Positions 1 through 57,167 of a stretch of 57,167 nucleotides of DNA are shown one piece after another. The position numbers and the translations under genes are program-made. The stretch is from Elusimicrobia bacterium GWB2_63_22. Its GTDB lineage: Bacteria; Elusimicrobiota; Elusimicrobia; Elusimicrobiales; UBA9959. The stretch is taken from the NCBI GenBank assembly GCA_001799735.1, contig MGUA01000005.1, positions 126,920-184,086 of the forward strand. Direction: 5' to 3'. The stretch's first letter is position 1, and each line of letters begins with the position of its first letter. The notes under the pieces are model-generated. The model was given only the letters and a program-made list of their open reading frames with translations, was not told where the DNA came from and ran no database searches.

Positions 1-866
1 CGCTTGCCCGGCAGGCGCAGCCCCAGGCCGAAGCTGAGCCCGTTGGAGAGGTCGCCGAAGGCCGTGTAGCCGGCCCGCAACAGAACCCTGTCATAAAGCG
101 TGTTCTCCACGCCGGCCGACAGGTAGCGTTTGCCGTCCCCGGGGAAATTCACGTCCAGCGAGAACTGCGCCGCTAGGGGCCCTCCGGCCGGGGCGGCCAG
201 GTACGCGGCGCCGGCCTTAAAATTGCGGGCGGGCCTGGCGCCAGTGCCTATAAAATCCAGCCGGCTTGAGGCCAGGTTCTCCGCGGCCAGGCCCAGCCTC
301 AGGCCTTTTACCGACGTAACCAGCTGCAGCCCTGCGTCCAGGCCGTAACCGGAAGCCTGCCTGGAGTCCAGCTTTTCAGAAATATATTTCACCGAGGCGC
401 CGTAACGCAGGGCGGGCAGCAGCGCCACGCCGGTATCCGCCCGGCGGCCGTAGCCCAGGTAGGCCGCCAGGCCGTAGGCGGAGACCGAGCCTATGGGATT
501 GTCCGAGGCGTCATAGGCGTCGAAGGCCGAGACGTTAAGGTAGTTCAGGCCCACCCCGAGGGTGCCCCCGTACGCCGGAACAGCCGCGGACAGCCATTGC
601 TGGGAAATGCCGGAAAAATAATTATTGTAGGAATAGGAAACCTCGGGCGCCGCAACCAGCCCCAGCCCGGCCGGGTTATAGAAGACCGCGTTGGCGTCGG
701 AGGAGGCGGCGGTAAGGGCCCCGCCCAGCGCGGTCTCGCGCGCGCCCACGGGGATGCGGAGGAACTCGGCGGCGGCGGTGCCCGGACCAGCGGCGGCCGC
801 CCGGGACGAGGCCAGGCACAAGGCGGCGAAGAGAAAGACTTTCAGGCGATAAGGAACTGCCGACAT
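1..866 (-). CDS. PorV/PorQ family outer-membrane protein, C-terminus cut by window edge
   Basis: The frame opens at ATG 866 and stays open to base 1, giving 288 visible residues. A GGAG lies about 3 nt before the start. Residues 1-26 are a signal peptide with an Ala-rich cleavage region. The mature start carries EFLRIPVGARETALGG and then NAVFYNPAGLG, the N-terminal hallmark of the PorV/PorQ (UPF0164-like) beta-barrel family. Alternating barrel-type strands rich in Gly, Tyr and Ala follow. Family members are FadL-like outer-membrane barrels, some serving type IX secretion, but no other type IX gene is visible, so the role is open. It is the last gene of a minus-strand group that begins with the FecR-domain protein. 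Confidence 0.75.
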   Translation of the reverse strand, partial: MSAVPYRLKVFLFAALCLASSRAAAAGPGTAAAEFLRIPVGARETALGGALTAASSDANAVFYNPAGLGLVAAPEVSYSYNNYFSGISQQWLSAAVPAYGGTLGVGLNYLNVSAFDAYDASDNPIGSVSAYGLAAYLGYGRRADTGVALLPALRYGASVKYISEKLDSRQASGYGLDAGLQLVTSVKGLRLGLAAENLASSRLDFIGTGARPARNFKAGAAYLAAPAGGPLAAQFSLDVNFPGDGKRYLSAGVENTLYDRVLLRAGYTAFGDLSNGLSFGLGLRLPGK

Positions 867-891
867 AGACTCCAGTTACCAGACGCTGAAC

Positions 892-2094
892 TTAATAAGA
901 CAGCTGGTACGAAACGCCGAAGGTATTGCCGGTATAGTTGTACGGCATATACTGCTCAAATTTGTTGTTGGACGAGGCCACCACCAGCGAGTAGAACAGG
1001 CGCACCATGGCCACGTCGTTCATGCGCTTGCGGATGGAGCCGGTAAGCGTGGACATGGTGTTGGTCTGAGCCGAGCCGGTGAAGTTGTTGGCGGCGTCGC
1101 GGGCCTTGCGCTTGTCGTAGTTGCGCCTGGTCACGCTTATGGCGCCGCCTACCGCCCATTTGCTGGTGACGTTGAGGTCCAGCGGCACGCTGAAGGCCAG
1201 CTCGTTGAAGTCGTAGTACTTCTCGCCGAACTGCGGGCTGGTGTCGCCCAGGAACTTGTAGACCATGAAGTTCTGGTTGGAGCGGTGCATGGCGTAGGAG
1301 ACCGTGGGGTACAGCTCGAAGACCCAGAGCTTCTGGTGGAAGCCGAAATCCAGGGTGGTGTTGGTGTCCTTCTGCTTGCTGTCGCCGTATACGCCGGTGG
1401 CGGCCACCACTTTCTGGTTCTTGTAATTCTGCACCGTGTAGGTGACGCCGGCGAAGAAGCTGTTCCAGACGGGCCGCAGGCTCACCTGGGTCATGGTCTG
1501 GTCCTGCAGGCCGCCGGAGGTCTCGGCGGTGTTGCCGGCGTTCTGAAACTCGCGCAGCAGGTCGGTATAGTTGGGGAACGCCACATTACGGAACAGCACC
1601 TGCGCCGTCACGTAGCCGTGCTTCTCCTCGTCAAAGGTGTAGTCCGCCGCCAGCTGGCCGCCGGCGGAGTTCATGTTGTAGAGGCCGTTCTTCCACACCT
1701 CGTTGGCGCCGGTGCGGCGGTACTCGGTGGCCAGCGCTACGCCGGGGCGGATGCGCAGGCGGTCGGTAAGGAAGCGGCGGTATTCGAAGTTGAAGCCGTG
1801 GGACATGGACCGGTCCGTGAACTGCCGGGAGTCCTGCGGCGCGAAGCCCGGCCCGGCGTAGTTAAAGTTATACAGGCCGAACAGCTGGTCCTTCTGCGTT
1901 ATCTTGGTCAGCAGGCCCACCTGGGTATTGATGTTGCCGCCGCTGAAGATATTGCCCTCGCTGGGCAGGTAGCCGGCCTCGGTCAGGGTCATGTCGAAGA
2001 ACGGCGTGAAGATCTTGGAATCCTCGGCCGCGGCCGCGAACAGACTCCCGGCCAGGCCCGCCGTCAGTAGAGCGCTCAGTAGTATCTTTTTCAT
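892..2094 (-). CDS. Predicted outer-membrane beta-barrel protein, unknown function
   Basis: 400 residues. Residues 1-21 form a signal peptide (MKKILLSALLTAGLAGSLFA). The rest is built of alternating aromatic and polar strands (for example YNFNYAG, TYTVQNYKNQ, FYSLVV) and ends in the aromatic pattern SYQLSY, typical of an outer-membrane barrel terminus. I do not recognise a named family. The start has AAGGAA about 7 nt upstream. It lies 11 nt after the 247-residue gene and 25 nt before the PorV-like gene, so it is probably co-transcribed with the FecR-domain gene. It may be a surface porin or an anchoring barrel for that protein; this is inference from context. Confidence 0.65.
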   Translation of the reverse strand: MKKILLSALLTAGLAGSLFAAAAEDSKIFTPFFDMTLTEAGYLPSEGNIFSGGNINTQVGLLTKITQKDQLFGLYNFNYAGPGFAPQDSRQFTDRSMSHGFNFEYRRFLTDRLRIRPGVALATEYRRTGANEVWKNGLYNMNSAGGQLAADYTFDEEKHGYVTAQVLFRNVAFPNYTDLLREFQNAGNTAETSGGLQDQTMTQVSLRPVWNSFFAGVTYTVQNYKNQKVVAATGVYGDSKQKDTNTTLDFGFHQKLWVFELYPTVSYAMHRSNQNFMVYKFLGDTSPQFGEKYYDFNELAFSVPLDLNVTSKWAVGGAISVTRRNYDKRKARDAANNFTGSAQTNTMSTLTGSIRKRMNDVAMVRLFYSLVVASSNNKFEQYMPYNYTGNTFGVSYQLSY

Positions 2095-2105
2095 CGTTTC
2101 GTTCC

Positions 2106-2849
2106 TTAAAAGTTAAGGTGGAAGTTCCACACGGGGTGGACCACCAGCACGCCCTCGGGGTAGATGTTCAGGCCCAGCTCGAAGATCTTGCCGTACCAGC
2201 TCACCTTGGAGCTGATGGTCTGGGTCTTCAGGCCGTAGTTGAGCTGTATGCTCCACAGCTTGCCTATACCCTTGGGGGTCTCTATGCCGGCTATGAAGAA
2301 GTCGTCCTTGAAGCCGGTGTCGAAGCTGTTGATGGTGGTGCCCAGGAACTCGGGCTGCTCGCCTTCCTTGAAGTCCAGCCGGGCCTTGAGCTGGCTGCGC
2401 TTGTAGCCCCAGAAGGTGCGCACGCGCGGGCTTACCGAGGAGCTCATGATGGCGCCCATGTAGTAGCCGCCGAATTTTGCGTTATCTATGGAGGCGGAAT
2501 CCTTGGTGGCCATCTTGGCCGCCAGCATGTTCCAGTAGCCGCCTACGATGTCCAGCTGCGGCACGCCGGGGGCGATGCGGCCCTCGCCGTGCAGCCGGGC
2601 CTTCAGCGACACGTTGGTGTAGGTCATCGGGATGGTGGTGGGGAACAGGCTGGTCTGGAAGCCGAAGCGCTTGCCGGGCGGCAGCGGGGTGGTGGCTTCC
2701 AGGTCCTGCTGAAAGTCGTAGAAGAACGCGGCCGGGTTGGCCATGATCTCGCCGGCTATCTGCATCCCCTTGGACTCCCAGTCCACTTTCGCGAACGCGG
2801 AACTATTTACCAACAAAAGCGTCAAAAGTATTAGTGTCAGCCTTTTCAT
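2106..2849 (-). CDS. Exported protein of unknown function, barrel-like
   Basis: 247 residues with a clear signal peptide (MKRLTLILLTLLLVNSSAFA, cleavage near residue 20). The mature part begins KVDWESKGMQIAGEI and continues with strand-like segments such as KFGGYYMGAIMSSS and WSIQLNYGLKTQT, ending in WNFHLNF. The final Phe and alternating pattern suggest outer-membrane insertion. An AGGG lies about 8 nt before the ATG. It sits 11 nt downstream of the FecR-domain gene and 11 nt upstream of the 400-residue barrel, which supports a single transcript. No family name can be assigned from the sequence alone. Confidence 0.6.
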   Translation of the reverse strand: MKRLTLILLTLLLVNSSAFAKVDWESKGMQIAGEIMANPAAFFYDFQQDLEATTPLPPGKRFGFQTSLFPTTIPMTYTNVSLKARLHGEGRIAPGVPQLDIVGGYWNMLAAKMATKDSASIDNAKFGGYYMGAIMSSSVSPRVRTFWGYKRSQLKARLDFKEGEQPEFLGTTINSFDTGFKDDFFIAGIETPKGIGKLWSIQLNYGLKTQTISSKVSWYGKIFELGLNIYPEGVLVVHPVWNFHLNF

Positions 2850-2860
2850 GTTTTTCCCTG

Positions 2861-4702
2861 TTAATCCTTAAGATTGGTGATAGCGGGCAGCATGCGCTGC
2901 ACAGCGGCGACCATCAGGTCCGGGATGAAGACCAGATCGATGTTCGTGCCGTTGGTCGCGTGCTTATAAGCGAAGTAGTCGGTATTGCTGATGGCCGCTT
3001 CCGCCAACACGCTGTCGGTTATTCCCGCCGGGTTAGCGGAGTTGGACTGTTTAATATACATGACGCTCTGCAGGGCGTTATTCTTAAGCAGCGTAAAAGG
3101 GTCGGAGGAGGAATTAGTAAAGTCGCCGGCAGTACGGATCTCTCCGCCATTGCCGATGACGTAATTTTCTTTGGCATACCAGAGGAAATTGGTGCCATTA
3201 TTGCCCACGTCGTACATGTCCGCCTGGAACTGCGCCAGCGGCGCGTTATCGGGGGCGTTCTGTGGCTCGGAATAGCCGGCCGACTCAGTGGTCTTTATGG
3301 CCCAGCGCACGTTCACCGCAGTGGTCGGGTCCTCGCCCACGTAGTTATTGCCGTAAAAAGAACCGCCCTCTTCGTAGCGCAGCAAGCCGGTACCCGGGTC
3401 CGCCCCGCTGATCACCACGCCCAGCCTGGCGATACGATTCAGGCCTTCGGCGGCGGTAAGTTCGGAGTTGTTTTTAAGTACGCCCGTAACTATCACCTGC
3501 CGGTCGTCGGAGTCCGTGGCCGCGATAGGCGTGGCGCCGCTGCCGGAAATCACCCAGGGATTATTTACCAGTTCGCCTTCCCCGTTATTGCGGGCCTGGT
3601 CGAACTTATAGCCCTCGGCGATGAAAAAAATTTCGTTCGCATCGGTGCGGTTGGCCATTACAAAAGAGGACCAGGTGGGGTCCACGGAATTGCCATCGAA
3701 GAAAGAAGGCCATTCCTCTATCCGCTGGGGCAGGTCCTGGTTGAAGGCCATGGTCATCTGCATCAGGTCCAGGCGGTTGGCCACGCCCTGCGCGCCGTTA
3801 TACTGGAAGCCGCCGCCAGCCACGGAAGCGTTATTGTTGCTGTAAACAGGCCGTTTGACTATGTTGTAGAACTGTATCTCGTTGGCGTTAGGCCGGATCA
3901 TGCGCTGTTCCACGCGCACCAGGTTGCCGTGTACGTCGTTGAGGGTGCGGCCGGCCTCCAGGTCGCTCTCCTTGACCACGTTGAGGAAGCTTTTAACGGT
4001 GTCCTCGGCTTTGTTGGTGGCGGCGGCGAAATTTTTTATCTGCTCCCTGTCCATCTCTTTCTGCTGCAGGTCCTTCTGGCGCTCGGACGGCTTAAGGCCC
4101 GGGTTCCAGTTCTCCATCGCCTCGCGCTCGGCCTTGGGGGTGAGCAGCTCGGGCTTGGTGGCCTTGCCTTTTTCGGCCAGCTTAAGGCCCTGGCCCTGCG
4201 GGATATTGAACTCGGAGTCGCCTTTCTCCGGCGGGATCATGAACTTAAGTTTCACCTCGCCGAACAGCACCTGCAGCTCCATCTTGCCGTCCTCGGTGGT
4301 GCCCATGGTGAACTCGGTACCGCGCACGGCGCAGACCGCCGCCGGGGTGCGCACTTCGAACTTCTCCTTGCGCAGCAGGTGGGGCACGCGCAGCTTTATG
4401 CGGCCGAATACCAGCGCCAGGCGGCTGGCCAGCGTCTGCCGCTGCTCCAGTTCCAAGGCGGTATTCTCTTTCAGCCAGACCTTGGTCTTGTTGGGCATTA
4501 TCACCACGGCCGCGCCGCCGGCGTTGGTGCGTATGGCGCCGCCCTCGGCTATTTCCATGCCGTCCTTGGCGGGGGTCCACTGCCCTTCGCGGGTAGGCCG
4601 CACTTCCACGGCGCCGCTCATGGACAGCACTTTTGATTCGGCGGCCCACATGGCCGCGGGCATGCCTATCAATATAAATAGAATAAGAATTCTTGTTCTC
4701 AT
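2861..4702 (-). CDS. FecR-domain exported protein
   Basis: 613 residues. A signal peptide (residues 1-20, MRTRILILFILIGMPAAMWA) is followed by a FecR-type domain at about residues 23-130: KVLSMSGAVEVRP, GAAVVIMPNKTKVWLKENT and the family-typical PAAVCAVRGTEF. FecR domains of this kind, without a sigma-regulator transmembrane segment, are common in secreted or surface proteins. Residues 150-290 are charged and probably helical; the C-terminal half is rich in Asn, Gly and Thr and looks like a secreted adhesin- or matrix-like region. It is the first gene of the minus-strand group of four and has its own promoter with a 6-nt gap to the ATG, so the mRNA may be leaderless. Confidence 0.75.
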   Translation of the reverse strand: MRTRILILFILIGMPAAMWAAESKVLSMSGAVEVRPTREGQWTPAKDGMEIAEGGAIRTNAGGAAVVIMPNKTKVWLKENTALELEQRQTLASRLALVFGRIKLRVPHLLRKEKFEVRTPAAVCAVRGTEFTMGTTEDGKMELQVLFGEVKLKFMIPPEKGDSEFNIPQGQGLKLAEKGKATKPELLTPKAEREAMENWNPGLKPSERQKDLQQKEMDREQIKNFAAATNKAEDTVKSFLNVVKESDLEAGRTLNDVHGNLVRVEQRMIRPNANEIQFYNIVKRPVYSNNNASVAGGGFQYNGAQGVANRLDLMQMTMAFNQDLPQRIEEWPSFFDGNSVDPTWSSFVMANRTDANEIFFIAEGYKFDQARNNGEGELVNNPWVISGSGATPIAATDSDDRQVIVTGVLKNNSELTAAEGLNRIARLGVVISGADPGTGLLRYEEGGSFYGNNYVGEDPTTAVNVRWAIKTTESAGYSEPQNAPDNAPLAQFQADMYDVGNNGTNFLWYAKENYVIGNGGEIRTAGDFTNSSSDPFTLLKNNALQSVMYIKQSNSANPAGITDSVLAEAAISNTDYFAYKHATNGTNIDLVFIPDLMVAAVQRMLPAITNLKD

Positions 4703-4708
4703 AGTGAA

Positions 4709-4737
4709 AGTCTAGTAGAAATTCCTCCTTGTGTCAA
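4709..4737 (-). promoter_or_regulatory. Sigma-70 type promoter of the FecR-domain gene, leaderless geometry
   Basis: On the minus strand TTGACA (4737-4732), a 17-nt spacer, and TAGACT (4714-4709). The ATG at 4702 begins 6 nt after the -10 box, so the expected transcription start falls at or within one base of the start codon. A GGAGG occurs in the spacer and cannot act as a ribosome binding site for this start. Confidence 0.7.
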
Positions 4738-4931
4738 TGCGGCTATTTTGGGATAATTGGATTTGCGGAAGGCCGTTTTCTCCAATGAAAACACGGCCGG
4801 GTGTAACCCAGGTCAACTGTGACTGTCATCACCCGGGCGGGTCCGGGGGCCAGCCGCCTCGGCCAGGGTTTCACTTCGCAGTTCGGTACGGCGCGCCGCG
4901 TATAGGGGCAGAACGCCACGGGAGACTCCTT

Positions 4932-6215
4932 ATGAAGAAAGTTACTTTAGTCATGCTCGCCGCCGCCCTCGCGGGCTGCTCCACGGGAATAAAGAAGGAC
5001 CAGGCGGGACTCTGCCCCCCCTGCCCGGCCGTCCCGGCGCCGGTAGCCGTCTCCACCGCCGCCCCTGCGGCCCCCGCGGCAAGCATGTTCGCCGTGGCTC
5101 CGGACAGCGCCCCGGTTTTCGCCGACTCCGAGGACCTGGCCCCGCTGCTGAAAGCCGCCCTGCAGAACCGCGCCTATCTGCGCGGGCTGAAAGGTACTGG
5201 CCCCGCCTACGATTTTGCCGGCAGGAAGGTCTCCTCTAAAGACCTGCTCGCCTCCAACGAGGAGCTGATAAGCATCCTCGAATCCTCCCCCACCGTGCAG
5301 GACCTGGACCGCCTGGTGCGGGAGCGCTTCGACGTCTACCAGATGGCCGGGCGAGACTCTACCGGCACCGTGGTCTTCAGCTCCTACTACGAGCCCACCC
5401 TGGAGGCCAGCCTGCAGAAGACCAAAAAATATAAATACCCCATCTACTCCAAACCCTCGGACCTGATCACCATAAACCTGGGCGACTTCAACGAGAAGTT
5501 CAAGGGCGAAAAGCTGACCGGCCGGCTGCAGGGCGACCGGCTGGTCACCTACCTGAACCGCGAGGAGATAGACTTTGAGGGCAAGATCGGCAAGAAAGCC
5601 AAGCCGCTGGCCTGGTTCTCCAACCGCGCCGACATCATGGACCTGCACACCGAAGGCTCCGGCCGGCTGGCCCTGCCCGACGGCAGGATAGTGAAGGCCA
5701 AGTTCGCGGCCACCAACAGCCTGAAGTTCAAAGGCTGGCTGACCGCCCTGATAGAGGCCGGCGCCATGCCGCGCGAAGGCATCAGCCACGAGAAAGGCCT
5801 GGAGTACCTGGAAGCCAACCCCGGCAAGGTGCGCGAGATACTCAGCAAGAACCCCCGCTACGTTTTCTTCTCGCTGGACACCGAGACCGACCCGGACGAG
5901 GGCCCCGACGGCACCTACGGCCGGCCGCTTACCGGCTGGCGCTCCATAGCCATAGACAACACCCTGGTCCCCATGGGCGCCCTCGCCTTCATGCGGACCA
6001 CCATGCCCGACGTGGACGCGGAAGGGACCCTACTGGGCCGCCGACAGGACAGCCGCTTCGTGTTCTGCCAGGACACCGGCGGGGCCATAAAAGGCCCGGG
6101 CCGCGTGGACTTCTTCGCCGGAGCCGGCAAGAAAGCCCGCACCTTCGCCTTCAAGCTCTGGGACCCCGGCACGCTGCACCTGCTGGTACTCAAAGAGCGG
6201 CCCATTAACAACTGA
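4932..6215 (+). CDS. mltA: MltA-type membrane-bound lytic murein transglycosylase, lipoprotein
   Basis: 427 residues when started at ATG 4932, chosen because GGGAGA lies 7-8 nt upstream and the product begins with a lipoprotein signal (MKKVTLVMLAAALAGC, lipobox LAGC). An upstream in-frame ATG at 4731 has no such support. The MltA domain shows FSSYYEPTLEASLQKT, YPIYSKPSDL and a C-terminal 3D domain containing QDTGGAIKGPGRVDFF, where the Asp of DTGGAI is the family catalytic acid. MltA cleaves glycan strands to 1,6-anhydromuropeptides at the outer membrane. The NamZ-type gene starts 11 nt downstream, so both act on cell-wall glycan turnover. Confidence 0.9.
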   Translation: MKKVTLVMLAAALAGCSTGIKKDQAGLCPPCPAVPAPVAVSTAAPAAPAASMFAVAPDSAPVFADSEDLAPLLKAALQNRAYLRGLKGTGPAYDFAGRKVSSKDLLASNEELISILESSPTVQDLDRLVRERFDVYQMAGRDSTGTVVFSSYYEPTLEASLQKTKKYKYPIYSKPSDLITINLGDFNEKFKGEKLTGRLQGDRLVTYLNREEIDFEGKIGKKAKPLAWFSNRADIMDLHTEGSGRLALPDGRIVKAKFAATNSLKFKGWLTALIEAGAMPREGISHEKGLEYLEANPGKVREILSKNPRYVFFSLDTETDPDEGPDGTYGRPLTGWRSIAIDNTLVPMGALAFMRTTMPDVDAEGTLLGRRQDSRFVFCQDTGGAIKGPGRVDFFAGAGKKARTFAFKLWDPGTLHLLVLKERPINN

Positions 6216-6225
6216 TAAGGACTAT

Positions 6226-7440
6226 ATGAAGAACCTATTACGCTCAGCCGTTTTAATTCCCCTCCTCGCCACCTGCCTTTGCGCCGCGGGGGCCGAAGGC
6301 CCGGTGCTGACCGGCCTGGACGTGCTGGAGAAAGACGGCTTTATGCAGCTGGTCGGCAAGCGGGTGGGCCTGATAACCAACCACACCTCCGTTAACGCCG
6401 AGGGCCGCAACGCGGTGGACGTGCTGCACAACGCGCCCGGCGTGCGGCTGGCCGCCATCTTCTCGCCCGAGCACGGCTTCCGCGGCACCGAGGAGGGCGG
6501 AGCTTACATAGAGAACTCTTCCGACCCCGTCACCGGGGTGCCGGTGTACAGCCTCTACGGCAAGAACAAACAGCGCCCTTCGCCGGAATCCCTGAAGGAC
6601 CTGGACGTGCTGGTGTTCGACATACAGGACATCGGCGCGCGCTTCTATACCTACCTGACCACCATGGGCTACGCCATGGAGGAAGCCGCCAAGGCCGGCC
6701 TGCCCTTCATGGTGCTGGACCGCCCCAACCCCATAGGCGGCCGCATAGAAGGGCCGGTGCTGGAGCAGGACATAAGCTTCTTCACCGCCTACTTCCCCGT
6801 GCCCACCCGCCACGGCTTCACCCCCGGCGAACTGGCCCTGTTCCACAAGGACTGGCTCAAGCTGGACCTGGACCTGAGCGTGATAAAACTGCAGGGCTGG
6901 AACCGGGAGATGTTCTTTGATAAGACCGGCGTGAAGTGGACCAACCCCTCCCCCAATATCCGCACGCTGGAGGCGGAAGTGCTGTACCCGGGCCTGGGCT
7001 GCTTCGAGGCATCCAACGTGTCGGTGGGCCGCGGCACGGACATTCCCTTCCACTGGTTCGGCGCGCCGTGGATGAAGGCGGAGAAGATAGTTAAAAAGCT
7101 CAACAAGGCCGGCCTGGCCGGGGTTAAATTCCACTATCTCAAGCTTACCCCCGCCAAAGACATGTACGAGGGCAAGCCCTGCGAGGGCGTGGAGATAGAA
7201 GTGACCGACCCGGGAGCGGTGCGCGCGCTGGATATTTTTACGCACGCGGCCTACCTGCTGCGGGACTACAATAAAAAAGACTTTACCTTGAAGGAAGTGG
7301 AGATACGCAAGATGACAGGCTCCTCCGACTTCTACAACCTGCTGCAGAAGGGCGATAAACCGGCTAAAATAATCGCCGCCTTCGAAAAAAGCAACGCCGC
7401 CTTCCGCCAGGAGGCCAGGAAGTTCCGGCTTTACAAATAA
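6226..7440 (+). CDS. namZ: NamZ-type exo-beta-N-acetylmuramidase (DUF1343)
   Basis: 404 residues. A signal peptide spans residues 1-22 (LLATCLCAAGA). The family motifs GKRVGLITNHTS, AIFSPEHGFRG, VFDIQDIGARFYTYLTTM and LDRPNPIGG are all present, followed by NVSVGRGTDIPFHWFGAPW. DUF1343 members characterised as NamZ remove N-acetylmuramic acid from the non-reducing end of glycan fragments. It begins 11 nt after mltA and is probably co-transcribed, giving a transglycosylase plus muramidase pair in the envelope. Length is normal for the family. The gene symbol follows the family; the exact substrate is not shown by the sequence. Confidence 0.85.
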   Translation: MKNLLRSAVLIPLLATCLCAAGAEGPVLTGLDVLEKDGFMQLVGKRVGLITNHTSVNAEGRNAVDVLHNAPGVRLAAIFSPEHGFRGTEEGGAYIENSSDPVTGVPVYSLYGKNKQRPSPESLKDLDVLVFDIQDIGARFYTYLTTMGYAMEEAAKAGLPFMVLDRPNPIGGRIEGPVLEQDISFFTAYFPVPTRHGFTPGELALFHKDWLKLDLDLSVIKLQGWNREMFFDKTGVKWTNPSPNIRTLEAEVLYPGLGCFEASNVSVGRGTDIPFHWFGAPWMKAEKIVKKLNKAGLAGVKFHYLKLTPAKDMYEGKPCEGVEIEVTDPGAVRALDIFTHAAYLLRDYNKKDFTLKEVEIRKMTGSSDFYNLLQKGDKPAKIIAAFEKSNAAFRQEARKFRLYK

Positions 7441-7467
7441 CGGGGAATGTGTTAAATTTACCTATAT

Positions 7468-7836
7468 ATGGGGAACAAAATACTTGTAGTTGACGACGAC
7501 CCGGAGATCTCAAGCCTGGTGCAGTACACCCTTGAGTCCCTGGGCCACCAGATCAAGGTCTGCGATAACGGCCGCGAGGTGATGGACATCCTGCGCTCGT
7601 ATAAGCCGGACCTGCTGGTGCTCGACGTCATGCTGCCCGGCATTGACGGCTACTCTCTGGCGACGCAGATCTCCGAGGACCCGGACCTGGGCACCATGCC
7701 CATAGTAGTGCTCTCGGCCCTGGAGCCGTCCCGCACCATGTTCCAGCGCTTCTCGCAGGTGGCCGCCTTCCTCACCAAGCCGTTCAACACCGACGACCTG
7801 ATGGAAGCCGTAAAGAACGCCCTCGCGAAAAAATAA
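7468..7836 (+). CDS. Stand-alone response regulator receiver protein
   Basis: 122 residues, a single CheY-like receiver domain without an output domain. Acidic pocket D9-D10-D11, phospho-acceptor D53 in LLVLDVMLPGIDG, switch Ser83 (VVLSA) and K104 in LTKPF are all in place, so it should be phosphorylatable. No histidine kinase is present in the window. A weak TTAAAT lies about 10 nt before the ATG and no Shine-Dalgarno sequence is visible, so it could have its own promoter despite lying only 27 nt behind the muramidase gene. It is followed by a strong terminator. The partner kinase and target are unknown. Confidence 0.9.
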   Translation: MGNKILVVDDDPEISSLVQYTLESLGHQIKVCDNGREVMDILRSYKPDLLVLDVMLPGIDGYSLATQISEDPDLGTMPIVVLSALEPSRTMFQRFSQVAAFLTKPFNTDDLMEAVKNALAKK

Positions 7837-7852
7837 TTCCGTAAGCCGCAAC

Positions 7853-7886
7853 AAAAAGAGGAGAGCAACAGCTCTCCTCTTTTTTT
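7853..7886. terminator. Intrinsic terminator, probably bidirectional
   Basis: An 11-bp core stem AAGAGGAGAGC / GCTCTCCTCTT with an AACA loop is flanked by A-tract and T-tract, so it can stop the plus-strand response-regulator transcript and the minus-strand queG transcript. Confidence 0.85.
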
Positions 7887-7891
7887 ATTCC

Positions 7892-7958
7892 GTCATCCCG
7901 GCGCACGCCGGGATCCAGGGTCCTAAAGAATCTGGATTCCGGCTTTCGCCGGAATGAC
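7892..7958. repeat. Dispersed palindromic repeat, paired hairpins
   Basis: Two GC-rich hairpins face each other: GTCATCCCGGCG..CGCCGGGATCCAG and CTGGATTCCGG..CCGGAATGAC. Together they form an imperfect palindrome of 67 bp. The same unit recurs at 10303-10462, 10768-10898 and 18665-18734. It lies in the convergent gap between the response regulator and queG. Confidence 0.85.
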
Positions 7959-7962
7959 AGGA

Positions 7963-8811
7963 TTATATGACTGGTTCGAAGCCGGGGGCGATGTTGCCCG
8001 GGGCTTTGTTCTGGGGGCAGGTTTCCTGGCAGATGTCGCAGCCGTAGGCCCAGGCCTGGCTCCGCTCCTCGGCCTCGGCCGGGATGATCCACTTGGCCTG
8101 GGTGGTCCAGTAGGAAAGGCAGCGCCCGGCGTCCAGCCGCCCGCCGGCCAGCGCCTTGGTGGGGCAGGCTTTAACGCACTGGTCGCAGCCGCCGCAGTTG
8201 TCCTCCAGCGGCTTGTCCGAAGCAAGGTTCAGGTTAAGGGCGATACCGCCCAGGAAGAAGTAGGTGCCCAGCTCGCGCGAGACCAGCAGGGTGTTCTTGC
8301 CGCGGAAGCCCAGCCCGGCCAGCCGGGCCAGCTCTTTCTCCATGACAGGCGAGGTATCGCAGAAGGTCCTGCCCTCCGCGCCGGGAAATTCTTTTCTTAT
8401 CACGGCAAGGATGGCGGAAAGTTTCTCTTTCACCGTCAGATGGTAGTCCCGGCTCAGGGCATAGCGAGAAATTTTTGCGCCCGGCTTTGTAAGCAGCCTG
8501 GGCTGGCAGGCTTTGCGGTCCGTCTTTTGCAGGAATTCAGTGGGCTCGCCGGCGGCCTTCAGCGCGGCGGCGTGGTCCATGTCGGGCGTCCAATAGCGGA
8601 ACGCGCACATCAGCACGGAGCGCGTGTCCGGGTGCCATTTCTTTACGCTTTTCCTTACCAGGGGGTCCCGCTTGAGGTACAGCAGGCCGTCGGGGATCAT
8701 GGTGACGGCTTCTGAAAATCTTCTGAACTCCGCCAGGTCCGAGGCGGGCGCTATGCCCGCCGCCGTGGCCCCGCAGCCCAGCGCTATTTCCTTTATCCGG
8801 CCGGCGCTCAC
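7963..8811 (-). CDS. queG: Epoxyqueuosine reductase QueG, short form
   Basis: 282 residues. QueG reduces epoxyqueuosine to queuosine in tRNA using cobalamin and two [4Fe-4S] clusters. The ferredoxin-like motifs CGGCDQCVKACPT and GCDICQETCPQN are intact near residues 205-275, and the N-terminal half carries the family signature YALSRDYH. Many QueG proteins are 300-380 residues with a C-terminal HEAT-like extension; here the protein ends shortly after the second cluster, so it is the short form. The start overlaps the end of birA by 4 nt, giving translational coupling in a nadC-birA-queG operon. The stop lies 5 nt from the palindromic repeat. Confidence 0.9.
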   Translation of the reverse strand: MSAGRIKEIALGCGATAAGIAPASDLAEFRRFSEAVTMIPDGLLYLKRDPLVRKSVKKWHPDTRSVLMCAFRYWTPDMDHAAALKAAGEPTEFLQKTDRKACQPRLLTKPGAKISRYALSRDYHLTVKEKLSAILAVIRKEFPGAEGRTFCDTSPVMEKELARLAGLGFRGKNTLLVSRELGTYFFLGGIALNLNLASDKPLEDNCGGCDQCVKACPTKALAGGRLDAGRCLSYWTTQAKWIIPAEAEERSQAWAYGCDICQETCPQNKAPGNIAPGFEPVI

Positions 8812-9419
8812 GACTTGGCCTGGCTGCCGTATTCCCAGGCGGAATATTCCAGCCAGAAATTCCTGAAGAAAGCCTCGAGAAATTCTTCGCGCGTTACTTC
8901 GGCGCCTTTTATTGCCTTCACGCTGACGGCGGTATCGAGCTTGGGCATATTGTTCAGGTTCACGCCCACGCCCAGCAGCAGCCAGCTGGCGTCCTTATTG
9001 ATGGAAGAAGACTCGGTGAGGATGCCGGAGATCTTGAGCCACTTGCGGCGGCGCGGGTGCCAGGCGTAAACGTCGTTGGGCTTCTTGATGCGGGTCTTGA
9101 TGCCGTAGAGGGCAGTGATGGTTTCGGCCACGGCCTCGCCGCTAAGCACACTGAGGTGCGGCAGGAACTTGACGCCGGTCTCGGGCTTGAGCAGCAGCGT
9201 CATGTAGAGCCCGCCCTTGGCGGACTCCCACTCGCGGCCCAGGCGGCCTTTGCCGGCGGTCTGGGTTTCGGCCAGCACCAGCGTCTTCTCGGCGGTGCCT
9301 TCCAGGGCCAGCTCGCGGCCCACGGCCTGGGTGGATTCCACTTCGTCCAGGCAGACTATCTTGCTGACGCCGGGCAGGGTGTCTAAATTCAGGGTGGGGC
9401 AAGCGCAGGTTTTGGTCAT
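8808..9419 (-). CDS. birA: Biotin-[acetyl-CoA-carboxylase] ligase, catalytic domain only
   Basis: 203 residues. The biotin protein ligase fold is shown by DEVESTQAVGRELA, ETQTAGKGRLGREW (biotinyl-5'-AMP binding loop) and GGLYMTLLLKP, then IKKPNDVY and LLLGVGVNLNN. There is no N-terminal DNA-binding domain, so it is a class I enzyme that only attaches biotin to carrier proteins. It overlaps nadC by 4 nt at its start and queG by 4 nt at its end, so all three cofactor genes are translationally coupled. Confidence 0.9.
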   Translation of the reverse strand: MTKTCACPTLNLDTLPGVSKIVCLDEVESTQAVGRELALEGTAEKTLVLAETQTAGKGRLGREWESAKGGLYMTLLLKPETGVKFLPHLSVLSGEAVAETITALYGIKTRIKKPNDVYAWHPRRRKWLKISGILTESSSINKDASWLLLGVGVNLNNMPKLDTAVSVKAIKGAEVTREEFLEAFFRNFWLEYSAWEYGSQAKS

Positions 9420-10264
9420 TTGGTCCTCACTTCGAAAGAGATATCCAGCGGTTTGGCGCCGCTGGTGATGGAGCCGACGGAAATGCGGTCGGCCCCGAGT
9501 TTTGCATAGCGGGCGGCCATTTTAAGGTCCACGCCGCCGGAGATCTCCACTTCGGGCCGCTTGCCTTTGTGGGCGCGTATCAGGGCTATGGCCGTCCGCA
9601 TGGCCGCGTAGTCCATATTGTCCAGCATTACCACGTCCGCGCCCAGCGGCAGAAAAGCCTTCAACTGGGCGAGATCCTGCACTTCCAATTCTATCTTCAG
9701 GCCGGGTTTGGCCCGGCGCATGGCCGCTATGCGCTGGCCCAGCACCTCAGCCTTGCCGCCTGCGAAAGCCACGTGGTTATCCTTTATCATGGCCATGTCG
9801 TAGAGGCCCAGGCGGTGGTTGCGCCCGCCGCCGCAGACCACGGCGTACTTCTCTACCATCCGCAGGCCGGGCAGGGTTTTGCGGGTGTCGTAAATTTTAG
9901 TGCGGGAGCCTTTAAGGACGGCGGCGAAAAGCGCGGCCCGGGTGGCCACGCCGCTCATATGCTGCATGAAATTGAGAGCCGTGCGTTCGGCGGTAAGGAT
10001 GGAGGCGGGGCCTTCTATCTTCATCAGCACGTCGCCTTTCTTTATGCGCGCGCCTTCTTTTTTGGTTATGGTGACCCTGGAACCGGGGGCGGCCAGGGCG
10101 AAAACGCGCCTGGCAACCTCAAGGCCGCAGACCACGCCGGCGTCCTTGGCCCGCATTTCCCCGTAGAACCGCGTCCCCAAAGGCACAAAGAACCGGGTAG
10201 TAACATCGCCGGTCCCTATATCCTCCTTCAAAGCCGCCTTAATAACGCCGTCGAATTCTTTCAC
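9416..10264 (-). CDS. nadC: Nicotinate-nucleotide pyrophosphorylase (quinolinate phosphoribosyltransferase)
   Basis: 282 residues, start codon GTG 10264. NadC converts quinolinate and PRPP to nicotinate mononucleotide. Visible motifs are ALKEDIGTGDVTTR, ERTALNFMQHMSGVAT, DTRKTLPGLR, KYAVVCGGGRNHR, LGADVVMLDNM and a C-terminal ISGGVDLKMAARYAKLGADRISVG phosphate-binding region (given in parts). All substrate-binding Arg, His and Lys positions appear present. It leads the nadC-birA-queG operon. TAAAAT lies 6 nt before the GTG with no clear Shine-Dalgarno sequence, the same geometry as several other genes here. Confidence 0.92.
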   Translation of the reverse strand: MKEFDGVIKAALKEDIGTGDVTTRFFVPLGTRFYGEMRAKDAGVVCGLEVARRVFALAAPGSRVTITKKEGARIKKGDVLMKIEGPASILTAERTALNFMQHMSGVATRAALFAAVLKGSRTKIYDTRKTLPGLRMVEKYAVVCGGGRNHRLGLYDMAMIKDNHVAFAGGKAEVLGQRIAAMRRAKPGLKIELEVQDLAQLKAFLPLGADVVMLDNMDYAAMRTAIALIRAHKGKRPEVEISGGVDLKMAARYAKLGADRISVGSITSGAKPLDISFEVRTK

Positions 10265-10270
10265 CCCTTA

Positions 10271-10276
10271 ATTTTA
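10271..10276 (-). promoter_or_regulatory. -10-like box directly before nadC
   Basis: TAAAAT on the minus strand ends 6 nt before the GTG start at 10264. The -35 region is weak. The position implies a transcript that starts at the initiation codon. Confidence 0.45.
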
Positions 10277-10302
10277 CCATTTACCAGCCCTCCCAAACCT
10301 GC

Positions 10303-10462
10303 TCCGTCGCCCCGGCGAAAGCCGGGGCCCAGACCCTCCCCTGGATCCCGGCGTTCGCCGGGATGACGAACAATACGCGCCGGGGCGACGAGCCCCCACC
10401 GTCATTCCGGCGAAAGCCGGAATCCAGGCGACCTCGTCATTCCGGCGAAAGCCGGAATCCAG
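10303..10462. repeat. Palindromic repeat cluster, left of the GIY-YIG gene
   Basis: 10303-10390 is an 88-bp block that recurs in direct orientation at 10811-10898 with 4 mismatches. It is followed by two identical 27-bp units, GTCATTCCGGCG..CGGAATCCAG, at 10401-10427 and 10436-10462. The last unit ends immediately before the GIY-YIG stop codon. Confidence 0.9.
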
Positions 10463-10753
10463 TCAAATCAGATCCCCATACAAATCCCGCCAAGCCGGAT
10501 TCCCGCTCTCGATCAAGTCCAGTTTCCAGCGTCGTTTCCAGCCCTTTAGTCTCTTTTCCCTGGCGATGGCCTCCAGCATTTCCGAATGAACTTCGTACCA
10601 GACCAGAAGATGCGCTCCATAGCGTTTCGTGAACCCCTCAACAAGGTCGCTCTTGTGCTCCCAGACTCGTTTAACAAGGTCGGACGTGACACCGACATAC
10701 AGTGTGCCGTTCCGCCTGCTGGCGAGAATGTAAACGCAAGGAAGTTTAGCCAT
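10463..10753 (-). CDS. GIY-YIG domain endonuclease-like protein
   Basis: 96 residues, one GIY-YIG nuclease domain: VYILASRRNGTLYVGVT carries the (V/I)YI..YVG motif, then Arg in LVKRVWEHK, Tyr/Glu in VWYEVHSEMLEAIARE and KRLKGWKRRWKLDLIE. Single-domain members (UvrC/YhbQ-like) are common, and their cellular role is mostly unknown. A GGGGGG run lies 2-8 nt before the ATG, next to TATAAG. The gene fits tightly between palindromic repeats on both sides, including 88-bp direct repeats, so the gene and repeats may form one mobile unit. Confidence 0.85.
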   Translation of the reverse strand: MAKLPCVYILASRRNGTLYVGVTSDLVKRVWEHKSDLVEGFTKRYGAHLLVWYEVHSEMLEAIAREKRLKGWKRRWKLDLIESGNPAWRDLYGDLI

Positions 10754-10767
10754 ATCCCCCCCTTATA

Positions 10768-10898
10768 CTGGATCCCGGCGTTCGCCGGGATGACGGCGGC
10801 TCAACCTCAGTCCGTCGCCCCGGCGAAGGCCGGGGCCCAGGCCCTCCCCTGGATCCCGGCGTTCGCCGGGATGACGAACAATACGCGCCGGGATGACG
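10768..10898. repeat. Palindromic repeat cluster, right of the GIY-YIG gene
   Basis: A 27-bp unit CTGGATCCCGGCG..GGGATGAC at 10768-10794 is followed by the second copy of the 88-bp block at 10811-10898. The block matches 10303-10390 at 84 of 88 positions in the same orientation. Confidence 0.9.
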
Positions 10899-10946
10899 CA
10901 CCTGGGGATATCCTAGCAGGCTACCCCGACAAAGGCATGTCGTCAT

Positions 10947-10978
10947 AAAAAAACCGCCGGGTTTTCCCGGCGGTTTTG
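10947..10978 (-). terminator. Intrinsic terminator of the uvrB-acetyltransferase operon
   Basis: On the minus strand the 11-bp stem AAACCGCCGGG / CCCGGCGGTTT closes a 4-nt AAAA loop and runs into a T7 tract. It lies 15 nt after the stop codon at 10994. Confidence 0.85.
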
Positions 10979-10993
10979 TTGTCCCGACCCAAC

Positions 10994-11929
10994 TTATACA
11001 GCGCGCATTTTGATGAAGATGGCGTCTTCGGAAACCTGGACAAAGCCCAGGGATTTATAGAGTTTCTGTGCCCCGGGGTTTATCTTGAACACTCCCAACC
11101 CCACAGGGAGCCCCCGGCCGCGGGCCTCGGCCAACAACCCTTTGATCAGTTGCGTGCCGATGCCTTTGCCCTGGTACTCCGGAAGAATGGCTATATCGGC
11201 CAGCTGCACATGAGTATCATAACGGCACACGTAGAGATAGCCTGCGTCAACCCCGTCGAAGACTATGATCTCCAGCAAGCCGGTATCGAAATCCTTCCTG
11301 TGTTCGGCACGTTGCCAGGCGTCGTCCCACTTGCCCCAGATCTTTTCTATGTTCGCCTTGTAAGCCCGTTCCTTGGCCCGGTAGGTGAACTCAAAATCAG
11401 CCTCGGCGGCTTTTCGTGTAGAAATTCTCTCCTGCTTTTGGGATAGGAACTTGCCCGCTACGTAACGGCACGCCCCGCCGAAGCAGCCCATAACCGCCGC
11501 CAGGACGCCCAGCCAGAAGACTATGGCCGCGAGGAGGCCGGCTTTTTCGCTTTCGGAGCCCAGGGACGCGGCGGCCAGCAGCAGCAGCACCAGGGCAGGG
11601 AATGCCGCCGCTTTCAGACCCCTCTTAAGCGAGTCGAGAAAACTTTTTGCCCCTCCGGAGAGAGCCGCGCCCGTGACCAGGCTTATGAGCGGCGAGCCGA
11701 TACCGATCACCATAAGAACCGGCATTAACAGTTCTATGTTTTCGGTCGAACTTCCCTCGGCGGACGCCCCCATGTACTCCGGAAGCGTTAACAGCAGAAA
11801 AAACAGGCCGGAGCCCAAAGCCCAGCAGATAAGGGTCCAGACCGCGCCCCGGGCGACGATGGACTCCCGGTAGGAGAAGCGGCCCCAGGCGGCCGCAACC
11901 CGGCTGAGGGTCGGAAGGGAATCGGTCAT
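10994..11929 (-). CDS. GNAT-family acetyltransferase fused to an N-terminal membrane domain
   Basis: 311 residues. Residues 28-165 hold about four hydrophobic segments (for example WTLICWALGSGLFFLLLTL, LMPVLMVIGIGSPLISLV, AAFPALVLLLLAAASL, LLAAIVFWLGVLAAVMGCF). Residues 175-311 form a GNAT domain with the acetyl-CoA loop LPEYQGKGIGTQLIKGLL and the C-terminal NPGAQKLYKSLGFVQ. The first codon overlaps the uvrB stop by 4 nt, so it is coupled to uvrB, and a terminator follows. The substrate is unknown. A membrane-embedded N-terminus on a GNAT enzyme is uncommon and suggests a membrane-associated target such as a lipid, glycan or exported peptide precursor. Confidence 0.8.
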   Translation of the reverse strand: MTDSLPTLSRVAAAWGRFSYRESIVARGAVWTLICWALGSGLFFLLLTLPEYMGASAEGSSTENIELLMPVLMVIGIGSPLISLVTGAALSGGAKSFLDSLKRGLKAAAFPALVLLLLAAASLGSESEKAGLLAAIVFWLGVLAAVMGCFGGACRYVAGKFLSQKQERISTRKAAEADFEFTYRAKERAYKANIEKIWGKWDDAWQRAEHRKDFDTGLLEIIVFDGVDAGYLYVCRYDTHVQLADIAILPEYQGKGIGTQLIKGLLAEARGRGLPVGLGVFKINPGAQKLYKSLGFVQVSEDAIFIKMRAV

Positions 11930-13947
11930 TTAGCACCCCTTTTTTTAGCGCCGCCCTTTCCTTTTACCCCGGCCATTTCGCGTATCTCAAAGAGGCGGTC
12001 GCGCAGTTCGGTGGCCAGCTCGAAGTCCAGGTTGTCGGCGGCTTCCTTCATGCGGCGCTCCACCTCGGCGGCCAGCGCCTTCACCCCGGCCTTGGGCAGG
12101 CCGGGCGGCAGCGGCTCGGCCACCATGATGCCCTGCCGCTTGGCCTGGGTGCGCAGCTCCTCGAATTCTATGAATTTCTTGATGATGGTCTTGGGTTCTA
12201 TGCCGTACTTTTTATTGTGGGCCAGCTGCCGGTCGCGGCGGCGCTTCATTTCGGCTATGGCCCGCTCCATGGAGCCGGTCATGCGGTCGGCGAAAAGAAT
12301 AACCTCGCCGCACAGGTTGCGGGCGGCGCGGCCGGAGATCTGTATCAGGGTGGTCTCGCTGCGCAGGAAGCCCTCGTTGTCGGCGTTAAGGATGGCCACC
12401 AGCGTAACCTCGGGGATGTCCAGGCCCTCCCGCAGCAGGTTGATGCCCACCAGCGCGTCGAACTCGCCCTTGCGGAAAGCGGACAGGATATCCAGCCGCT
12501 CCAGCGTGTCCATGTCGGAGTGCATGTACTTGGCCTTCAGGCCCTTCTCGCGCAGGAAGGAGCTCAGGTCCTCGGCCGTCTTCTTGGTAAGCGTCAGCAC
12601 CAGGGTGCGCTCGTGCCTGGCCGCGCGTTTTTCTATCTCGGCGGTCAGCGCCTTTATCTGGCCGGTCACGGGCAGGATCTTTATAACCGGGTCCACCAAA
12701 CCGGTGGGGCGGATGATGAGGTCGACGATATCCTGTTTGGCGCAGTTGGCCAGCTCGTAAGGGCCGGGCGTGGCGGACACAAAGACGGTAGCCGGCCGCA
12801 GGGCCTCGAACTCGTCGAACTTGAGCGGCCGGTTGTCCAGCGCCGACGGCAGACGGAAGCCGAAATCCACCAGCGTCTGCTTGCGCGCGCGGTCGCCGGC
12901 GTACATGCCGCGGATCTGCGGCACGGTCACGTGGGACTCGTCTATGAACAGCAGGAAATCCTTCTTAAAGTAATCGAACAGGCAATCTGGCCTGCTGCCC
13001 GCCGGGCGGCCGGCCAGGTGGCGGGAATAGTTCTCCACGCCGCTGCAGAAACCGGTCTGGCGTATCATCTCCAGGTCGTAGCGCACCCGCTGGCCCAGGC
13101 GCTCGGCCTCCAGCAGTTTCCCCTCCCCTTTCAGCACGGCCAGGCGCGCGGCCAACTCGGCCTCTATATTGGCCGTGGCCGCCTCTATCTCGCCGGTGGT
13201 GGAGACAAAATGTTTGGCCGGGAAAACGGAGATCTCGCCCAGTTCCCGTATAGTGTCGCCGGTCAGCGGGTTTATTTCCTTGATGGACTCCACAATGTCG
13301 CCCAGCTCCACCCGCCAGGCAGTTTCGGAATCGCCGGGGAAGATGTCCAGGTTGGCGCCGCGCAGGCGGAAGCAGCCGCGCCTGAAATCCATCTCGTTGC
13401 GGTCGTAATGGATATTCACCAGGAAACGGCTGAATTCCTTCCTGTCGGCCTTCTGCCCTTTCTTTATGGTCAGGCAGAGCTCGGAGAAGTTCTCCGGCGA
13501 GCCGATATTGTAGATGCAGGACACCGAGGCCACCACTATGGTGTCCGGCCTGGTAAGGATGGAGGTAGTAGCCTTCAGCCGCAGCTTGTCTATGTGATCG
13601 TTGATCGAGGAATCCTTCTCGATGTACGTATCGGTGGAAGGAATGTAGGCCTCGGGCTGGTAATAGTCGTAATAGGATACGAAGTATTCCACCGCGTTCT
13701 CGGGGAAGAAGGTTTTGAACTCGGAGTAGAGCTGGGCGGCCAGCACTTTGTTGGGCGAGATAATGAGCGCGGGCCGCTGCAGCCGCTCTATGGCAGCGGC
13801 CACGGCGAAGGTTTTGCCAGAGCCGGTAACGCCCAACAGCGTCTGGTTGGCCTTGCCGGCCTTTATGCCGGCGCAGAGCGCGTCTATAGCTCCCGGCTGG
13901 TCGCCGGCCGGCTTGAACGGCGCTACAAGCTTGAACCTTCCTTCCAT
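11926..13947 (-). CDS. uvrB: Excinuclease ABC subunit B
   Basis: 673 residues, full length. UvrB verifies DNA damage in nucleotide excision repair with UvrA and UvrC. Walker A is GVTGSGKT at residues 39-46; the beta-hairpin segment [20 protein letters not shown] follows; helicase motif II is [11 protein letters not shown], motif V is [10 protein letters not shown], motif VI is QISGRAARN. The C-terminal UVR motif is in [25 protein letters not shown] sits 6 nt before the ATG with no Shine-Dalgarno sequence, and it shares a short divergent promoter region with ispH. It is coupled to the membrane-GNAT gene by a 4-nt overlap. Confidence 0.97.
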
Positions 13948-13953
13948 ACAAAG

Positions 13954-13980
13954 ATTCTACCAATTTGAAAATGATAGAAT
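13954..13980. promoter_or_regulatory. Divergent -10 boxes of uvrB and ispH
   Basis: Only 42 nt separate the two start codons. Minus strand: TAGAAT at 13959-13954, 6 nt before the uvrB ATG. Plus strand: TAGAAT at 13975-13980, 9 nt before the ispH ATG. Neither gene has a purine-rich ribosome binding site, so both messages are probably leaderless or nearly so. The -35 regions are weak. Confidence 0.5.
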
Positions 13981-13989
13981 TGCCTTGTC

Positions 13990-15705
13990 ATGGCGAAGAA
14001 AATACAGATCACGGTGGCCAAAAGCGCCGGCTTTTGCCCCGGCGTGAAGAACGCCATAGACAAAGTGCTGGAGCTCGCCAAGCACAGCAACAAGGCCATC
14101 TACACCCTCGGCCCGCTTATCCACAACAAGCAGGTCATCGAGACCCTCAAAGAAAAGAACATCCGCTCCGTGGGCTCCGTGAAGGAGATAAAGGACAAGG
14201 ACGCCATCCTGGTGATCCGCGCCCACGGCATTCCGCCCGAAGAGGAAGCCCGCATCCGCTCGCTGCACGCCGACGTGGTGGACGCCACCTGCCCGCTGGT
14301 AAAGCACGTGCAGGAGAACATCCGGACCTACGCAAAGAAAGGCTATGCCACCATTATAGTGGGCGACAAGGACCACGCCGAAGTGCTGGGCCTGATGGGC
14401 TACACCGAAGGCCGCGGCTACGTGGTAAGCGGGCCTGAGGAAGTTAAGGCCCTCCCCCGCCTGGAGAAGGCCAACATAGTGGCCCAGACCACACAGGAGG
14501 GCGACGTCTTCCTGGCGGCCGCCGGCGAGGCGCGCCGGATAGCCGGCGAGCTGGCCGTGTCCAACACCATCTGCAATCCCACCAGGATGCGGCAGAAAGA
14601 GACGATGGAATTCTCTAAGGGCGCGGACCTGGTGATAGTGGTGGGCGGCAAGAATTCCGCCAACACCGCGCGCCTGTTCCAGATCTGCCAACCCCTGGCG
14701 CGGCGCGCCGTGCACATTGAGCGGGAAGACGAGCTGAAAAAAGAACTGTTCCAGGGCGCGTCAAAAATTTTCATAACCGCCGGAGCCTCCACCCCCACCT
14801 GGATGATAGAGAAAGTGCTGGAGAAGGCCCGCGAGCTGGCCGAGCACAAGGAAAACCCGCTCCTCGAAAACCTCGTCTTCGCCTGGAAGCTGGTAGTTAC
14901 CGGCTCGCTCTACACCGCCACCGCCGCCGTGGCCCTGACCTACGTCTGCATGAAGCTGGAAGGCGTCCCGGTCTCTAAAAAGCTGCTGCTGATGGCCGGG
15001 CTGTTCGCCTTCAGCCTGCACATGGCAAACCGCGCCGCGGAAAAAGGCGCGGCCGCCCCGGACAAGGCCAGGGCGCTGCTGTTCGTAAAATACCGCGTCG
15101 CCTCGCGCTTTACCGCCCTGCTCTGCGGGGCCGCGGCCATCTTCCTGTCGGCCGCGCTGGGCTGGCAGGTTTTCCTGGCTACAGCTTTCTTCTGGTTCGC
15201 TGGCATGCTCTACCCTTTCAAACTGCCGCTGGGGCTTGAGCGGTTCGGCAATTTCCCGGCCTCCAAGGATATTGTGACGGCGCTGGGCTGGGCCTTCATG
15301 TGCGCCTACGCGCCCGGCCTCTGGCACGAGGGCGGCATGAGCAGCGCCACCCAGCTGGCGGTGGTCTTCGCCTTCCTGCTGGTCTTCACGCGGTCGGTGC
15401 TGTTCGGCGTGAGCCACGCGCACGGCGACCTGATAGTGGGCAAGGAAAATTTCTACAAGGCGGCGGGGCAGCGGTTCACCTATTTAACGCTGTTCGCCAT
15501 CTTCATAGTGCTGGCGGGCATACTGATAACGCTTAAAGGGGCCGGCTGGCAGCCCGAGCTGGCGGCGGCCCTGCTGACCGGCCTGTTCTACTACCTCGGG
15601 ATAATGCTGTTCTTCTACTTCGGCAAACCGCCGGAACACATCCTGGCCGAGACCCTGATAGACACCCAATTCATAATCCTGGCCCTGCTGGCCTACGCCG
15701 TATAA
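13990..15705 (+). CDS. ispH: IspH (HMBPP reductase) fused to a UbiA-like membrane domain
   Basis: 571 residues, about twice the usual 280-320. Residues 1-285 are a complete IspH: GFCPGVKNA (C16), DATCPLVKHV (C101) and NTICNPTRMRQ (C195) supply the three [4Fe-4S] cysteines, with IRAHGIPP and the late TAGASTPTWMI. IspH makes IPP and DMAPP in the MEP pathway. Residues 300-571 contain about eight hydrophobic segments and resemble a UbiA prenyltransferase: SHAHGDLIVGKENF looks like the second Asp-rich region (GDxxxG), while the usual NDxxDxxxD is replaced by NRAAEKGAAAPDKARA. The joined reading frame suggests that isoprenoid precursor production is linked to a membrane prenyl-transfer step; the second activity is inference. 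Confidence 0.9.
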   Translation: MAKKIQITVAKSAGFCPGVKNAIDKVLELAKHSNKAIYTLGPLIHNKQVIETLKEKNIRSVGSVKEIKDKDAILVIRAHGIPPEEEARIRSLHADVVDATCPLVKHVQENIRTYAKKGYATIIVGDKDHAEVLGLMGYTEGRGYVVSGPEEVKALPRLEKANIVAQTTQEGDVFLAAAGEARRIAGELAVSNTICNPTRMRQKETMEFSKGADLVIVVGGKNSANTARLFQICQPLARRAVHIEREDELKKELFQGASKIFITAGASTPTWMIEKVLEKARELAEHKENPLLENLVFAWKLVVTGSLYTATAAVALTYVCMKLEGVPVSKKLLLMAGLFAFSLHMANRAAEKGAAAPDKARALLFVKYRVASRFTALLCGAAAIFLSAALGWQVFLATAFFWFAGMLYPFKLPLGLERFGNFPASKDIVTALGWAFMCAYAPGLWHEGGMSSATQLAVVFAFLLVFTRSVLFGVSHAHGDLIVGKENFYKAAGQRFTYLTLFAIFIVLAGILITLKGAGWQPELAAALLTGLFYYLGIMLFFYFGKPPEHILAETLIDTQFIILALLAYAV

Positions 15706-15707
15706 AT

Positions 15708-15785
15708 AAATAGGGACAGCGCCCTATTTTCAGGCGCCGTCCCTGTTATTATATATAAGGGGAAATAGGGCGCTGTCCCTATTTT
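15708..15785. repeat. Terminal inverted repeat element of 78 bp
   Basis: A 23-bp sequence beginning AAATAGGGACAGCGCCC at 15708-15730 is repeated inverted at 15763-15785, with a 32-bp AT-rich centre holding a partial GCCGTCCCTG copy. GGGACAG..CCCTATTT inverted repeats of this style occur as non-autonomous elements in many genomes. It overlaps the sigma-factor stop codon and sits in the convergent gap, where it may also work as a terminator. Confidence 0.8.
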
Positions 15786-16314
15786 ATGAGAGTTCCTTTT
15801 TGAGGGTCTGGCGGGCGCGGAAGAGGCGGGTTTTGAAGGCGGGCACGGTGATCTTGAGCACGTTGGCGGCCTCTTCCATGGAGAGGCCCTGTATGTCGGC
15901 CAGGGTGACGGCCAGGCGGTAATCCACGGAGAGTTTGGAGAGCGCTTTGGCCACGCTCTCGGAAAGGTCTTTTTTTCTGACGTCCTCGGCGTGGGTGAGG
16001 TCCTGCATTTCGGCCAGGTCTTCCAGGCTGACCAGTTTTTCGCTCTTCTTCTTGCGGTACTTCATCCAGCAGTTATTGGCGGCTATGCGGTACAGCCAGG
16101 TGCCGAAGCCGGACTTGCCTTTGAACTTGGAGATGTTCTTGAAGGCGGAGATGAAGGTTTCCTGGTAGACGTCGTCGGCTTCCGACTTGAGCCCCAGGCA
16201 GACGTAGTTGGCCAGGCCGTAGATCTTGTCCTGGTATTTTTTTACCAGCGACTCAAAGCTGGCCGTGTCGCCGGCCTGGGCCTTGGCAATGAGTTCCGCG
16301 TCGTTTTTGTCCAT
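15784..16314 (-). CDS. RNA polymerase sigma factor, ECF (RpoE-like) family
   Basis: 176 residues with region 2 (residues 22-88: ESLVKKYQDKIYGLANY, DDVYQETFISAFKNI, FGTWLYRIAANNCW) and region 4 (residues 122-174: LSVDYRLAVTLADIQGLSMEE and VLKITVPAFKTRLFRARQ). The linker holds KKKSEKLVSLEDL. No anti-sigma gene lies next to it, so its control is not evident. TATAAT on the minus strand ends 6 nt before the ATG. The promoter set it recognises cannot be deduced from the window. Confidence 0.92.
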   Translation of the reverse strand: MDKNDAELIAKAQAGDTASFESLVKKYQDKIYGLANYVCLGLKSEADDVYQETFISAFKNISKFKGKSGFGTWLYRIAANNCWMKYRKKKSEKLVSLEDLAEMQDLTHAEDVRKKDLSESVAKALSKLSVDYRLAVTLADIQGLSMEEAANVLKITVPAFKTRLFRARQTLKKELS

Positions 16315-16320
16315 ACACCC

Positions 16321-16326
16321 ATTATA
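16321..16326 (-). promoter_or_regulatory. Perfect -10 box directly before the ECF sigma gene
   Basis: TATAAT (minus strand, 16326-16321) is followed by 6 nt and then ATG 16314. No Shine-Dalgarno sequence exists. The -35 region is weak (GCGGAA at 17-18 nt). Confidence 0.55.
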
Positions 16327-16361
16327 AAAAATTGTAGAATAGATTCCGCAGAATTATTAAC

Positions 16362-16433
16362 GCGCAGTTAGCTCAGCGGTAGAGCGCCTCTCTTACACAG
16401 AGGATGTCACAGGTTCAAATCCTGTACTGCGCA
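16362..16433 (+). tRNA. tRNA-Val (anticodon UAC)
   Basis: Full cloverleaf of 72 nt: acceptor GCGCAGT/ACTGCGC with discriminator A, D arm GCTC..GAGC, anticodon stem CCTCT/AGAGG with loop CTTACAC (anticodon TAC at 16394-16396) and T arm ACAGG-TTCAAAT-CCTGT. CCA is not encoded. Confidence 0.97.
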
Positions 16434-16634
16434 TATATTTTTTAACAGTGCGCAGTAAGCAAGCCATAATTATGGCTTGCGTCAGGATTTGAAAGCCGGA
16501 CCTGCGAGGGCAGCAGCCCGCAGCAGGGAGGCGGGGTCGCGGGGCCGGGCGAGCGACGGCGAGCACGGAACCCGTGACAAAATCCTGTACCGAATAACTA
16601 TTCACTCCAAAATCCAACCCCAGGGGAGCCCAAA
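16434..16634. other. Spacer with tRNA-Val-derived repeat fragments
   Basis: TGCGCAGTA at 16449-16457 is the exact reverse complement of the tRNA end TACTGCGCA (16425-16433), with 15 nt between them. TCAGGATTTGA (16481-16491) is an inverted near-copy of the T arm, and AAATCCTGTAC (16580-16590) is a direct copy of 16417-16427. A separate palindrome GCAAGCCATAATTATGGCTTGC-like stem lies at about 16458-16479. No gene is seen. The pattern could be left over from an element that once used this tRNA, or could form processing hairpins. Confidence 0.45.
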
Positions 16635-18611
16635 ATGGCCGACGAAAAACGCGACGACCTTCCGCTTGAAGACATGCAGACGGAGGACGAAATAGAGCTC
16701 ATAGACGAGCCCAAAGAAACTCCGCACGTTGCCGGCCCTGCCGTGGAAGACATAGAGCTGAAATGGTACAAGGAAGTGTACCAGGGCGACAGCATGAACC
16801 AGCTCACGCTGCGCGCCGTCATCATGGGCGGCTTCCTGGGCGCCTTCATGTCGCTGTCCAATCTTTATATCGGCCTCAAGACCGGCTGGGGCCTGGGCGT
16901 GGCCATCACGTCCTGCATCCTGTCCTACGCCATCTGGAAATTCCTGCGCCTGGCCCTGCCGTTCCTGTTCAAGACCGACATGACCATCCTGGAGAACAAC
17001 TGCATGCAGAGCACGGCCTCTTCGGCCGGCTACTCCACCGGCGGCACCATGGTGTCGGCCATCTCCGCCTACCTTATAATCACCGGCGTGCACATGAGCT
17101 GGCAGGTACTGACCGCCTGGACCATAGTGCTCGCCTCGTTGGGCGTGTTCATAGCCATTCCCATGAAGCGCCAGATGATAAATATAGAGCAGCTCAAGTT
17201 CCCCAGCGGCGTGGCCGCGGCGGAAACGCTGCGGAGCCTGCATGCCGAGGGCGGCGAGGCCAGTGACAAGGCCCGGGCGATGGGCCTGGCCGGCCTGTTC
17301 GGCGGGCTTATAGCTTTCTTCCGCGACAAGGGCTGGAACGGCATACCGCTCTTCCCCTCGTCCATCGGGCTGCCCGGCTCCATTAAGGGCCAGCCGCTGG
17401 AAAAGTGGACCTTCTCCTTCGACATGAGCGCCCTGATGATAGCCGCCGGCGCCATCATCGGCTGGAAAATGGCCTGGTCGCTGCTGCTGGGCAGCGTGGT
17501 GAACTACGGCATCCTCGCGCCTTACGTTTCCGGCCTGCCCGCGGACGCCGCCGGCAAGCTGGCCATAGACACCTCCAAACTTGGCTACCGCGCCATAGTG
17601 CAGTGGAGCACCTGGGGCGGCGCGGCCATCATGGTCACGTCGGGCCTGTTCATGTTCGCCCTGCAGTGGCGGACCGTTATCCGCGCCTTCGCCGGCCTGG
17701 CCAACATCTTCCACAAGCGGGAAGACACCGCCGCCGACCCGCTGGCGCATATCGAAGTCCCCTCTTCCTGGTTCGTCACCGGCACCGCCCTGTCCGGGCT
17801 GGGCTGTATGCTGGTGCTGCACTACGCCTTCCAGACCACCTGGTGGATGGGCCTGGTGGCCGTCGTGCTGACCTTCTTCCTGGCCATCGTGGCCGCCCGC
17901 GCCACCGGCGAGTCCGACATCACGCCCATAGGCGCTATGGGCAAGATCACCCAGCTCACCTTCGGCGTGCTGGCCCCGAGCAACATGACCACCAACCTGA
18001 TGACCGCCTCCGTCACGGCTGGCGCGGCCGGCGCCACCGCCGACCTGCTCACCGACCTGAAGAGCGGCTACCTGCTGGGCGCCAACCCGCGCAAGCAGTT
18101 CATAGCGCAGTTCCTGGGGATATTCGCCGGCACGCTGGTGGTGGTGCCCGCCTTCTACGTGCTAGTGCCGGACGCCTCTATCCTCGGTTCCGACCAGTGG
18201 CCGGCCCCGTCGGCGCAGGTGTGGGCCGCGGTGGCCAAACTGCTGTCCAACGGCATCCACTCGCTGCACCCCGCCGCCCGCAATGGCATGTTCATAGGCG
18301 CGGCCGTCGGCATCATAATCCCGCTGCTGGAGCTGGCCTTCCCCAAGCACCGCAAGTATATCCCCTCCGCCATGGGCCTGGGCCTTTCGATGGTGATCGG
18401 GTTCTACAACTCCTTCTCCATGTTCATCGGCGGCCTGATAGCCATGGTGCTGGAGAAAAAAGCCAAGGCCACCGCCGACAAGTACATCATCCCGGTCGCT
18501 TCCGGCGTCATTGCCGGCGAGTCGCTGATGGGCGTGGGCGTGGCGCTGTACGACGCGCGGGCCATGTTCACCGCCTTCCTCGCCCCGGTGCGGGCGCTGC
18601 TCGGCAAGTAA
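16635..18611 (+). CDS. OPT family oligopeptide/metal-chelate transporter
   Basis: 658 residues. An acidic cytoplasmic N-terminus of about 50 residues is followed by roughly 14-16 membrane segments. Family features: LTLRAVIMGGFLGAFMSLSN, LYIGLKTGWGLGVAI, NNCMQSTASSAGYSTGG and KFPSGVAAAETLRSLHAEGG, then GESDITPIGAMGKITQL and a C-terminal GIIIPLLELAFPKHRKYIPS. Bacterial OPT proteins import small peptides or metal complexes using the proton gradient; the substrate here cannot be told. GGGGAG precedes the ATG by about 7 nt. A strong terminator follows. Confidence 0.92.
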   Translation: MADEKRDDLPLEDMQTEDEIELIDEPKETPHVAGPAVEDIELKWYKEVYQGDSMNQLTLRAVIMGGFLGAFMSLSNLYIGLKTGWGLGVAITSCILSYAIWKFLRLALPFLFKTDMTILENNCMQSTASSAGYSTGGTMVSAISAYLIITGVHMSWQVLTAWTIVLASLGVFIAIPMKRQMINIEQLKFPSGVAAAETLRSLHAEGGEASDKARAMGLAGLFGGLIAFFRDKGWNGIPLFPSSIGLPGSIKGQPLEKWTFSFDMSALMIAAGAIIGWKMAWSLLLGSVVNYGILAPYVSGLPADAAGKLAIDTSKLGYRAIVQWSTWGGAAIMVTSGLFMFALQWRTVIRAFAGLANIFHKREDTAADPLAHIEVPSSWFVTGTALSGLGCMLVLHYAFQTTWWMGLVAVVLTFFLAIVAARATGESDITPIGAMGKITQLTFGVLAPSNMTTNLMTASVTAGAAGATADLLTDLKSGYLLGANPRKQFIAQFLGIFAGTLVVVPAFYVLVPDASILGSDQWPAPSAQVWAAVAKLLSNGIHSLHPAARNGMFIGAAVGIIIPLLELAFPKHRKYIPSAMGLGLSMVIGFYNSFSMFIGGLIAMVLEKKAKATADKYIIPVASGVIAGESLMGVGVALYDARAMFTAFLAPVRALLGK

Positions 18612-18627
18612 GCCTAAGCCTACAAAT

Positions 18628-18657
18628 AAAAAAGGCCCGGTCTCCCGGGCCTTTTTT
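18628..18657. terminator. Intrinsic terminator, bidirectional, after the OPT transporter
   Basis: A 13-bp stem AAAAAAGGCCCGG / CCGGGCCTTTTTT with a TCTC loop. A- and T-tracts on both sides allow it to serve both convergent genes. Confidence 0.9.
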
Positions 18658-18664
18658 ATATCCT

Positions 18665-18734
18665 GTCATTCCGGCGCAAGCCGGAATCCAGAAGAACATT
18701 GAGAAGACTAGATTCCGGCTTGCGCCGGAATGAC
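18665..18734. repeat. Dispersed palindromic repeat, paired hairpins
   Basis: GTCATTCCGGCGCAAGCCGG..CCAG and an inverted copy CTAGATTCCGG..CCGGAATGAC form a 70-bp palindrome with a 20-nt centre. Same family as 7892-7958 and the blocks around the GIY-YIG gene. Confidence 0.88.
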
Positions 18735-18745
18735 TGCAAGAGACG

Positions 18746-20035
18746 TTATTTTACCAGTCCCGTCACCAGCTTCAGCATGTCAGGGCTGAAGGTTATGGTC
18801 ACGTGGTTCTCGTTGACCAGCAGCTTCTGAATGGGTTCCTTGCGGGCCGGGTGGGTGAGGTCCGCGGTATGGGAGGCGCTTTCAACAAAGACCAGCCCGT
18901 CGGAAGGGCCGTCTTTCTCGGTCTGGGGCACGTTCTCGATAGCCTGCTTGGTACCCGCTATAACGGTCACCGCTATGTCGGCCGGCACCGGGAAACCGCG
19001 GAAGGCGCTCATAAAATTGCCGCCGCGGGCTATGGCGTTGTCTATGCCCAGCGCGTGGCTGAACATGCCCTGCCCGCCGTGCAGCGTGGTGTAAGCGTCG
19101 GGCGCGGTAACCGCCATCGGGAAGCGGCCGGTCCAGTTGTAGAGCACCTGCTGCTGCATGGGGAAATTGTCGCTGTAGATACTGAACTTAAAGGTGTCCT
19201 TCCAGACGCCGTAAGCCAGCACCTTGTCCCAGCTCATCGGGGCGTTGGCGGCCAGCTCGTCCTTCATGAAATAGTAGTTGAACTCGGGGTGGCGGAAAGC
19301 GAAGTCCTGGCCGCGGTGCGGCGCGGCCAGCGTTATCAGCCGCTCCACGTCGCCGCGATAGCCCGTCCAATTACCGTTGGGATGAAAATTAGAAACGTAC
19401 ATGCGCGCCACCAGGCCGCCGGCGCTGTGGCCCACCAGCGTGGCCTTACTCCCGCGCGCCTGGGAGGCGACTATCTCCAGCGCGTCGGCCAGGTACTGCG
19501 CCTCGTAGAACAGGTTGCCGTGTTTGTGCGGGAAGGTGACGGCGAAGACGCGGAAACCCTTGTCCTCGAAAGCTTTCAGCAGCCCCGGCTTGGACGCGTC
19601 GCCCAGCAGTATGGCCGGCGTGGCCCAGGCGCGGTTGGCGTTGTCGGAAGCGCCGTGCACCAGCATCACTATCTTGCCCGTGTTGGTCTTCCACTTAGGC
19701 CCGTAATGCAGCAGGAAGTTGGAGGTAGCCGGCTTATTCGTGCCGAAGGCCGAGATGATCTCCGGCGTCTCGTGGCGGGATTTCTCCAGCATGGGCTCCA
19801 GCGCGAAGGGACGGGCGGTGTCCTGCCAGCATTCTATGCGCTCCCAGTACTTGGACTGAATGGAGCGCACCAGGCGCAGGCCCGCGGGGACGCGGCCTTT
19901 CTCCAGGACGGGCTCCGGGGCCGGGACGGCGGCGGACGAAGAGGCGGACAATTGGGTGAAAGCGCCGGTTTCGGCGGCTTCAATAGACACATTAGTCATG
20001 TTGAGGGTTAAGAATATAAAAGCAAATAGCTTCAC
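18746..20035 (-). CDS. Exported alpha/beta hydrolase, lipase-like
   Basis: 429 residues from the GTG at 20035, chosen because GGAGG lies 5 nt upstream and the product then begins with a plausible signal peptide (VKLFAFIFLTLNMTNVSIEAAE). An ATG 11 codons earlier lacks a ribosome binding site. The hydrolase core shows the oxyanion strand KIVMLVHGASDNANRAW, the nucleophile elbow VGHSAGGLVARMY (Ser in GHSAG) and late candidates for the acid and base in GPSDGLVF and NENHVTITF. LAAPHRGQDF is typical of lipases and esterases of the PGAP1/LipA type. It probably acts in the periplasm or outside; the substrate is unknown. Confidence 0.8.
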   Translation of the reverse strand: MKLFAFIFLTLNMTNVSIEAAETGAFTQLSASSSAAVPAPEPVLEKGRVPAGLRLVRSIQSKYWERIECWQDTARPFALEPMLEKSRHETPEIISAFGTNKPATSNFLLHYGPKWKTNTGKIVMLVHGASDNANRAWATPAILLGDASKPGLLKAFEDKGFRVFAVTFPHKHGNLFYEAQYLADALEIVASQARGSKATLVGHSAGGLVARMYVSNFHPNGNWTGYRGDVERLITLAAPHRGQDFAFRHPEFNYYFMKDELAANAPMSWDKVLAYGVWKDTFKFSIYSDNFPMQQQVLYNWTGRFPMAVTAPDAYTTLHGGQGMFSHALGIDNAIARGGNFMSAFRGFPVPADIAVTVIAGTKQAIENVPQTEKDGPSDGLVFVESASHTADLTHPARKEPIQKLLVNENHVTITFSPDMLKLVTGLVK

Positions 20036-20147
20036 CGTGTCCTCCACGTGAACATATTGTAGCACCACGGTGAGGGTCCCGACAGAGCCTAAAGGCCTAG
20101 TTCGGGCCGGGCCCCCCGGCCTGCGCCGGGGAGCGGTCCTGCCCGCC

Positions 20148-21122
20148 CTAGTAAATAAACGTCGTGCAGGCCATAGAGTAGCCGCCGCCGCTGGCGCACA
20201 GCACCACGCGGTCGCCGCGCTTAACCTTGCCCTGCTCGGCCATGTCGTGGAACGCCATCGGCACGCAGGCGGAACCGGTGTAGCCCCATTTTTCCATGAT
20301 GGTGTGGGTCTTCTCCATCGGCAGACCGAACTTCTCCATCACTTCCACTATGGTGGGCTTGCGGATCTGGGTGAACACATAGGCCTGGGCGTCGGCCGGC
20401 TTTAAACCGATCTTGGCCAGGGTACCCTCTATGAGCGGCGGCCATTCTTCGGTGTTAAGCGTGGCGGGAAACTTTTTGGGGACCTTCACCTTGTGGGTGC
20501 GGTCCAGCAGCACCTGCTCGTCCACCGGCAGGGCGCTGCCGCCGCCGTAGATGCCCATGAAATCCCAGAACGAGCCGTCGGCCTTAAGCGTGGAGGCCGT
20601 CGCGCCCTGGTTGGGCGAGTACTCCATGATGAAGGCGCCGGCGCCGTCCCCGAACAGGATGGCGGTGTTGCCGTCGTCGTGGTCGAGGTGCTTGCTCATG
20701 GCGTAGGTGCCTATCACAAGGGCGCGTTTGTATTCTTCGCCGTTAAGGTACTTGGCGGCCATGTCCACGGCCGTAACGAAGCCGGCGCAGGCGCAGTTCA
20801 CGTCGAAGGCCCCGGCGCTCTTGATGCCCAGCTTGTGCTGCACTTCCGCGGCCGTGGCCGGGGACAGCTGCGAGGGCGTGTCGGTGGAGATTATCAGGAG
20901 GTTAATATCCTCGGGCTTCAGGCCGGAATTCTTAAGGGCCTGCTCGCCGGCTTTTATGGCCAGGGTAGCCGAGCTCTCGTCCTTGTCGGCGTAGTAGCGC
21001 GCGCCGTGGCCGATGCGCTCGAACACCTTTTTAAGCGGGTCGTCGCCGAATTTTTTATAGAAGTCCTCGTTGCTCTTCAGGTTCTTGGGGAGGTACATCC
21101 CCGTCGCGATTATTTTAAACAT
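20148..21122 (-). CDS. KAS III-like (FabH-fold) ketosynthase with altered catalytic triad
   Basis: 324 residues, normal FabH length. The nucleophile is present: FDVNCACAGF with C112, the same residue number as in E. coli FabH. The His of the FabH HQAN motif is replaced (VFTQIRKPTI) and the Asn of GNTS is replaced by Tyr (KWGYTGSACVP). The cysteine could still carry an acyl group, but classic decarboxylative condensation needs His and Asn, so it may be an acyltransferase-like or otherwise divergent member. It is the third gene of the fabG-tetR-KAS III operon, 17 nt after the regulator gene, with GAGGAG before its ATG. Confidence 0.85.
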   Translation of the reverse strand: MFKIIATGMYLPKNLKSNEDFYKKFGDDPLKKVFERIGHGARYYADKDESSATLAIKAGEQALKNSGLKPEDINLLIISTDTPSQLSPATAAEVQHKLGIKSAGAFDVNCACAGFVTAVDMAAKYLNGEEYKRALVIGTYAMSKHLDHDDGNTAILFGDGAGAFIMEYSPNQGATASTLKADGSFWDFMGIYGGGSALPVDEQVLLDRTHKVKVPKKFPATLNTEEWPPLIEGTLAKIGLKPADAQAYVFTQIRKPTIVEVMEKFGLPMEKTHTIMEKWGYTGSACVPMAFHDMAEQGKVKRGDRVVLCASGGGYSMACTTFIY

Positions 21123-21139
21123 GTCAGTCTCCTCACCTT

Positions 21140-22306
21140 TTATTTTATTCCCTCAAATACGGTTTTCAGCAGTTCGTTCTCGCTCATGCCGCGGAAGCCG
21201 CCCCACAGCACCCTTTTCATGCCCAGCATGTGGCCCATACCCATCAGCGCCAGGGCCAGCAGCTCGTGGTCGTCTATGGTGAAATCTCCGGGCCGCGCCG
21301 CTTTTTTCAGTTGGGCCGAGTAATTGCGCAGGATGTAGCCGTAGTAGGCGTCCGCCAGGGTCTGGTCGGTGAACTCGGCCTCGCGCATGATGCGGTAGCC
21401 GTAGGGATGCTCGCGGATAAAGTCGAACAGCGCCCTGAAGGCCATGGCCTCGGTCTCCACGCGGCTGCCCGCGCCGGCCGAATAAGCCGCGGCCTTCTTT
21501 ACCAGGCAGTCGCGCATGCGCATTACCACTTTTTCCAGCGCGTCCTCTTTGGAATCGAAGAACAGGTAGAAGGTGCCGGCGGCGAAGCCGGCCTTCTTGG
21601 CTATCTCCGCCACACGGGCGCCATTATAGCCGCAGCGGCCGAACACTTCCTCCGCCGCGGCCAGCATCAGCCCTTGGGTGTCCCCCGGCGCGGGCTTAGA
21701 CCGCGAGGGCCCGGCCCCCGCCGGCTCCCACCACGGGAAAGCCCTGCCGCTTATGCCGGCGGCGCACAATTTGGCCGCCGCCTCGGGTGCGCGGCCCGGC
21801 GCGCCCCCCTTCTCCCAAACCATGAACTTTACGGTGTAAAAATACAGCGTCCCGAGCAGCGCCCAGGCGTGCGCGGAAGCTTTGGCCCCAGGCGCAAAGC
21901 GCGCCAGGCGGCCTGCCACTATCTCGGCCAGCGGGCCGTAGAAATCCCGGGCCAGGTCTTCGTCCCCGGCTTCGGCCTCGCGCATGGCCTTGAACGCGTC
22001 CAGCCGGCGGCCGGCGGTGGCGAAGAAAGCCTGCGCTATGGCGTGCGCTTCCTGCTCCGCGCCCTTCTCCTGCGGCAGCTCGGAGATGGCCCGTATCAGG
22101 TCGTCGCGCAGTTCGCGCGTCAGCGCCTGAATTATTTCCTCTTTCGAAGCGAAGTAGCGGTAGAAACCGCCCACGGCCAGCCCGGCCGCGCTGCAGATGT
22201 CGGCCACCCCCGAGGCGGCGCAGCCCTTGCGGGCGAACACCGCCCCGGACGCCTCTATGAGGCGCTCGCGGGTTTTAATGCCCTTGGGGGTAGCCGGCGC
22301 TGACAT
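21140..22306 (-). CDS. Tandem TetR/AcrR regulator with two DNA-binding domains in one chain
   Basis: 388 residues, twice the normal 190-210. The first TetR_N helix-turn-helix is at residues 12-60 (RERLIEASGAVFARKGCAA, then AGLAVGGFYRYFASKEEII). A second complete one is at about residues 215-262 (MLAAAEEVFGRCGYNGARV, then AGFAAGTFYLFFDSKEDAL). Each is followed by its own helical ligand-binding half. One chain can therefore contain what is usually a dimer, or dimerise to contact four half-sites. It is encoded between fabG (sharing base 22306) and the KAS III-like gene, so it probably regulates this operon, perhaps through the dyad at 23156-23176. The ligand is probably an acyl compound by analogy; that is inference. 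Confidence 0.88.
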   Translation of the reverse strand: MSAPATPKGIKTRERLIEASGAVFARKGCAASGVADICSAAGLAVGGFYRYFASKEEIIQALTRELRDDLIRAISELPQEKGAEQEAHAIAQAFFATAGRRLDAFKAMREAEAGDEDLARDFYGPLAEIVAGRLARFAPGAKASAHAWALLGTLYFYTVKFMVWEKGGAPGRAPEAAAKLCAAGISGRAFPWWEPAGAGPSRSKPAPGDTQGLMLAAAEEVFGRCGYNGARVAEIAKKAGFAAGTFYLFFDSKEDALEKVVMRMRDCLVKKAAAYSAGAGSRVETEAMAFRALFDFIREHPYGYRIMREAEFTDQTLADAYYGYILRNYSAQLKKAARPGDFTIDDHELLALALMGMGHMLGMKRVLWGGFRGMSENELLKTVFEGIK

Positions 22307-23049
22307 TATATTACCAGGCCGCCGTCCACGGAGATCACCTGGCCGGTCACGAAGGAAGCTTCGTCGTTGGACAGGAAGTAGTAGGCGTTGGCGATGTCTT
22401 CCGGCTTGCCCAGGCGCTTGAGCGGGGTCTTCTCGGAGATCGCGGTCAGGATCTTCTCCGGCACGGTACCGAGCATCTCGGTCATGGTGTAGCCGGGGGC
22501 TACGGCGTTGACGCGTATGCCGTCGCGGCCCATTTCCTTGGCCCAGGTCTTGGTGAGGCCGATGATGCCGAACTTGGAGGCCGCGTAGTTGCTCTGGCCC
22601 ATATTGCCGTACACGCCGACCACCGAAGAGGTGTTGACGATGGTGCCGGACTTGCGCTCCTTCATGTGGGGAGCCACGGCCTTGGTGCAGAGGAAGGCGC
22701 CTTTAAGATTAACGTTGATAACGACATCCCAGTCGTTCTCCTGCATTTTGTGCAGCATGGCGTCGCGGGTGATGCCGGCGTTGTTGATCAGCGTGTCCAC
22801 GCCGCCCATGTCGGTGATGACCTGCTGGATGGCGGCGTTCACGGAGTCCTGGCTGGTGACGTCCACTTTGTACCAGCGCACGTTCTCGTGGCCGTACTTG
22901 TCGCCCAGGGTCTTGGTGGCCGTGACGAGCATCTCTTCGTTCACGTCGAAAAGGGCCACTTTCCACTCGCCCGACTTAAGGAACCTCTCCGCGCCCGCAA
23001 AGCCTAAACCCCTGGCCGCCCCGGTTATCACAGCGTTCTTCTTATTCAT
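22306..23049 (-). CDS. fabG: 3-oxoacyl-ACP / acetoacetyl-CoA reductase, SDR family
   Basis: 247 residues. Classical short-chain dehydrogenase: cofactor motif TGAARGLGFAG, NNAGITRD, active Ser in NTSSVVGVYG and YAASK (Tyr-x3-Lys), then NAVAPGYTMTEML and the C-terminal FVTGQVISVDGGLVI. FabG/PhaB-type members reduce beta-ketoacyl thioesters with NADPH. It is the first gene of an operon with the tandem TetR gene and the KAS III-like gene, behind a promoter-operator at 23156-23207, so it probably belongs to an inducible acyl-chain pathway rather than being the housekeeping copy; that distinction is inference. Confidence 0.88.
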   Translation of the reverse strand: MNKKNAVITGAARGLGFAGAERFLKSGEWKVALFDVNEEMLVTATKTLGDKYGHENVRWYKVDVTSQDSVNAAIQQVITDMGGVDTLINNAGITRDAMLHKMQENDWDVVINVNLKGAFLCTKAVAPHMKERKSGTIVNTSSVVGVYGNMGQSNYAASKFGIIGLTKTWAKEMGRDGIRVNAVAPGYTMTEMLGTVPEKILTAISEKTPLKRLGKPEDIANAYYFLSNDEASFVTGQVISVDGGLVI

Positions 23050-23155
23050 TTTAATTCTCCTCAGGTTCCCCGGCCCGTCGCAACACCGCGCCTGGAGACC
23101 TTTTTGATTTTAATTTTGAACCTTCCCCACCCCGCGAACCCGCCGCAACTAAAAG

Positions 23156-23207
23156 TGAATAATGGTTCAGTATTCATTTTGTATCATAAATCCAAAAACG
23201 CTGTCAA
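23156..23207 (-). promoter_or_regulatory. Promoter and TetR-type operator of the fabG operon
   Basis: Minus strand: -35 TTGACA (23207-23202), 18-nt spacer, extended -10 TGA-TACAAA (23186-23178). Directly downstream at 23176-23156 is a 21-bp dyad with perfect 6-bp arms TGAATA/TATTCA around a 9-nt centre, placed where a bound repressor would cover the transcription start. The arms resemble FadR/PsrA-type TetR operators with TGAAT..ATTCA arms. The leader to ATG 23049 is about 120 nt. Confidence 0.65.
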
Positions 23208-23332
23208 CACTTATTTTAAATCCCCGCGCATCCCCCCCCCGGCCCGCTTCCTTATATATAGGGCCCGGCGGCAGGGCTCAAGATTTTAATGGAAACGGTT
23301 TTGTTTTTTTGCTATCCTATACAAATCACCGC

Positions 23333-23411
23333 GGGGTCGTGGTGTAGCCTGGTTTAACACGTCGCCCTGTCAAGGCGAAGACCGCGGGTTCGAATCCCGT
23401 CGACCCCGCCA
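23333..23411 (+). tRNA. tRNA-Asp (anticodon GUC), CCA encoded
   Basis: Acceptor GGGGTCG/CGACCCC, discriminator G, encoded CCA at 23409-23411; anticodon stem TCGCC/GGCGA with anticodon GTC at 23369-23371; T arm CGGG-TTCGAAT-CCCG. Its 3' end is the junction with the accessory island, and the recombinase reading frame on the opposite strand runs into it. Confidence 0.97.
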
Positions 23412-24893
23412 AATTTTCTTCTCGGAAAATTTGGCACAATTTAAATCCGCTAGTCCGGCTAGCGCCCGCAGTTTCTCCGCCGGAAAATTAAGTTTTAATT
23501 TTATTTTCTTCCCGCCTATAATTAAGTTCGAACCGATATTTTTCAATATTTGCAGGTTCTCCTCGGGTTTTCCGGAAACTGCGGCCTCTCCGGCGTGAAC
23601 TGCGAGTTTGTAAAACCCTATCAGTGGTTCGAACCGTTTACTCCCCTCCCGCTCAAAAGCTGCGAGTTTCATTTCACATTCTTTTTTTTCTTCTAAGCAT
23701 GAACGCTTCTTTTGGGCGTATTCATCCTGCGTTATCATCCCGCTAAGGATCATGTCCAAAAGAGCGTTCATGCTCTTCGTAAGGAAATCTATTTTATCTC
23801 GCAGATTTTGGGCGGTGCTTTCCCCGGCCTGGGCCGCCTTTATTCCTTCCGCTTTTATGTTATCAAGAGCTTCGGCGGCCAGGGCCGGGGGTAAGGAAAC
23901 TCCTTTTAGGATTTCGCGTACCTGGCGATCTATCTCCTCCTCGCGGACAAACAGCTCCGCACAGGGCTGCTTGCGCTTGGTGCAATGCAGGTACTTATGC
24001 CCCTTCTGCGTCTCGGTAGTTATGAAGCAACCGCAAGAGGCGCAACGGAAAGCGCCCCGGTAAACATAGGGCAATAGAGTTTTAGTTTTGGGCTTACTTT
24101 TGTTTTTAAGCATCTCCTGGCACTTGTCAAAGAGCGCCTTGGAGATTATGGGCTTATGCTTGGCCTCGTAAACCTCCCCGTAATAGCGCATAACCCCGTA
24201 GTAGATAGGGTTCCGGAGCATATAGTGGCAGTTGGACACGGACAGGGGCTTATGAAGTTTACGCCCGCGAAGCCCGGACCTGTTTACCATGTCGCGGATT
24301 TCAAGGATGGCGTAATTCCCAGTAGCGTAAAGCTCAAAGGCTTTTTTAATGACCGGGGCGCGCTCTTTATCAACGTGTATCGTGTGGGTGGCCAGATTGT
24401 TTATGTAGCCCATCGGCGCCCATGAGGGCCAGATACCATTGCGAAGCTTTTGGCGAATACCGCGCTTTACATTTTCCGAGAGGTTGTCCACGTAATACTT
24501 GGACTGGCCGAAAGCGATAGACAGCATGAACTTGCCCTGCGGCGTGGGGTCAAACCAGAAGGTAGGGAACTTGAGCTCTAAAAGCTTGCCAGTGTCCACC
24601 AAGTAGACCAAGCGGCCCCCATCAATTGAATTCCTAGCGAGCCGGTCAGGGTGCCAGGCAACTATCCCCTGGGCCACGCCCTGTTCAAGGCCAGCGACCA
24701 TCTCGTTGAACATGTCGCGGCCCGGCTCCTTGGCGGTTTTGCTTTCTATGAACTCGCGGACGATGGCGAGACCGTTCTTTTTGGCGTAGTCACGGAGTTC
24801 AGCGAGCTGCGCCTCAATGGACAAGATCTGCCGGTCCGGCTCGTCCGTGGACTTGCGTGCATAAAGGAAATACCGCATATTAGACTTCTCCAT
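23370..24893 (-). CDS. Large serine recombinase, C-terminus fused into the tRNA-Asp antisense
   Basis: 507 residues. Order: catalytic resolvase domain (YARKSTDEPDRQ with S15 as the nucleophile, AWHPDRLARNS), recombinase domain (ENVKRGIRQKLRNG to RNPIYYGVMRYYG), zinc ribbon (FRCASCGCFITTE with later HCTKRKQPCAE), then a coiled coil at about 365-430. Such enzymes integrate, excise or invert DNA at specific sites. GGGGAGG lies 6-7 nt before the ATG. The last 11 residues (GRRDSNPRSSP) are translated antisense tRNA-Asp and replace the native tail. A plus-strand copy of the native 3' end survives at 25044-25229. The gene's 3' end is part of a 112-bp inverted repeat. Confidence 0.9.
   Translation of the reverse strand: MEKSNMRYFLYARKSTDEPDRQILSIEAQLAELRDYAKKNGLAIVREFIESKTAKEPGRDMFNEMVAGLEQGVAQGIVAWHPDRLARNSIDGGRLVYLVDTGKLLELKFPTFWFDPTPQGKFMLSIAFGQSKYYVDNLSENVKRGIRQKLRNGIWPSWAPMGYINNLATHTIHVDKERAPVIKKAFELYATGNYAILEIRDMVNRSGLRGRKLHKPLSVSNCHYMLRNPIYYGVMRYYGEVYEAKHKPIISKALFDKCQEMLKNKSKPKTKTLLPYVYRGAFRCASCGCFITTETQKGHKYLHCTKRKQPCAELFVREEEIDRQVREILKGVSLPPALAAEALDNIKAEGIKAAQAGESTAQNLRDKIDFLTKSMNALLDMILSGMITQDEYAQKKRSCLEEKKECEMKLAAFEREGSKRFEPLIGFYKLAVHAGEAAVSGKPEENLQILKNIGSNLIIGGKKIKLKLNFPAEKLRALAGLADLNCAKFSEKKIWRGRRDSNPRSSP
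23405..23516 (-). repeat. 112-bp inverted repeat, left copy (recombinase 3' end)
   Basis: This block encodes the recombinase segment from GGKKIKLKLNF to EKKIWR and abuts the tRNA-Asp 3' end. It matches 25062-25173 in inverted orientation at 111 of 112 bases; the single difference changes one Ala codon to Glu. Confidence 0.95.
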
Positions 24894-25043
24894 ACCTTGC
24901 CTCCCCTTGCTCTTAAGGACGGTTTTGCCCAGCAGGGCTGAACCGGCCTTAAGTGCTATTCTTCAACTCTGCGCCGCGGGTAAGGCCGGCCAGGCGCACC
25001 AGCGCTGGGCCGGCCGCACCGGCGGCCATAAGGACAATAATTC

Positions 25044-25229
25044 GGTTCGCATTTAATCATTGGCGGGAAGAAAATAAAATTAAAACTTAATTTTCCGGAG
25101 GAGAAACTGCGGGCGCTAGCCGGACTAGCGGATTTAAATTGTGCCAAATTTTCCGAGAAGAAAATTTGGCGGGCCTTTCAGGATGAAGTTCGCGACTACT
25201 TTGCGCAACATCCCGAGGTAACTTTATAA
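25044..25229 (+). pseudogene. Orphan 3' end of a serine recombinase with the native C-terminal tail
   Basis: In frame 25044-25229 the plus strand reads GSHLIIGGKKIKLKLNF and so on to KKIWRAFQDEVRDY and FAQHPEVTL, then TAA. Up to KKIWR it equals the C-terminus of the minus-strand recombinase; beyond that it carries an 18-residue tail that the present gene lacks. Upstream of 25044 similarity fades through an in-frame stop, so the 5' part of this copy is gone. If the DNA between the inverted repeats flipped, the full recombinase would be joined to this tail. Confidence 0.88.
25062..25173 (+). repeat. 112-bp inverted repeat, right copy
   Basis: Inverted partner of 23405-23516 (111 of 112 identical). 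The repeats enclose about 1.55 kb with the whole recombinase except its last codons. Outside each end the sequences differ: tRNA-Asp on the left, the native tail coding sequence on the right. Confidence 0.95.
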
Positions 25230-25563
25230 ATACCGCCAGCAAGCCGTTAAAGCTGCGGTATTGGGGATCTTATCCGCGAGATGTCGTCGCAGGCGTGGCC
25301 ACGAAGCGCGGCCCCGCACTGCTCCTTGCCGCGAGAAGGCGGTTCGCAGGGCTCCGGCACTATGCGCCGTCGCACCTGCTCCAAAGGTGTTCTGCATCTT
25401 ATCAACACCCCCTATGCGCGGCCGGCCGGTACCCAACTGGGCCTTACCGGGCCGCTCCAGTCCGCCGCAGGCGTCCGTACAATGCAGAAAATTATTTCCC
25501 GCGCCCATCAATCTTGCTGTTGTAAGGCGCAGAACACATTCTTCTGCCTGTTTTTATTATAAC
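25230..25563. other. Non-coding gap inside the island
   Basis: 334 bp between the orphan recombinase tail and the fic stop codon. Open frames exist on both strands but have arginine- and proline-rich, non-protein-like composition and no start signals. The GC content is higher than in the neighbouring island genes. I see no RNA gene, terminator or repeat here. Confidence 0.4.
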
Positions 25564-26682
25564 TTATTTTGGGGGATTATTTCTGATGTATTTCTGATAA
25601 ATTTCTGATAACTTGTAGGACCTGGAGCGTCTTGAGGGATTAGCCAGCACGATCCAGCCGTCTTTAACCCATGCGGTAAGCAAATAAAGGACCATCCTGT
25701 CGGAAAGCCCCAAAGCGGCGGCCATCTCTTGCGTAGAGACCACGTCTTTCCCGGCAAAAAGGCCCAGGATCACCCGCGCCCGACGGTCCAGCTTGCGCAG
25801 CAACTCAGGCTCGGCCGGCATTCCCTCTTTGGAACACTTCAGGGCCTCATCCTTGGCGCGGCCAAAGACCTCGGCCAGCAGCACAACAAAATACTCTATC
25901 CACCCGGTAAGATCGGAATCGGCGCGGCCCGCGTAGCAGTTATGGTGCTTATGCACCGCGAGCGAGTTGTAATACGCCTCTATATCGCGGGCATGGTGCT
26001 CTTCCATAGAGAAGAACCCGCGCATACCGTAGCCGTCCCTGTGCAGCAGGAAAGTAGCCAGCAGCCTGGCGGTCCTGCCGTTGCCGTCATAATATGGATG
26101 GATGGTAACGAACTGATAATGCGCTAGCGCGGCTATTATGGGCCCTGGGATGCCGTTGCGCTCGGCCTGGCGCACCCAGGCGGCCATTTCCGACATAAGC
26201 TTGTGCACGTCCTTGGCTTCCGGGGGCATATAGACAATAGCGCCGGTGGCCGAGTCATTAATAACGTTCTGCCCGGTGCGGTAGGGCGTGGCCTTTGAGC
26301 GTTTGCCCTTCTCCACAATGGCGTGGAGCCGCTTCACCAGCTCTTCGGTGAACTCGGCGCGCTTCGCCGCCCATTCCTCTACCTTCAACATGGCGTTCCA
26401 ATAGTTGCGCACCTCGCTGGTGTCGCGCTCGCGGCCATGGAAAGAAGTCTTCTTGCGCTCTATTACGTCCTGCGCTTCCTTCAGGGTAAGCCGGTTGCCC
26501 TCAATGCGGGTAGAGAAATGTGTGGACCTCACCATTGCCGCGCGCCGCAATTCCGCCTCAACAGCAGGCGGCAAAGCCGTGCGCTCCACAATTGTCTTTG
26601 CGGACTCAATGTCCATCAACGCCCTGGCGATTTTATTGCTTAAACCGTAGCGCGGCGCCCAATGCCGTGTTTTATTTTTCAT
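25564..26682 (-). CDS. Fic family protein, class II (self-inhibited) AMP transferase-like
   Basis: 372 residues. Fic proteins transfer AMP or similar groups to target side chains. The active motif HPYYDGNGRTARL (about residues 192-204) has the catalytic His and the GNGR loop; position 3 is Tyr rather than Phe. An N-terminal inhibitory motif STRIEGN (57-63) fits the class II (S/T)xxxE(G/N) rule, so activity is probably autoinhibited by E61. The C-terminal part (about 300-372) looks like a winged helix (STQEMAAALGLSDRMVLYLL). It ends the minus-strand island series. Stand-alone Fic proteins with HTH tails occur in toxin-like and regulatory settings; the target is unknown. Confidence 0.88.
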   Translation of the reverse strand: MKNKTRHWAPRYGLSNKIARALMDIESAKTIVERTALPPAVEAELRRAAMVRSTHFSTRIEGNRLTLKEAQDVIERKKTSFHGRERDTSEVRNYWNAMLKVEEWAAKRAEFTEELVKRLHAIVEKGKRSKATPYRTGQNVINDSATGAIVYMPPEAKDVHKLMSEMAAWVRQAERNGIPGPIIAALAHYQFVTIHPYYDGNGRTARLLATFLLHRDGYGMRGFFSMEEHHARDIEAYYNSLAVHKHHNCYAGRADSDLTGWIEYFVVLLAEVFGRAKDEALKCSKEGMPAEPELLRKLDRRARVILGLFAGKDVVSTQEMAAALGLSDRMVLYLLTAWVKDGWIVLANPSRRSRSYKLSEIYQKYIRNNPPK

Positions 26683-26863
26683 GTGTCACAATCTTTGTCT
26701 TAGCTCGTCACAGTAAAGGCTCATAGAACTTTGCCGGGGCCGTCGGCCCGCGGCTCACCCGGCCTCTCTGCAATGCACGGCGATTAGCCTTAAGCCACAA
26801 TGTCTTACAAATCAAATACTAATTTTTACTAATAGATTTACTACTAACTTGCTAATAACTTTG

Positions 26864-28525
26864 CTATTTCTTTATCCAATTAGGAGCTTTGTCGCTCCCG
26901 GAGTTCCTGATCTTTCCGGCCCTTCTCAATTCAGAGATCAGATTGTTGATTTTAGACTTCTTCTGCTTGTCGCTCATCCAATCCGGGAGCTTTTTCCAAA
27001 GCAGTTCGTCAATATCTTTGCGGGACAGATTTTTATGCTCATCAAGCGCTTTTAATATCAAGTCCAGGTAATACATTTTGTCAAAGGCCCTGTTTTTGGA
27101 ATACCCGGCTTTCTGCCCTGTAATCTGGGACATCCCTTTTGAAAGGAAGTAGTTAGGTCTTCTACCCTCTATTAATTTACGGGCTTTAAGATGTTTCTCT
27201 TCAGCTTTTGAAAGCGGACGCTTTTTCTGGACTTTATCGAGAAGAATAATCTCCTCAAGGGATAGTTCGGCATTCCCCGCAAGCAGTCGGGCATAATCAA
27301 TATCAAGGACTTTGCCCGTTATGGTGACTTTCACCTTATTTCCGGAAAGGTCGTAGTCGGGCATGGGAAAAAACCGCTGCCGCTGGAAGTTGAACATCTT
27401 CCTTATGCCGCCGCCGGCGGTATCAACCATTTTCAGGTTGAACATGGCGGTTGCCAGAAACCGGTTGCGATAATGTTCTTCGGGAGCGTTATCCTGCACA
27501 ACTTTTCCTACATCTCCCGGAATGAAGCCGCCGAGATTGGTGAAAACGAGCTGGTCTTCCAGTTCCACAACATTGATGCGTCCGCTGAGGGAATAATCCT
27601 GATGGGCGATACAGTTATTTATCGCCTCTCTTATTGTAAACGGCTCGTACTGGTCTATTTCCTCCGGGAACAAAGTGCCGTCTTTAAGGTAGCGGTACTT
27701 GGAGTTCCTGATCTTGGCGTAGACTTTATCCACGGCCAGCAGCAGCGGGCAGCCGACTATCATGTAGTCTTTGTCGTTCCCTTTTGAATCCTTAAGAAGC
27801 CAGCGGATCTTGGCCTCGGCGGGGCCTATAAAATGCTCCGCCTCTTCTTTGCCAAGCAGAATAACGGCGGCGCGCGTTATCTTCCCCTTGATGGTAAGTT
27901 TTGCCTTGTTAAGGAATGTTAAGGTATCCCAGGAATCCACTTCCGGGGCTTTATCCGGGAATTTGCTCTTGAAATTTGCGCGCGCCACGGAAATCGCCCG
28001 CTCATCCAGGTCGTCCACCGTAGCGCCGTCAACAATTGCCGCGCTCCAGTCCGTTAAGCCTGCCTGGGCCCTGATACGCTCTATCTCCTCAAGATTCAGC
28101 GGAACCAGCTCTTCCCCATCCCGGCCGTAATAATGCCCATCAAAGGCAATCGGCAGCCCTTTGGGCGCGGCGGGGATCTGAAAAAGAACAACCCTTTTTC
28201 CACCGGCAGTATTCAGTTCATGGATTTCGATGAACGTAATCCTGTTGATGGTTTTAGCCGCAATCTCGCCCTTCAGGCTGTCCAGGTCTTTGCGGGAACT
28301 GCGGAAAGAACTTCCCACTACAGCGTGATTTTTATTTTCCACTCCGAAAACAAGCCAGGCGCACGATCTGCCCTTGAGATTAGCTTCATTGCTGAGGGCT
28401 GAAAAGTATTTACCGATCTTATCGAAGTGATAGGTGTTTTTCGCTTCTTTAAATTCCACCACCTCGGTTTCTGCGGGGAGGCGGCACAACTTATCCAGGA
28501 TTGCCGCAAGTTCTTTATCGTTCAT
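26864..28525 (-). CDS. AlbA_2/Schlafen-like domain protein with GHKL ATPase-like domain
   Basis: 553 residues. The N-terminus has the AlbA_2 (Schlafen-type) signature EVVEFKEAKNTYHFDKIGKY, ALSNEA and a later YYGRDGEELVPL. Residues 300-400 hold a divergent ATPase region (FTIREAINNCIAHQDYSLSG, VFTNLGGFIPGDV, DTAGGGIRKMF) of the type annotated as ATP-dependent DNA helicase RecG-related or HATPase_c_4. The C-terminus (about 440-553) is basic and may contain winged-helix segments. Such proteins are common next to restriction systems and mobile elements, often as regulators. Only 23 nt separate its start from the upstream secreted-protein gene. Its role is inferred only from context. Confidence 0.8.
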   Translation of the reverse strand: MNDKELAAILDKLCRLPAETEVVEFKEAKNTYHFDKIGKYFSALSNEANLKGRSCAWLVFGVENKNHAVVGSSFRSSRKDLDSLKGEIAAKTINRITFIEIHELNTAGGKRVVLFQIPAAPKGLPIAFDGHYYGRDGEELVPLNLEEIERIRAQAGLTDWSAAIVDGATVDDLDERAISVARANFKSKFPDKAPEVDSWDTLTFLNKAKLTIKGKITRAAVILLGKEEAEHFIGPAEAKIRWLLKDSKGNDKDYMIVGCPLLLAVDKVYAKIRNSKYRYLKDGTLFPEEIDQYEPFTIREAINNCIAHQDYSLSGRINVVELEDQLVFTNLGGFIPGDVGKVVQDNAPEEHYRNRFLATAMFNLKMVDTAGGGIRKMFNFQRQRFFPMPDYDLSGNKVKVTITGKVLDIDYARLLAGNAELSLEEIILLDKVQKKRPLSKAEEKHLKARKLIEGRRPNYFLSKGMSQITGQKAGYSKNRAFDKMYYLDLILKALDEHKNLSRKDIDELLWKKLPDWMSDKQKKSKINNLISELRRAGKIRNSGSDKAPNWIKK

Positions 28526-28548
28526 ATCTTTTCCCTGCTATCTATCTT

Positions 28549-29157
28549 TTATTTGCCGGATTTCTCTTTGATAGTCCAGAAGCCTTCAAAGATATAGCCG
28601 ATCTTGAACCCGAGCGCGGGCTTAAGCGTGCCGGCCCTGCCGCCACCGACATTGTCCAGGTCCAGGTCTATAAGCCGGTAGAAAACATCAAAAGTGAAGC
28701 CGGTGGGCGTATCAGCGTATTCCTCGGTTGTGTAGAGCAACCCGGCGGATATCATGGGCGCCGCATAAAGCGTTGTATCAGACAACCCCAGGTCGGCAAA
28801 GGCCGAAGCAGTAAGCCGCAAAGGTTTACCCTGCACCTTTGGCGCGATATACTGCATACCGAGCAGCAGATCGAAAAGGTAGAACGTGTCCTTGCCGGTG
28901 GCAGGATTATCAACCTTTATACTTTGGAACTGCAACCCGCCAGTCTTCGAGATAGTTTCATTGCCAACAGCGCGGAAGCCAAAGCCCCAAGGCTTAACGC
29001 TCTCATTACCACCGCCGGAAATGTCCAGGCTCTGCCCCGTAGGCATTATCATGTAATACTCATTGGCGGAAACCCATTTATAAACAGGTTTGGGGTCGGC
29101 TGCAAACCCGAATTGCGGGAGAAGAAAGAGTACTCCTATGAATATGGCCTTTTTCAT
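28549..29157 (-). CDS. Exported barrel-like protein of unknown function within the defence island
   Basis: 202 residues with a clear signal peptide (MKKAIFIGVLFLLPQFGFAA). Mature segments such as WGFGFRAVGNETI, FYLFDLLLGMQYIAP, LRLTASAFADLGL and KPALGFKIGYIFEGFW alternate in a way that suits an outer-membrane barrel, but it ends in charged residues. No family recognised. The start follows the stop of the 133-residue gene by 2 nt, so it belongs to the minus-strand series. An envelope protein between an ATPase/nuclease pair and the AlbA_2 gene is unexpected; it could be a phage-receptor decoy, cargo or a leftover of an earlier insertion. Confidence 0.65.
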   Translation of the reverse strand: MKKAIFIGVLFLLPQFGFAADPKPVYKWVSANEYYMIMPTGQSLDISGGGNESVKPWGFGFRAVGNETISKTGGLQFQSIKVDNPATGKDTFYLFDLLLGMQYIAPKVQGKPLRLTASAFADLGLSDTTLYAAPMISAGLLYTTEEYADTPTGFTFDVFYRLIDLDLDNVGGGRAGTLKPALGFKIGYIFEGFWTIKEKSGK

Positions 29158-29159
29158 GA

Positions 29160-29561
29160 TTATTTCTCAGTATAGACTATTTTCAGTTTGGCGCCGGTTG
29201 CTGACGCTTTGTACGGCCTGGGGCCAGTATTGATTATCTTGGCGAATGCTTTTGCGGTGGCCGCGGCGGTCTGCTTAGCCTTAAGCGGCAGCATTATATT
29301 CCAGCCCGCCACATGGTTAATTGTGTCGTCCGGCCGCATAAAGCGGAAGATGGACAACCAAATGCCGATACAGCCGTTTATACTGGCGTCATTGCGCCCG
29401 GTGGCAATGCCGGAAACCTCAGCAATCCCAGGCGTACCGCCAACAGTAACCTTGGCGGCAAGAACTTTAATCTTCTGAGTTTTATCGAAAGTGGCCGCCT
29501 CAAACTTTGCGCCCTTAGCAAGCTCTACTTCTGGGTTATACTTGGGGGGAATCTTTGCCAT
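29160..29561 (-). CDS. Hypothetical protein, 133 residues
   Basis: No family recognised. The sequence is basic and Ala-rich, begins MAKIPPKYNPEVELAKGAKF, has TVGGTPGIAEVSGIATGRND and GCIGIWLSIFRFMRPDD in the middle, and ends KATGAKLKIVYTEK-like (…ASATGAKLKIVYTEK). There is no signal peptide or membrane segment of full length. It lies between the 107-residue gene (10-nt gap) and the exported-protein gene (2-nt gap), so these three are probably one translational unit behind the ATPase gene. GGAGG is found before the start. Confidence 0.55.
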   Translation of the reverse strand: MAKIPPKYNPEVELAKGAKFEAATFDKTQKIKVLAAKVTVGGTPGIAEVSGIATGRNDASINGCIGIWLSIFRFMRPDDTINHVAGWNIMLPLKAKQTAAATAKAFAKIINTGPRPYKASATGAKLKIVYTEK

Positions 29562-29571
29562 AAAGCCTCCG

Positions 29572-29895
29572 CTAAATCTCTACTCTATAAGTGCACCCTT
29601 TAGTGTTTCCGTAGGCCAATAACTTATACAAATCATCAACTTCTTTTGTTGTTTTTCCGCCACGTGAAAAATATGGAGCGGATTCGGCTTTAATATTTAT
29701 ATGCGCATTACCGACGGCAAGAATTTCGAATCCGTTCTTTTGCAGGTAATCTGCTACGGGCTGCATTTTTCCATACTCATAACTGCAAATTGGGCACGCA
29801 GAGGCGGCTTCTGGAGTCGGGTGCTTAAAAGCACGATGCCAATACTGCATCTTTGTCGCAGTTAATCCAAATTTTCCATTAGCATATCCGCTCAT
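29572..29895 (-). CDS. Hypothetical protein with a CPIC motif, 107 residues
   Basis: No family recognised. CPICSYEYGKMQPVADYLQK (about residues 34-53) has a CxxC pair, but only one more Cys appears (TKGCTYRVEI), so a full zinc site is doubtful. The C-terminal half (FEILAVGNAHINIKAESAPY, GKTTKEVDDLYKLLAYG) looks like a small alpha/beta fold. GAGGGT lies before the ATG, and it starts 12 nt after the ATPase gene ends. By position it is the best candidate for a third component of the ATPase/nuclease system, but the sequence does not show that. Confidence 0.55.
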   Translation of the reverse strand: MSGYANGKFGLTATKMQYWHRAFKHPTPEAASACPICSYEYGKMQPVADYLQKNGFEILAVGNAHINIKAESAPYFSRGGKTTKEVDDLYKLLAYGNTKGCTYRVEI

Positions 29896-29907
29896 GCTAC
29901 CCTCCGT

Positions 29908-31608
29908 TTACCCCATTAAAGTTTTGTCTAAAAGCTCTGTCAGTAAGGGATTAACTATTTTAAAATCCTGGTCATTCAATACCCTGTGTTTCGTTGCCAG
30001 TTCTATTGTCTTGCCGGGATATTTCAGCCCATGTGTTTCAACGGTGCCCAATATCAACTGGCAATTCTTAGGCCTCTTTTCCAGAACAAACTGCATGATC
30101 TTTTTTATGTTTTTATAGTCCGGGTCTTGCTGAAGCGGGGAGTCAACAATTAACGGGCACGGAAGATAGTCTGGCGAGAATTCTGCCATGACATGCAAGA
30201 TACTATAGTACTGCGCCAGCAGCGCTCTCGGGAGATCACTGCCTGCGGTATTGAGTTTACTGGTCGGTTTTTCACACTGAGTTTGAGAAACAGTACTCAC
30301 ATCCAGCGCAGTTAGAAAATCTCTCAGTTTCTGACTATACGAGTTATTAATTCTCTGAATTCGACTTTTTTCTTGTATCTGAAGTCGCTCCGCCTTTAAT
30401 CCATCCAATTCCAACTGAAGCTTGCCAATTATGCTCTCAATCCGCTCAACGTCAGCGCGTAGCAGGCGGCGGACCTCTTTTTTGCTTTCCGAACCGATAA
30501 TATCTTTTAAAGTTAAATCACCCTGCCGTGCCTCTAGAAGCGTCTGCAAATCACTCAGTTCCTTCTGGTTTTGATAACAACTCTCGTTCAAATCGGAAAT
30601 TTTATGTTCGATCCCCTTCTGTTGCTCGCATAAGTCCAAAACGAGCTTGTGGCACATTTCCACATCCTCAACCAACTTAAACCGTTTAGTTATGGCATTC
30701 TGGAATTCAGTGCCACATGTTGGACATTCAATATTCCCTTTGGAGGTCTGGGCCAAAACATATTTATGATCTTTTTCCAATTCAACTCTGGCTGTTTCAG
30801 CGATTTCAGCCTGACGCTGCAACATAAACCGTTGTTTTTCAAGTTCAGACAAAGCGGTCTTATATTTCTCCTCTTTTTCCCGAAGACTCTGGCAAGCCGA
30901 AACCAATGACTGTGTCTCATGCTTAAAAGCATTCAAATCCATATCAAATATCGCGCCATTGGTCTTAAATCTTTTTTGTGCCTCAACCACAATATTCCGC
31001 TCTACTTTTACAGGCTCGATGTCCCTGCCAATTTCGTCTATACGCTGTTTAATGTCGAAATACCTCTTGGGAAGAATGCCGATGTGATAATTTATCATCA
31101 TCGTCTTATAATCGGAGAACTGCTGGAGCCCTTCAAATGACTCCCATAGCTTATGCCAGCCCGAATCTTGGTCAACAAAGAACGGCAAAAAGAAATATGA
31201 CGGTGGCAGCAGGCGGGATTTACCACGCTTATCCTGCATTTGGATCTTAAACCCAAACATATCCGCAAAAATCGCACCGACACCGCCTTCACGCCCGACT
31301 CCCTCGTATTTCCCCAAAAGCCTTTTCTTTTTATCAAACAATGCGAACATTGTTTTATGGCGCAGTAAAATATAAGTTGCTTTCTCAAGCTCAAATTCGA
31401 CAGCGGATATCTCGGATGTTTCCTCCCAATTCGAAGGAGTACGAATCGGGGATGCCCCGAAAGTGTGATATAAGGACTTTAATAGAGAAGATTTGCCGGT
31501 ATCATTGTCCCCCGTTATCACGTTTACTTCGGGGTCGAACTCTATTTTCCGCGCTCGTTGAGCTTTCTTTGACAGAAGATACAATGTTTTGAAGGTTAAT
31601 TTTTTCAT
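29908..31608 (-). CDS. SMC/Rad50-like ABC ATPase of a putative Lamassu/ABC-3C type defence system
   Basis: 566 residues. Walker A GDNDTGKSS at residues 33-41, a central coiled coil (about 190-420) broken by a hook-like IECPTCGTEF, a signature-like segment AGSDLPRALLAQYY and Walker B PLIVDSPLQQDPD near the end, where Gln residues follow the Asp instead of the usual Glu. This head-coil-hook-coil-head order is that of small SMC-like ATPases such as LmuB of Lamassu and the ATPases of ABC three-component systems. It sits 38 nt downstream of a DUF4297 nuclease gene, the usual partner in Lamassu-Cap4. It probably senses foreign DNA or its ends and licenses the nuclease. Exact subtype not established. 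Confidence 0.75.
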   Translation of the reverse strand: MKKLTFKTLYLLSKKAQRARKIEFDPEVNVITGDNDTGKSSLLKSLYHTFGASPIRTPSNWEETSEISAVEFELEKATYILLRHKTMFALFDKKKRLLGKYEGVGREGGVGAIFADMFGFKIQMQDKRGKSRLLPPSYFFLPFFVDQDSGWHKLWESFEGLQQFSDYKTMMINYHIGILPKRYFDIKQRIDEIGRDIEPVKVERNIVVEAQKRFKTNGAIFDMDLNAFKHETQSLVSACQSLREKEEKYKTALSELEKQRFMLQRQAEIAETARVELEKDHKYVLAQTSKGNIECPTCGTEFQNAITKRFKLVEDVEMCHKLVLDLCEQQKGIEHKISDLNESCYQNQKELSDLQTLLEARQGDLTLKDIIGSESKKEVRRLLRADVERIESIIGKLQLELDGLKAERLQIQEKSRIQRINNSYSQKLRDFLTALDVSTVSQTQCEKPTSKLNTAGSDLPRALLAQYYSILHVMAEFSPDYLPCPLIVDSPLQQDPDYKNIKKIMQFVLEKRPKNCQLILGTVETHGLKYPGKTIELATKHRVLNDQDFKIVNPLLTELLDKTLMG

Positions 31609-31646
31609 AAGCCCTCTTTCTCAGATTCCGAACAAGCCGTTTATAT

Positions 31647-32744
31647 TTAAGGGATTCTTCTTTCATAAACTATCCATAATATCGCAGATTTTAGGTAGTC
31701 ATCCGAGTGCGCATGGGACCAATTAGGATTCTGTGCCCTGAACATCTGTAATCCTTCCGCTGCTATCTGTGATAAAGTTTTATTCGCCACATCAGGGATA
31801 TTGCCGACTACATCAGTAAGCTTAACAACCAGGTCTTGCACAAGAGTATTTGTTGAGTCTAGCTGATCAACAGAAAAGCGGTTCCACCCGTCCCTAAAAG
31901 CGAAGATCTGCATTGGCAAAAGCTTTTCATGGCCCAAAAGATTCAAGATCACGCCCCAGTTCCGCTCAGTTTTAACGGTTTTTTGAATATTGGCCAATGT
32001 CTCTTGGATTTCAGCCCGTGTTAAGCATTTAGATTCTAGAAATTCCGCCACCGTCTTTATCAGCATGGGATTAACGCGCCCTTTGGCCTCAATTTCTTTT
32101 TTAATTGCTTTATACCACGATGAGACATGCGTTGCGCATTCCGGTCCGAGCTTCTCATTAAAGAATTTCAGAATCTCTCCCAGTACCATCTCGTCCTGTT
32201 TGCCAAGAGGGAGATGGGAGACATGAAAAGTAATATTTTCGAGATCGCTGTCTGTGATTCCAGCGTGATTATTGCGCAGTGTATCTAATAATAGTTTCTT
32301 CTCGGAGGCATTCAGCCCTGTGGCTTGCATTTCGCCTGTGCGGGTCAAGAAAGAAAACTGGGCATTAGAAACGAACATCAATTGAGCGGAACAATTCGGG
32401 AAGGATTTTGTATTTTGATAGAGCTTCTCTATAAAAGACAGTTTCTTCTCGCCTTTGGATTTAGGGCGAGTGGTCAGATTCGCCATTGTCCAATTACCAG
32501 AATCTTTGGTTTTAACTTGGCAGAAGTAGACCTCAGTAGGTTTCGTGGGAGAATTCAGACGCAAAACATCCTCATGGAACTCAAAGGCAAAAGCATAATC
32601 TTTTCCTGCGGCGTGAAGCGCTAATAGCTGGGAAAGGGCCCAGCAATTCTGGTAATCAAAACGGTCTTGTGCCAAGCTACCACCCTTTTCTCGGGGCTTA
32701 GTAGACGCAAGTGCTTTCAGAATATTATTCGGTTCTTCAGCCAT
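31647..32744 (-). CDS. DUF4297 (Cap4-type) nuclease effector paired with the ABC ATPase
   Basis: 365 residues. The N-terminal third matches DUF4297/Cap4 nucleases of the PD-(D/E)xK class: GGSLAQDRFDYQNCWAL (21-37), FAFEFHEDVLRL with E55, E58 and D59, then YFCQVKTK with Q76-V77-K78. The C-terminal half is helical and ends SDDYLKSAILWIVYERRIP, which might contact the ATPase. Cap4 nucleases cut double-stranded DNA when activated in CBASS or Lamassu. No cyclic nucleotide synthase is present, so activation by the neighbouring ATPase is more likely. It follows hsdR by 34 nt in the same direction. A separate LmuC/middle-component gene is not evident. Confidence 0.72.
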   Translation of the reverse strand: MAEEPNNILKALASTKPREKGGSLAQDRFDYQNCWALSQLLALHAAGKDYAFAFEFHEDVLRLNSPTKPTEVYFCQVKTKDSGNWTMANLTTRPKSKGEKKLSFIEKLYQNTKSFPNCSAQLMFVSNAQFSFLTRTGEMQATGLNASEKKLLLDTLRNNHAGITDSDLENITFHVSHLPLGKQDEMVLGEILKFFNEKLGPECATHVSSWYKAIKKEIEAKGRVNPMLIKTVAEFLESKCLTRAEIQETLANIQKTVKTERNWGVILNLLGHEKLLPMQIFAFRDGWNRFSVDQLDSTNTLVQDLVVKLTDVVGNIPDVANKTLSQIAAEGLQMFRAQNPNWSHAHSDDYLKSAILWIVYERRIP

Positions 32745-32778
32745 AAGCCTGTCACTTTATCTTTGTTCGCAACCATAA

Positions 32779-35133
32779 CTACCGCACGTATAAATATTTC
32801 TGGAACTCAATAAACGTGTTGCGTATCTCCTGCACACTGCCCAATTGGGTTGTGGCGTCGTCTATGGCGTGATATTTCAGGGTCAAGAGGTCGGGCAGTT
32901 TCTCCTGGTCCAACTCCTCTACGCCGGTTTCTATGTATTTAGCCAGGACAAAATCCAGGAACTCCTGCTGGCGGGAGCCTAGGCCGGTATGTATCTGGGA
33001 TATTGCCTTTGCTACCCTGGCTTCGCGGGTAATTGGCTTAATGGAAAAAGCTATGTATTCCAACACGTCAAAAAGGTCGCTCTTTTCCGCGTTTATGAGT
33101 TTTTGCAGCGTAGCGAGGTCATCCCGTGTGTAGCCGGCGTCGGCAAGTTTATCCAGCATAGCTTTGCGGGTTATGGGGTTGGACCAGACTTTGCGCAGCT
33201 CATCTTCGCTTTTAAAGAAAGTGGGCAGCGCGCCGAACAGGTCACGGATGAACTCTTCCGCGGAGATTGGTTTGCCGTCAGCGCTGTAGAATGTGGTGGA
33301 GATCATGTGCTGGATCTCGCGCTCTTTTCCGTCGCGCAGCTTGATCTTTACTTTTTTAATGCATTCGCAGGGGCGTTTGCCGCACTTCGGACAAGGCGGC
33401 TTTTCGCATTCGCAAGGCTTTTGGCCGCATACAGGGCAGGGCTGGCCGGGCTTATGCTCGCATACGCAGGGCTTCTGCCCGCATTTCTCACAAATTTCAG
33501 CTACAGGCTCGCCATCCCATTCGGGGTCTGAAAAGTGATGGTAGGCATTCACAAAATCATAAATGGTGAAGTACTCTTTGCCGTCGAATAGGCGCGTGCC
33601 GCGGCCTATGATCTGCTTAAACTCTATCATCGAGTTAATAGGCCGCATCAGAACGATGTTGCGGATATTGCGGGCGTCCACGCCAGTGGATAATTTCTGG
33701 GAGGTAGTCAGGATGGTGGGGATACTCTTTTCGTTGTCCTGGAATTCCCGCAAGTACTGGTCTCCCAGGTCTCCGTCATCAGCGGTAACGCGGACGCAGT
33801 AGTTGGGCTCCCGGCTTGTCTTATTCTGGTTTATCAAATCCCGCACCAGGGCGGCGTGGGCCTGCGTGGCGCAGAAAACAAGGGTTTTCTCTTTCTGATT
33901 TATTTCAGAGAGGAAGATCTGCACGCGCTTGGCTTCGCGCTCTTTTATTTCAATGATCCTGTTGAATTCAGGCTCGGCATAAATTCTGCCTGTTTCCACC
34001 TCGCCCTCAATTACATGGTCGTCCGAGGTAAAACTATAATCATCCAGCGTGGTTTTTACCCGCTTTAAGCGGAATGGTGTAAGATAACCGTCGTTGATGC
34101 CTTCTTTCAGGGAATAAATATAGACCGGCTCGCCGAAATAATCGTAAGTGTCCCGGTTGTCTTCGCGCCGGGGCGTGGCGGTAAGGCCAAGCTGAACAGC
34201 CGGGGCGAAATATTCCATAATACTGCGCCAGTTGCTTTCATCGTTGGCACCGCCCCGGTGGCACTCGTCTATTACGATGAAGTCAAAATAGTCCCTAGGG
34301 TAGTCGCCGAAATGGGGCGTATTGTCCGGCCCGCTCATGAATGTCTGAAAAATAGTAAAGAAGATGCTGCCGTTCGTGGGGACTTTACCTTTCTTACGTA
34401 TTTCATCCGGGCTTATGCGCACCAATGCGTCTTCCGGGAATGAGGTAAAGGCATTAAAGGCCTGATTTGCAAGAATATTCCGATCAGCAAGGAAAAGTAT
34501 GCGGGGCCGGCGCGTGCCGTCTTTTTTAAGATTCCAGCGGGTCTGGAAAAGCTTCCAAGCTATCTGAAAAGCTATAAAGGTTTTGCCGGTGCCGGTGGCG
34601 AGGGTCAGCAAAATACGCTGTTTGCCGTCGGCTATGGCCGCCATGGCGTTATTGATGGCGATTTCCTGATAATAATACACTTGCTTAGTGCCGCCGATGT
34701 CGTCAAACGGTGTAGCATTGAACAGGTCCCGCCATTGGTTTGTGGCGGCAAATTTTTTATTCCAGAGTTCTTCGGGTGTGGGAAAAGCGGCAATGGGGCC
34801 TTCTTTGCCGCTCTGCATATCTATCTGATATATCGTTTTTCCATCGCAGGCGTAGGTATTATCCAGGCGCAACTTCTCCGCGTAGTTCTTTGCCTGGGCG
34901 ACACCTTCTGCCACGCCCTTAATAGTGTTTTTGGCCTCGACTACGGCTAGTTTGCAGCCTTTATAAGACAGCACGTAATCCGCGATAAGCGGCTTAGCGC
35001 GTTTGCCGCCCACCAGGAGTTTCCCCGCGGTAATGTGGTATTCGCGGTGCACCTTTGTGCCTTCCACCGCGCCCCAGCCGCTTGCTTTCAGCTTGGGATC
35101 AATAAGTTCCGCCCTGGTTTCGGCTTCATTCAT
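32779..35133 (-). CDS. hsdR: Type I restriction enzyme, R subunit (HsdR)
   Basis: 784 residues. N-terminal nuclease region (NEAETRAELIDPKL, YVLSYKGCKLAVVEAKNT with the E-x-K core), Walker A LTLATGTGKT (about 176-185), DEAD-type box IDECHRGG (about 286-293), and motif VI QIIGRGTRLFDG. Residues 546-590 contain three tandem CxxCGxxPCxC units (12 Cys), an unusual zinc-binding insert. The C-terminus resembles EcoEI-type R subunits. HsdR translocates and cuts unmethylated DNA with HsdM and HsdS. The start overlaps hsdS by 4 nt. The chain is shorter than classic 1000-residue HsdR proteins but fits the EcoEI-like group. Confidence 0.92.
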   Translation of the reverse strand: MNEAETRAELIDPKLKASGWGAVEGTKVHREYHITAGKLLVGGKRAKPLIADYVLSYKGCKLAVVEAKNTIKGVAEGVAQAKNYAEKLRLDNTYACDGKTIYQIDMQSGKEGPIAAFPTPEELWNKKFAATNQWRDLFNATPFDDIGGTKQVYYYQEIAINNAMAAIADGKQRILLTLATGTGKTFIAFQIAWKLFQTRWNLKKDGTRRPRILFLADRNILANQAFNAFTSFPEDALVRISPDEIRKKGKVPTNGSIFFTIFQTFMSGPDNTPHFGDYPRDYFDFIVIDECHRGGANDESNWRSIMEYFAPAVQLGLTATPRREDNRDTYDYFGEPVYIYSLKEGINDGYLTPFRLKRVKTTLDDYSFTSDDHVIEGEVETGRIYAEPEFNRIIEIKEREAKRVQIFLSEINQKEKTLVFCATQAHAALVRDLINQNKTSREPNYCVRVTADDGDLGDQYLREFQDNEKSIPTILTTSQKLSTGVDARNIRNIVLMRPINSMIEFKQIIGRGTRLFDGKEYFTIYDFVNAYHHFSDPEWDGEPVAEICEKCGQKPCVCEHKPGQPCPVCGQKPCECEKPPCPKCGKRPCECIKKVKIKLRDGKEREIQHMISTTFYSADGKPISAEEFIRDLFGALPTFFKSEDELRKVWSNPITRKAMLDKLADAGYTRDDLATLQKLINAEKSDLFDVLEYIAFSIKPITREARVAKAISQIHTGLGSRQQEFLDFVLAKYIETGVEELDQEKLPDLLTLKYHAIDDATTQLGSVQEIRNTFIEFQKYLYVR

Positions 35134-36266
35134 GATTTAGCCCCTGCTAGCTCACCGCTGAAGGCTTTCTGCAATATGGACTTCTTCAACTCTTCAAGGT
35201 CAGCAAGTTTTCTTGTATAAACCGATTCTATTCGTTGGATTTCAGTAGCAAGCGAGTTAAGTCTTTTAACGATATTCTTTTGTACAGCTATTGGAGGAAC
35301 TGGGATTGGGTAACGCATCAATTTGGCGCCATTTATATTCGCCTGATTGACACTTGAGATTGTTACGGTTTTCCCATACTTCATAGCCATATCACTATTG
35401 AGAAAGTAGTTCAAATAATCAGCGTCCAACATTTTTTCTTTTCTGTGTATCCTGATCAGATAGCCCGCAAAGATTGCCGGCCTTTCACTTTTATAAATAG
35501 CTGTTTTTCCAACCCACTCAGGGCTATTTGTTCGATTGAACAGAACATCGTTATGTTTGAGTAGATATTTCTTTGTTTCGATCTTGTCATCAGAATAGAC
35601 CAGCTTCGTCCAATCAATTCTTCCATTTTGAATATTGCCCATCCGCAGAACTGGGACCTTGCCGTTCTTCTTTGATTTTGAAGACGTGCCATACTCAACG
35701 TCTTCACAGACTTCACCCAACAACTTCTGCTCCCACTTATTATTCAACAACTCCGATTGCAGATAACTCTTAAAAAGTTCGCGGGAGCTGGATAGATTCT
35801 TTTCGGCATTCTCTTTCGCCTTGGCAATCGCGTCAAAAGCCTCATCTAAAACAGCCACAATGCGTTTTTGCTCAGGTATGGGCAGGACTAAAATTGGCTC
35901 ATCGGCATAATCCTTGAAATATATATGAGGTATGGTGCTGCCATTCTTGTATTTCCCAAAGTCAATACTGCTAAGGAAGTAGAAAAAGTACCGGATATTT
36001 AAAATATCTTTTGGCACTAGATATTGCAGAGTTCCAATTACAGAAGAATGGGCCGGCAGCAAAGAGAGCCGCCCAATCCCAGCACCATCCTTAATTATCG
36101 CGACATACTCTTTATCCTGGTGATAGAAACTTACATTTTTAATAAAACCACCTGCCCCGAAGATCGGATAAGCCCCATCTTCATTTGCCAACTGATTCTG
36201 AGAAATATTGGAGGATGATTTATCGCAGACATCACCCAGTCTTTTCACTTCCCTCTTCACTTTCAT
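35130..36266 (-). CDS. hsdS: Type I restriction-modification specificity subunit (HsdS)
   Basis: 378 residues with two target-recognition domains, each followed by a conserved helix: first IPEQKRIVAVLDEAFDAIAK (about residues 128-147), second PPIAVQKNIVKRLNSLATEI (about 323-342). The N-terminal recognition domain begins RLGDVCDKSSSNISQNQL; the second has LGEVCEDVEYGTSSKSKKNG. HsdS sets the bipartite DNA target of the complex; the target cannot be read from the sequence. It overlaps hsdM and hsdR by 4 nt each. Local AT content is among the highest in the window, as expected for a frequently exchanged gene. Confidence 0.93.
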   Translation of the reverse strand: MKVKREVKRLGDVCDKSSSNISQNQLANEDGAYPIFGAGGFIKNVSFYHQDKEYVAIIKDGAGIGRLSLLPAHSSVIGTLQYLVPKDILNIRYFFYFLSSIDFGKYKNGSTIPHIYFKDYADEPILVLPIPEQKRIVAVLDEAFDAIAKAKENAEKNLSSSRELFKSYLQSELLNNKWEQKLLGEVCEDVEYGTSSKSKKNGKVPVLRMGNIQNGRIDWTKLVYSDDKIETKKYLLKHNDVLFNRTNSPEWVGKTAIYKSERPAIFAGYLIRIHRKEKMLDADYLNYFLNSDMAMKYGKTVTISSVNQANINGAKLMRYPIPVPPIAVQKNIVKRLNSLATEIQRIESVYTRKLADLEELKKSILQKAFSGELAGAKS

Positions 36267-37717
36267 ACCAACCCTTTGATGGTTTTTAATATCTCGGCAG
36301 TTTCTTCATCCAGCTCTTTCATTTCAGCGAGAATATCTTTCGGGTCGCGCAGGGCGGCTTCATCTTTTTTATTCGGGTTCTTTGCGGAAAGGTCGAAGGT
36401 CTCTGTATCAATATCCGCCACACTAACCGACCAGGAATTTTCTGAATTGGCCTTGGTCTTTTGCAGCTTAACGAACTCGGCCAAATCTTTTTCATTCAGT
36501 GGGTTTGTTTTCCCAAGGTTTCTGCCAGCGTTCAATTGGTAATACCAAATCTTACGAGTTGGCGAACCTTTTTCAAAAAACAGGACCACGGTTTTAACGC
36601 CAGCTCCGGTGAATGTCCCACCGGGTAGGTCCAGTACCGTATGCAGGTTGCAGCTTGCCAGCAACTGCTTGCGCAGGCTGACGGAGGCATTGTCCGTATT
36701 GGAGAGGAACGTGTTTTTTATAACCACGCCCGCCCGGCCACCGGCTTTAAGTATCTTGATGAAATGCTGTAGGAACAGGAAAGCGGTCTCGCCTGTCTTT
36801 ATAGGAAAGTTCTGCTGAACCTCGGCCCGCTCTTTACCGCCAAAGGGCGGATTGGCAAGCACAATGTTGTAGCGGTTCTTTTCCTGTATATCGGCAAGGT
36901 TCTCGGCCAAAGTATTGGTGTGCACAATATTGGGGGCTTCCACGCCGTGCAATATCATGTTCATGATGCCTATTATGTAGGCCAGGCCCTTCTTTTCCTT
37001 GCCGTAGAAAGTCTTTTTCTGGAGCGTTTCAGCGTCTTTGGTGGTCAGGGTCTTGCTGGCCTTTAAATACTCAAAAGCTTCGCACAAAAAGCCCGCCGAC
37101 CCGACTGCGCCGTCATAGATCTTGTCGCCGATAGCCGGGGCAACAACTTTCACAATGGTTTTAATAAGCGGGCGGGGCGTATAATACTCGCCGCCGTTGC
37201 GTCCGGCGTTGCCCATGTTCTGAATTTTACCCTCGTAGAGATGGGACATTTCATGTTTTTCGGTATGGGAACGGAAGCGGAGGCCATCAATCAGGTTGAT
37301 GACTTCCCGCATATTGTAGCCGCTCTGGATCTTGTTTTTGAGCTCGCTGAATATTTCGCCTATCTTGTATTCAATGGTGTCGGCGCTTTCGGCGGTAGCT
37401 TTAAACTTCTTCAGGTAGGGGAACAGTTTATGATCAACAAAATCTTTCAGGTCGTCCCCGGTCAAAGCCTTGTGATGGTCAATCTTGCCATCCTTGCCCC
37501 TAGGCGCCGCCCAGGTTTCCCATTTATAGTCGCGGCTGATAATCGCGGTGTAGTGCTTGCCCCTCAACTCCGCTGCCGCCTGTTTGTCTTTTTCAAGGTC
37601 TTCCAGGTACTTCAAGAACAGAATCCAGGAGGTCTGCTCAACATAATCCAGTTCACTGGAACAACCGGCGTCCTTGTGCAGAATATCATCGATGTTTTTA
37701 AAAGCCTGTTCAAACAT
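36263..37717 (-). CDS. hsdM: Type I restriction-modification DNA methyltransferase (HsdM)
   Basis: 484 residues. N-terminal helical HsdM_N domain (FKNIDDILHKDAGC, WILFLKYLEDLEKDK), SAM-binding motif I DGAVGSAGFL (about 201-210) and catalytic motif IV NPPFGG (about 287-292), which marks an N6-adenine methyltransferase. GEYYTPRPLIKTIV before motif I is typical. It methylates the sites that HsdR would otherwise target. It is the first gene of hsdM-hsdS-hsdR, all joined by 4-nt overlaps. AGGA lies about 7 nt before the ATG and a TATAAT is found upstream at 37803-37798. Confidence 0.95.
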   Translation of the reverse strand: MFEQAFKNIDDILHKDAGCSSELDYVEQTSWILFLKYLEDLEKDKQAAAELRGKHYTAIISRDYKWETWAAPRGKDGKIDHHKALTGDDLKDFVDHKLFPYLKKFKATAESADTIEYKIGEIFSELKNKIQSGYNMREVINLIDGLRFRSHTEKHEMSHLYEGKIQNMGNAGRNGGEYYTPRPLIKTIVKVVAPAIGDKIYDGAVGSAGFLCEAFEYLKASKTLTTKDAETLQKKTFYGKEKKGLAYIIGIMNMILHGVEAPNIVHTNTLAENLADIQEKNRYNIVLANPPFGGKERAEVQQNFPIKTGETAFLFLQHFIKILKAGGRAGVVIKNTFLSNTDNASVSLRKQLLASCNLHTVLDLPGGTFTGAGVKTVVLFFEKGSPTRKIWYYQLNAGRNLGKTNPLNEKDLAEFVKLQKTKANSENSWSVSVADIDTETFDLSAKNPNKKDEAALRDPKDILAEMKELDEETAEILKTIKGLV

Positions 37718-38029
37718 TTTTAGTCCTAATAATGAGAAGCGGTACTTCTTATTTAAAAAGTTATATTCGGGCGTGGATAGCAGCCCCCTAATAATTAATT
37801 ATATTGCTTTGAGCGACAGATTGCTATTAAATTTCCGTTCTTTTGCTGTTAAACTGAGCAACCATTAAAATAGTATACGGCATCAACCCGACAACGGCAT
37901 GTCGCGTTGGGAATGGGCCGGGCCAGGCCGGGTGCGCCAGCCACAGACACAAAACCGACCACAGTCAATCCATCCCGGCCGGCGCTTCCGGCATTTTCCA
38001 ATGTCCGGAAGCAACTGATATACTAGACT
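37718..38029. other. Divergent intergenic region at the right end of the island
   Basis: 312 bp. The left part is AT-rich and contains the hsdM leader with a minus-strand TATAAT at 37803-37798 and a small dyad AGAAG..CTTCT near 37735-37751. GC content jumps at about 37880, which marks the probable island border. The right part holds a dyad and -10 box for the DMT gene. No copy of the left junction sequence (CCCGCCAAATTTTC) is seen here, so the right attachment site is not identified. Confidence 0.5.
37984..38024 (+). promoter_or_regulatory. Dyad and -10 box of the histidine-rich exporter gene
   Basis: An inverted repeat GCTTCCGG-CATT / AATG-T-CCGGAAGC occupies 37984-38012, immediately upstream of TATACT (38019-38024). 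ATG 38030 follows after 5 nt. The dyad overlaps the -35 area, which suits a metal-responsive regulator; that is inference. Confidence 0.5.
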
Positions 38030-39061
38030 ATGGGTAAACAATCTTTAGCAGTTTTCCTGTCGGTAGCGGCGGCTTTCTTTTTCGGCATCTCCACCCCGTT
38101 AAGCAAAGCCCTCGTTCTAGATCTTAATCCTTTCCTGCTCGCCGGCCTGCTCTACCTTGGCGCAGGGCTCGGCCTGTCGGCCCTGGCCCTCTTCGGTAAA
38201 AAGAAGGAAGTGCCGGCCGGGAAAAAGTTCAACTACAAATACATAGCAGGCATGGTGGTCTTCGGCGGCCTGCTCGGCCCCGTGTTCCTCATGTGGGCTA
38301 TAAAGATAGCGCCGGCGGCCTCGGTTTCCATCTGGCTTAATATGGAACTGGTCGCCACCGCCGTGCTGGGGCACCTCCTGTTCAAAGACCACCTGGACAA
38401 GGCGGGCTGGTTGAGCGTCGCCCTCAGCCTGAGCGCGGGCATCCTGCTTTCCTACAGCGGCGGCATAGCCGGTTTCACCGCCGGCCTGCTGGTGGCGCTG
38501 GCCTGTTTCTGCTGGGGCTTCGACAACCATTTTACGGCGCTTATCGACGACCTTTCCCCGTCCCGCAGCACCATGATCAAAGGCCTGGCGGCGGGCGCCA
38601 CCAACCTGCTTATAGGCCTGGCCCTGGCCGGCAGTTTCCCGCCCGCCGCGGCTGCAGGTAAAGCCCTGCTGGTGGGTTTCCTGTGCTACGGCCTGAGCAT
38701 TACCTTCTATATTTCCTCGGCGCAGAAGCTCGGCGCGGTGCGCAGCCAGCTCATCTTTTCCATAGCGCCGCTTTTCGGCGTGGCGCTTTCGGTCCTGGCC
38801 CTGGGCGAAGCGCTTTCCCCGGCGCAGGCTGTTTCCGGCGCGCTTCTTTTTATTTCCGTCTGGCTGATGCTGGCGGAGAAACACAGCCATCAGCACGAAC
38901 ACGTCGAAACGGAACATACGCACCAGCACAGCCACGAAGACCTTCATCACGAGCATCACGCGGCCGCGCCGGCGCGGCCGCACGCGCATTTCCATAAGCA
39001 CTCCGGGGCAACGCACGCGCACCCGCACTGGCCCGACCTGCACCACCGGCACGTCCACTAA
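38030..39061 (+). CDS. EamA/DMT family transporter with a histidine-rich tail
   Basis: 343 residues. Ten membrane helices in two EamA repeats (for example LAVFLSVAAAFFFGISTPLS, FGGLLGPVFLMWAIKIAPAA, then SQLIFSIAPLFGVALSVLAL). From residue 288 the C-terminus is a cytoplasmic or periplasmic tail with about 25 His in 55 residues (HSHQHEHVETEHTHQHSHED and later). Such tails bind Zn, Ni or Co. DMT proteins export small molecules, and this one is likely tied to metal handling, since the next genes are a second His-rich protein and a HupE permease. It seems to be read from a leaderless message. Confidence 0.85.
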   Translation: MGKQSLAVFLSVAAAFFFGISTPLSKALVLDLNPFLLAGLLYLGAGLGLSALALFGKKKEVPAGKKFNYKYIAGMVVFGGLLGPVFLMWAIKIAPAASVSIWLNMELVATAVLGHLLFKDHLDKAGWLSVALSLSAGILLSYSGGIAGFTAGLLVALACFCWGFDNHFTALIDDLSPSRSTMIKGLAAGATNLLIGLALAGSFPPAAAAGKALLVGFLCYGLSITFYISSAQKLGAVRSQLIFSIAPLFGVALSVLALGEALSPAQAVSGALLFISVWLMLAEKHSHQHEHVETEHTHQHSHEDLHHEHHAAAPARPHAHFHKHSGATHAHPHWPDLHHRHVH

Positions 39062-39086
39062 CGGGCATTCTGATCCCGGAAAGAGC

Positions 39087-39092
39087 TATAAT
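39087..39092 (+). promoter_or_regulatory. Perfect -10 box before the small His-rich gene
   Basis: TATAAT at 39087-39092, then 7 nt, then ATG 39100. No Shine-Dalgarno sequence is present. The -35 region is weak. Confidence 0.5.
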
Positions 39093-39099
39093 TTACACA

Positions 39100-39504
39100 A
39101 TGGTTCCGGCTAAAAGCGTGCATATTTCTCTTGTGGCCCTGCTGCTGCTGGGCGCTTTTTCTTTTTCCGGGAGATTCGCGCATTTGGAGGAGCATTCGCT
39201 AAACTCCGCGCATGAACACTCGCATAACGGGGCAAACCACTCCCATGAACATGGCTCCGGCCCCGACCATCACGATCTAAGCCCCGCGCCGCTTTTCCCC
39301 GTCAGGGAGCATCAGATCCTCGCTGTGCCGCCGCACCGCTCCGCAGGGGCTGGTTCGCCTTTCCTTCCCGCCCTGCTTGCCGGCCCTGTTTTTGAAAGCC
39401 CGGAGCTGCTGTTTCGGGCGGCGCCTCCTTTTTCATCTTTGTCCCCAGCCATTCCTCATTCCGGCCTCCGTTCCGGCCGGTCTCCTCCATCCCGCCGCTG
39501 CTGA
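39100..39504 (+). CDS. Small exported histidine-rich protein, putative metal binder
   Basis: 134 residues. N-terminal signal-like segment (ISLVALLLLGAFSFSGRFAH), then a His-rich stretch HSHNGANHSHEHGSGPDHHD at about residues 41-60, likely binding Zn, Ni or Co in the periplasm. The C-terminal 70 residues are Pro/Ser/Ala-rich with low complexity. The composition of that tail is weak evidence for protein, so the true end might be different. It lies 38 nt after the DMT gene and 133 nt before the HupE gene, and has its own -10 box. Confidence 0.6.
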   Translation: MVPAKSVHISLVALLLLGAFSFSGRFAHLEEHSLNSAHEHSHNGANHSHEHGSGPDHHDLSPAPLFPVREHQILAVPPHRSAGAGSPFLPALLAGPVFESPELLFRAAPPFSSLSPAIPHSGLRSGRSPPSRRC

Positions 39505-39637
39505 CGCTTCCCCCGCCGGCGCCGCAAGGCCGCCGGTCCTATTAATTGATATTACTCGCCGTCAGCGTGTGTGACTGCGAAGCGGTTCCAGCGGCGCTTG
39601 CCGCTGTGCTAATGGCGCTGAATAGGGAAATATAATT

Positions 39638-40375
39638 ATGCTTCAAAAAAACATAGTACCTCATAGCCGCCGGCGCGGCTTCAATAAATTGCTCGTCTTC
39701 CTGGGCCTGTTCGCGGCGCTGGCCGCGCTCTTCTGCTTTGTCCCGGACGCCTCCGCCCACGGCGTGACGGCGGGCGACAAGGGTTACATCCAGGAAAGCT
39801 CCGGCAGCCTTGCCATCCCTTTCATCTACCTGGGCGCCAAGCACATGGTGACCGGCTACGACCACCTGTTGTTCCTGGTGGGCGTGGTATTCTTTCTCTA
39901 CCGCTTCAGGGACGTCGGCATTTACGTCAGCCTGTTCGCGGTCGGGCATACGGTCACGCTGCTGACGGGCACCCTGCTGAAGATCGAGGTCAGCGCCTAT
40001 CTCATCGACGCCATTATCGGCTTCTCCATAGTCTATAAAGCGCTCGACAACATGGGCGCGTACCAGCGCTGGTTCGGCTTCCAGCCAAATACAAAGATCG
40101 CCACGCTGGTCTTCGGCCTGTTCCACGGTTTCGGCCTGGCCACAAAGATACTTGATTATAAAGTCTCATCGGACGGGCTTATACCCAACCTCATCTCTTT
40201 CAATATAGGGGTGGAACTGGGACAGTTGATGGGACTGGCCATGATACTCATCGCCATGGGCTTCTGGCGGCGGTCCGGGGACTTCATGCGGCACGCCTAC
40301 GCGGCGCAGGTGGTGTTGATGGCAGGCGGCTTCCTGCTGGTGGGCTATCAGCTTACCGGCTTTTTTATCTCTTAA
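39638..40375 (+). CDS. HupE/UreJ family membrane protein, probable Ni/Co permease
   Basis: 245 residues. A signal-like segment ending in DASAHG is followed by a HupE/UreJ_2 domain with about six helices: IPFIYLGAKHMVTGYDHLLF contains the family H-x(4)-G-x-DHLLF metal-site motif, then FAVGHTVTLLTG, AIIGFSIVYKALDNM and FGLFHGFGLATKI. The His residues in these helices probably form the transport path. HupE/UreJ proteins move nickel or cobalt across a membrane. AGGG lies about 9 nt before the ATG. It lies with the His-rich genes and the anchor protein in one metal group. Confidence 0.85.
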   Translation: MLQKNIVPHSRRRGFNKLLVFLGLFAALAALFCFVPDASAHGVTAGDKGYIQESSGSLAIPFIYLGAKHMVTGYDHLLFLVGVVFFLYRFRDVGIYVSLFAVGHTVTLLTGTLLKIEVSAYLIDAIIGFSIVYKALDNMGAYQRWFGFQPNTKIATLVFGLFHGFGLATKILDYKVSSDGLIPNLISFNIGVELGQLMGLAMILIAMGFWRRSGDFMRHAYAAQVVLMAGGFLLVGYQLTGFFIS

Positions 40376-40402
40376 GCGCATAAATATTTACAGGAGAACA
40401 TC

Positions 40403-41035
40403 ATGTACAACGCAAACTTCCCTCATAAATCAGAACTTCCCTCCACGGCCAAGCTTATAAAGTCCACTGTCCTCGCCGCCGTTGCGGCGGGTGTCATACT
40501 TGTCACCGTAGTTATGCCGGCCGAATACGGCATAGACCCTGTTGGCGTGGGCCGCCTGCTGGGGCTTAAAAAGATGGGCGAGATAAAAATGTCCCTGGCG
40601 CGTGAAGCCGCCGCCGAGGCAGCCTCGCTGCCAGTCGCCGAAATCCGGCCCGCCGTACAGGAAATGCGGTCGGCCCCGGTTTCTGCCCCGGAAAAAGCCA
40701 AAGCCGCCGCGCCGGTCCGCGCCGATGAAATGAGCCTGACCCTGGCACCCAACCAGGGAGCCGAGATAAAGCTGGCGCTGGCGAAAGGGAAAAAAGCGAA
40801 ATACACCTGGACCAGCAGCGGCGGCCGCGCCAATTACGACATCCACGGCGATTCCAAAGAATTGGGCATTAAATATCACGGCTACGGCAAAGGCTCAGAG
40901 AAAACCGCCTCGGGCGTCCTCACGGCCGCTTTTGACGGCCACCACGGCTGGTTCTGGCGCAACCGCACCAACGCCGCGCTTACCGTCACCCTCAACGTCA
41001 GCGGAGAATATACCGGCATTAAGAAGATAGATTAG
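40403..41035 (+). CDS. Membrane-anchored periplasmic protein linked to HupE (transmembrane anchor protein)
   Basis: 210 residues. One membrane helix at 21-42 (TVLAAVAAGVILVTVVMPAE), an Ala/Pro-rich linker (60-105) and a C-terminal periplasmic domain (MSLTLAPNQGAEIKLALAKG, YTWTSSGGRANYDIHGDSKE, GYGKGSEKTASGVLTAAFDG, HHGWFWRNRTNAALTVTLNV). This type of protein is repeatedly found next to HupE/UreJ permeases and is usually called transmembrane anchor protein; no biochemical role is known to me. AGGAG lies 6 nt before the ATG, 27 nt after the HupE stop. Confidence 0.75.
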   Translation: MYNANFPHKSELPSTAKLIKSTVLAAVAAGVILVTVVMPAEYGIDPVGVGRLLGLKKMGEIKMSLAREAAAEAASLPVAEIRPAVQEMRSAPVSAPEKAKAAAPVRADEMSLTLAPNQGAEIKLALAKGKKAKYTWTSSGGRANYDIHGDSKELGIKYHGYGKGSEKTASGVLTAAFDGHHGWFWRNRTNAALTVTLNVSGEYTGIKKID

Positions 41036-41097
41036 GTTCGCAATAGGGCAGAGGAAAGGCGCGGTGCGTCTTCCCGGCCGCGCGAATATATTCTGAG

Positions 41098-41940
41098 ATG
41101 ATAAAAACAGCGTTCCTGTCTTTTCTTTTGTTTCCCGGCGCCGCTTCCCATGCGCAGTGGCTGGGCCCGTTGCGGCCCGCCAACGGCCAGCGTGAACCTT
41201 CTATAGTAAATAAGTTGCTTTTGGATATTGAGGCTTCTCTCCTGTCGGCGCGGCCGGAAGACACCGAGGACGATGTCCGCGACCTTGAAGACGCCGAGGA
41301 TTCCGGCGCGGATATTTTTATCAGCTCCGGCATGCCTGAACCGCCGCCTCCGGTAAATCTCGGCGGCAACGGTACCCTCACGCTCACCCGCCAGGATACA
41401 GGGGAGAAGCTCAACGCGCGCTACCGCAATAAAGACGGCACCTACAATCCGGCTGAACTTGACAAGGTGACCCGCCTGATGCGCTGCAGTCTGACCGGGC
41501 GCGAAATGCCCGTCCCGGTAAAACTGGTAGAACTGCTGGATGCGGTAGAGGATAGGTTTGGGAAAAAAGGGCTCATCCTCCTGAGCGGCTACCGGACCCC
41601 GAAGCTTAACGGCCAGCTGCCAGGCGCGGCTAAAAACAGCCTTCATATGCTGGGCTGGGCGGCCGATATAAAGATTCCCGGTTACAGCTCTACAACAGTA
41701 AAGAAATACGGGTTGAAGCTCGGCGTCGGCGGCGTGGGCTATTATCCAACTAAGGGCTTTACCCACCTGGACGTAGGCAAGGTGCGCTATTGGGTGGTAA
41801 AAAAACCACCTCGCAAACGTTATGTCCGCCGTGCACGGCACGCGGCCTCGCCGGCAAAGACCGGCCGGAAAGGCAAAAAATCCGCGCCGCAGCGCCAGGC
41901 GGCGGGAAAGCGCACGGCCGCAAAGAAAAAACCGGCGTAA
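41098..41940 (+). CDS. MepK/YcbK-like M15 murein endopeptidase (DUF882)
   Basis: 280 residues. A signal peptide (residues 1-20) and an acidic linker are followed by an M15-type domain at about 95-240: LILLSGYRTPKLN, AAKNSLHMLGWAADIKIPG, VGGVGYYPTKGFTHLDVG. The His, Asp and His of NSLH, AADI and FTHLD are the zinc ligands. E. coli MepK of this family cuts cross-links in peptidoglycan. The last 45 residues are a very basic Lys/Arg/Ala tail that may bind anionic wall polymers or nucleic acid. TATATT ends 5 nt before the ATG and there is no ribosome binding site. The amidase gene starts 3 nt after its stop. Confidence 0.85.
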   Translation: MIKTAFLSFLLFPGAASHAQWLGPLRPANGQREPSIVNKLLLDIEASLLSARPEDTEDDVRDLEDAEDSGADIFISSGMPEPPPPVNLGGNGTLTLTRQDTGEKLNARYRNKDGTYNPAELDKVTRLMRCSLTGREMPVPVKLVELLDAVEDRFGKKGLILLSGYRTPKLNGQLPGAAKNSLHMLGWAADIKIPGYSSTTVKKYGLKLGVGGVGYYPTKGFTHLDVGKVRYWVVKKPPRKRYVRRARHAASPAKTGRKGKKSAPQRQAAGKRTAAKKKPA

Positions 41941-41943
41941 CTT

Positions 41944-42729
41944 ATGCAAAGAACCATAGCCTTCGTTTTCGCCGCGCTGTTCTTCCCGGCGGCCGTCTTT
42001 TCCGAGGGGCCCGCTATCCCGGATAAAGTAACGCTGAAAAAGACCGGTATCAAGAAAATAGTGCTCGACGCCGGCCATGGCGGCAAAGATCCCGGCGGCC
42101 CCAGGCGGTTCGGTCTCAAGGAAAAAGAGCTGAACCTGCTGGCCGCTAAAGAACTTTACGCTTTGCTTAAAAAAGAGAAGCTGTTTGCCACGCTGCTTAC
42201 GCGCGAAACGGACGTTTTTGTTCCACTGTCCGAGCGGTCGCGCATAGCCAACGACTTCAAAGCCGATATTTTTATCTCCATCCACGCCAACGCCTGCGGC
42301 AACCGCAAAGAAAACGGCTTCGAGATTTACTTTATGTCTGAAAAAGCCTCCGATCCCTGGGCGGCCGAGGTGGCCGATTATGAAAACTCCGTGACGGAGC
42401 TGGAAGAAGGCGGGCAAGGCGACCCTGCGGCCATGCTGCTTCACTCAATGGCACGTAACGAATACTTAAACGACGGCAGCTTCCTGGCGGGCCTGGTGGC
42501 GGCCGAGATGGGCAAGGGCACCCCGTTCGCCAACCGCGGCGTCAAGCAGGCGGCTTTTTACGTGCTCCGCGGCACCTATGCTCCCGGCATACTCGTGGAA
42601 ATGGGCTTCATGACCAATTCCACGGACCAAAAGAAACTTAACGATAAAAGAATCCGCGCTAAGATCGCCAAAGCTATTTACCGGGGTATTATGAAATACG
42701 CCGATCTAAAAGGCTGGAAGAGGCGATAA
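41944..42729 (+). CDS. N-acetylmuramoyl-L-alanine amidase, AmiA/B/C (Amidase_3) type
   Basis: 261 residues. Signal peptide 1-20, then the Amidase_3 domain: IVLDAGHGGKDPGG (zinc His), Glu in FGLKEKELNLLAAKEL, LLTRETDVFVPLSERSRIAN, ISIHANAC (zinc His) and the catalytic Glu in GILVEMGFMTNSTD. It removes stem peptides from muramic acid. There is no AMIN domain, so targeting is not by that route. It is coupled to the MepK-like endopeptidase by a 3-nt gap, giving a two-enzyme wall hydrolase unit. Confidence 0.92.
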   Translation: MQRTIAFVFAALFFPAAVFSEGPAIPDKVTLKKTGIKKIVLDAGHGGKDPGGPRRFGLKEKELNLLAAKELYALLKKEKLFATLLTRETDVFVPLSERSRIANDFKADIFISIHANACGNRKENGFEIYFMSEKASDPWAAEVADYENSVTELEEGGQGDPAAMLLHSMARNEYLNDGSFLAGLVAAEMGKGTPFANRGVKQAAFYVLRGTYAPGILVEMGFMTNSTDQKKLNDKRIRAKIAKAIYRGIMKYADLKGWKRR

Positions 42730-43213
42730 TAGCCCAATTTAAATTACCCACTCGACAGAACGCTTACTCAATATTTAAAAATAAAAGTTGGCCTTCGCTC
42801 CGTAAAAACCCTTTAAGCGTGTTTGTCACAATTTCTGGCGAAATGGCCTTTTAAATACGCGCAAGAATGCGCCAAGGCAGCGTTTCCACTACGTGCCCGT
42901 GTCATTCCACCCCGCGTTTACGATGAGCACCTGGACGTTATGATCTGCGGCAACGGCCCTAGCGGCCGCAGCTCCGCCTTTGCCTGGCGGCAAAGCCGGG
43001 ACTGCTGCCGCGGGCTGCTCTTTACGAAGCGGAGGCCGGCCAAACCTGCGCAAACAGCGCTGACCAGGCCGGGCATCCTTAAACAATCAGGTAACGGCCA
43101 TGCGCCCCCCTTGCCGCCGTTGGCGGTAAGGCCGGCGCCAACAACCGCGGCCTTGCGGGAAAAGAGAGAAGAAGCAGAGCCAATAACAAAAGAATTTACT
43201 GCGGGGAAAGAAG
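42730..43213. other. Gene-poor gap before the copper cluster
   Basis: 484 bp between convergent genes. Short open frames exist on both strands, but the composition is not protein-like and no start signals are present. It contains one copy of a 49-bp hairpin-bearing repeat at 43102-43150, matched at 50394-50442. No convincing terminator is visible. Confidence 0.45.
43102..43150. repeat. 49-bp repeat, copy 1 (left of the copper efflux cluster)
   Basis: Begins GCGCCCCCCTTGCCG and ends GCGCCAACAACCGCGG. It matches 50394-50442 in the same orientation at 43 of 49 positions. A CTTGCCG..CGGTAAG stem lies inside. Confidence 0.7.
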
Positions 43214-43435
43214 CTACTTCTTCTCCACCAGGTCCATGCCGCACTTAGGGCATTTGCCTGGTTTATCACCCTCATAATGACCCATGGGGCAGACGTACTT
43301 CGCGCTCTTTTTCTCGGCTTGCCCGGCGGCATCTTTCCCGGGCCCGGCCATCTCCGCATGGTCTTTATGATCGCATGCCGTTGCCGCGGCCAGCAGCAGC
43401 GCCGCCGCCACCTGCAACATTAGTTTCGTGTTCAT
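43214..43435 (-). CDS. Small lipoprotein with heavy-metal-binding (HMBD/YHS-like) domain
   Basis: 73 residues. A lipoprotein signal (MNTKLMLQVAAALLLAAATAC, lipobox ATAC) is followed by a single metal site domain: YVCPMGHYEGDKPGKCPKCG with MDLV after it. The CPM..PGKCPKCGMDL pattern is the heavy-metal-binding domain that also occurs at the start of the CusB-like protein in this cluster. It probably captures Cu(I) or Ag(I) in the periplasm for the efflux pump. AGGAGGAGA precedes the ATG. It lies downstream of cusA in the same direction, separated by 332 bp. Confidence 0.88.
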   Translation of the reverse strand: MNTKLMLQVAAALLLAAATACDHKDHAEMAGPGKDAAGQAEKKSAKYVCPMGHYEGDKPGKCPKCGMDLVEKK

Positions 43436-43529
43436 CGTATTCTCCTCCTACCGCTTTAACCCGGTAAATTGCGGTCGCAATTTCCGCCCGCTTCTCGGGG
43501 GCAGACAAAGCCGGCCCTCACGGCACTGC

Positions 43530-43549
43530 ATATCCGCATATGCGGATAT
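43530..43549. repeat. Perfect 20-bp palindrome
   Basis: ATATCCGCATATGCGGATAT, fully self-complementary, about 95 bp upstream of the small HMBD lipoprotein gene. It could be an operator for a metal regulator. No promoter boxes are obvious around it. Confidence 0.6.
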
Positions 43550-43576
43550 CCCGCCGTGGCCGCTTCCCCCGCTCTG

Positions 43577-43751
43577 TTAATGTCTGTGTTCCGTGCTCTC
43601 AAGCTCTCCCACTGGCGCCGCGTACGGCATGGCAGCGGCAGACACCGTCACTTCCTGCGTTGCCGGGGCATGTTTATGTTTTCCCCATGCCCGCCTAAAA
43701 AGAACATCGCCCCCATCATACCGCCATAATAATTATTCCCGTAGTCAGCAT
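43577..43751 (-). pseudogene. Frameshifted small Met/His-rich membrane protein gene
   Basis: On the minus strand GGAGG precedes ATG 43751 (MLTTGIIIMAV, then a stop). In the next frame ATG 43719 begins MMGAMFFLGGHG, and after one lost base in the GGGGAAAA run a third frame gives GKHKHAPATQEVTVSAAAMP and ends STEHRH with TAA at 43577. Joined, these make one short protein with a single hydrophobic helix and a His/Met-rich tail, fitting copper loci. It lies 16 nt after cusA. Either a recent pseudogene or sequencing errors in homopolymers. Confidence 0.4.
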
Positions 43752-43767
43752 TATTCCTCCAGTTCTG

Positions 43768-46700
43768 TCAGTCAAAAGCGTTCTCTTTCTTCTTCCATAA
43801 ATAGAACACCACCGGGTACACCAGCAGTTCCAGCGCAAAGCTCGAAGCGAGTCCCCCTATCATGGGCGCGGCTATGCGCTTCATCAGGTCCGAACCCGTG
43901 CCCAGCGACCACATTATCGGGATAAGACCCATAAAGGCCGCCGCCACCGTCATCATCTTCGGGCGTACCCGCTTCACCGCGCCATGCATGATGGCTTCTT
44001 TAAGGTCCGCGGTATCTTTCATGCGCCCGGCTTTCTTCATGTCGTCGTATGACAGGTCCAGGAACAACAGCATAAACACTCCGGTCTCGGCGTCCAGCCC
44101 CATCAGCGCTATCATACCCACCCATACCGCTATGGAAACATTGTAACCCAGGAAGTACAGCAGCCACACCGCCCCTATCAGCGAGAACGGCACGGCCATC
44201 AGCACTATAAGGGTCTTGGCCGCCGAACGGGTGTTCATATATAACAGCATGAAAATAATGAACAGCGTAAGCGGCAATACTATCTTAAGCCTTTCGCGCA
44301 CGCGCAGCATATTCTCGTACTGACCGCTCCATTCCAGCGAATAGCCGGCCGGCAGTTTAAGATTGGCGGCAATATGCTCCTTGGCGGCTTTCACGTAGGT
44401 TCCCACGTCTATGCCCTCAATGTCCACGTAGACGTAGCCCGACAACAGGCCGTTCTCGTCGCGGATCATCGCCGGGCCCTGCCGCAGCTCGATGTCGGCG
44501 ATCTGGGCCAGCGGCACGTTTACGCCGTCCATGGTGGTGACCAGCACGCGGCCCAGTTTCCTCAGATCGTCGCGGTACTCGCGGGCGTAGCGCACATTTA
44601 TCGAATAACGCTCCCGGCCCTCCACGGTGGTAGATACCGGCTCGCCGCCTATGGCGGACATCACCGCCGTCTGGGCCTCCATTACCGAAAGCCCGTAGCG
44701 GGCCAGCTGCTCCCTTTTCAGCGTGAAGTCCAGGAAGTAGCCGCCGGCGGTGCGTTCGGCGAAGGCGCTCCTGGTCCCTTTCAGGTGGGTAACCAGCTGC
44801 TCCACTTGCACGCCGACCTTCTGTATCTGCTCCAGGTCCGCGCCGTAGATCTTTATCCCTATCGGCGTGCGGATGCCGGTCGAAAGCATGTCTATCCTGG
44901 CCTTAATAGGCATGGTCCAGGCGTTCGACACGCCGGGGAAGCGCATCTTCGAATCCATATCGGTAATAAGTTCATCCCAGGTCAGTTTATCGTACCAGAC
45001 ATGGCTGAGAATGCCGCGCAGGAACTCCGGAGCCCAGGAGGAGTACCAGCGCGGCTTCGCGCGCCACTCCTCGGCGGGTTTCAGCACCACCGTGGTCTCC
45101 ATCATCGAAAAAGGCGCCGGATCCGTGGACGTTTCCGCCCGCCCCGCCTTGCCGAACACCCGCTCCACTTCGGGTATGCTTTTCAGGATCCGGTCCTGAA
45201 GCTGCAGAAGTTTCTGCGCTTCGGTCACCGAAAGCCCCGGCAGGGTGGTGGGCATGTAAAGGATGGTGCCTTCGTTGAGGGGCGGCATGAATTCCGAGCC
45301 CAGCTTGAGGTATACCGGGATGGTGGAAAGCACCAGCAGCAGCGAGAAAGCGATGGTCTTTAACGGGTGGTCCAGCACCCACTTGCAGACCGGCTCATAC
45401 ACCGCGAACAGCATTTTGCTGATGGGGTGTTTTTCTTCCGGATAATAAGTTCCGACAACCACCGTATTCACCACTTTCCCGAACCACAGCGGTTTTATGG
45501 GGAACGGGTCCATGCGGGCGAACATCATCCGCAGCGCCGGGTCCAGCGTCACGGCCAATATGGCCGCCATGAACATGGAAAGGTTCTTCGTGTAGGCCAG
45601 CGGCTTGAACAGCCGCCCCTCCTGGTCCACCAGCGTAAAGATCGGCAGGAAAGCCACCGCTATCACCAGCAGCGAGAAGAACACCGACGGCCCCACTTCC
45701 TGCAGGGCCTCCAGCCGCACGGCATGAAAATCCCCCTTTCTTCCCCCGCTCTGCCATAGTTCCAGTTTCTTATACGCGTTCTCCACCTCCACTATAGCGC
45801 CGTCCACCAGCACGCCTATGGAGATGGCTATGCCCGACAAAGACATTATATTGGACGAGATGCCCATGAAATACATGGGGATGAAAGCCAGGAACACAGA
45901 CACCGGGATGGTCACTATCGGGATAATAGCCGACGGCACATGCCACAGGAAAATAAGTATCACCAGGCTGACAATTATCATTTCTTCGGTCAGCTGGCGC
46001 TTAAGCGTTTCAATAGCCTTATATATCAGCCCGGAGCGGTCGTAGGTGGTCACCAGTTCCACGCCTTCGGGAAACGAGGGTTTTACCTGCTCCAGTTTTT
46101 CCTTCACCCTTTGTATCACCTTCAGCGCGTTTTCCTTATGGCGGATTATCACTATGCCGCCCACGGCGTCGCCCTCGCCGTCCAGGTCGGAGATACCGCG
46201 CCGTATCTCGGGGCCTGTCTCAACTCTTGCGACGCTCTTTATCAGCACCGGCGTGCCGTTGGCGTCCCGCGCCACCACTATGTTCTCAATATCTTTCACG
46301 CTCCGGGCATAGCCCTTGCCGCGTATCATGTATTCCGCGCCCGAAAACTCTATCAGCCGCCCGCCCACATCGTTGTTGCCGCCCTTCACGGCGTTCAGCA
46401 CTTTCTCAAGCGGGACATTGTAGGCCGCCATGGCGTTGGGGTCCAGATTCACCTGGTACTGCTTCTGAAAGCCTCCGATAGAAGCCACTTCCGCCACGCC
46501 CGGCACCGCCTGCAAATGGAACTTCAGGTTCCAGTCCTGGAAAGAGCGCAGCTCGGACAGGTCATGCCTGCCGCTCTTGTCCACCAGGGCGTACTGGTAC
46601 ACCCAGCCCACACTGGTGGCGTCCGGGCCTATCTCGGTTTTAACGCCTTCCGGCAGGCGGCCCTGGATCTTATTTAAGTACTCCAGCACGCGGGCCCTGG

Positions 46701-47013
46701 CCCAGTAGATATCCGTGCCGTCCTGGAAAATAACATACACATACGAAAATCCGAAATCCGAAAAACCGCGGATAGTCTTCACCTTCGGCACGCCCAAAAG
46801 CGACGTGATAACGGGGTAAGTTACCTGGTCCTCCATTATATCCGGCGAGCGGTCCCAACGGGAATAAACTATCACCTGCGTGTCGGAAAGGTCCGGGATG
46901 GCGTCCAGCGAGATGCTCCTTACGCAATAATAGGCCCCCACCATGGCCGCCATGGCGAAAATAATAACCAGGGCCTTGTTATGGGCGGAAAAAGCGATGA
47001 TTTTTTTTATCAT
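43768..47013 (-). CDS. cusA: Heavy-metal efflux RND permease, CusA type (Cu/Ag)
   Basis: 1081 residues, full length. TM1 segment and the HME signature IPDLSDTQVIVYSRWDRSPD at the N-terminus; TM4 proton relay GVLVDGAIVEVENAYKKLE. Methionines equivalent to the E. coli CusA metal path are kept: LYMPTTLPGLS, TDPAPFSMMETTVVLKP and KARIDMLSTG, which favours Cu(I)/Ag(I) over Zn/Co/Cd. CusA drives metal from periplasm or cytoplasm through CusB and CusC to the outside using protons. It lies 3 nt after the cusB-like stop. The last gene of the core cusCBA order. Confidence 0.92.
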   Translation of the reverse strand: MIKKIIAFSAHNKALVIIFAMAAMVGAYYCVRSISLDAIPDLSDTQVIVYSRWDRSPDIMEDQVTYPVITSLLGVPKVKTIRGFSDFGFSYVYVIFQDGTDIYWARARVLEYLNKIQGRLPEGVKTEIGPDATSVGWVYQYALVDKSGRHDLSELRSFQDWNLKFHLQAVPGVAEVASIGGFQKQYQVNLDPNAMAAYNVPLEKVLNAVKGGNNDVGGRLIEFSGAEYMIRGKGYARSVKDIENIVVARDANGTPVLIKSVARVETGPEIRRGISDLDGEGDAVGGIVIIRHKENALKVIQRVKEKLEQVKPSFPEGVELVTTYDRSGLIYKAIETLKRQLTEEMIIVSLVILIFLWHVPSAIIPIVTIPVSVFLAFIPMYFMGISSNIMSLSGIAISIGVLVDGAIVEVENAYKKLELWQSGGRKGDFHAVRLEALQEVGPSVFFSLLVIAVAFLPIFTLVDQEGRLFKPLAYTKNLSMFMAAILAVTLDPALRMMFARMDPFPIKPLWFGKVVNTVVVGTYYPEEKHPISKMLFAVYEPVCKWVLDHPLKTIAFSLLLVLSTIPVYLKLGSEFMPPLNEGTILYMPTTLPGLSVTEAQKLLQLQDRILKSIPEVERVFGKAGRAETSTDPAPFSMMETTVVLKPAEEWRAKPRWYSSWAPEFLRGILSHVWYDKLTWDELITDMDSKMRFPGVSNAWTMPIKARIDMLSTGIRTPIGIKIYGADLEQIQKVGVQVEQLVTHLKGTRSAFAERTAGGYFLDFTLKREQLARYGLSVMEAQTAVMSAIGGEPVSTTVEGRERYSINVRYAREYRDDLRKLGRVLVTTMDGVNVPLAQIADIELRQGPAMIRDENGLLSGYVYVDIEGIDVGTYVKAAKEHIAANLKLPAGYSLEWSGQYENMLRVRERLKIVLPLTLFIIFMLLYMNTRSAAKTLIVLMAVPFSLIGAVWLLYFLGYNVSIAVWVGMIALMGLDAETGVFMLLFLDLSYDDMKKAGRMKDTADLKEAIMHGAVKRVRPKMMTVAAAFMGLIPIMWSLGTGSDLMKRIAAPMIGGLASSFALELLVYPVVFYLWKKKENAFD

Positions 47014-47016
47014 GGC

Positions 47017-48207
47017 CTATTCCAGCACCGAGGATTTCAGCCTGGCCTCGGAATCTATCAGGAAATTAGCCGAGGTCACCACGGTCTCCCCGGCCTTCAC
47101 GCCGGCCAGGACCTCGGTGTAATCATCGCCCTCAAAGCCGGCCCTCACTTCCCGCGGCTCAAAACCTTCTTCGCCCTTATCCACAAAAACCAGCTTTCGC
47201 GGGCCGCTGCTGATAATAGCGCTCTGCGGCACCGTCAAACGCGCTTCCAGCGCCACCTTTATCCTTATCTCGGCGTACATCTCGGGCTTCAGCATATTGC
47301 CCGGGTTCTCCACCTCGGCCCTCACCCGCAACGTGCGCGTCTCGGCCGACAGGATCGAGTCCACGGCCTTTATCACCCCGCGGAAAACCCGGCCCGGGTA
47401 GGCCGGCGTCACAGCCTCTATCGCCTGGCCGGGTTTTACCAGGTCTATCTCGTACTCGTATATCTGGGCGTAAAGCCAGGCCCTGGCGCCGGGCAGCAGC
47501 AGGTTGGCGGCGCCCTCCCCGCCGCGGTCCAGCTCGCTTATCTGCCCGTCGGAAAGCCCCGCCTGCCTCAGCCGCAGTTCCGAAGCCCGTATCAGGGCCT
47601 CGGCCCGCTCATGCACTTGCGGCCAGGCGCTGTCCTTCACTTTGTCACGGGCTATAACGGCCTCTTTATATTCCGCAATGGACTGGTACAGGTCCGGGTC
47701 ATAAGCCACCCGGCCGGAGCTCAGCACTGTGTGGGTCAGCGTCCTGTAAGCCGCGCGGGCGGTCTTCACGCCGATAAGCTGCCTTTTCGCCGCATCCATC
47801 CGTATCGGGGCCCGGCCGCCCACTTCTTTGGCCTCGCCTTCAACTTCATACACCGGCGTATACTCCATACCCATTTCGTCCTTCATGGGCGTTTTGGATA
47901 TTATAGAGGGGTTCATCGGGGCGCGGTAGAATTTTATTTTCTTCTCCGCAGGCCGTGCCGCCGGCTCTTCGGCCGGCGCCGCTTCGCCTCCTTCGGTTTT
48001 AACCAGGTTCATCCCGCAGATGGGGCATTGTCCGGGCTTGTCGGAAGTGTAAGCCGGGTGCATGGGGCAGTGGTACAGGCCTTTATCCTGACCGGCGCCA
48101 TGGCCGCCGTGCCCGCCGCGCGCCAGGTAATATTTTATACCCACGGCAGCCGCGGCCAGCAGTAGAAGCCCGAGAATTATCAAAACGATATTCTTTTTAG
48201 CTTTCAT
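47017..48207 (-). CDS. cusB: CusB-like membrane fusion protein with N-terminal heavy-metal-binding domain
   Basis: 396 residues. N-terminal anchor (7-24), a His/Gly stretch (HGGHG), then an HMBD with C47-P-M-H-P and C61-P-I-C64-G-M66. A second degenerate copy follows (FYRAPMNPSI, MKDEMGMEYTPVYE) with Met replacing Cys. The adaptor body has the beta-barrel and lipoyl halves (GRVAYDPDLYQSIAEYKEAV, ALIRASELRLRQAG, WLYAQIYEYEIDLVKPGQAI) and a C-terminal RKLVFVDKGEEGFEPREV. It hands Cu(I)/Ag(I) to CusA. Its start overlaps the cusC-like stop by 4 nt. Confidence 0.9.
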   Translation of the reverse strand: MKAKKNIVLIILGLLLLAAAAVGIKYYLARGGHGGHGAGQDKGLYHCPMHPAYTSDKPGQCPICGMNLVKTEGGEAAPAEEPAARPAEKKIKFYRAPMNPSIISKTPMKDEMGMEYTPVYEVEGEAKEVGGRAPIRMDAAKRQLIGVKTARAAYRTLTHTVLSSGRVAYDPDLYQSIAEYKEAVIARDKVKDSAWPQVHERAEALIRASELRLRQAGLSDGQISELDRGGEGAANLLLPGARAWLYAQIYEYEIDLVKPGQAIEAVTPAYPGRVFRGVIKAVDSILSAETRTLRVRAEVENPGNMLKPEMYAEIRIKVALEARLTVPQSAIISSGPRKLVFVDKGEEGFEPREVRAGFEGDDYTEVLAGVKAGETVVTSANFLIDSEARLKSSVLE

Positions 48208-49478
48208 TTTATTTCCTGTTGCGCTGGAATTGCGCCGCCGGGCGGCGTACCGGCAAGCTGTTCAACCCGGGCCAGCCAGGTCTGGTAGTCCACCACGTAG
48301 CGGTAGTAGTCCATCCGGAGGTCCAATAACGTGCGCTGCGCGTCCAGCAGGTCCATAAAATCGGCCTTCTCCGCCTGGTAGCCGCTCTGCGCTATTTTCA
48401 GCGCTTCCTCGGCCTGCGGTATCACGCTGTTGCGGTAAAGGTCCACCAGCCGCAGGCTGCTGCGCGCCTTTATGTCGGCCTCCCTCAGGTCGGAGGCCAG
48501 TTCGTTGCGGGCGGCTTTATATTCCGCCTCGGCCATTTCTTTTTCCGCGCCGGCTTCCTTCACCATAGCCTTCTGTTTCGCAAACCACAGTGGCACAGTT
48601 AATCCCAGCGCCACGTCGTAAGTGTTATCCATGTCCTGGCCGGGCGCTTTCCGCTTCCTGTAAAGCAGCATAAAATCAGGCAGATATTCCGCCTTTGAGA
48701 GCGTCAGCCGGCGGCCGGCCTGCGCGGCTTTCAGTGAATAGCTTTTCAGTCCCGGGTTTAATACAAATGCCGCCGCGCGCAGTTCTTCGTAACCCGCGCC
48801 GGCCCGGGCAGGCTCCAGCTCCGCGGGCTCCGGCAGGGGGGCGAGCGTGTCCCGGTCCATCAACGCGTTAAGCATGGCGGCGGCGGTTTCTTTTTCCTGT
48901 TTAACCGTCACCAGCATATTAAGCGTCCGCGAAAGCTCCACCTGGGCCTTTATCGCGTCGCTCTGCGAGGCTTTCCCCACCGAATACTTGGCTTCGGCTA
49001 TTTTTGCGAACCCCTGCAGCACATCCACCGTTTCATTGTAGATCTGTCCGGCTTTGGCGGCCATATAATACTCGTAAAAAAGCGCCTTGGCCTTGGCGGC
49101 CAGCTCCCGGTCTTTAGCGTCGTACAGGGTTGTGTAAAAAGCGTGTTCGTCTTTTGCAATACTCTTACGCAACAGAAGTTTGTAGGGGTTGTCTATCTCC
49201 TGGCTTATGGCTATGTTTCTTTCACCCGCGTCGCCTATAAAGCTCTTTCCCGCAGGCGTGTACATCCGCTCGAACTCCAGCACCGGGTCTTTAAGAATAT
49301 AAGCCTGCTTTATCCGGCTCTTCGCGGCCAGGGAAACCGCTTTAGCGGCCTTAAGGTCGGGGTTCTTGTCCCGGACCTCTGCCAGCACCTCCGCCAGGCC
49401 AAGCCTTGCGCCGGCTTGCGCGCCGGCGGCGGCGCACAAGCCTGAAACCAACAGGAACGCTGCTATAACAGTCTTCAT
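48204..49478 (-). CDS. cusC: CusC/TolC-like outer-membrane efflux factor
   Basis: 424 residues. Signal peptide 1-22 and two outer-membrane efflux protein repeats with long helices (LAEVLAEVRDKNPDLKAAKA, AKYSVGKASQSDAIKAQVEL, EEALKIAQSGYQAEKADFMD, LLDAQRTLLDLRMDYYRYVV). It forms the trimeric exit duct for the CusAB pump. No lipobox is evident, unlike E. coli CusC. It follows the DUF2231 gene by 29 nt and overlaps cusB by 4 nt. Confidence 0.88.
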   Translation of the reverse strand: MKTVIAAFLLVSGLCAAAGAQAGARLGLAEVLAEVRDKNPDLKAAKAVSLAAKSRIKQAYILKDPVLEFERMYTPAGKSFIGDAGERNIAISQEIDNPYKLLLRKSIAKDEHAFYTTLYDAKDRELAAKAKALFYEYYMAAKAGQIYNETVDVLQGFAKIAEAKYSVGKASQSDAIKAQVELSRTLNMLVTVKQEKETAAAMLNALMDRDTLAPLPEPAELEPARAGAGYEELRAAAFVLNPGLKSYSLKAAQAGRRLTLSKAEYLPDFMLLYRKRKAPGQDMDNTYDVALGLTVPLWFAKQKAMVKEAGAEKEMAEAEYKAARNELASDLREADIKARSSLRLVDLYRNSVIPQAEEALKIAQSGYQAEKADFMDLLDAQRTLLDLRMDYYRYVVDYQTWLARVEQLAGTPPGGAIPAQQEIK

Positions 49479-49507
49479 AGGATATGGCCTTACTTGCAGT
49501 CCTCTTA

Positions 49508-50056
49508 CTAGTGAGTATGCCCCTCATGCCCGGCAGGCGCGGCCGGCAGCGCGCTGCCCGCAGGTTTTTCCTCCTGGCCCCCGGTAATCGCGGCTACCGC
49601 GGGTTTTACCGCCGCCCCCTCCAGGTAGACCATGCGCGCGCCTATATCAGCCCCCTGCATAACAGCCAGGTTGGCCAGTCCCAGCAGCGCCAGGAAAGCC
49701 CACGCGCCCTTAGGCCGGTGTTCCGACTGGAAGAAACTCCACGCGCTAAGTACGCCCGTCCACACAAGAACTATCCAGGCCAGGGTCTTATGTGTTCCCA
49801 TCATGTGGTGGATAGTCTCGTTATGCGGGAAGCTGCCCGCCGCAAACAACCCCGTTGTCAGCGCCGCCACCGTGCCGGCCGCCGCCAGATAAAGGCAGGC
49901 CCTGCCTGCGGCGTTAAGCACCGGCTTCTTTAAAACTATTCCCAAAGCGTACAAGAGAAATGCGCCGGGCAGAAACGCTATCGGAAAATGCACGAACATC
50001 GGGTGGATGTTAAATAATTCGCGCATCGCGCTGAAACCGAATAAAGACCAGTCCAT
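49508..50056 (-). CDS. DUF2231 membrane protein with a His-rich tail
   Basis: 182 residues from ATG 50056, chosen for GGGGAG 3-8 nt upstream; a longer reading from 50143 has no ribosome binding site. Four or five hydrophobic helices with the DUF2231 motif IHPMFVHFPIAFLPGAFLL and a second HMMGTHKTLAWIVLVW. The end AGHEGHTH is His-rich. DUF2231 proteins are common in metal and cytochrome loci, function unknown; conserved His residues suggest haem or metal contact. First complete gene of the cus operon. Confidence 0.8.
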   Translation of the reverse strand: MDWSLFGFSAMRELFNIHPMFVHFPIAFLPGAFLLYALGIVLKKPVLNAAGRACLYLAAAGTVAALTTGLFAAGSFPHNETIHHMMGTHKTLAWIVLVWTGVLSAWSFFQSEHRPKGAWAFLALLGLANLAVMQGADIGARMVYLEGAAVKPAVAAITGGQEEKPAGSALPAAPAGHEGHTH

Positions 50057-50066
50057 ATACTCCCCG

Positions 50067-50294
50067 TTATTTCTGCTTTGCTTTCTTCCTCTCCCAGGGC
50101 GGGACATCCGAACCCGAGACAAGAAAGGGAAATACAGCTTCAACTGTTTTGCCGGATGGCAGGCCGACTATAAATTCCGCCTCCCATTTGTTGCTCATCC
50201 CGAGTGCCAGGTGCATGCCGTAAACGCCGGAACGGCTCTCCTTGCGCAGCGCCCGCGGCGCCAGGCATGAATATGGCCCAATTCCACTAACACT
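50067..50294 (-). pseudogene. Short open frame upstream of DUF2231, probable truncated gene
   Basis: The frame is open from 50294 to the stop at 50067 (75 codons), but its first ATG is only at 50216, giving 49 residues: MHLALGMSNKWEAEFIVGLP, then SGKTVEAVFPFLVSGSDVPP and WERKKAKQK. The sequence looks protein-like on both sides of that ATG (VYGMHLALGMSNKW), so the original start is probably lost. No family recognised. It ends 11 nt before the DUF2231 start and lies just behind a minus-strand promoter. Confidence 0.45.
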
Positions 50295-50320
50295 TTATCG
50301 CTTTACTCATTGCAAGTCAA
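50292..50320 (-). promoter_or_regulatory. Promoter of the cus operon
   Basis: Minus strand TTGACT (50320-50315), 17-nt spacer, TAAAGT (50297-50292). Transcription would start near 50285 and run through the short open frame into DUF2231-cusCBA. Confidence 0.5.
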
Positions 50321-50393
50321 CAAACCGTGCGGCGAGTTCCTCACATGAATTTTCACTTAAAAGAAAGCGGCGCCGGCAGAGGGCAGGGCGGCC

Positions 50394-50442
50394 GCGCCCC
50401 CCTTGCCGGCTGCGGCGGCAAGGCCCGCGCCAACAACCGCGG
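50394..50442. repeat. 49-bp repeat, copy 2 (right of the copper efflux cluster)
   Basis: Same orientation and 43 of 49 matches with 43102-43150; internal CTTGCCG..CGGCAAG stem. It lies between the divergent cus and TetR promoters. Confidence 0.7.
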
Positions 50443-50455
50443 CGGCGGCGGGCCC

Positions 50456-50484
50456 TTGACAAATGCGGCCGTGTCGGGTAGAAT
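50456..50484 (+). promoter_or_regulatory. Strong promoter of the TetR-TolC-MFP-RND operon
   Basis: TTGACA (50456-50461), 17-nt spacer, TAGAAT (50479-50484). Between the -10 box and ATG 50503 lies GTGAGTGAGTGATTACTT, a repeat-like stretch that may be the TetR operator. The expected leader is only about 11 nt and has no Shine-Dalgarno sequence. Confidence 0.7.
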
Positions 50485-50502
50485 GTGAGTGAGTGATTAC
50501 TT

Positions 50503-51093
50503 ATGAAAAAACAAACCACCGAAGTGCGGCAAGAACAGATAAAGCGGGCGGTGCTGGAAATTATAGCCTCCGAGGGGCTGGCGCGCCTTTCTACGCGCAA
50601 CCTGGCCAAGCGGGTGGGCATAAGCGAAGGCGCCATCTTCCGCCATTTCAGGACCAAGCAGGACATCATCCTGGGCATCATGCAGGACGTAAAGAAGGAT
50701 ATGGTAGGGGGGATGCGCGCCGCCGCCGCGCCGGGCAAGCCCGCCGATAAGCGCCTTTTCGGGCTGATGTGCGCCCAGATCCGATACATATTGAAGAATG
50801 AGGGCATGAACATACTCCTCTTCTCGGAGGCGGCGCATTATAACGACAGCGTCCTCAAAACCGAGTTCCACGGCATACTCGCCTCCCAGAAGAAACTGCT
50901 GGCCGGAGTGATACGGGACGGCATAAAAGAGGGGCTCTGGCGCGAACTTATAAGCGTGGAGGATGCGGCCATGCTGTACCTGGGCATACCCATAAGTCTG
51001 AACATAGAGCTGGTGCTCAATCGGAAGGGCGTAAACACTGAAAGTTTCTGTAAAAGGATGTTCTTTCTCTTTTCGGGGATACTTGCCAGGTAG
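50503..51093 (+). CDS. TetR family regulator of the RND efflux operon
   Basis: 196 residues. TetR_N helix-turn-helix at 9-55: IKRAVLEIIASEGLARLSTR, then NLAKRVGISEGAIFRHFRTK. The C-terminal helical domain has a ligand pocket of the AcrR/TtgR kind by context. It is the first gene of a four-gene efflux operon (11 nt before tolC) and probably represses its own promoter at 50456-50484, with release by a pump substrate. The short repeat-like leader is the likely binding site. Confidence 0.9.
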   Translation: MKKQTTEVRQEQIKRAVLEIIASEGLARLSTRNLAKRVGISEGAIFRHFRTKQDIILGIMQDVKKDMVGGMRAAAAPGKPADKRLFGLMCAQIRYILKNEGMNILLFSEAAHYNDSVLKTEFHGILASQKKLLAGVIRDGIKEGLWRELISVEDAAMLYLGIPISLNIELVLNRKGVNTESFCKRMFFLFSGILAR

Positions 51094-51104
51094 GAGAGCC
51101 GTTT

Positions 51105-52385
51105 ATGAAGGTTACAATAATTATCACGGCCGCCGTGTGCGCCTTTGCCGTCGTCCCCGGCGCGCGGGCCTTAACGCTGGACGCCGCGCTGGACGCGGCC
51201 TTAAAGAACAGCCCGGCGCTTAACATGGCCCGCGAGGCCGCGGCCTCCCAGCAATACAGAAAATACGGCGCGCGCGTTTCGCGGCTGGGAGAGGTTACGG
51301 TCATCGGTAACCTCACCCGGTATAACCTGGAGCGCACCCTTACCCCCATGGTGCCGCCCATAACCGCGCCCTTCCCGCTCTCCGACGATACCATTACCAA
51401 CGTGGGCGGCTCCTACACCCTGCCCCTCTTCACCGGGTTCAAACTGAGCAAAAATATTTCCATCGCTTCTCTGGGTTATGAAATAGCCAAGGCCCAGAGT
51501 TCTCTCACCCAGCGGCAGGTGGCGTTCAACGTCTATTCGCTCTTCCTTAAGGGCCTTGCCCTCAAGGAACAGCTGCAGGCCAAGACCGAACAGGAAAAAG
51601 CCCTGGCCGAACTGCACAAGAACATCGAGCTCGGCGTAAAGGTGGGCCGCTACGCGGCCATAGACCTGAAGAAAGTGGATTACCAGTATGAAATGGCGAA
51701 AGCCCAGCGCCAGGGCCTGGAGAACAATATAACCGCGCTGAAGGCCGGCCTGGACCAGCTCACCGGCCTGGAAACGGACGACTGGGATTTCGAGCCCGTG
51801 GAACTTAAGGAAAAGGCGTATCCGCCGCTGGAGGACCTGGTAAAGACCGCCCTGCTGGACCGCGAAGAAATGACCATGAGCATGAAGAAGAAGCAGATAG
51901 CCGCGGCCAATTACTCCAAGTCCAAATACGCCTACCTGCCGGAGATCTCGGCCAACTATACTTATTTCAGGAGCATCGGCGGCGGGGGCAGCGTGCCGCT
52001 GTGGAATTACGGCGTGGCCGCGCAATGGTCCGTTTTCGATTTCGGCAAAAGGGCTTTCGACATGGTGAGCCAGAAGCGGGACTATAAAAGCGCTAAGGCC
52101 GGAGAAACCGCGCAGGCGCTGTCCGTGCGCCGGGAGATGGTGGAGGCTTATACCGGCCTGCAGACCCAGCTGGCCATGCACGAAGCCGCCGGCAAGGCGC
52201 TGGCTTACGCCAAAGACACCAAAGAAGTTGAGAACGTGAAGTACCAGCAGAACGCGGGCAGCATGTACGATCTGCTGCTTTCCCTGGCCCAGTATTACGA
52301 CGCGCTGTCGCAGGAGCGGGGCGCGTATTACGGCGTGTTTACGGCGGGCAAATACCTGGAGTTCAGCGCGGGAGAAAAAATATGA
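51105..52385 (+). CDS. TolC-like outer-membrane efflux protein
   Basis: 426 residues. Signal peptide 1-22 (AFAVVPGARA), then two OEP repeats: LTLDAALDAALKNSPALNMA, helical YRKYGARVSRL, outer strands TYFRSIGGGGSVPL and the second repeat EMVEAYTGLQTQLAMHEAAG, ENVKYQQNAGSMYDLLLSLA. It provides the outer-membrane channel for the adjacent MFP and RND subunits. AGGAGAG lies about 7 nt before the ATG. It overlaps the MFP gene by 4 nt. Confidence 0.9.
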   Translation: MKVTIIITAAVCAFAVVPGARALTLDAALDAALKNSPALNMAREAAASQQYRKYGARVSRLGEVTVIGNLTRYNLERTLTPMVPPITAPFPLSDDTITNVGGSYTLPLFTGFKLSKNISIASLGYEIAKAQSSLTQRQVAFNVYSLFLKGLALKEQLQAKTEQEKALAELHKNIELGVKVGRYAAIDLKKVDYQYEMAKAQRQGLENNITALKAGLDQLTGLETDDWDFEPVELKEKAYPPLEDLVKTALLDREEMTMSMKKKQIAAANYSKSKYAYLPEISANYTYFRSIGGGGSVPLWNYGVAAQWSVFDFGKRAFDMVSQKRDYKSAKAGETAQALSVRREMVEAYTGLQTQLAMHEAAGKALAYAKDTKEVENVKYQQNAGSMYDLLLSLAQYYDALSQERGAYYGVFTAGKYLEFSAGEKI

Positions 52386-53467
52386 GCGTCTCAAAGATAG
52401 CCGAAACCTTTAAAAACCTGAAAGTCCGCAGGTACGGTCTGATAACGCTGGGCGCTATACTGCTGGCCGTGCCCGTGATAAAGCGCAAGCTCGACATAGC
52501 CCGGGAAAAAACCCCCAGGACCTACCCCGTGGCGCTGGAGCTGGCCTCGCCGCGCCTGGGCGTGCTGCGCGCGCGGGAGACCTACCTGGGCTTGTTCAAG
52601 CCGGAGAACCAGGCGGCCTTAAGTTCCAGGCTGAGCGCACGCGTGGTCTTTATAGCCGACGAGGGCACCGCCGTAAAGAAAGGCGACGTGGTGCTGCGCC
52701 TGGACACCTCGGACCTGGCCGCCGGCGCCGAGGCGCTCTCTATAAAGAAGCAGAACCAGGAGAAGGTGTACAACCGCGACAAGGTCCTCTTCGACAACGG
52801 GGCCGTCTCGCAGGAGCGGCTGGAGAGCTCGCAGAACCTCTACCAGCAGGCCGTGTCCGCCTACGAGGCCGCCTCCGCGCAGTTGAGCTATGGCGTGATA
52901 AGCGCGCCTTTCGACGCCGTAGTGGGCAAACGCTTCCTGCAGCCCGGCGACACCGCATACCCCGGCAAGGTGCTGGCGCAGCTCGACGGCACCGGCCCCG
53001 GCTACGAGGTGTACTCCGACCTGCCGGTGGAAACCGCTGTTAAAATAAAGCCCGGCTCGGAGCAGGAGATAACCTTTAACGGCGGTTTCCAGCGGGCCCG
53101 CGTAAAAGCCGTGGTCCCCGCCGCGGCCAACAACCTGATGACGGTAAAACTGGCCCTTACCGGCAATAAGCTCCATATCCCCGCCGGCACCTACGTGGAC
53201 ACGCATTTCTATACCTCGGTCAGCAGCGGCTTCATAGTGCCGGCCAACTCGGTGTCGCGCAACATGAACGGCTACTTCGCGCTTACGGTAAAGAACGGTA
53301 CGGTGCACTGGGCGCCGGTGAAAGTGCTGGGGACCGACGGCGTGAGCTACTGCGTGGAAGGCCTGGCCCCGGCCGCGCGGCTGGGCACGGCTTCGCGGCA
53401 GGACCTGCTGAAGATCTACGAGGGGCAGCAGGTGAAGGCGGTCCGGGAGGGCGGGGCCCATGACTAA
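52382..53467 (+). CDS. RND efflux membrane fusion protein (HlyD/AcrA family)
   Basis: 361 residues. N-terminal anchor at about 17-34 (YGLITLGAILLAVPVIKR), lipoyl half-motif ADEGTAVKKGDVVLRLDTSD, helical hairpin QEKVYNRDKVLFDNGAVSQE, second lipoyl VISAPFDAVVGKRFLQPGDT and a beta-barrel with SVSRNMNGYFALTVKNGTVH. There is no lipobox; it is a membrane-anchored adaptor. It overlaps tolC by 4 nt and the RND gene by 8 nt. Confidence 0.9.
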   Translation: MSVSKIAETFKNLKVRRYGLITLGAILLAVPVIKRKLDIAREKTPRTYPVALELASPRLGVLRARETYLGLFKPENQAALSSRLSARVVFIADEGTAVKKGDVVLRLDTSDLAAGAEALSIKKQNQEKVYNRDKVLFDNGAVSQERLESSQNLYQQAVSAYEAASAQLSYGVISAPFDAVVGKRFLQPGDTAYPGKVLAQLDGTGPGYEVYSDLPVETAVKIKPGSEQEITFNGGFQRARVKAVVPAAANNLMTVKLALTGNKLHIPAGTYVDTHFYTSVSSGFIVPANSVSRNMNGYFALTVKNGTVHWAPVKVLGTDGVSYCVEGLAPAARLGTASRQDLLKIYEGQQVKAVREGGAHD

Positions 53468-56400
53468 ATATTTCCTTTCGAGGCCGCACCTCGTCTTCGC
53501 GGCGCTCATAGGGTTCTCGGTGCTGGGCGTGGTGGGCTTTTTCAGTATCCCGCGCGACCTGTTCCCGCCGGCGGACCGCCCGCAGGTGGCCGTGGTCACC
53601 GTGGAGCCGGGCGCCTCGGCCCGCTACGTGGCGGACCATGTGAGCGCCATCATTGAGCGCCAGCTTTACACCATTAACGGGGTAAGGCGCGTCTACTCCA
53701 CCTCCAACGACGGATTTTCCATAGTGACGGCCGAATTCAACTACGGCAAGCCCATAGCCGAGGCTAAGACCGACGCGGCCAACGCGCTGACCAAGATCCA
53801 GAACCTGCTGCCGGCGGACATCCAGGCGCCCTCGGTCTACGAAATTACTTCCTATACCCCGCCGGTAATAGTGCTTTCGCTTTCTCCCAGGCCCGGCTCC
53901 AAGCTGGACCTGGCCGACCTGCGCTACATGGCGGAAAACTACATAAAGCCGGAACTGCTCAAAGCCGGCAACGTTTCCAACGTGGACGTGTTCGGCGGTT
54001 TCCAGAAGGAAATAAACATCTTCGTGGACAACACCAAACTGGCCGGCCTGCGCCTGACAACGCAGGACGTGGCCGCGGCGCTGAAACTGGGCAACAAAGA
54101 CATGCCGATGGGCATAGTGATAAACCAGGCCAGCCAGAATGTGTTCCGCCTGCTCACCGAGGCCGCCGATATAAGCCAGCTAGGCGACATCAGCGTGACC
54201 CCGGCGGTAAAACTGAAGGACGTGGCGGTGGTCGCCTACGGCATAAAGGACCCCCCCGCCTCGCTCTACCGCGGCAACGGGAAGCAGGGCATAGCGCTGG
54301 CCATACAGCGTCCCTATGGCGGCGCGGTGCTGGACACCATAAATTCGGTCAACAAGCTGGTGCCGGAGCTTAAAAAACGCTTCCCGCAGTTAGACATCCA
54401 GACCGCGGACTCACAGGAGGAACTGGTAAAACTCAGCAATTCCAACATGATAGACGCGCTGCGCGACGCCATCATCTTCACGTCGTTGGTCATCTTCATC
54501 TTCCTGGCGGACCTGCCGCTTACCATCATAGCGGGGCTGTCCATCCCGTTCGTGTATCTGGCCACCATAGGCATCATGTGGCTGCTGGGCATAGGCTTCA
54601 ACATAGTCAGCCTCACCGGCATCATCCTGGCGCTGGGCATGCTGGTGGACGACGCCATAGTGATCCTGGAGAACATCAAACGCCACCATCAGGAACTGGG
54701 CAAAAGCGCCGAGCGCGCCGCCATCGACGGCACCGAAGAGGTGATGCTGGTGGTGTTCGGCGGAACCCTCGCCACGGCGGTCATTCTGCTGCCGCTGCTC
54801 TTTGTAGGCGATTACCCGGAGAAGATCTTCAGGCCGCTGGCCGGCACGCTGATGATAGCCGTGCTGGTCTCTTACGTGGTGTCCATCACCTTCATCCCCA
54901 TAGTGGCCAGGAAGTTTATGAGCCTGGGCGGCGGGAAGGGCTTTAAGTTCGAAGGCCGCCTGAACGCCTGGATGGAGGCGGTGCTCGCGCCGCTCAAGGC
55001 CTTTTACATAAACCTGAACCGCTACATGATGGAGCGCCGCAGCCTGCGGCTGGCGTTCATCCTGCCGCTGTTCATGCTGTTCGCCGTGAGCCTGCGCGTG
55101 ATCCTGCCGCTGGAGGGCCGCGATCTGATGCCGCCCATGGACACCGGCATAGCCAAGGTGAAAGTGGCCCTGGCTTCTAACACCCCCATCTGGAAGGTGA
55201 ACGAGCGCGCCGCCGAGCTGGAAAAATATATCTACGGCCTGGGCGATATCCGGTCCGTCTCCACCGCCATAGGCACGGAGCCCGGCGTATTCACCGTGGC
55301 GGGCGGTACACCATACCAGCTGTTGATGACGGTGCATTTCGTCAACCGCTTCGACCGCAAAGAAGACATCTGGGCGCTGGAGGGGAAAATACGGGACTTC
55401 GCGCGCGGCCTGCCCGGCGTGAAATACGCGGACGTCTACGATTTCGGCGCCGCGGCTTTCTCCTCCATCGTGGCCAACGTGGACGCCACGCTTTCCGGCC
55501 CGTCCATCAAAGACCTCGATACAGCCGGCAAGAGCGTCATGGAGGCCATGGCCGCCACCAAGGGACTTAAATCCTATTCCCGCTCGTGGGACACCGACAG
55601 CCTGGAGACCGACTTCCGCATAGACAAGCTCAAATGCGCCCTGTACGGCGTCACGCCGGGCGGTGTGGCGGGCCAGGTGGCGCAGGGCCTTGCCGGCGTG
55701 GTATCGTCGGTACTGACCGTTCCCAACGAGACCGGCCTGATGATAAAGGTGATAGAGAAGGCGGACCTGCGCGACCGGGTGGGCAAGTTCGGCAGCTACC
55801 TGGTGGCCACGCCCAAAGGTTTCATACCGCTGGCGGCCATGGGGAACTTCGTGGACAGCACCGAGCCCACGGTGATAACGCGCCAGGGCATGCAGTACAC
55901 GCTGGACGTGTACGGCTACCGCTCCACTTTCCCTATAACCCATATCATGGAAAGCTTCGAGGCCGCCATGAAGAAATTTACCCTGCCCGAAGGCGTAACC
56001 TTAAAGCAGACCGGCGACATAGACATCATGATGAACACCACGCTGCGCATGCTCGGCGCCATAGCCATGGGCATAGTGATACTTTACCTGGTGCTGGTGC
56101 CGCTCTTTGGTTCGTGGAAAGCCCCGGCGGCCATCGTCATAGCCATACCGCTGGGCGCCATAGGCGGCGCCTGGTCGCTACTGCTGGCCGACAAGCACGT
56201 CTGCGTACCGGCCATCATGGGGTTCGTGCTGCTGGGCAGCATCATAGTGAAGAACTCCATCCTGCTCATAGACTTCATCCAGGCCTACGAGCGCGATGGC
56301 AAAGACCTGAAGACGGCCATTTACGACAGCATAACGGTAAGGACGCGCCCGATACTTATGACGGCCTTCGCCACCTCCGTGGGCATGGTGCCCATAGCTC

Positions 56401-56549
56401 TGGAATGGGCCATAGGTCTGGAGCGCCTCTCGCCGCTGGCCATAGTGTCCATAGGCGGGCTTATCTTGGGCACTTTTCTTACGCTGGTGTACGTGCCTTA
56501 TTTCTACTACCTGATGGCGAGCGGGCCGAAAGCGGGCCGCGCGGAATAA
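53460..56549 (+). CDS. RND efflux pump permease (AcrB/HAE-like)
   Basis: 1029 residues, 12 membrane helices with two large periplasmic loops. The TM4 proton relay GMLVDDAIVILENIKRH keeps both Asp residues, which marks hydrophobe/amphiphile-type RND pumps rather than metal pumps. The porter loops carry TVEPGASARYVADHVSAIIE and a second-half GFVLLGSIIVKNSILLIDFI. Helix 12 ends FLTLVYVPYFYYLMAS. It exports organic compounds through the TolC partner. The operon is controlled by the TetR gene upstream. Followed by a fragment of another RND gene. Confidence 0.93.
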   Translation: MTKYFLSRPHLVFAALIGFSVLGVVGFFSIPRDLFPPADRPQVAVVTVEPGASARYVADHVSAIIERQLYTINGVRRVYSTSNDGFSIVTAEFNYGKPIAEAKTDAANALTKIQNLLPADIQAPSVYEITSYTPPVIVLSLSPRPGSKLDLADLRYMAENYIKPELLKAGNVSNVDVFGGFQKEINIFVDNTKLAGLRLTTQDVAAALKLGNKDMPMGIVINQASQNVFRLLTEAADISQLGDISVTPAVKLKDVAVVAYGIKDPPASLYRGNGKQGIALAIQRPYGGAVLDTINSVNKLVPELKKRFPQLDIQTADSQEELVKLSNSNMIDALRDAIIFTSLVIFIFLADLPLTIIAGLSIPFVYLATIGIMWLLGIGFNIVSLTGIILALGMLVDDAIVILENIKRHHQELGKSAERAAIDGTEEVMLVVFGGTLATAVILLPLLFVGDYPEKIFRPLAGTLMIAVLVSYVVSITFIPIVARKFMSLGGGKGFKFEGRLNAWMEAVLAPLKAFYINLNRYMMERRSLRLAFILPLFMLFAVSLRVILPLEGRDLMPPMDTGIAKVKVALASNTPIWKVNERAAELEKYIYGLGDIRSVSTAIGTEPGVFTVAGGTPYQLLMTVHFVNRFDRKEDIWALEGKIRDFARGLPGVKYADVYDFGAAAFSSIVANVDATLSGPSIKDLDTAGKSVMEAMAATKGLKSYSRSWDTDSLETDFRIDKLKCALYGVTPGGVAGQVAQGLAGVVSSVLTVPNETGLMIKVIEKADLRDRVGKFGSYLVATPKGFIPLAAMGNFVDSTEPTVITRQGMQYTLDVYGYRSTFPITHIMESFEAAMKKFTLPEGVTLKQTGDIDIMMNTTLRMLGAIAMGIVILYLVLVPLFGSWKAPAAIVIAIPLGAIGGAWSLLLADKHVCVPAIMGFVLLGSIIVKNSILLIDFIQAYERDGKDLKTAIYDSITVRTRPILMTAFATSVGMVPIALEWAIGLERLSPLAIVSIGGLILGTFLTLVYVPYFYYLMASGPKAGRAE

Positions 56550-56597
56550 CATATCCACTTAATATTCGTACCGCAGGGAGAGGTATAGGGCGGGCTA

Positions 56598-56780
56598 CCG
56601 CTTGAAAAGGCAGTGCTGGAAGGCGCCGTACTGCTGCCGCTGGGGCTGGGCGAAGGCACCGAACTGCTTAAGCCCATGGCCATAGCCGTAATAGGCGGCC
56701 TGCTGTTCTCGATGTATCTTACTTTCCACTTCATGCCCGCGGCTTTTACGCTGCTCAATGAAAGGCATCGGCCGCCATGA
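56598..56780 (+). pseudogene. C-terminal remnant of a second RND permease gene
   Basis: In frame 56598-56780 (60 residues) the DNA reads AVLEGAVLLPLGLGEGTELL, KPMAIAVIGGLLFSMYLTFH, FMPAAFTLLNERH. This is the TM11-TM12 end of an AcrB/MdtC- or CzcA-like permease, different from the intact gene upstream. No upstream part remains, so the rest was deleted. Following it (56781-57013) is DNA without a recognised gene; a short frame ending DRPELLAPLNRARNWER before a stop at about 56869-56871 may be another remnant. Confidence 0.85.
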
Positions 56781-57013
56781 AGGCGATTGGAGTCTGGCCC
56801 AGCTCCGGCAGGTGCTGGACCGACCGGAATTGCTGGCCCCGCTCAACCGCGCGAGGAACTGGGAGAGATGAGCTGCGGGCGAGGTTCTGATGGTACAAAC
56901 TCCTTTATCGACTAGACTCAAAGAGGTGGACTGGTTGTTCCTTAAGCTGGGGGCCGCTTGCAAATTATCTCACTATATTCTAGCCTGACCTTACAGGCTG
57001 GGGGGCCTGATTC

Positions 57014-57067
57014 TTGACAGGCTGAAGGCGTAACGCCTATAATGTAGTTGCGAAATATCGCAACTAC
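57014..57067 (+). promoter_or_regulatory. Promoter and palindromic operator of the ArsR-type gene
   Basis: TTGACA (57014-57019), 18-nt spacer, TATAAT (57038-57043), then a perfect inverted repeat with 10-bp arms GTAGTTGCGA / TCGCAACTAC and a 4-nt centre (57044-57067). The repeat covers the expected transcription start, as expected for autorepression by an ArsR protein. Confidence 0.85.
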
Positions 57068-57082
57068 AACAGCGAGGCTATT

Positions 57083-57167
57083 ATGACAAAAAAGGAAACC
57101 AGACGGCTGATCTACACAATGCACGCGCAGGTCTGCTCCGTGCTCTCCAACGCCAAGCGCCTTGAGA
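57083..57167 (+). CDS. ArsR-family transcriptional regulator, cut by window edge
   Basis: The first 28 residues are visible: MTKKETRRLIYTMHAQVCSV, then LSNAKRLE. The VCSVLSNAKRLE segment is the start of the ArsR winged-helix domain (V-C/x-LSNPKRLEIL). GAGG lies about 6 nt before the ATG. The promoter and palindrome just upstream support self-regulation. Some ArsR proteins of this kind carry a rhodanese domain; the rest lies outside the window. Confidence 0.8.
   Translation, partial: MTKKETRRLIYTMHAQVCSVLSNAKRLE

Follow-up and report, generated by a model that had tools for sequence, protein, structure and literature searches.

The 57,167-nucleotide stretch analyzed here (the window, from contig MGUA01000005.1 of Elusimicrobia bacterium GWB2_63_22) encodes a fusion protein in which an IspH domain is followed by a UbiA-like membrane domain (Table 1). 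IspH, which catalyzes the final step of the bacterial isoprenoid (MEP) pathway, is normally soluble and essential. As the original prediction proposed, a complete IspH with all three cluster cysteines runs without a break into about 285 membrane residues: the gene is a single 571-aa frame with nine predicted helices, and C16, C101, and C195 are present and invariant among 52 fused relatives. The closest named records are Elusimicrobia MAGs. No conserved operon partner was found at the loci compared; uvrB, an ECF-type sigma factor gene, and an OPT transporter gene are neighbors within the same family, and other genes take their place elsewhere. The sigma factor gene adjoins ispH-ubiA in several genera (L084–L086, L095). 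In the window, the space between the convergent fused and sigma factor genes (15705–15785) holds an inverted repeat (atagggacagcgccctatttt ... aaatagggcgctgtccctatttt), which may be a terminator common to both genes or a small mobile repeat.

Table 1. Features of the ispH-ubiA-like locus, in window coordinates
Feature	Position	Strand	Basis or remark
uvrB, divergent conserved upstream neighbor	11926..13947	-	locus comparison
Fused gene ispH-ubiA-like	13990..15705	+	one uninterrupted frame, 571 aa, ATG start, TAA stop included
IspH domain, residues 1-284 (LYTB 7-279)	13990..14841	+	Pfam/TIGR00216 matches; PDB 3dnf, E 2.2e-67
C16 codon, [4Fe-4S] ligand	14035..14037	+	52/52 invariant; aligned to 3dnf
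C101 codon, [4Fe-4S] ligand	14290..14292	+	52/52 invariant
C195 codon, [4Fe-4S] ligand	14572..14574	+	52/52 invariant
Short linker	14842..14856	+	IspH of unfused relatives ends near here
UbiA-fold membrane domain, residues 290-570, nine predicted TM helices	14857..15702	+	AlphaFold2, Foldseek/VIA-align, hydropathy, positive-inside
Degenerate first Asp-rich motif, N347, R348, E351 (NRAAE; canonical NDxxDxxxD)	15028..15042	+	N 49/52, E 45/52
K426-D427, within PASKD signature common to the wider IspH-UbiA family	15265..15270	+	sequence alignment
R468, conserved in-helix arginine	15391..15393	+	52/52 Elusimicrobiota; 27/29 other lineages
Degenerate second Asp-rich motif, H476 for first Asp, D480 retained	15415..15429	+	conservation in 52 copies
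E554-x3-D558, charged pair opening TM9	15649..15663	+	E554 51/52, D558 49/52; D558 26/29 elsewhere
ECF-type sigma factor gene, convergent neighbor	15784..16314	-	absent together with UbiA-like domain at unfused loci L015-L017
tRNA gene	16362..16433	+	at L015-L017, a tRNA gene comes immediately after the ispH stop

Other features of the window include a protein of 388 aa that contains two TetR_N stretches (21143–22306, minus strand) and adjoins genes for KAS III and a short-chain reductase, and a segment that looks like an integrated defense island (23373–37717, minus strand), comprising a serine recombinase by a tRNA gene (23333–23408), a Schlafen/AlbA_2 protein, and the type I restriction set hsdR/hsdS/hsdM. 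Some 6 kb separates two AcrB-type RND pump genes of opposite orientation (43771–47013, minus; 53460–56546, plus). Intergenic repeats at 10586–10948 and 18612–18733 translate as WIPAFAGMT/VIPAQAGIQ and represent a dispersed, non-coding DNA repeat.

Residues 7–279 of the fusion protein match Pfam LYTB (E 5e-86; 288.7 bits against a cut-off of 24.5), and the TIGR00216 ispH_lytB model is passed at 275 bits (cut-off 188). The nearest solved structure by sequence is Aquifex aeolicus IspH (3dnf, E 2.2e-67). Beside the three cysteines, H45, H79, H129, E131, T168, S223, N225, and S267 are invariant in the 52 fused relatives. The fused copy is the sole IspH found in the window's genome, and IspG and a trans-prenyl synthase are present in the genomes tested; judging from its sequence, the N-terminal half would be expected to reduce HMBPP to IPP and DMAPP. 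The best-scoring model for this half is NF000907 (IspH-RPS1; 316 bits, residues 6–289), although its 624-bit cut-off is not reached. IspH is likewise the N-terminal half of a larger fusion in IspH-RPS1 proteins, but the partner there consists of soluble ribosomal protein S1 repeats, and no S1 match was found in the C-terminal half of the window protein.

The fusion is widespread in the phylum. The UbiA-like domain was identified in 94 of 341 Elusimicrobiota genomes with a deep profile (93 with a first profile), and IspH in 300 of them; the domain-bearing frames exceed 500 aa, except for those in G107 and a copy in G005 that is split across contigs. A lost stop codon or assembly artefact peculiar to this genome is therefore ruled out as the origin of the architecture. 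The G107 gene (L100) has its IspH broken near residue 190, leaving a 376-aa frame and two LYTB pieces, through either a frameshift or an assembly error. One genome, G185 (L087, L088), has two IspHs, one fused and one unfused; the latter belongs to another subfamily and is 34% identical to that of the window. No match was found in viral contigs, plasmids, or phages.

Outside the phylum, the fusion occurs in 29 of 386 sampled genomes, spread over 24 families, and all of these proteins contain the IspH cysteines and Glu. A profile of the Elusimicrobiota C-terminal domain matches five of the other-lineage fusions (E 1.8e-44 to 7.7e-18), and SKD and terminal Asp signatures are common to both sets. 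A search for separate homologues of the C-terminal half gave a divided answer: no free-standing close homologues were found in the 341 Elusimicrobiota genomes, but one relative was found outside the phylum, a 287-aa protein (L236:1504–2367, plus strand) with an intact second Asp motif, flanked by fumarate-reductase-like genes on one side and a MurA-like gene on the other.

Fusions of this kind have been described. Rao et al. (2015) reported 47 IspH-UbiA proteins (PT_UbiA_5), all from sulfate-reducing anaerobes, with two DXXXD motifs and function unknown (PMC4746011); a literature search returned only that paper and a citation of it. Judged from the published description rather than from the sequences themselves, those proteins share with ours an N-terminal IspH, a UbiA-like C-terminus of about nine TM helices, a single chain, and equal size, but ours differs in its Elusimicrobiota host, a second motif without its first Asp, and a first motif of the form N-R-x-x-E (PMC4746011). 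The two DXXXD repeats, a trait of the published set rather than its definition, are thus not found here, while other-lineage members largely keep the second. No published report of the Elusimicrobiota form was found in the mostly open-access literature searched.

The C-terminal half matches the UbiA family model PF01040 weakly (E 0.0025; 17.6 bits, below the gathering cut-off of 34.2), and 9 of 21 A1 members match it at E values up to 1 (best 2.8e-6). Searches of the PDB with sequence profiles found nothing, and profile-profile alignment gave no significant match to MenA-like or MqnP-like proteins from the phylum. Structure prediction was more informative. An AlphaFold2 model of this half, built from a 15-sequence alignment, has nine long helices (pLDDT 76.8, pTM 0.81), and UbiA-family chains constitute its top 14 Foldseek matches, including the Aeropyrum pernix enzyme (4od4; probability 1.00, TM 0.60), UBIAD1, the Archaeoglobus fulgidus enzyme, DGGGP synthase, and a UbiA-fold phosphoribosyltransferase. 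VIA-align superposes the model on 4tq4 with a Z of 17.4 and an rmsd of 3.6 across 257 residues; soluble prenyl synthases score about 14. The nine helices are hydrophobic at their cores, and the loops carry their basic residues exclusively on the IspH side of the membrane. The model thus points to a relationship to UbiA that is clear by fold and weak by sequence, and the possibility that the two are unrelated is ruled out by the fold matches, in line with the original prediction. Model confidence drops to its lowest (pLDDT below 50) precisely where the loops of the active site would lie, and the pTM of the full-length model is 0.50, so its placement of IspH relative to the membrane domain is not reliable.

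In AfUbiA, Mg2+ is bound by N68, D72, D198, and D202, and mutation of the equivalent positions abolishes, or nearly abolishes, the function of E. coli MenA (PMC4106721). We assigned the equivalents from a global profile alignment combined with local motifs; because the profile alignment alone is not significant, the mapping of motif I residues is less certain than that of motif II. In the 52 Elusimicrobiota copies, N68 corresponds to N347 (conserved in 49) and D202 to D480 (in all 52). The D72 equivalent, position 351, is Glu in 45 and never Asp, and the D76 equivalent, position 355, is not acidic, with no Asp in any copy. This agrees with the altered first Asp-rich motif reported in the original prediction; of its GDxxxG motif, D480 (52/52) and G484 (49/52) are conserved. 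The second motif, a point absent from the original prediction, is degenerate as well: the D198 equivalent, position 476, is His in the window protein and His, Ser, Ala, Gln, Asn, or Tyr across the set, and is acidic in none. The catalytic motifs NDxxDxxxD and DxxxD are therefore absent as such from all 52 sequences, although N347 and D480 remain. At the same four positions, the 29 fused proteins of other lineages have N in 22, Asp/Glu in 22, Asp/Glu in 25, and D in 29; all four ligands are present in 13 and three in 14. If the intact state is assumed to be ancestral, the presence of these ligands elsewhere makes loss of the second motif specific to the Elusimicrobiota branch. K426, D427, R468, E486, Y489, K490, E554, and D558 are also conserved in Elusimicrobiota; a conserved cytoplasm-facing set comprises K426, D427, R468, D480, E554, and D558, and K426-D427, R468, and D558 are largely common to the other-lineage fusions.

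Like the UbiA prenyltransferases (UbiA, MenA, MqnP, AfUbiA, ApUbiA, DGGGP synthase), the fused domain has a nine-helix fold, a polar chamber on the cytoplasmic side, and equivalents of N68, Y139, and D202 (PMC4106721). Unlike them, it lacks the D198 equivalent, has Glu or another residue for D72, has lost D76, falls under the Pfam gathering score, and in Elusimicrobiota is essentially always fused to IspH. With the D198 position lost and D72 replaced, standard Mg2+-dependent prenyl transfer is probably not carried out. The original prediction that a MEP-pathway enzyme sits at the membrane beside a prenyl-transfer-like module is supported as regards a UbiA-fold module. A working prenyl-transfer module with DMAPP/IPP channeling is not supported as such: two of the four Mg2+-ligand positions (D198, D72) differ from the canonical residues in each Elusimicrobiota copy examined, and the corresponding MenA mutants retain little or no function (PMC4106721). 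The accompanying idea of channeling had already been put forward by Rao et al., who proposed channeling or localization for IspH-UbiA (PMC4746011).

These comparisons also bear on whether the domain could be an active but atypical membrane prenyltransferase with a rebuilt metal/diphosphate site, fed locally by IspH (compare Rao et al.). Such a site would use N347/E351, D480, and perhaps K426-D427 and E554-D558. The fold, the cytoplasmic polar chamber, and the strong conservation would suit an active site, the fused relatives elsewhere mostly retain intact ligands, and the domain is kept in genomes without any other UbiA. However, position 476 is never acidic and 351 never Asp, E. coli MenA mutated at the equivalent positions has little or no function (PMC4106721), and no acceptor-pathway neighbor was seen at the loci compared. 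We consider this explanation unlikely, though it is the strongest of the alternatives.

Other UbiA proteins bear on a possible role in quinone prenylation. In ten family f2 genomes tested, no PF01040 match exceeds the cut-off and the best match is the fused domain itself; the f2 genomes tested have one trans-prenyl synthase each (in two pieces in G059). The window's genome encodes a MenA-like UbiA beside a polyprenyl synthase elsewhere on the contig. These data do not support a link to quinone prenylation: the fused domain is retained in f2 genomes that lack canonical UbiA. Together with the separate MenA-like protein of the window's genome, this makes quinone prenylation an unlikely role. Several unfused genomes of the same genus (L152; G006, G019, G026, G027) contain a high-scoring UbiA, and that of G012 is MqnP-like by NCBIfam, the window's genome having the MenA-like type. 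The link between UbiA type and fusion state is loose, some fused genomes also containing the high-scoring type.

The two halves have diverged in step (r = 0.92), and trees of either half group the Elusimicrobiota copies in a single clade. The dN/dS of the C-terminal half is 0.05–0.17, close to or slightly above that of the IspH half; the domain is under purifying selection. In the IspH-domain tree, unfused copies are nested within fused ones, and the fusion label needs eight changes, six of them forced by well-supported branches. At three loci (L015–L017), an unfused ispH sits amid the window's neighbors, with uvrB upstream (L015, L016) and, downstream, the hydrolase or OPT genes. Immediately after the ispH stop comes a tRNA gene, and the UbiA-like domain and the ECF sigma factor gene are both absent. 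An equally clean difference separates a fused (L097) and an unfused (L099) copy at one locus in family f2, and no convincing remnants of the domain were found beside unfused ispH genes. We read this as several independent losses of the domain, the alternative being recombination between relatives. Repeated clean absence at the same locus indicates that the domain is dispensable for IspH, and repeated loss with no visible replacement likewise implies that any product of an atypical transferase is dispensable.

Such losses would also suit a pure membrane anchor that binds no ligand, its charged residues only stabilizing the helix bundle or an IspH contact, and the lost canonical motifs and poor Pfam score fit this as well. 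It is nonetheless improbable: the cytoplasmic chamber contains invariant R468 and D480 and near-invariant N347, K426, D427, E486, Y489, K490, E554, and D558, nine helices in about 285 residues would be a costly anchor, and the domain evolves at a dN/dS near that of the IspH half.

We estimate an even chance that the fused protein is a membrane-tethered IspH whose UbiA-fold partner, probably not a standard prenyltransferase, serves both to anchor IspH and to bind a prenyl (di)phosphate. Tethering of a predicted membrane-localized IspH is the safest functional claim and is well supported; a pocket that binds a ligand and is non-catalytic, both of which we infer, is preferred but unproven. The nine-helix domain would keep IspH on the cytoplasmic surface of the membrane, its C-terminus leading into TM1, placing IspH near the consumers of its products and possibly conferring a proximity benefit; the former active-site pocket may still bind prenyl (di)phosphate or polyprenyl phosphate. 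Several observations count against this explanation. N347, E351 (45/52), D480, and Y408 remain and could form one Mg2+ site in an atypical transferase; the conservation of K426, D427, R468, E486, Y489, K490, E554, and D558 exceeds what a bare anchor needs and could reflect new chemistry; no operon partner accounts for the function; and the model is least confident at the would-be site loops and unreliable in the placement of the two domains.

The presence of UBIAD1, in its complex with HMG-CoA reductase (HMGCR; 8djk), among the top fold matches raises one further alternative, that the domain is a prenyl-diphosphate sensor tuning IspH activity or stability, much as UBIAD1 binds HMGCR in mammals. 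In both systems, a UbiA-fold membrane protein would be bound to an early isoprenoid-pathway enzyme, but UBIAD1 and HMGCR are two separate proteins of the animal mevalonate pathway, and here a single chain belongs to the MEP pathway. Some diphosphate-binding residues combined with an incomplete catalytic set would make a suitable pocket, and UBIAD1 binding inhibits HMGCR degradation (PMC9314443). The proposal rests on analogy, however, and the full-length model (pTM 0.50) gives no evidence of contact between the domains; we regard a sensor as very improbable. Scarcely more probable, and drawn from the same analogy, is an evolutionary version in which an ancestral IspH-prenyltransferase fusion became, in Elusimicrobiota, an enzyme joined to a UbiA-fold pseudo-prenyltransferase; the latter would bind prenyl diphosphates and, at the membrane, control the final step of the MEP pathway. 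If correct, bacteria would have, within one chain, a counterpart of the UBIAD1 and HMG-CoA reductase pair.

The fusion is genuine and belongs to a kind already known; the version in the Elusimicrobiota branch has diverged, with changes to the UbiA metal site, and is kept under selection although it has been lost repeatedly. Its occurrence in 29 of 386 genomes outside the phylum widens the published picture of a fusion confined to sulfate reducers. The variant represents a conserved, apparently membrane-bound IspH in a phylum beyond the published range; its UbiA-fold partner is missing one metal ligand. Fusions with intact motifs, fusions with altered motifs, and recently unfused copies in the same genus offer natural comparisons for the role of this partner.

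Follow-up and report, generated by a model that had tools for sequence, protein, structure and literature searches.

Why does a recombinase gene lie between two inverted copies of its own 3' end, next to a tRNA gene? This question is raised by one locus in the window, the 57,167-nt stretch of DNA from Elusimicrobia bacterium GWB2_63_22 that was analyzed here (genome G000, 45 contigs). An earlier note on this DNA had proposed that the segment between the copies can be inverted, switching the C-terminus of the enzyme and perhaps its activity. It had also named a second element truncated in tandem, or a misassembly, as alternatives. The observation behind that note is correct but is half of a larger structure. 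The features of the locus, which we call element 1, are as follows.

23333..23411, plus strand: tRNA-Asp, the integration target, which stays intact (ARAGORN; Rfam match 23333-23408)
23405..23411, no strand assigned: attL, the left junction, formed by the tRNA terminus CCGCCA, with the crossover probably within it (by-eye comparison)
23405..23536, minus strand: arm C, the final ~40 recombinase codons and the gene's half of the attachment site
23370..24893, minus strand: large serine recombinase (integrase), 507 aa, Resolvase, Recombinase and zinc ribbon
24894..24970, minus strand: recombinase leader, with a palindromic hairpin immediately 5' of the ribosome site (by eye)
25042..25173, plus strand: arm C', inverted copy of arm C
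25162..25229, plus strand: putative inner attP joint C'/T, translated in frame as the native tail AFQDEVRDYFAQHPEVTL
25174..25507, plus strand: arm T, right boundary placed from empty sites; its partner T' is probably at G000:C22:143854-144200 (97%)

The recombinase matches the Pfam Resolvase and Recombinase models (1.7e-20 and 1.4e-15) and, at 1.2e-4, the zinc ribbon, with 22.8 bits and thus slightly below the cut-off of 25.3. This is the domain set of a large serine integrase. Among NCBIfam models the enzyme comes closest to CcrB and XisF, at scores far under their cut-offs, and YokA is among its four weak PDB sequence matches. As the earlier note said, the gene (23370-24893) ends in antisense tRNA-Asp (23333-23411), from which its last 11 residues, GRRDSNPRSSP, are read. 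A genome search of G000 gave one match only to this tRNA-Asp. The leader palindrome is present in element 1 and at loci L067, L114, L079 and L085, and is not obvious at L108 and L138; in these several Elusimicrobial members it is possibly a regulatory hairpin.

The inverted match was also confirmed. Positions 23405-23516 and 25062-25173 agree at 111 of 112 bases, and the sole mismatch is at 23479. The homology continues more weakly inwards, with 127 of 132 bases matching between 23405-23536 and 25042-25173. In a BLAST of 23201-38200 against itself, the C/C' pair had an E value of 9e-58, far beyond chance. On the plus strand, the frame at the inner copy reads FGSHLIIGG...KIWRAFQDEVRDYFAQHPEVTL up to a stop. 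This is the orphan fragment already described, which keeps the gene's C-terminus and then has a different tail, and that tail turned out to be the conserved native C-terminus of the family.

Two further recombinase genes of this kind were found in G000, each with an inverted copy of its own 3' end upstream. Element 2 (G000:C27:115.5-117.4 kb) is at a tRNA-Ser, is 90% identical and has the same layout. Its C' is followed by a 340-bp arm T, and an inverted copy of that arm (T', 99%) is found 30 kb off, adjoining CCGCCA and the chromosome. Element 3 (C27:148 kb, 64% identical) is at another tRNA-Ser and has its own distinct inverted copy, within which the contig ends. The integrated layout is tRNA / C-integrase-C' / T-cargo-T' / chromosome. 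By eye, the CCGCCA segment is common to attL, the inner attP and attR of elements 1 and 2. More partial copies of T are present in G000 at C1:80477-80758, C23:49-201, C41:518-813 and C43:55-118, some of them near contig ends, and are likely other elements or remnants.

The window covers the left portion of an integrative element in tRNA-Asp whose full length is probably more than 34 kb. On contig C5, whose end is the end of the window, no T' of element 1 was found, and a T copy at 97% is on C22:143854-144200. By eye, the DNA beyond this copy has a CCAGA...TCTGG hairpin and a terminator, like the sequence after tRNA-Asp in the insertion-free genomes G147 and G135. The empty tRNA-Asp sites of these two genomes correspond to the joined flanks of element 1, by homology judged by eye and not by identity. 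With the C22 flank as query, no empty site was found in 31 other genomes of the genus; there were only two short matches, one of which (G142) adjoins a T'-like end. Element 1 most likely spans from 23409 to beyond the window end, at least 34 kb, with a join between contigs C5 and C22 that we infer. The following genes of the window were assigned to its cargo.

25564..26682, minus strand: SoFic-like Fic protein
26864..28525, minus strand: AlbA_2/Schlafen-domain protein
29908..32744, minus strand: Lamassu-like pair, LmuB (29908-31608) and LmuA (31647-32744)
32779..37717, minus strand: EcoAI-like type I restriction-modification system (subunits R, S and M)
43768..47013, minus strand: CusA/CzcA heavy-metal efflux pump, probable cargo, inside the element if the right end is on C22

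Past the type I restriction genes, window positions 37880-38000 resemble the region beside T' of element 2 (GGGCCAGGCCGGGTGCG). This stretch is perhaps a remnant of a nested or older element.

The distribution of the layout was then determined. A search of the phylum found matches in 71 of 340 genomes, and a scan of bacterial genomes contributed the best 80 of 265 related stretches. In the resulting survey of 123 loci, including two duplicates (L204 = L121, L202 = L178), the inverted copy was present at 71 loci, absent at 20 and not assessable at 32. It was found at 71 of the 74 assessable loci of at least 37% identity (70 of 73 distinct loci, without L204) and at none of the 17 assessable loci below 37%. 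The three exceptions are L085, which is chimeric and lies between two tRNAs; L193, where the alignment begins at query residue 96, such that the upstream stretch may fall within the gene; and L122, which has the inner T joint and T/T' (80%) with a diverged C'. Since nearly all assessable relatives, from several bacterial phyla, carry the inverted repeat, it looks like a built-in design and not an accident.

Both C/C' and T/T' were found in 20 distinct complete elements, with T/T' 91-100% identical and 1-30 kb of cargo. One of these is in an isolate genome, Schleiferia thermophila DSM 21410, at ~208-215 kb of its contig. No T' was found at 14 of 34 loci with C': the contig end comes first at nine, the end of the analyzed stretch at four, and L118 is reversed. 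In a 60-row tree (quick search), 30 rows with the trait, 26 outgroup rows without it and four unscored rows require one change, on a branch with SH-aLRT 100. For this tree, L122 was scored as having the trait, L085 and L193 were left unscored, L202 was dropped, distant genes that were full-length and had 2.5 kb or more of upstream sequence were scored as without, and close relatives were thinned to every fourth. In a 122-row tree without these choices, apart from the distant-gene rule, the rows lacking the repeat need three changes.

A tRNA on the opposite strand is at or overlaps the 3' end at 19 of 27 distinct distant loci, so the antisense-tRNA tail predates the inverted copy and is more widespread. 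For example, L165-L184 (such as L169, L171 and L182), at 25-35% identity, end at or inside tRNA-His, -Leu, -Glu or -Gln on the opposite strand and have no inverted copy. The circular form that the earlier note suggested looking for did not turn up among plasmids, which gave neither free forms nor relatives at E 1e-40. Viral contigs gave one match (L164, 48% identity) that starts at the first base of its contig; no inverted repeat was found on this contig, where the upstream arm would precede the first base. Phages gave two distant records at 29-31%.

The left junction and the inner joint have C in common as far as the CCA terminus of the tRNA, beyond which they diverge. We surveyed 58 loci for the motif TTCGAA, 16 of which had a T that was too short or masked. 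Among the 42 usable loci, the motif was on both sides at 20, and 20 of the remaining 22 had no TTCGAA near the joint in T; at some of these the aligned repeat ends before the joint. In all 18 tRNA-attached loci with the motif on both sides, its distance from the core is 5 bp greater on the T side than on the tRNA side. A first count had given 14 of 20, to which the reversed L118 and a second TTCGAA at L138-L140 added four; L103 and L121, with T on both sides, are outside the count. The zinc-ribbon motif is reported to be shifted by 5 bp between attP and attB of serine integrases (PMC3783163). The same spacing difference here supports C'/T as an attP, read at the 18 loci; the window's own T has GTTCGCG at this place. 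C'/T has the properties of a complete attP site. It is what the T'/C joint of a free circle would be, and on this reading the orphan fragment is a full copy of attP that stays behind within the element.

When the integrase frame is read through C into T, it gives a conserved tail and a stop, with sequences such as CFLDEVRTFFEQNPE, AFQDEVRDYFAQHPEVTL or CLFEKIRTDFAQNR, in records labeled Elusimicrobiota, Patescibacteria-type lineages and Bacteroidota. A regular expression matched the native tail at 35 of the 58 loci; at the others T was missing, short, masked or off-pattern, and L096 is a 15-bp chance match. Across 31 distinct rows, variability in the tail was 0.47 at third codon positions, 0.39 at first and 0.33 at second, a modest sign of protein-level constraint. 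Integrated forms have RGRDSNPR-type peptides in place of the native tail, at tRNA-Ser and others, and integration would swap the native C-terminus for an antisense tRNA peptide. The gene at L118 carries the native tail; a structure model of its product has a predicted helix there with pLDDT <40 (mean 67, pTM 0.36) and is uninformative on this part.

The arms seem to exchange sequence. Across seven related elements, C and C' are 95.5-100% identical within a locus, while C is 72-100% identical between loci, the 100% pair being element 1 and its closest relative, L114. An exception is L065, with arms 95.5% alike and a C that is 95.5% identical to that of element 1 and 97.3% to that of L081. That C and C' are usually closer within a locus than between loci supports, as an apparent exchange, the recombination or conversion proposed earlier. 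Less similar arms occur at L113 (85%), L118 (83%) and L121 (86%). At 14 of 39 loci with arms at least 95% identical, the arm is 133-134 bp long, which is what a single old duplication would leave if its copies were kept alike.

These data, namely the layout and its recurrence, the single branch in the tree, the similarity of the arms, the motif spacing where it is present and the conserved tail, make it probable that this is a large serine integrase element with a doubled, inverted attachment site. Complete relatives have inverted pairs around the integrase and the cargo, so a free circle would hold two opposed attP joints. As reconstructed from integrated forms, these facing joints, T'/C and C'/T, would split the circle in two, with the integrase in one half and the cargo in the other. 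One joint would be recombined by the integrase with a tRNA gene at its CCA end, the other being left inside, and the enzyme probably reads the T-loop sequence TTCGAA, which in the tRNA is 5 bp closer to the core than it is in T. In the circle, exchange between the joints, by integrase attP x attP or by homologous recombination, would keep the arms alike and could flip one half against the other. Usually, integration would take place via the joint at the 3' end of the gene, replacing the native tail with the antisense-tRNA peptide; via the opposite joint, the native tail would be kept. It was further considered, as an unlikely but conceivable proposal, that this is a 2-micron-like integrating two-loop element that flips at its inverted attP pair while free, and in which the joint used sets a native (active) or tRNA-encoded (locked) C-terminus.

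Published reactivities bear on where the exchange would take place. For the A118 serine integrase, neither attL nor attR is reported to have reacted with attP or attB, and attP x attP ran below 5% of attP x attB (PMC3556126). For the LI integrase, intramolecular attP x attP is reported to be high (PMC3783163), and for most characterized serine integrases this reaction is described as weak or absent (PMC3783163, PMC3556126), which is a point against our model. The reactivities of A118 and LI lead us to place the exchange in the free circle and not in the chromosome.

The orientation of the integrated forms is also evidence against our model, as it is strongly one-sided, unlike equal use of both joints. 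Among 95 loci of the clade (94 distinct, since L204 repeats L121), the tRNA is only at the 3' end of the gene at 76, only on the 5' side at two (L106 and L118), at both ends at one (L085) and at neither at 16 (15 distinct). The arms of L118 differ; therefore, this is very likely a true reversed integrant, and misassembly is unlikely. At L106, the contig ends inside the gene and misassembly is possible. At L085 (G350:C1:37162-39119), the recombinase is between a tRNA-Ser upstream and a tRNA-Glu downstream, with unlike arms, and this locus is apparently a recombinant of two elements that joins two chromosomal sites. One guess at the cause of the bias, which is speculation, is that native-tail integrants would stay active or be driven by the tRNA promoter and hence be lost.

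Cargo orientation can also be compared between elements. A methyltransferase gene (64-66% identical) has opposite orientations relative to the integrase in Schleiferia (G340) and in G341/L141. The orientation is the same in G341 and L141, in elements 1 and 2, and in the integrase-proximal block of G343 and G342, while four other gene matches of G343 and G342 are opposite. Flips appear to have occurred, rarely on this timescale. Contig breaks at the inner attP were set aside as evidence of inversion, since the repeated C and T explain them.

Other explanations were weighed against the doubled attachment site. The geometry permits the switch of the earlier note, in which the integrase inverts its own gene on the chromosome between attL and the inner attP and thereby toggles between tRNA-encoded and native tails. 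Inverting the C-C' segment would indeed give the enzyme the other tail, and this alternative tail is conserved; L118 and L106 are reversed, and the L085 chimera implies one reversed form. Such a switch is nevertheless doubtful, given 76 loci in one orientation versus two in the other and an attL x attP reaction that was not seen with the A118 integrase (PMC3556126). Another possible explanation is that C-integrase-C' is an IS-like unit, bounded by terminal inverted repeats of ~130 bp, which moved beside tRNA genes, with T belonging to an unrelated element. C and C' do flank the gene as terminal repeats would, and arrays of neighboring elements were found. This is very unlikely, and was rejected, since T gives the same gene a conserved in-frame tail, is repeated inverted at the far end of 20 elements, and forms a C/T joint that obeys the attP spacing rule where the motif exists.

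The arms could alternatively act by folding, if C/C' and T/T' pair into a double-stranded attP from a single-stranded circle. Their complementarity is conserved in these elements, and CTXphi is reported to integrate its single-stranded genome via host recombinases (PMC3089051). In CTXphi, XerC acts on such a folded site. No replication or transfer gene was recognized among the scanned genes of element 1. Serine recombinases cut both DNA strands, so a folded single strand would be left with hairpin-capped ends, and we regard this mechanism as highly improbable. That the assembly is at fault, or that two truncated elements came together by chance, is hardly credible. The region is indeed hard to assemble, because at 51 of 80 loci the contig stops no more than 700 bp before the integrase start on the upstream side, versus 13 of 80 downstream. 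The layout nevertheless recurs in many independent assemblies and in an isolate genome, and it tracks the integrase phylogeny. This recurrence on a single branch of the tree refutes misassembly as a general explanation and led us to reject the truncated tandem element as well.

The doubled attachment site can be compared with known systems. To our knowledge, large serine integrase elements of the LI/A118 and YokA/SprA type carry one attP. The integrases of Listeria LI/A118 and SPbeta YokA/SprA have the same domain order, gene-end insertion and attP/attB logic with a 5-bp shift (PMC3783163). The element described here differs in its second, inverted attP, which is built in and outlasts integration. 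The yeast 2-micron plasmid is a circle split by two inverted repeats, each with a recombination site, and carries a recombinase gene. Two inverted recombination-site copies that divide the circle, together with a recombinase gene, were likewise found in 20 of our elements, as read from integrated forms. Unlike the plasmid, these elements use a serine integrase and integrate into tRNA genes; flipping or amplification would be hypothetical for them. CTXphi has attP1 and attP2 in inverted orientation on one element and thus also has two inverted attachment sites. It uses host tyrosine recombinases and a folded single strand, whereas the element here has kilobase loops and, in place of host XerC/XerD, its own adjacent serine integrase, which co-varies with the sites.

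The SCC recombinases CcrA and CcrB are reported to recombine attP x attP (PMC3783163). CcrA/B/C are among the best-scoring NCBIfam models of the integrase, alongside XisF, with scores far from their cut-offs (CcrB, 78.6 bits versus 900; CcrA, 62.8 versus 700; CcrC, 44.1 versus 900). SCC elements differ from those here in target and layout. Mycobacteriophage BPs, which has one attP, reportedly has its attachment site inside the repressor gene, and integration is said to alter the C-terminus of the repressor. The in-gene attachment site and the altered C-terminus are thus shared, with the repressor affected in BPs and the integrase here. Integration-dependent immunity has been described for BPs (PMC4557955). 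Among the literature matches listed, which are titles and the starts of abstracts, with subscription papers and preprints mostly outside them, there was no description of the doubled inverted attP layout. The integrase belongs to a known enzyme family; what appears to be undescribed is a clade in which the doubled inverted attP is a fixed trait.

The layout sets apart a clade of mobile elements whose attachment site is doubled and inverted, in genomes labeled Elusimicrobiota, Patescibacteria-type lineages, Bacteroidota and others, and the element in the window carries several defense systems. The C/C' and T/T' arms provide a simple rule for locating exact element ends. The clade also offers natural serine integrases for several tRNA genes, perhaps via the shared T-loop, that may tolerate attP x attP. 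It makes testable the idea that integration edits the integrase's own C-terminus to set its activity.

Two further observations concern insertion sites. At L103 and L121, the 3' arm of the integrase adjoins a T half that belongs to a different integrase family. It thus appears that these elements integrate at one another's attP sites and build up arrays, also at L250 and G341:C2:380-393 kb. Apparently unoccupied tRNA-Asp sites in five relatives (L210, L212, L217, L222 and L227) have a CCAAATTTT...AATTTGG palindrome that is also the start of arm C. This palindrome is either a host trailer hairpin copied by the element or a scar of past insertions.
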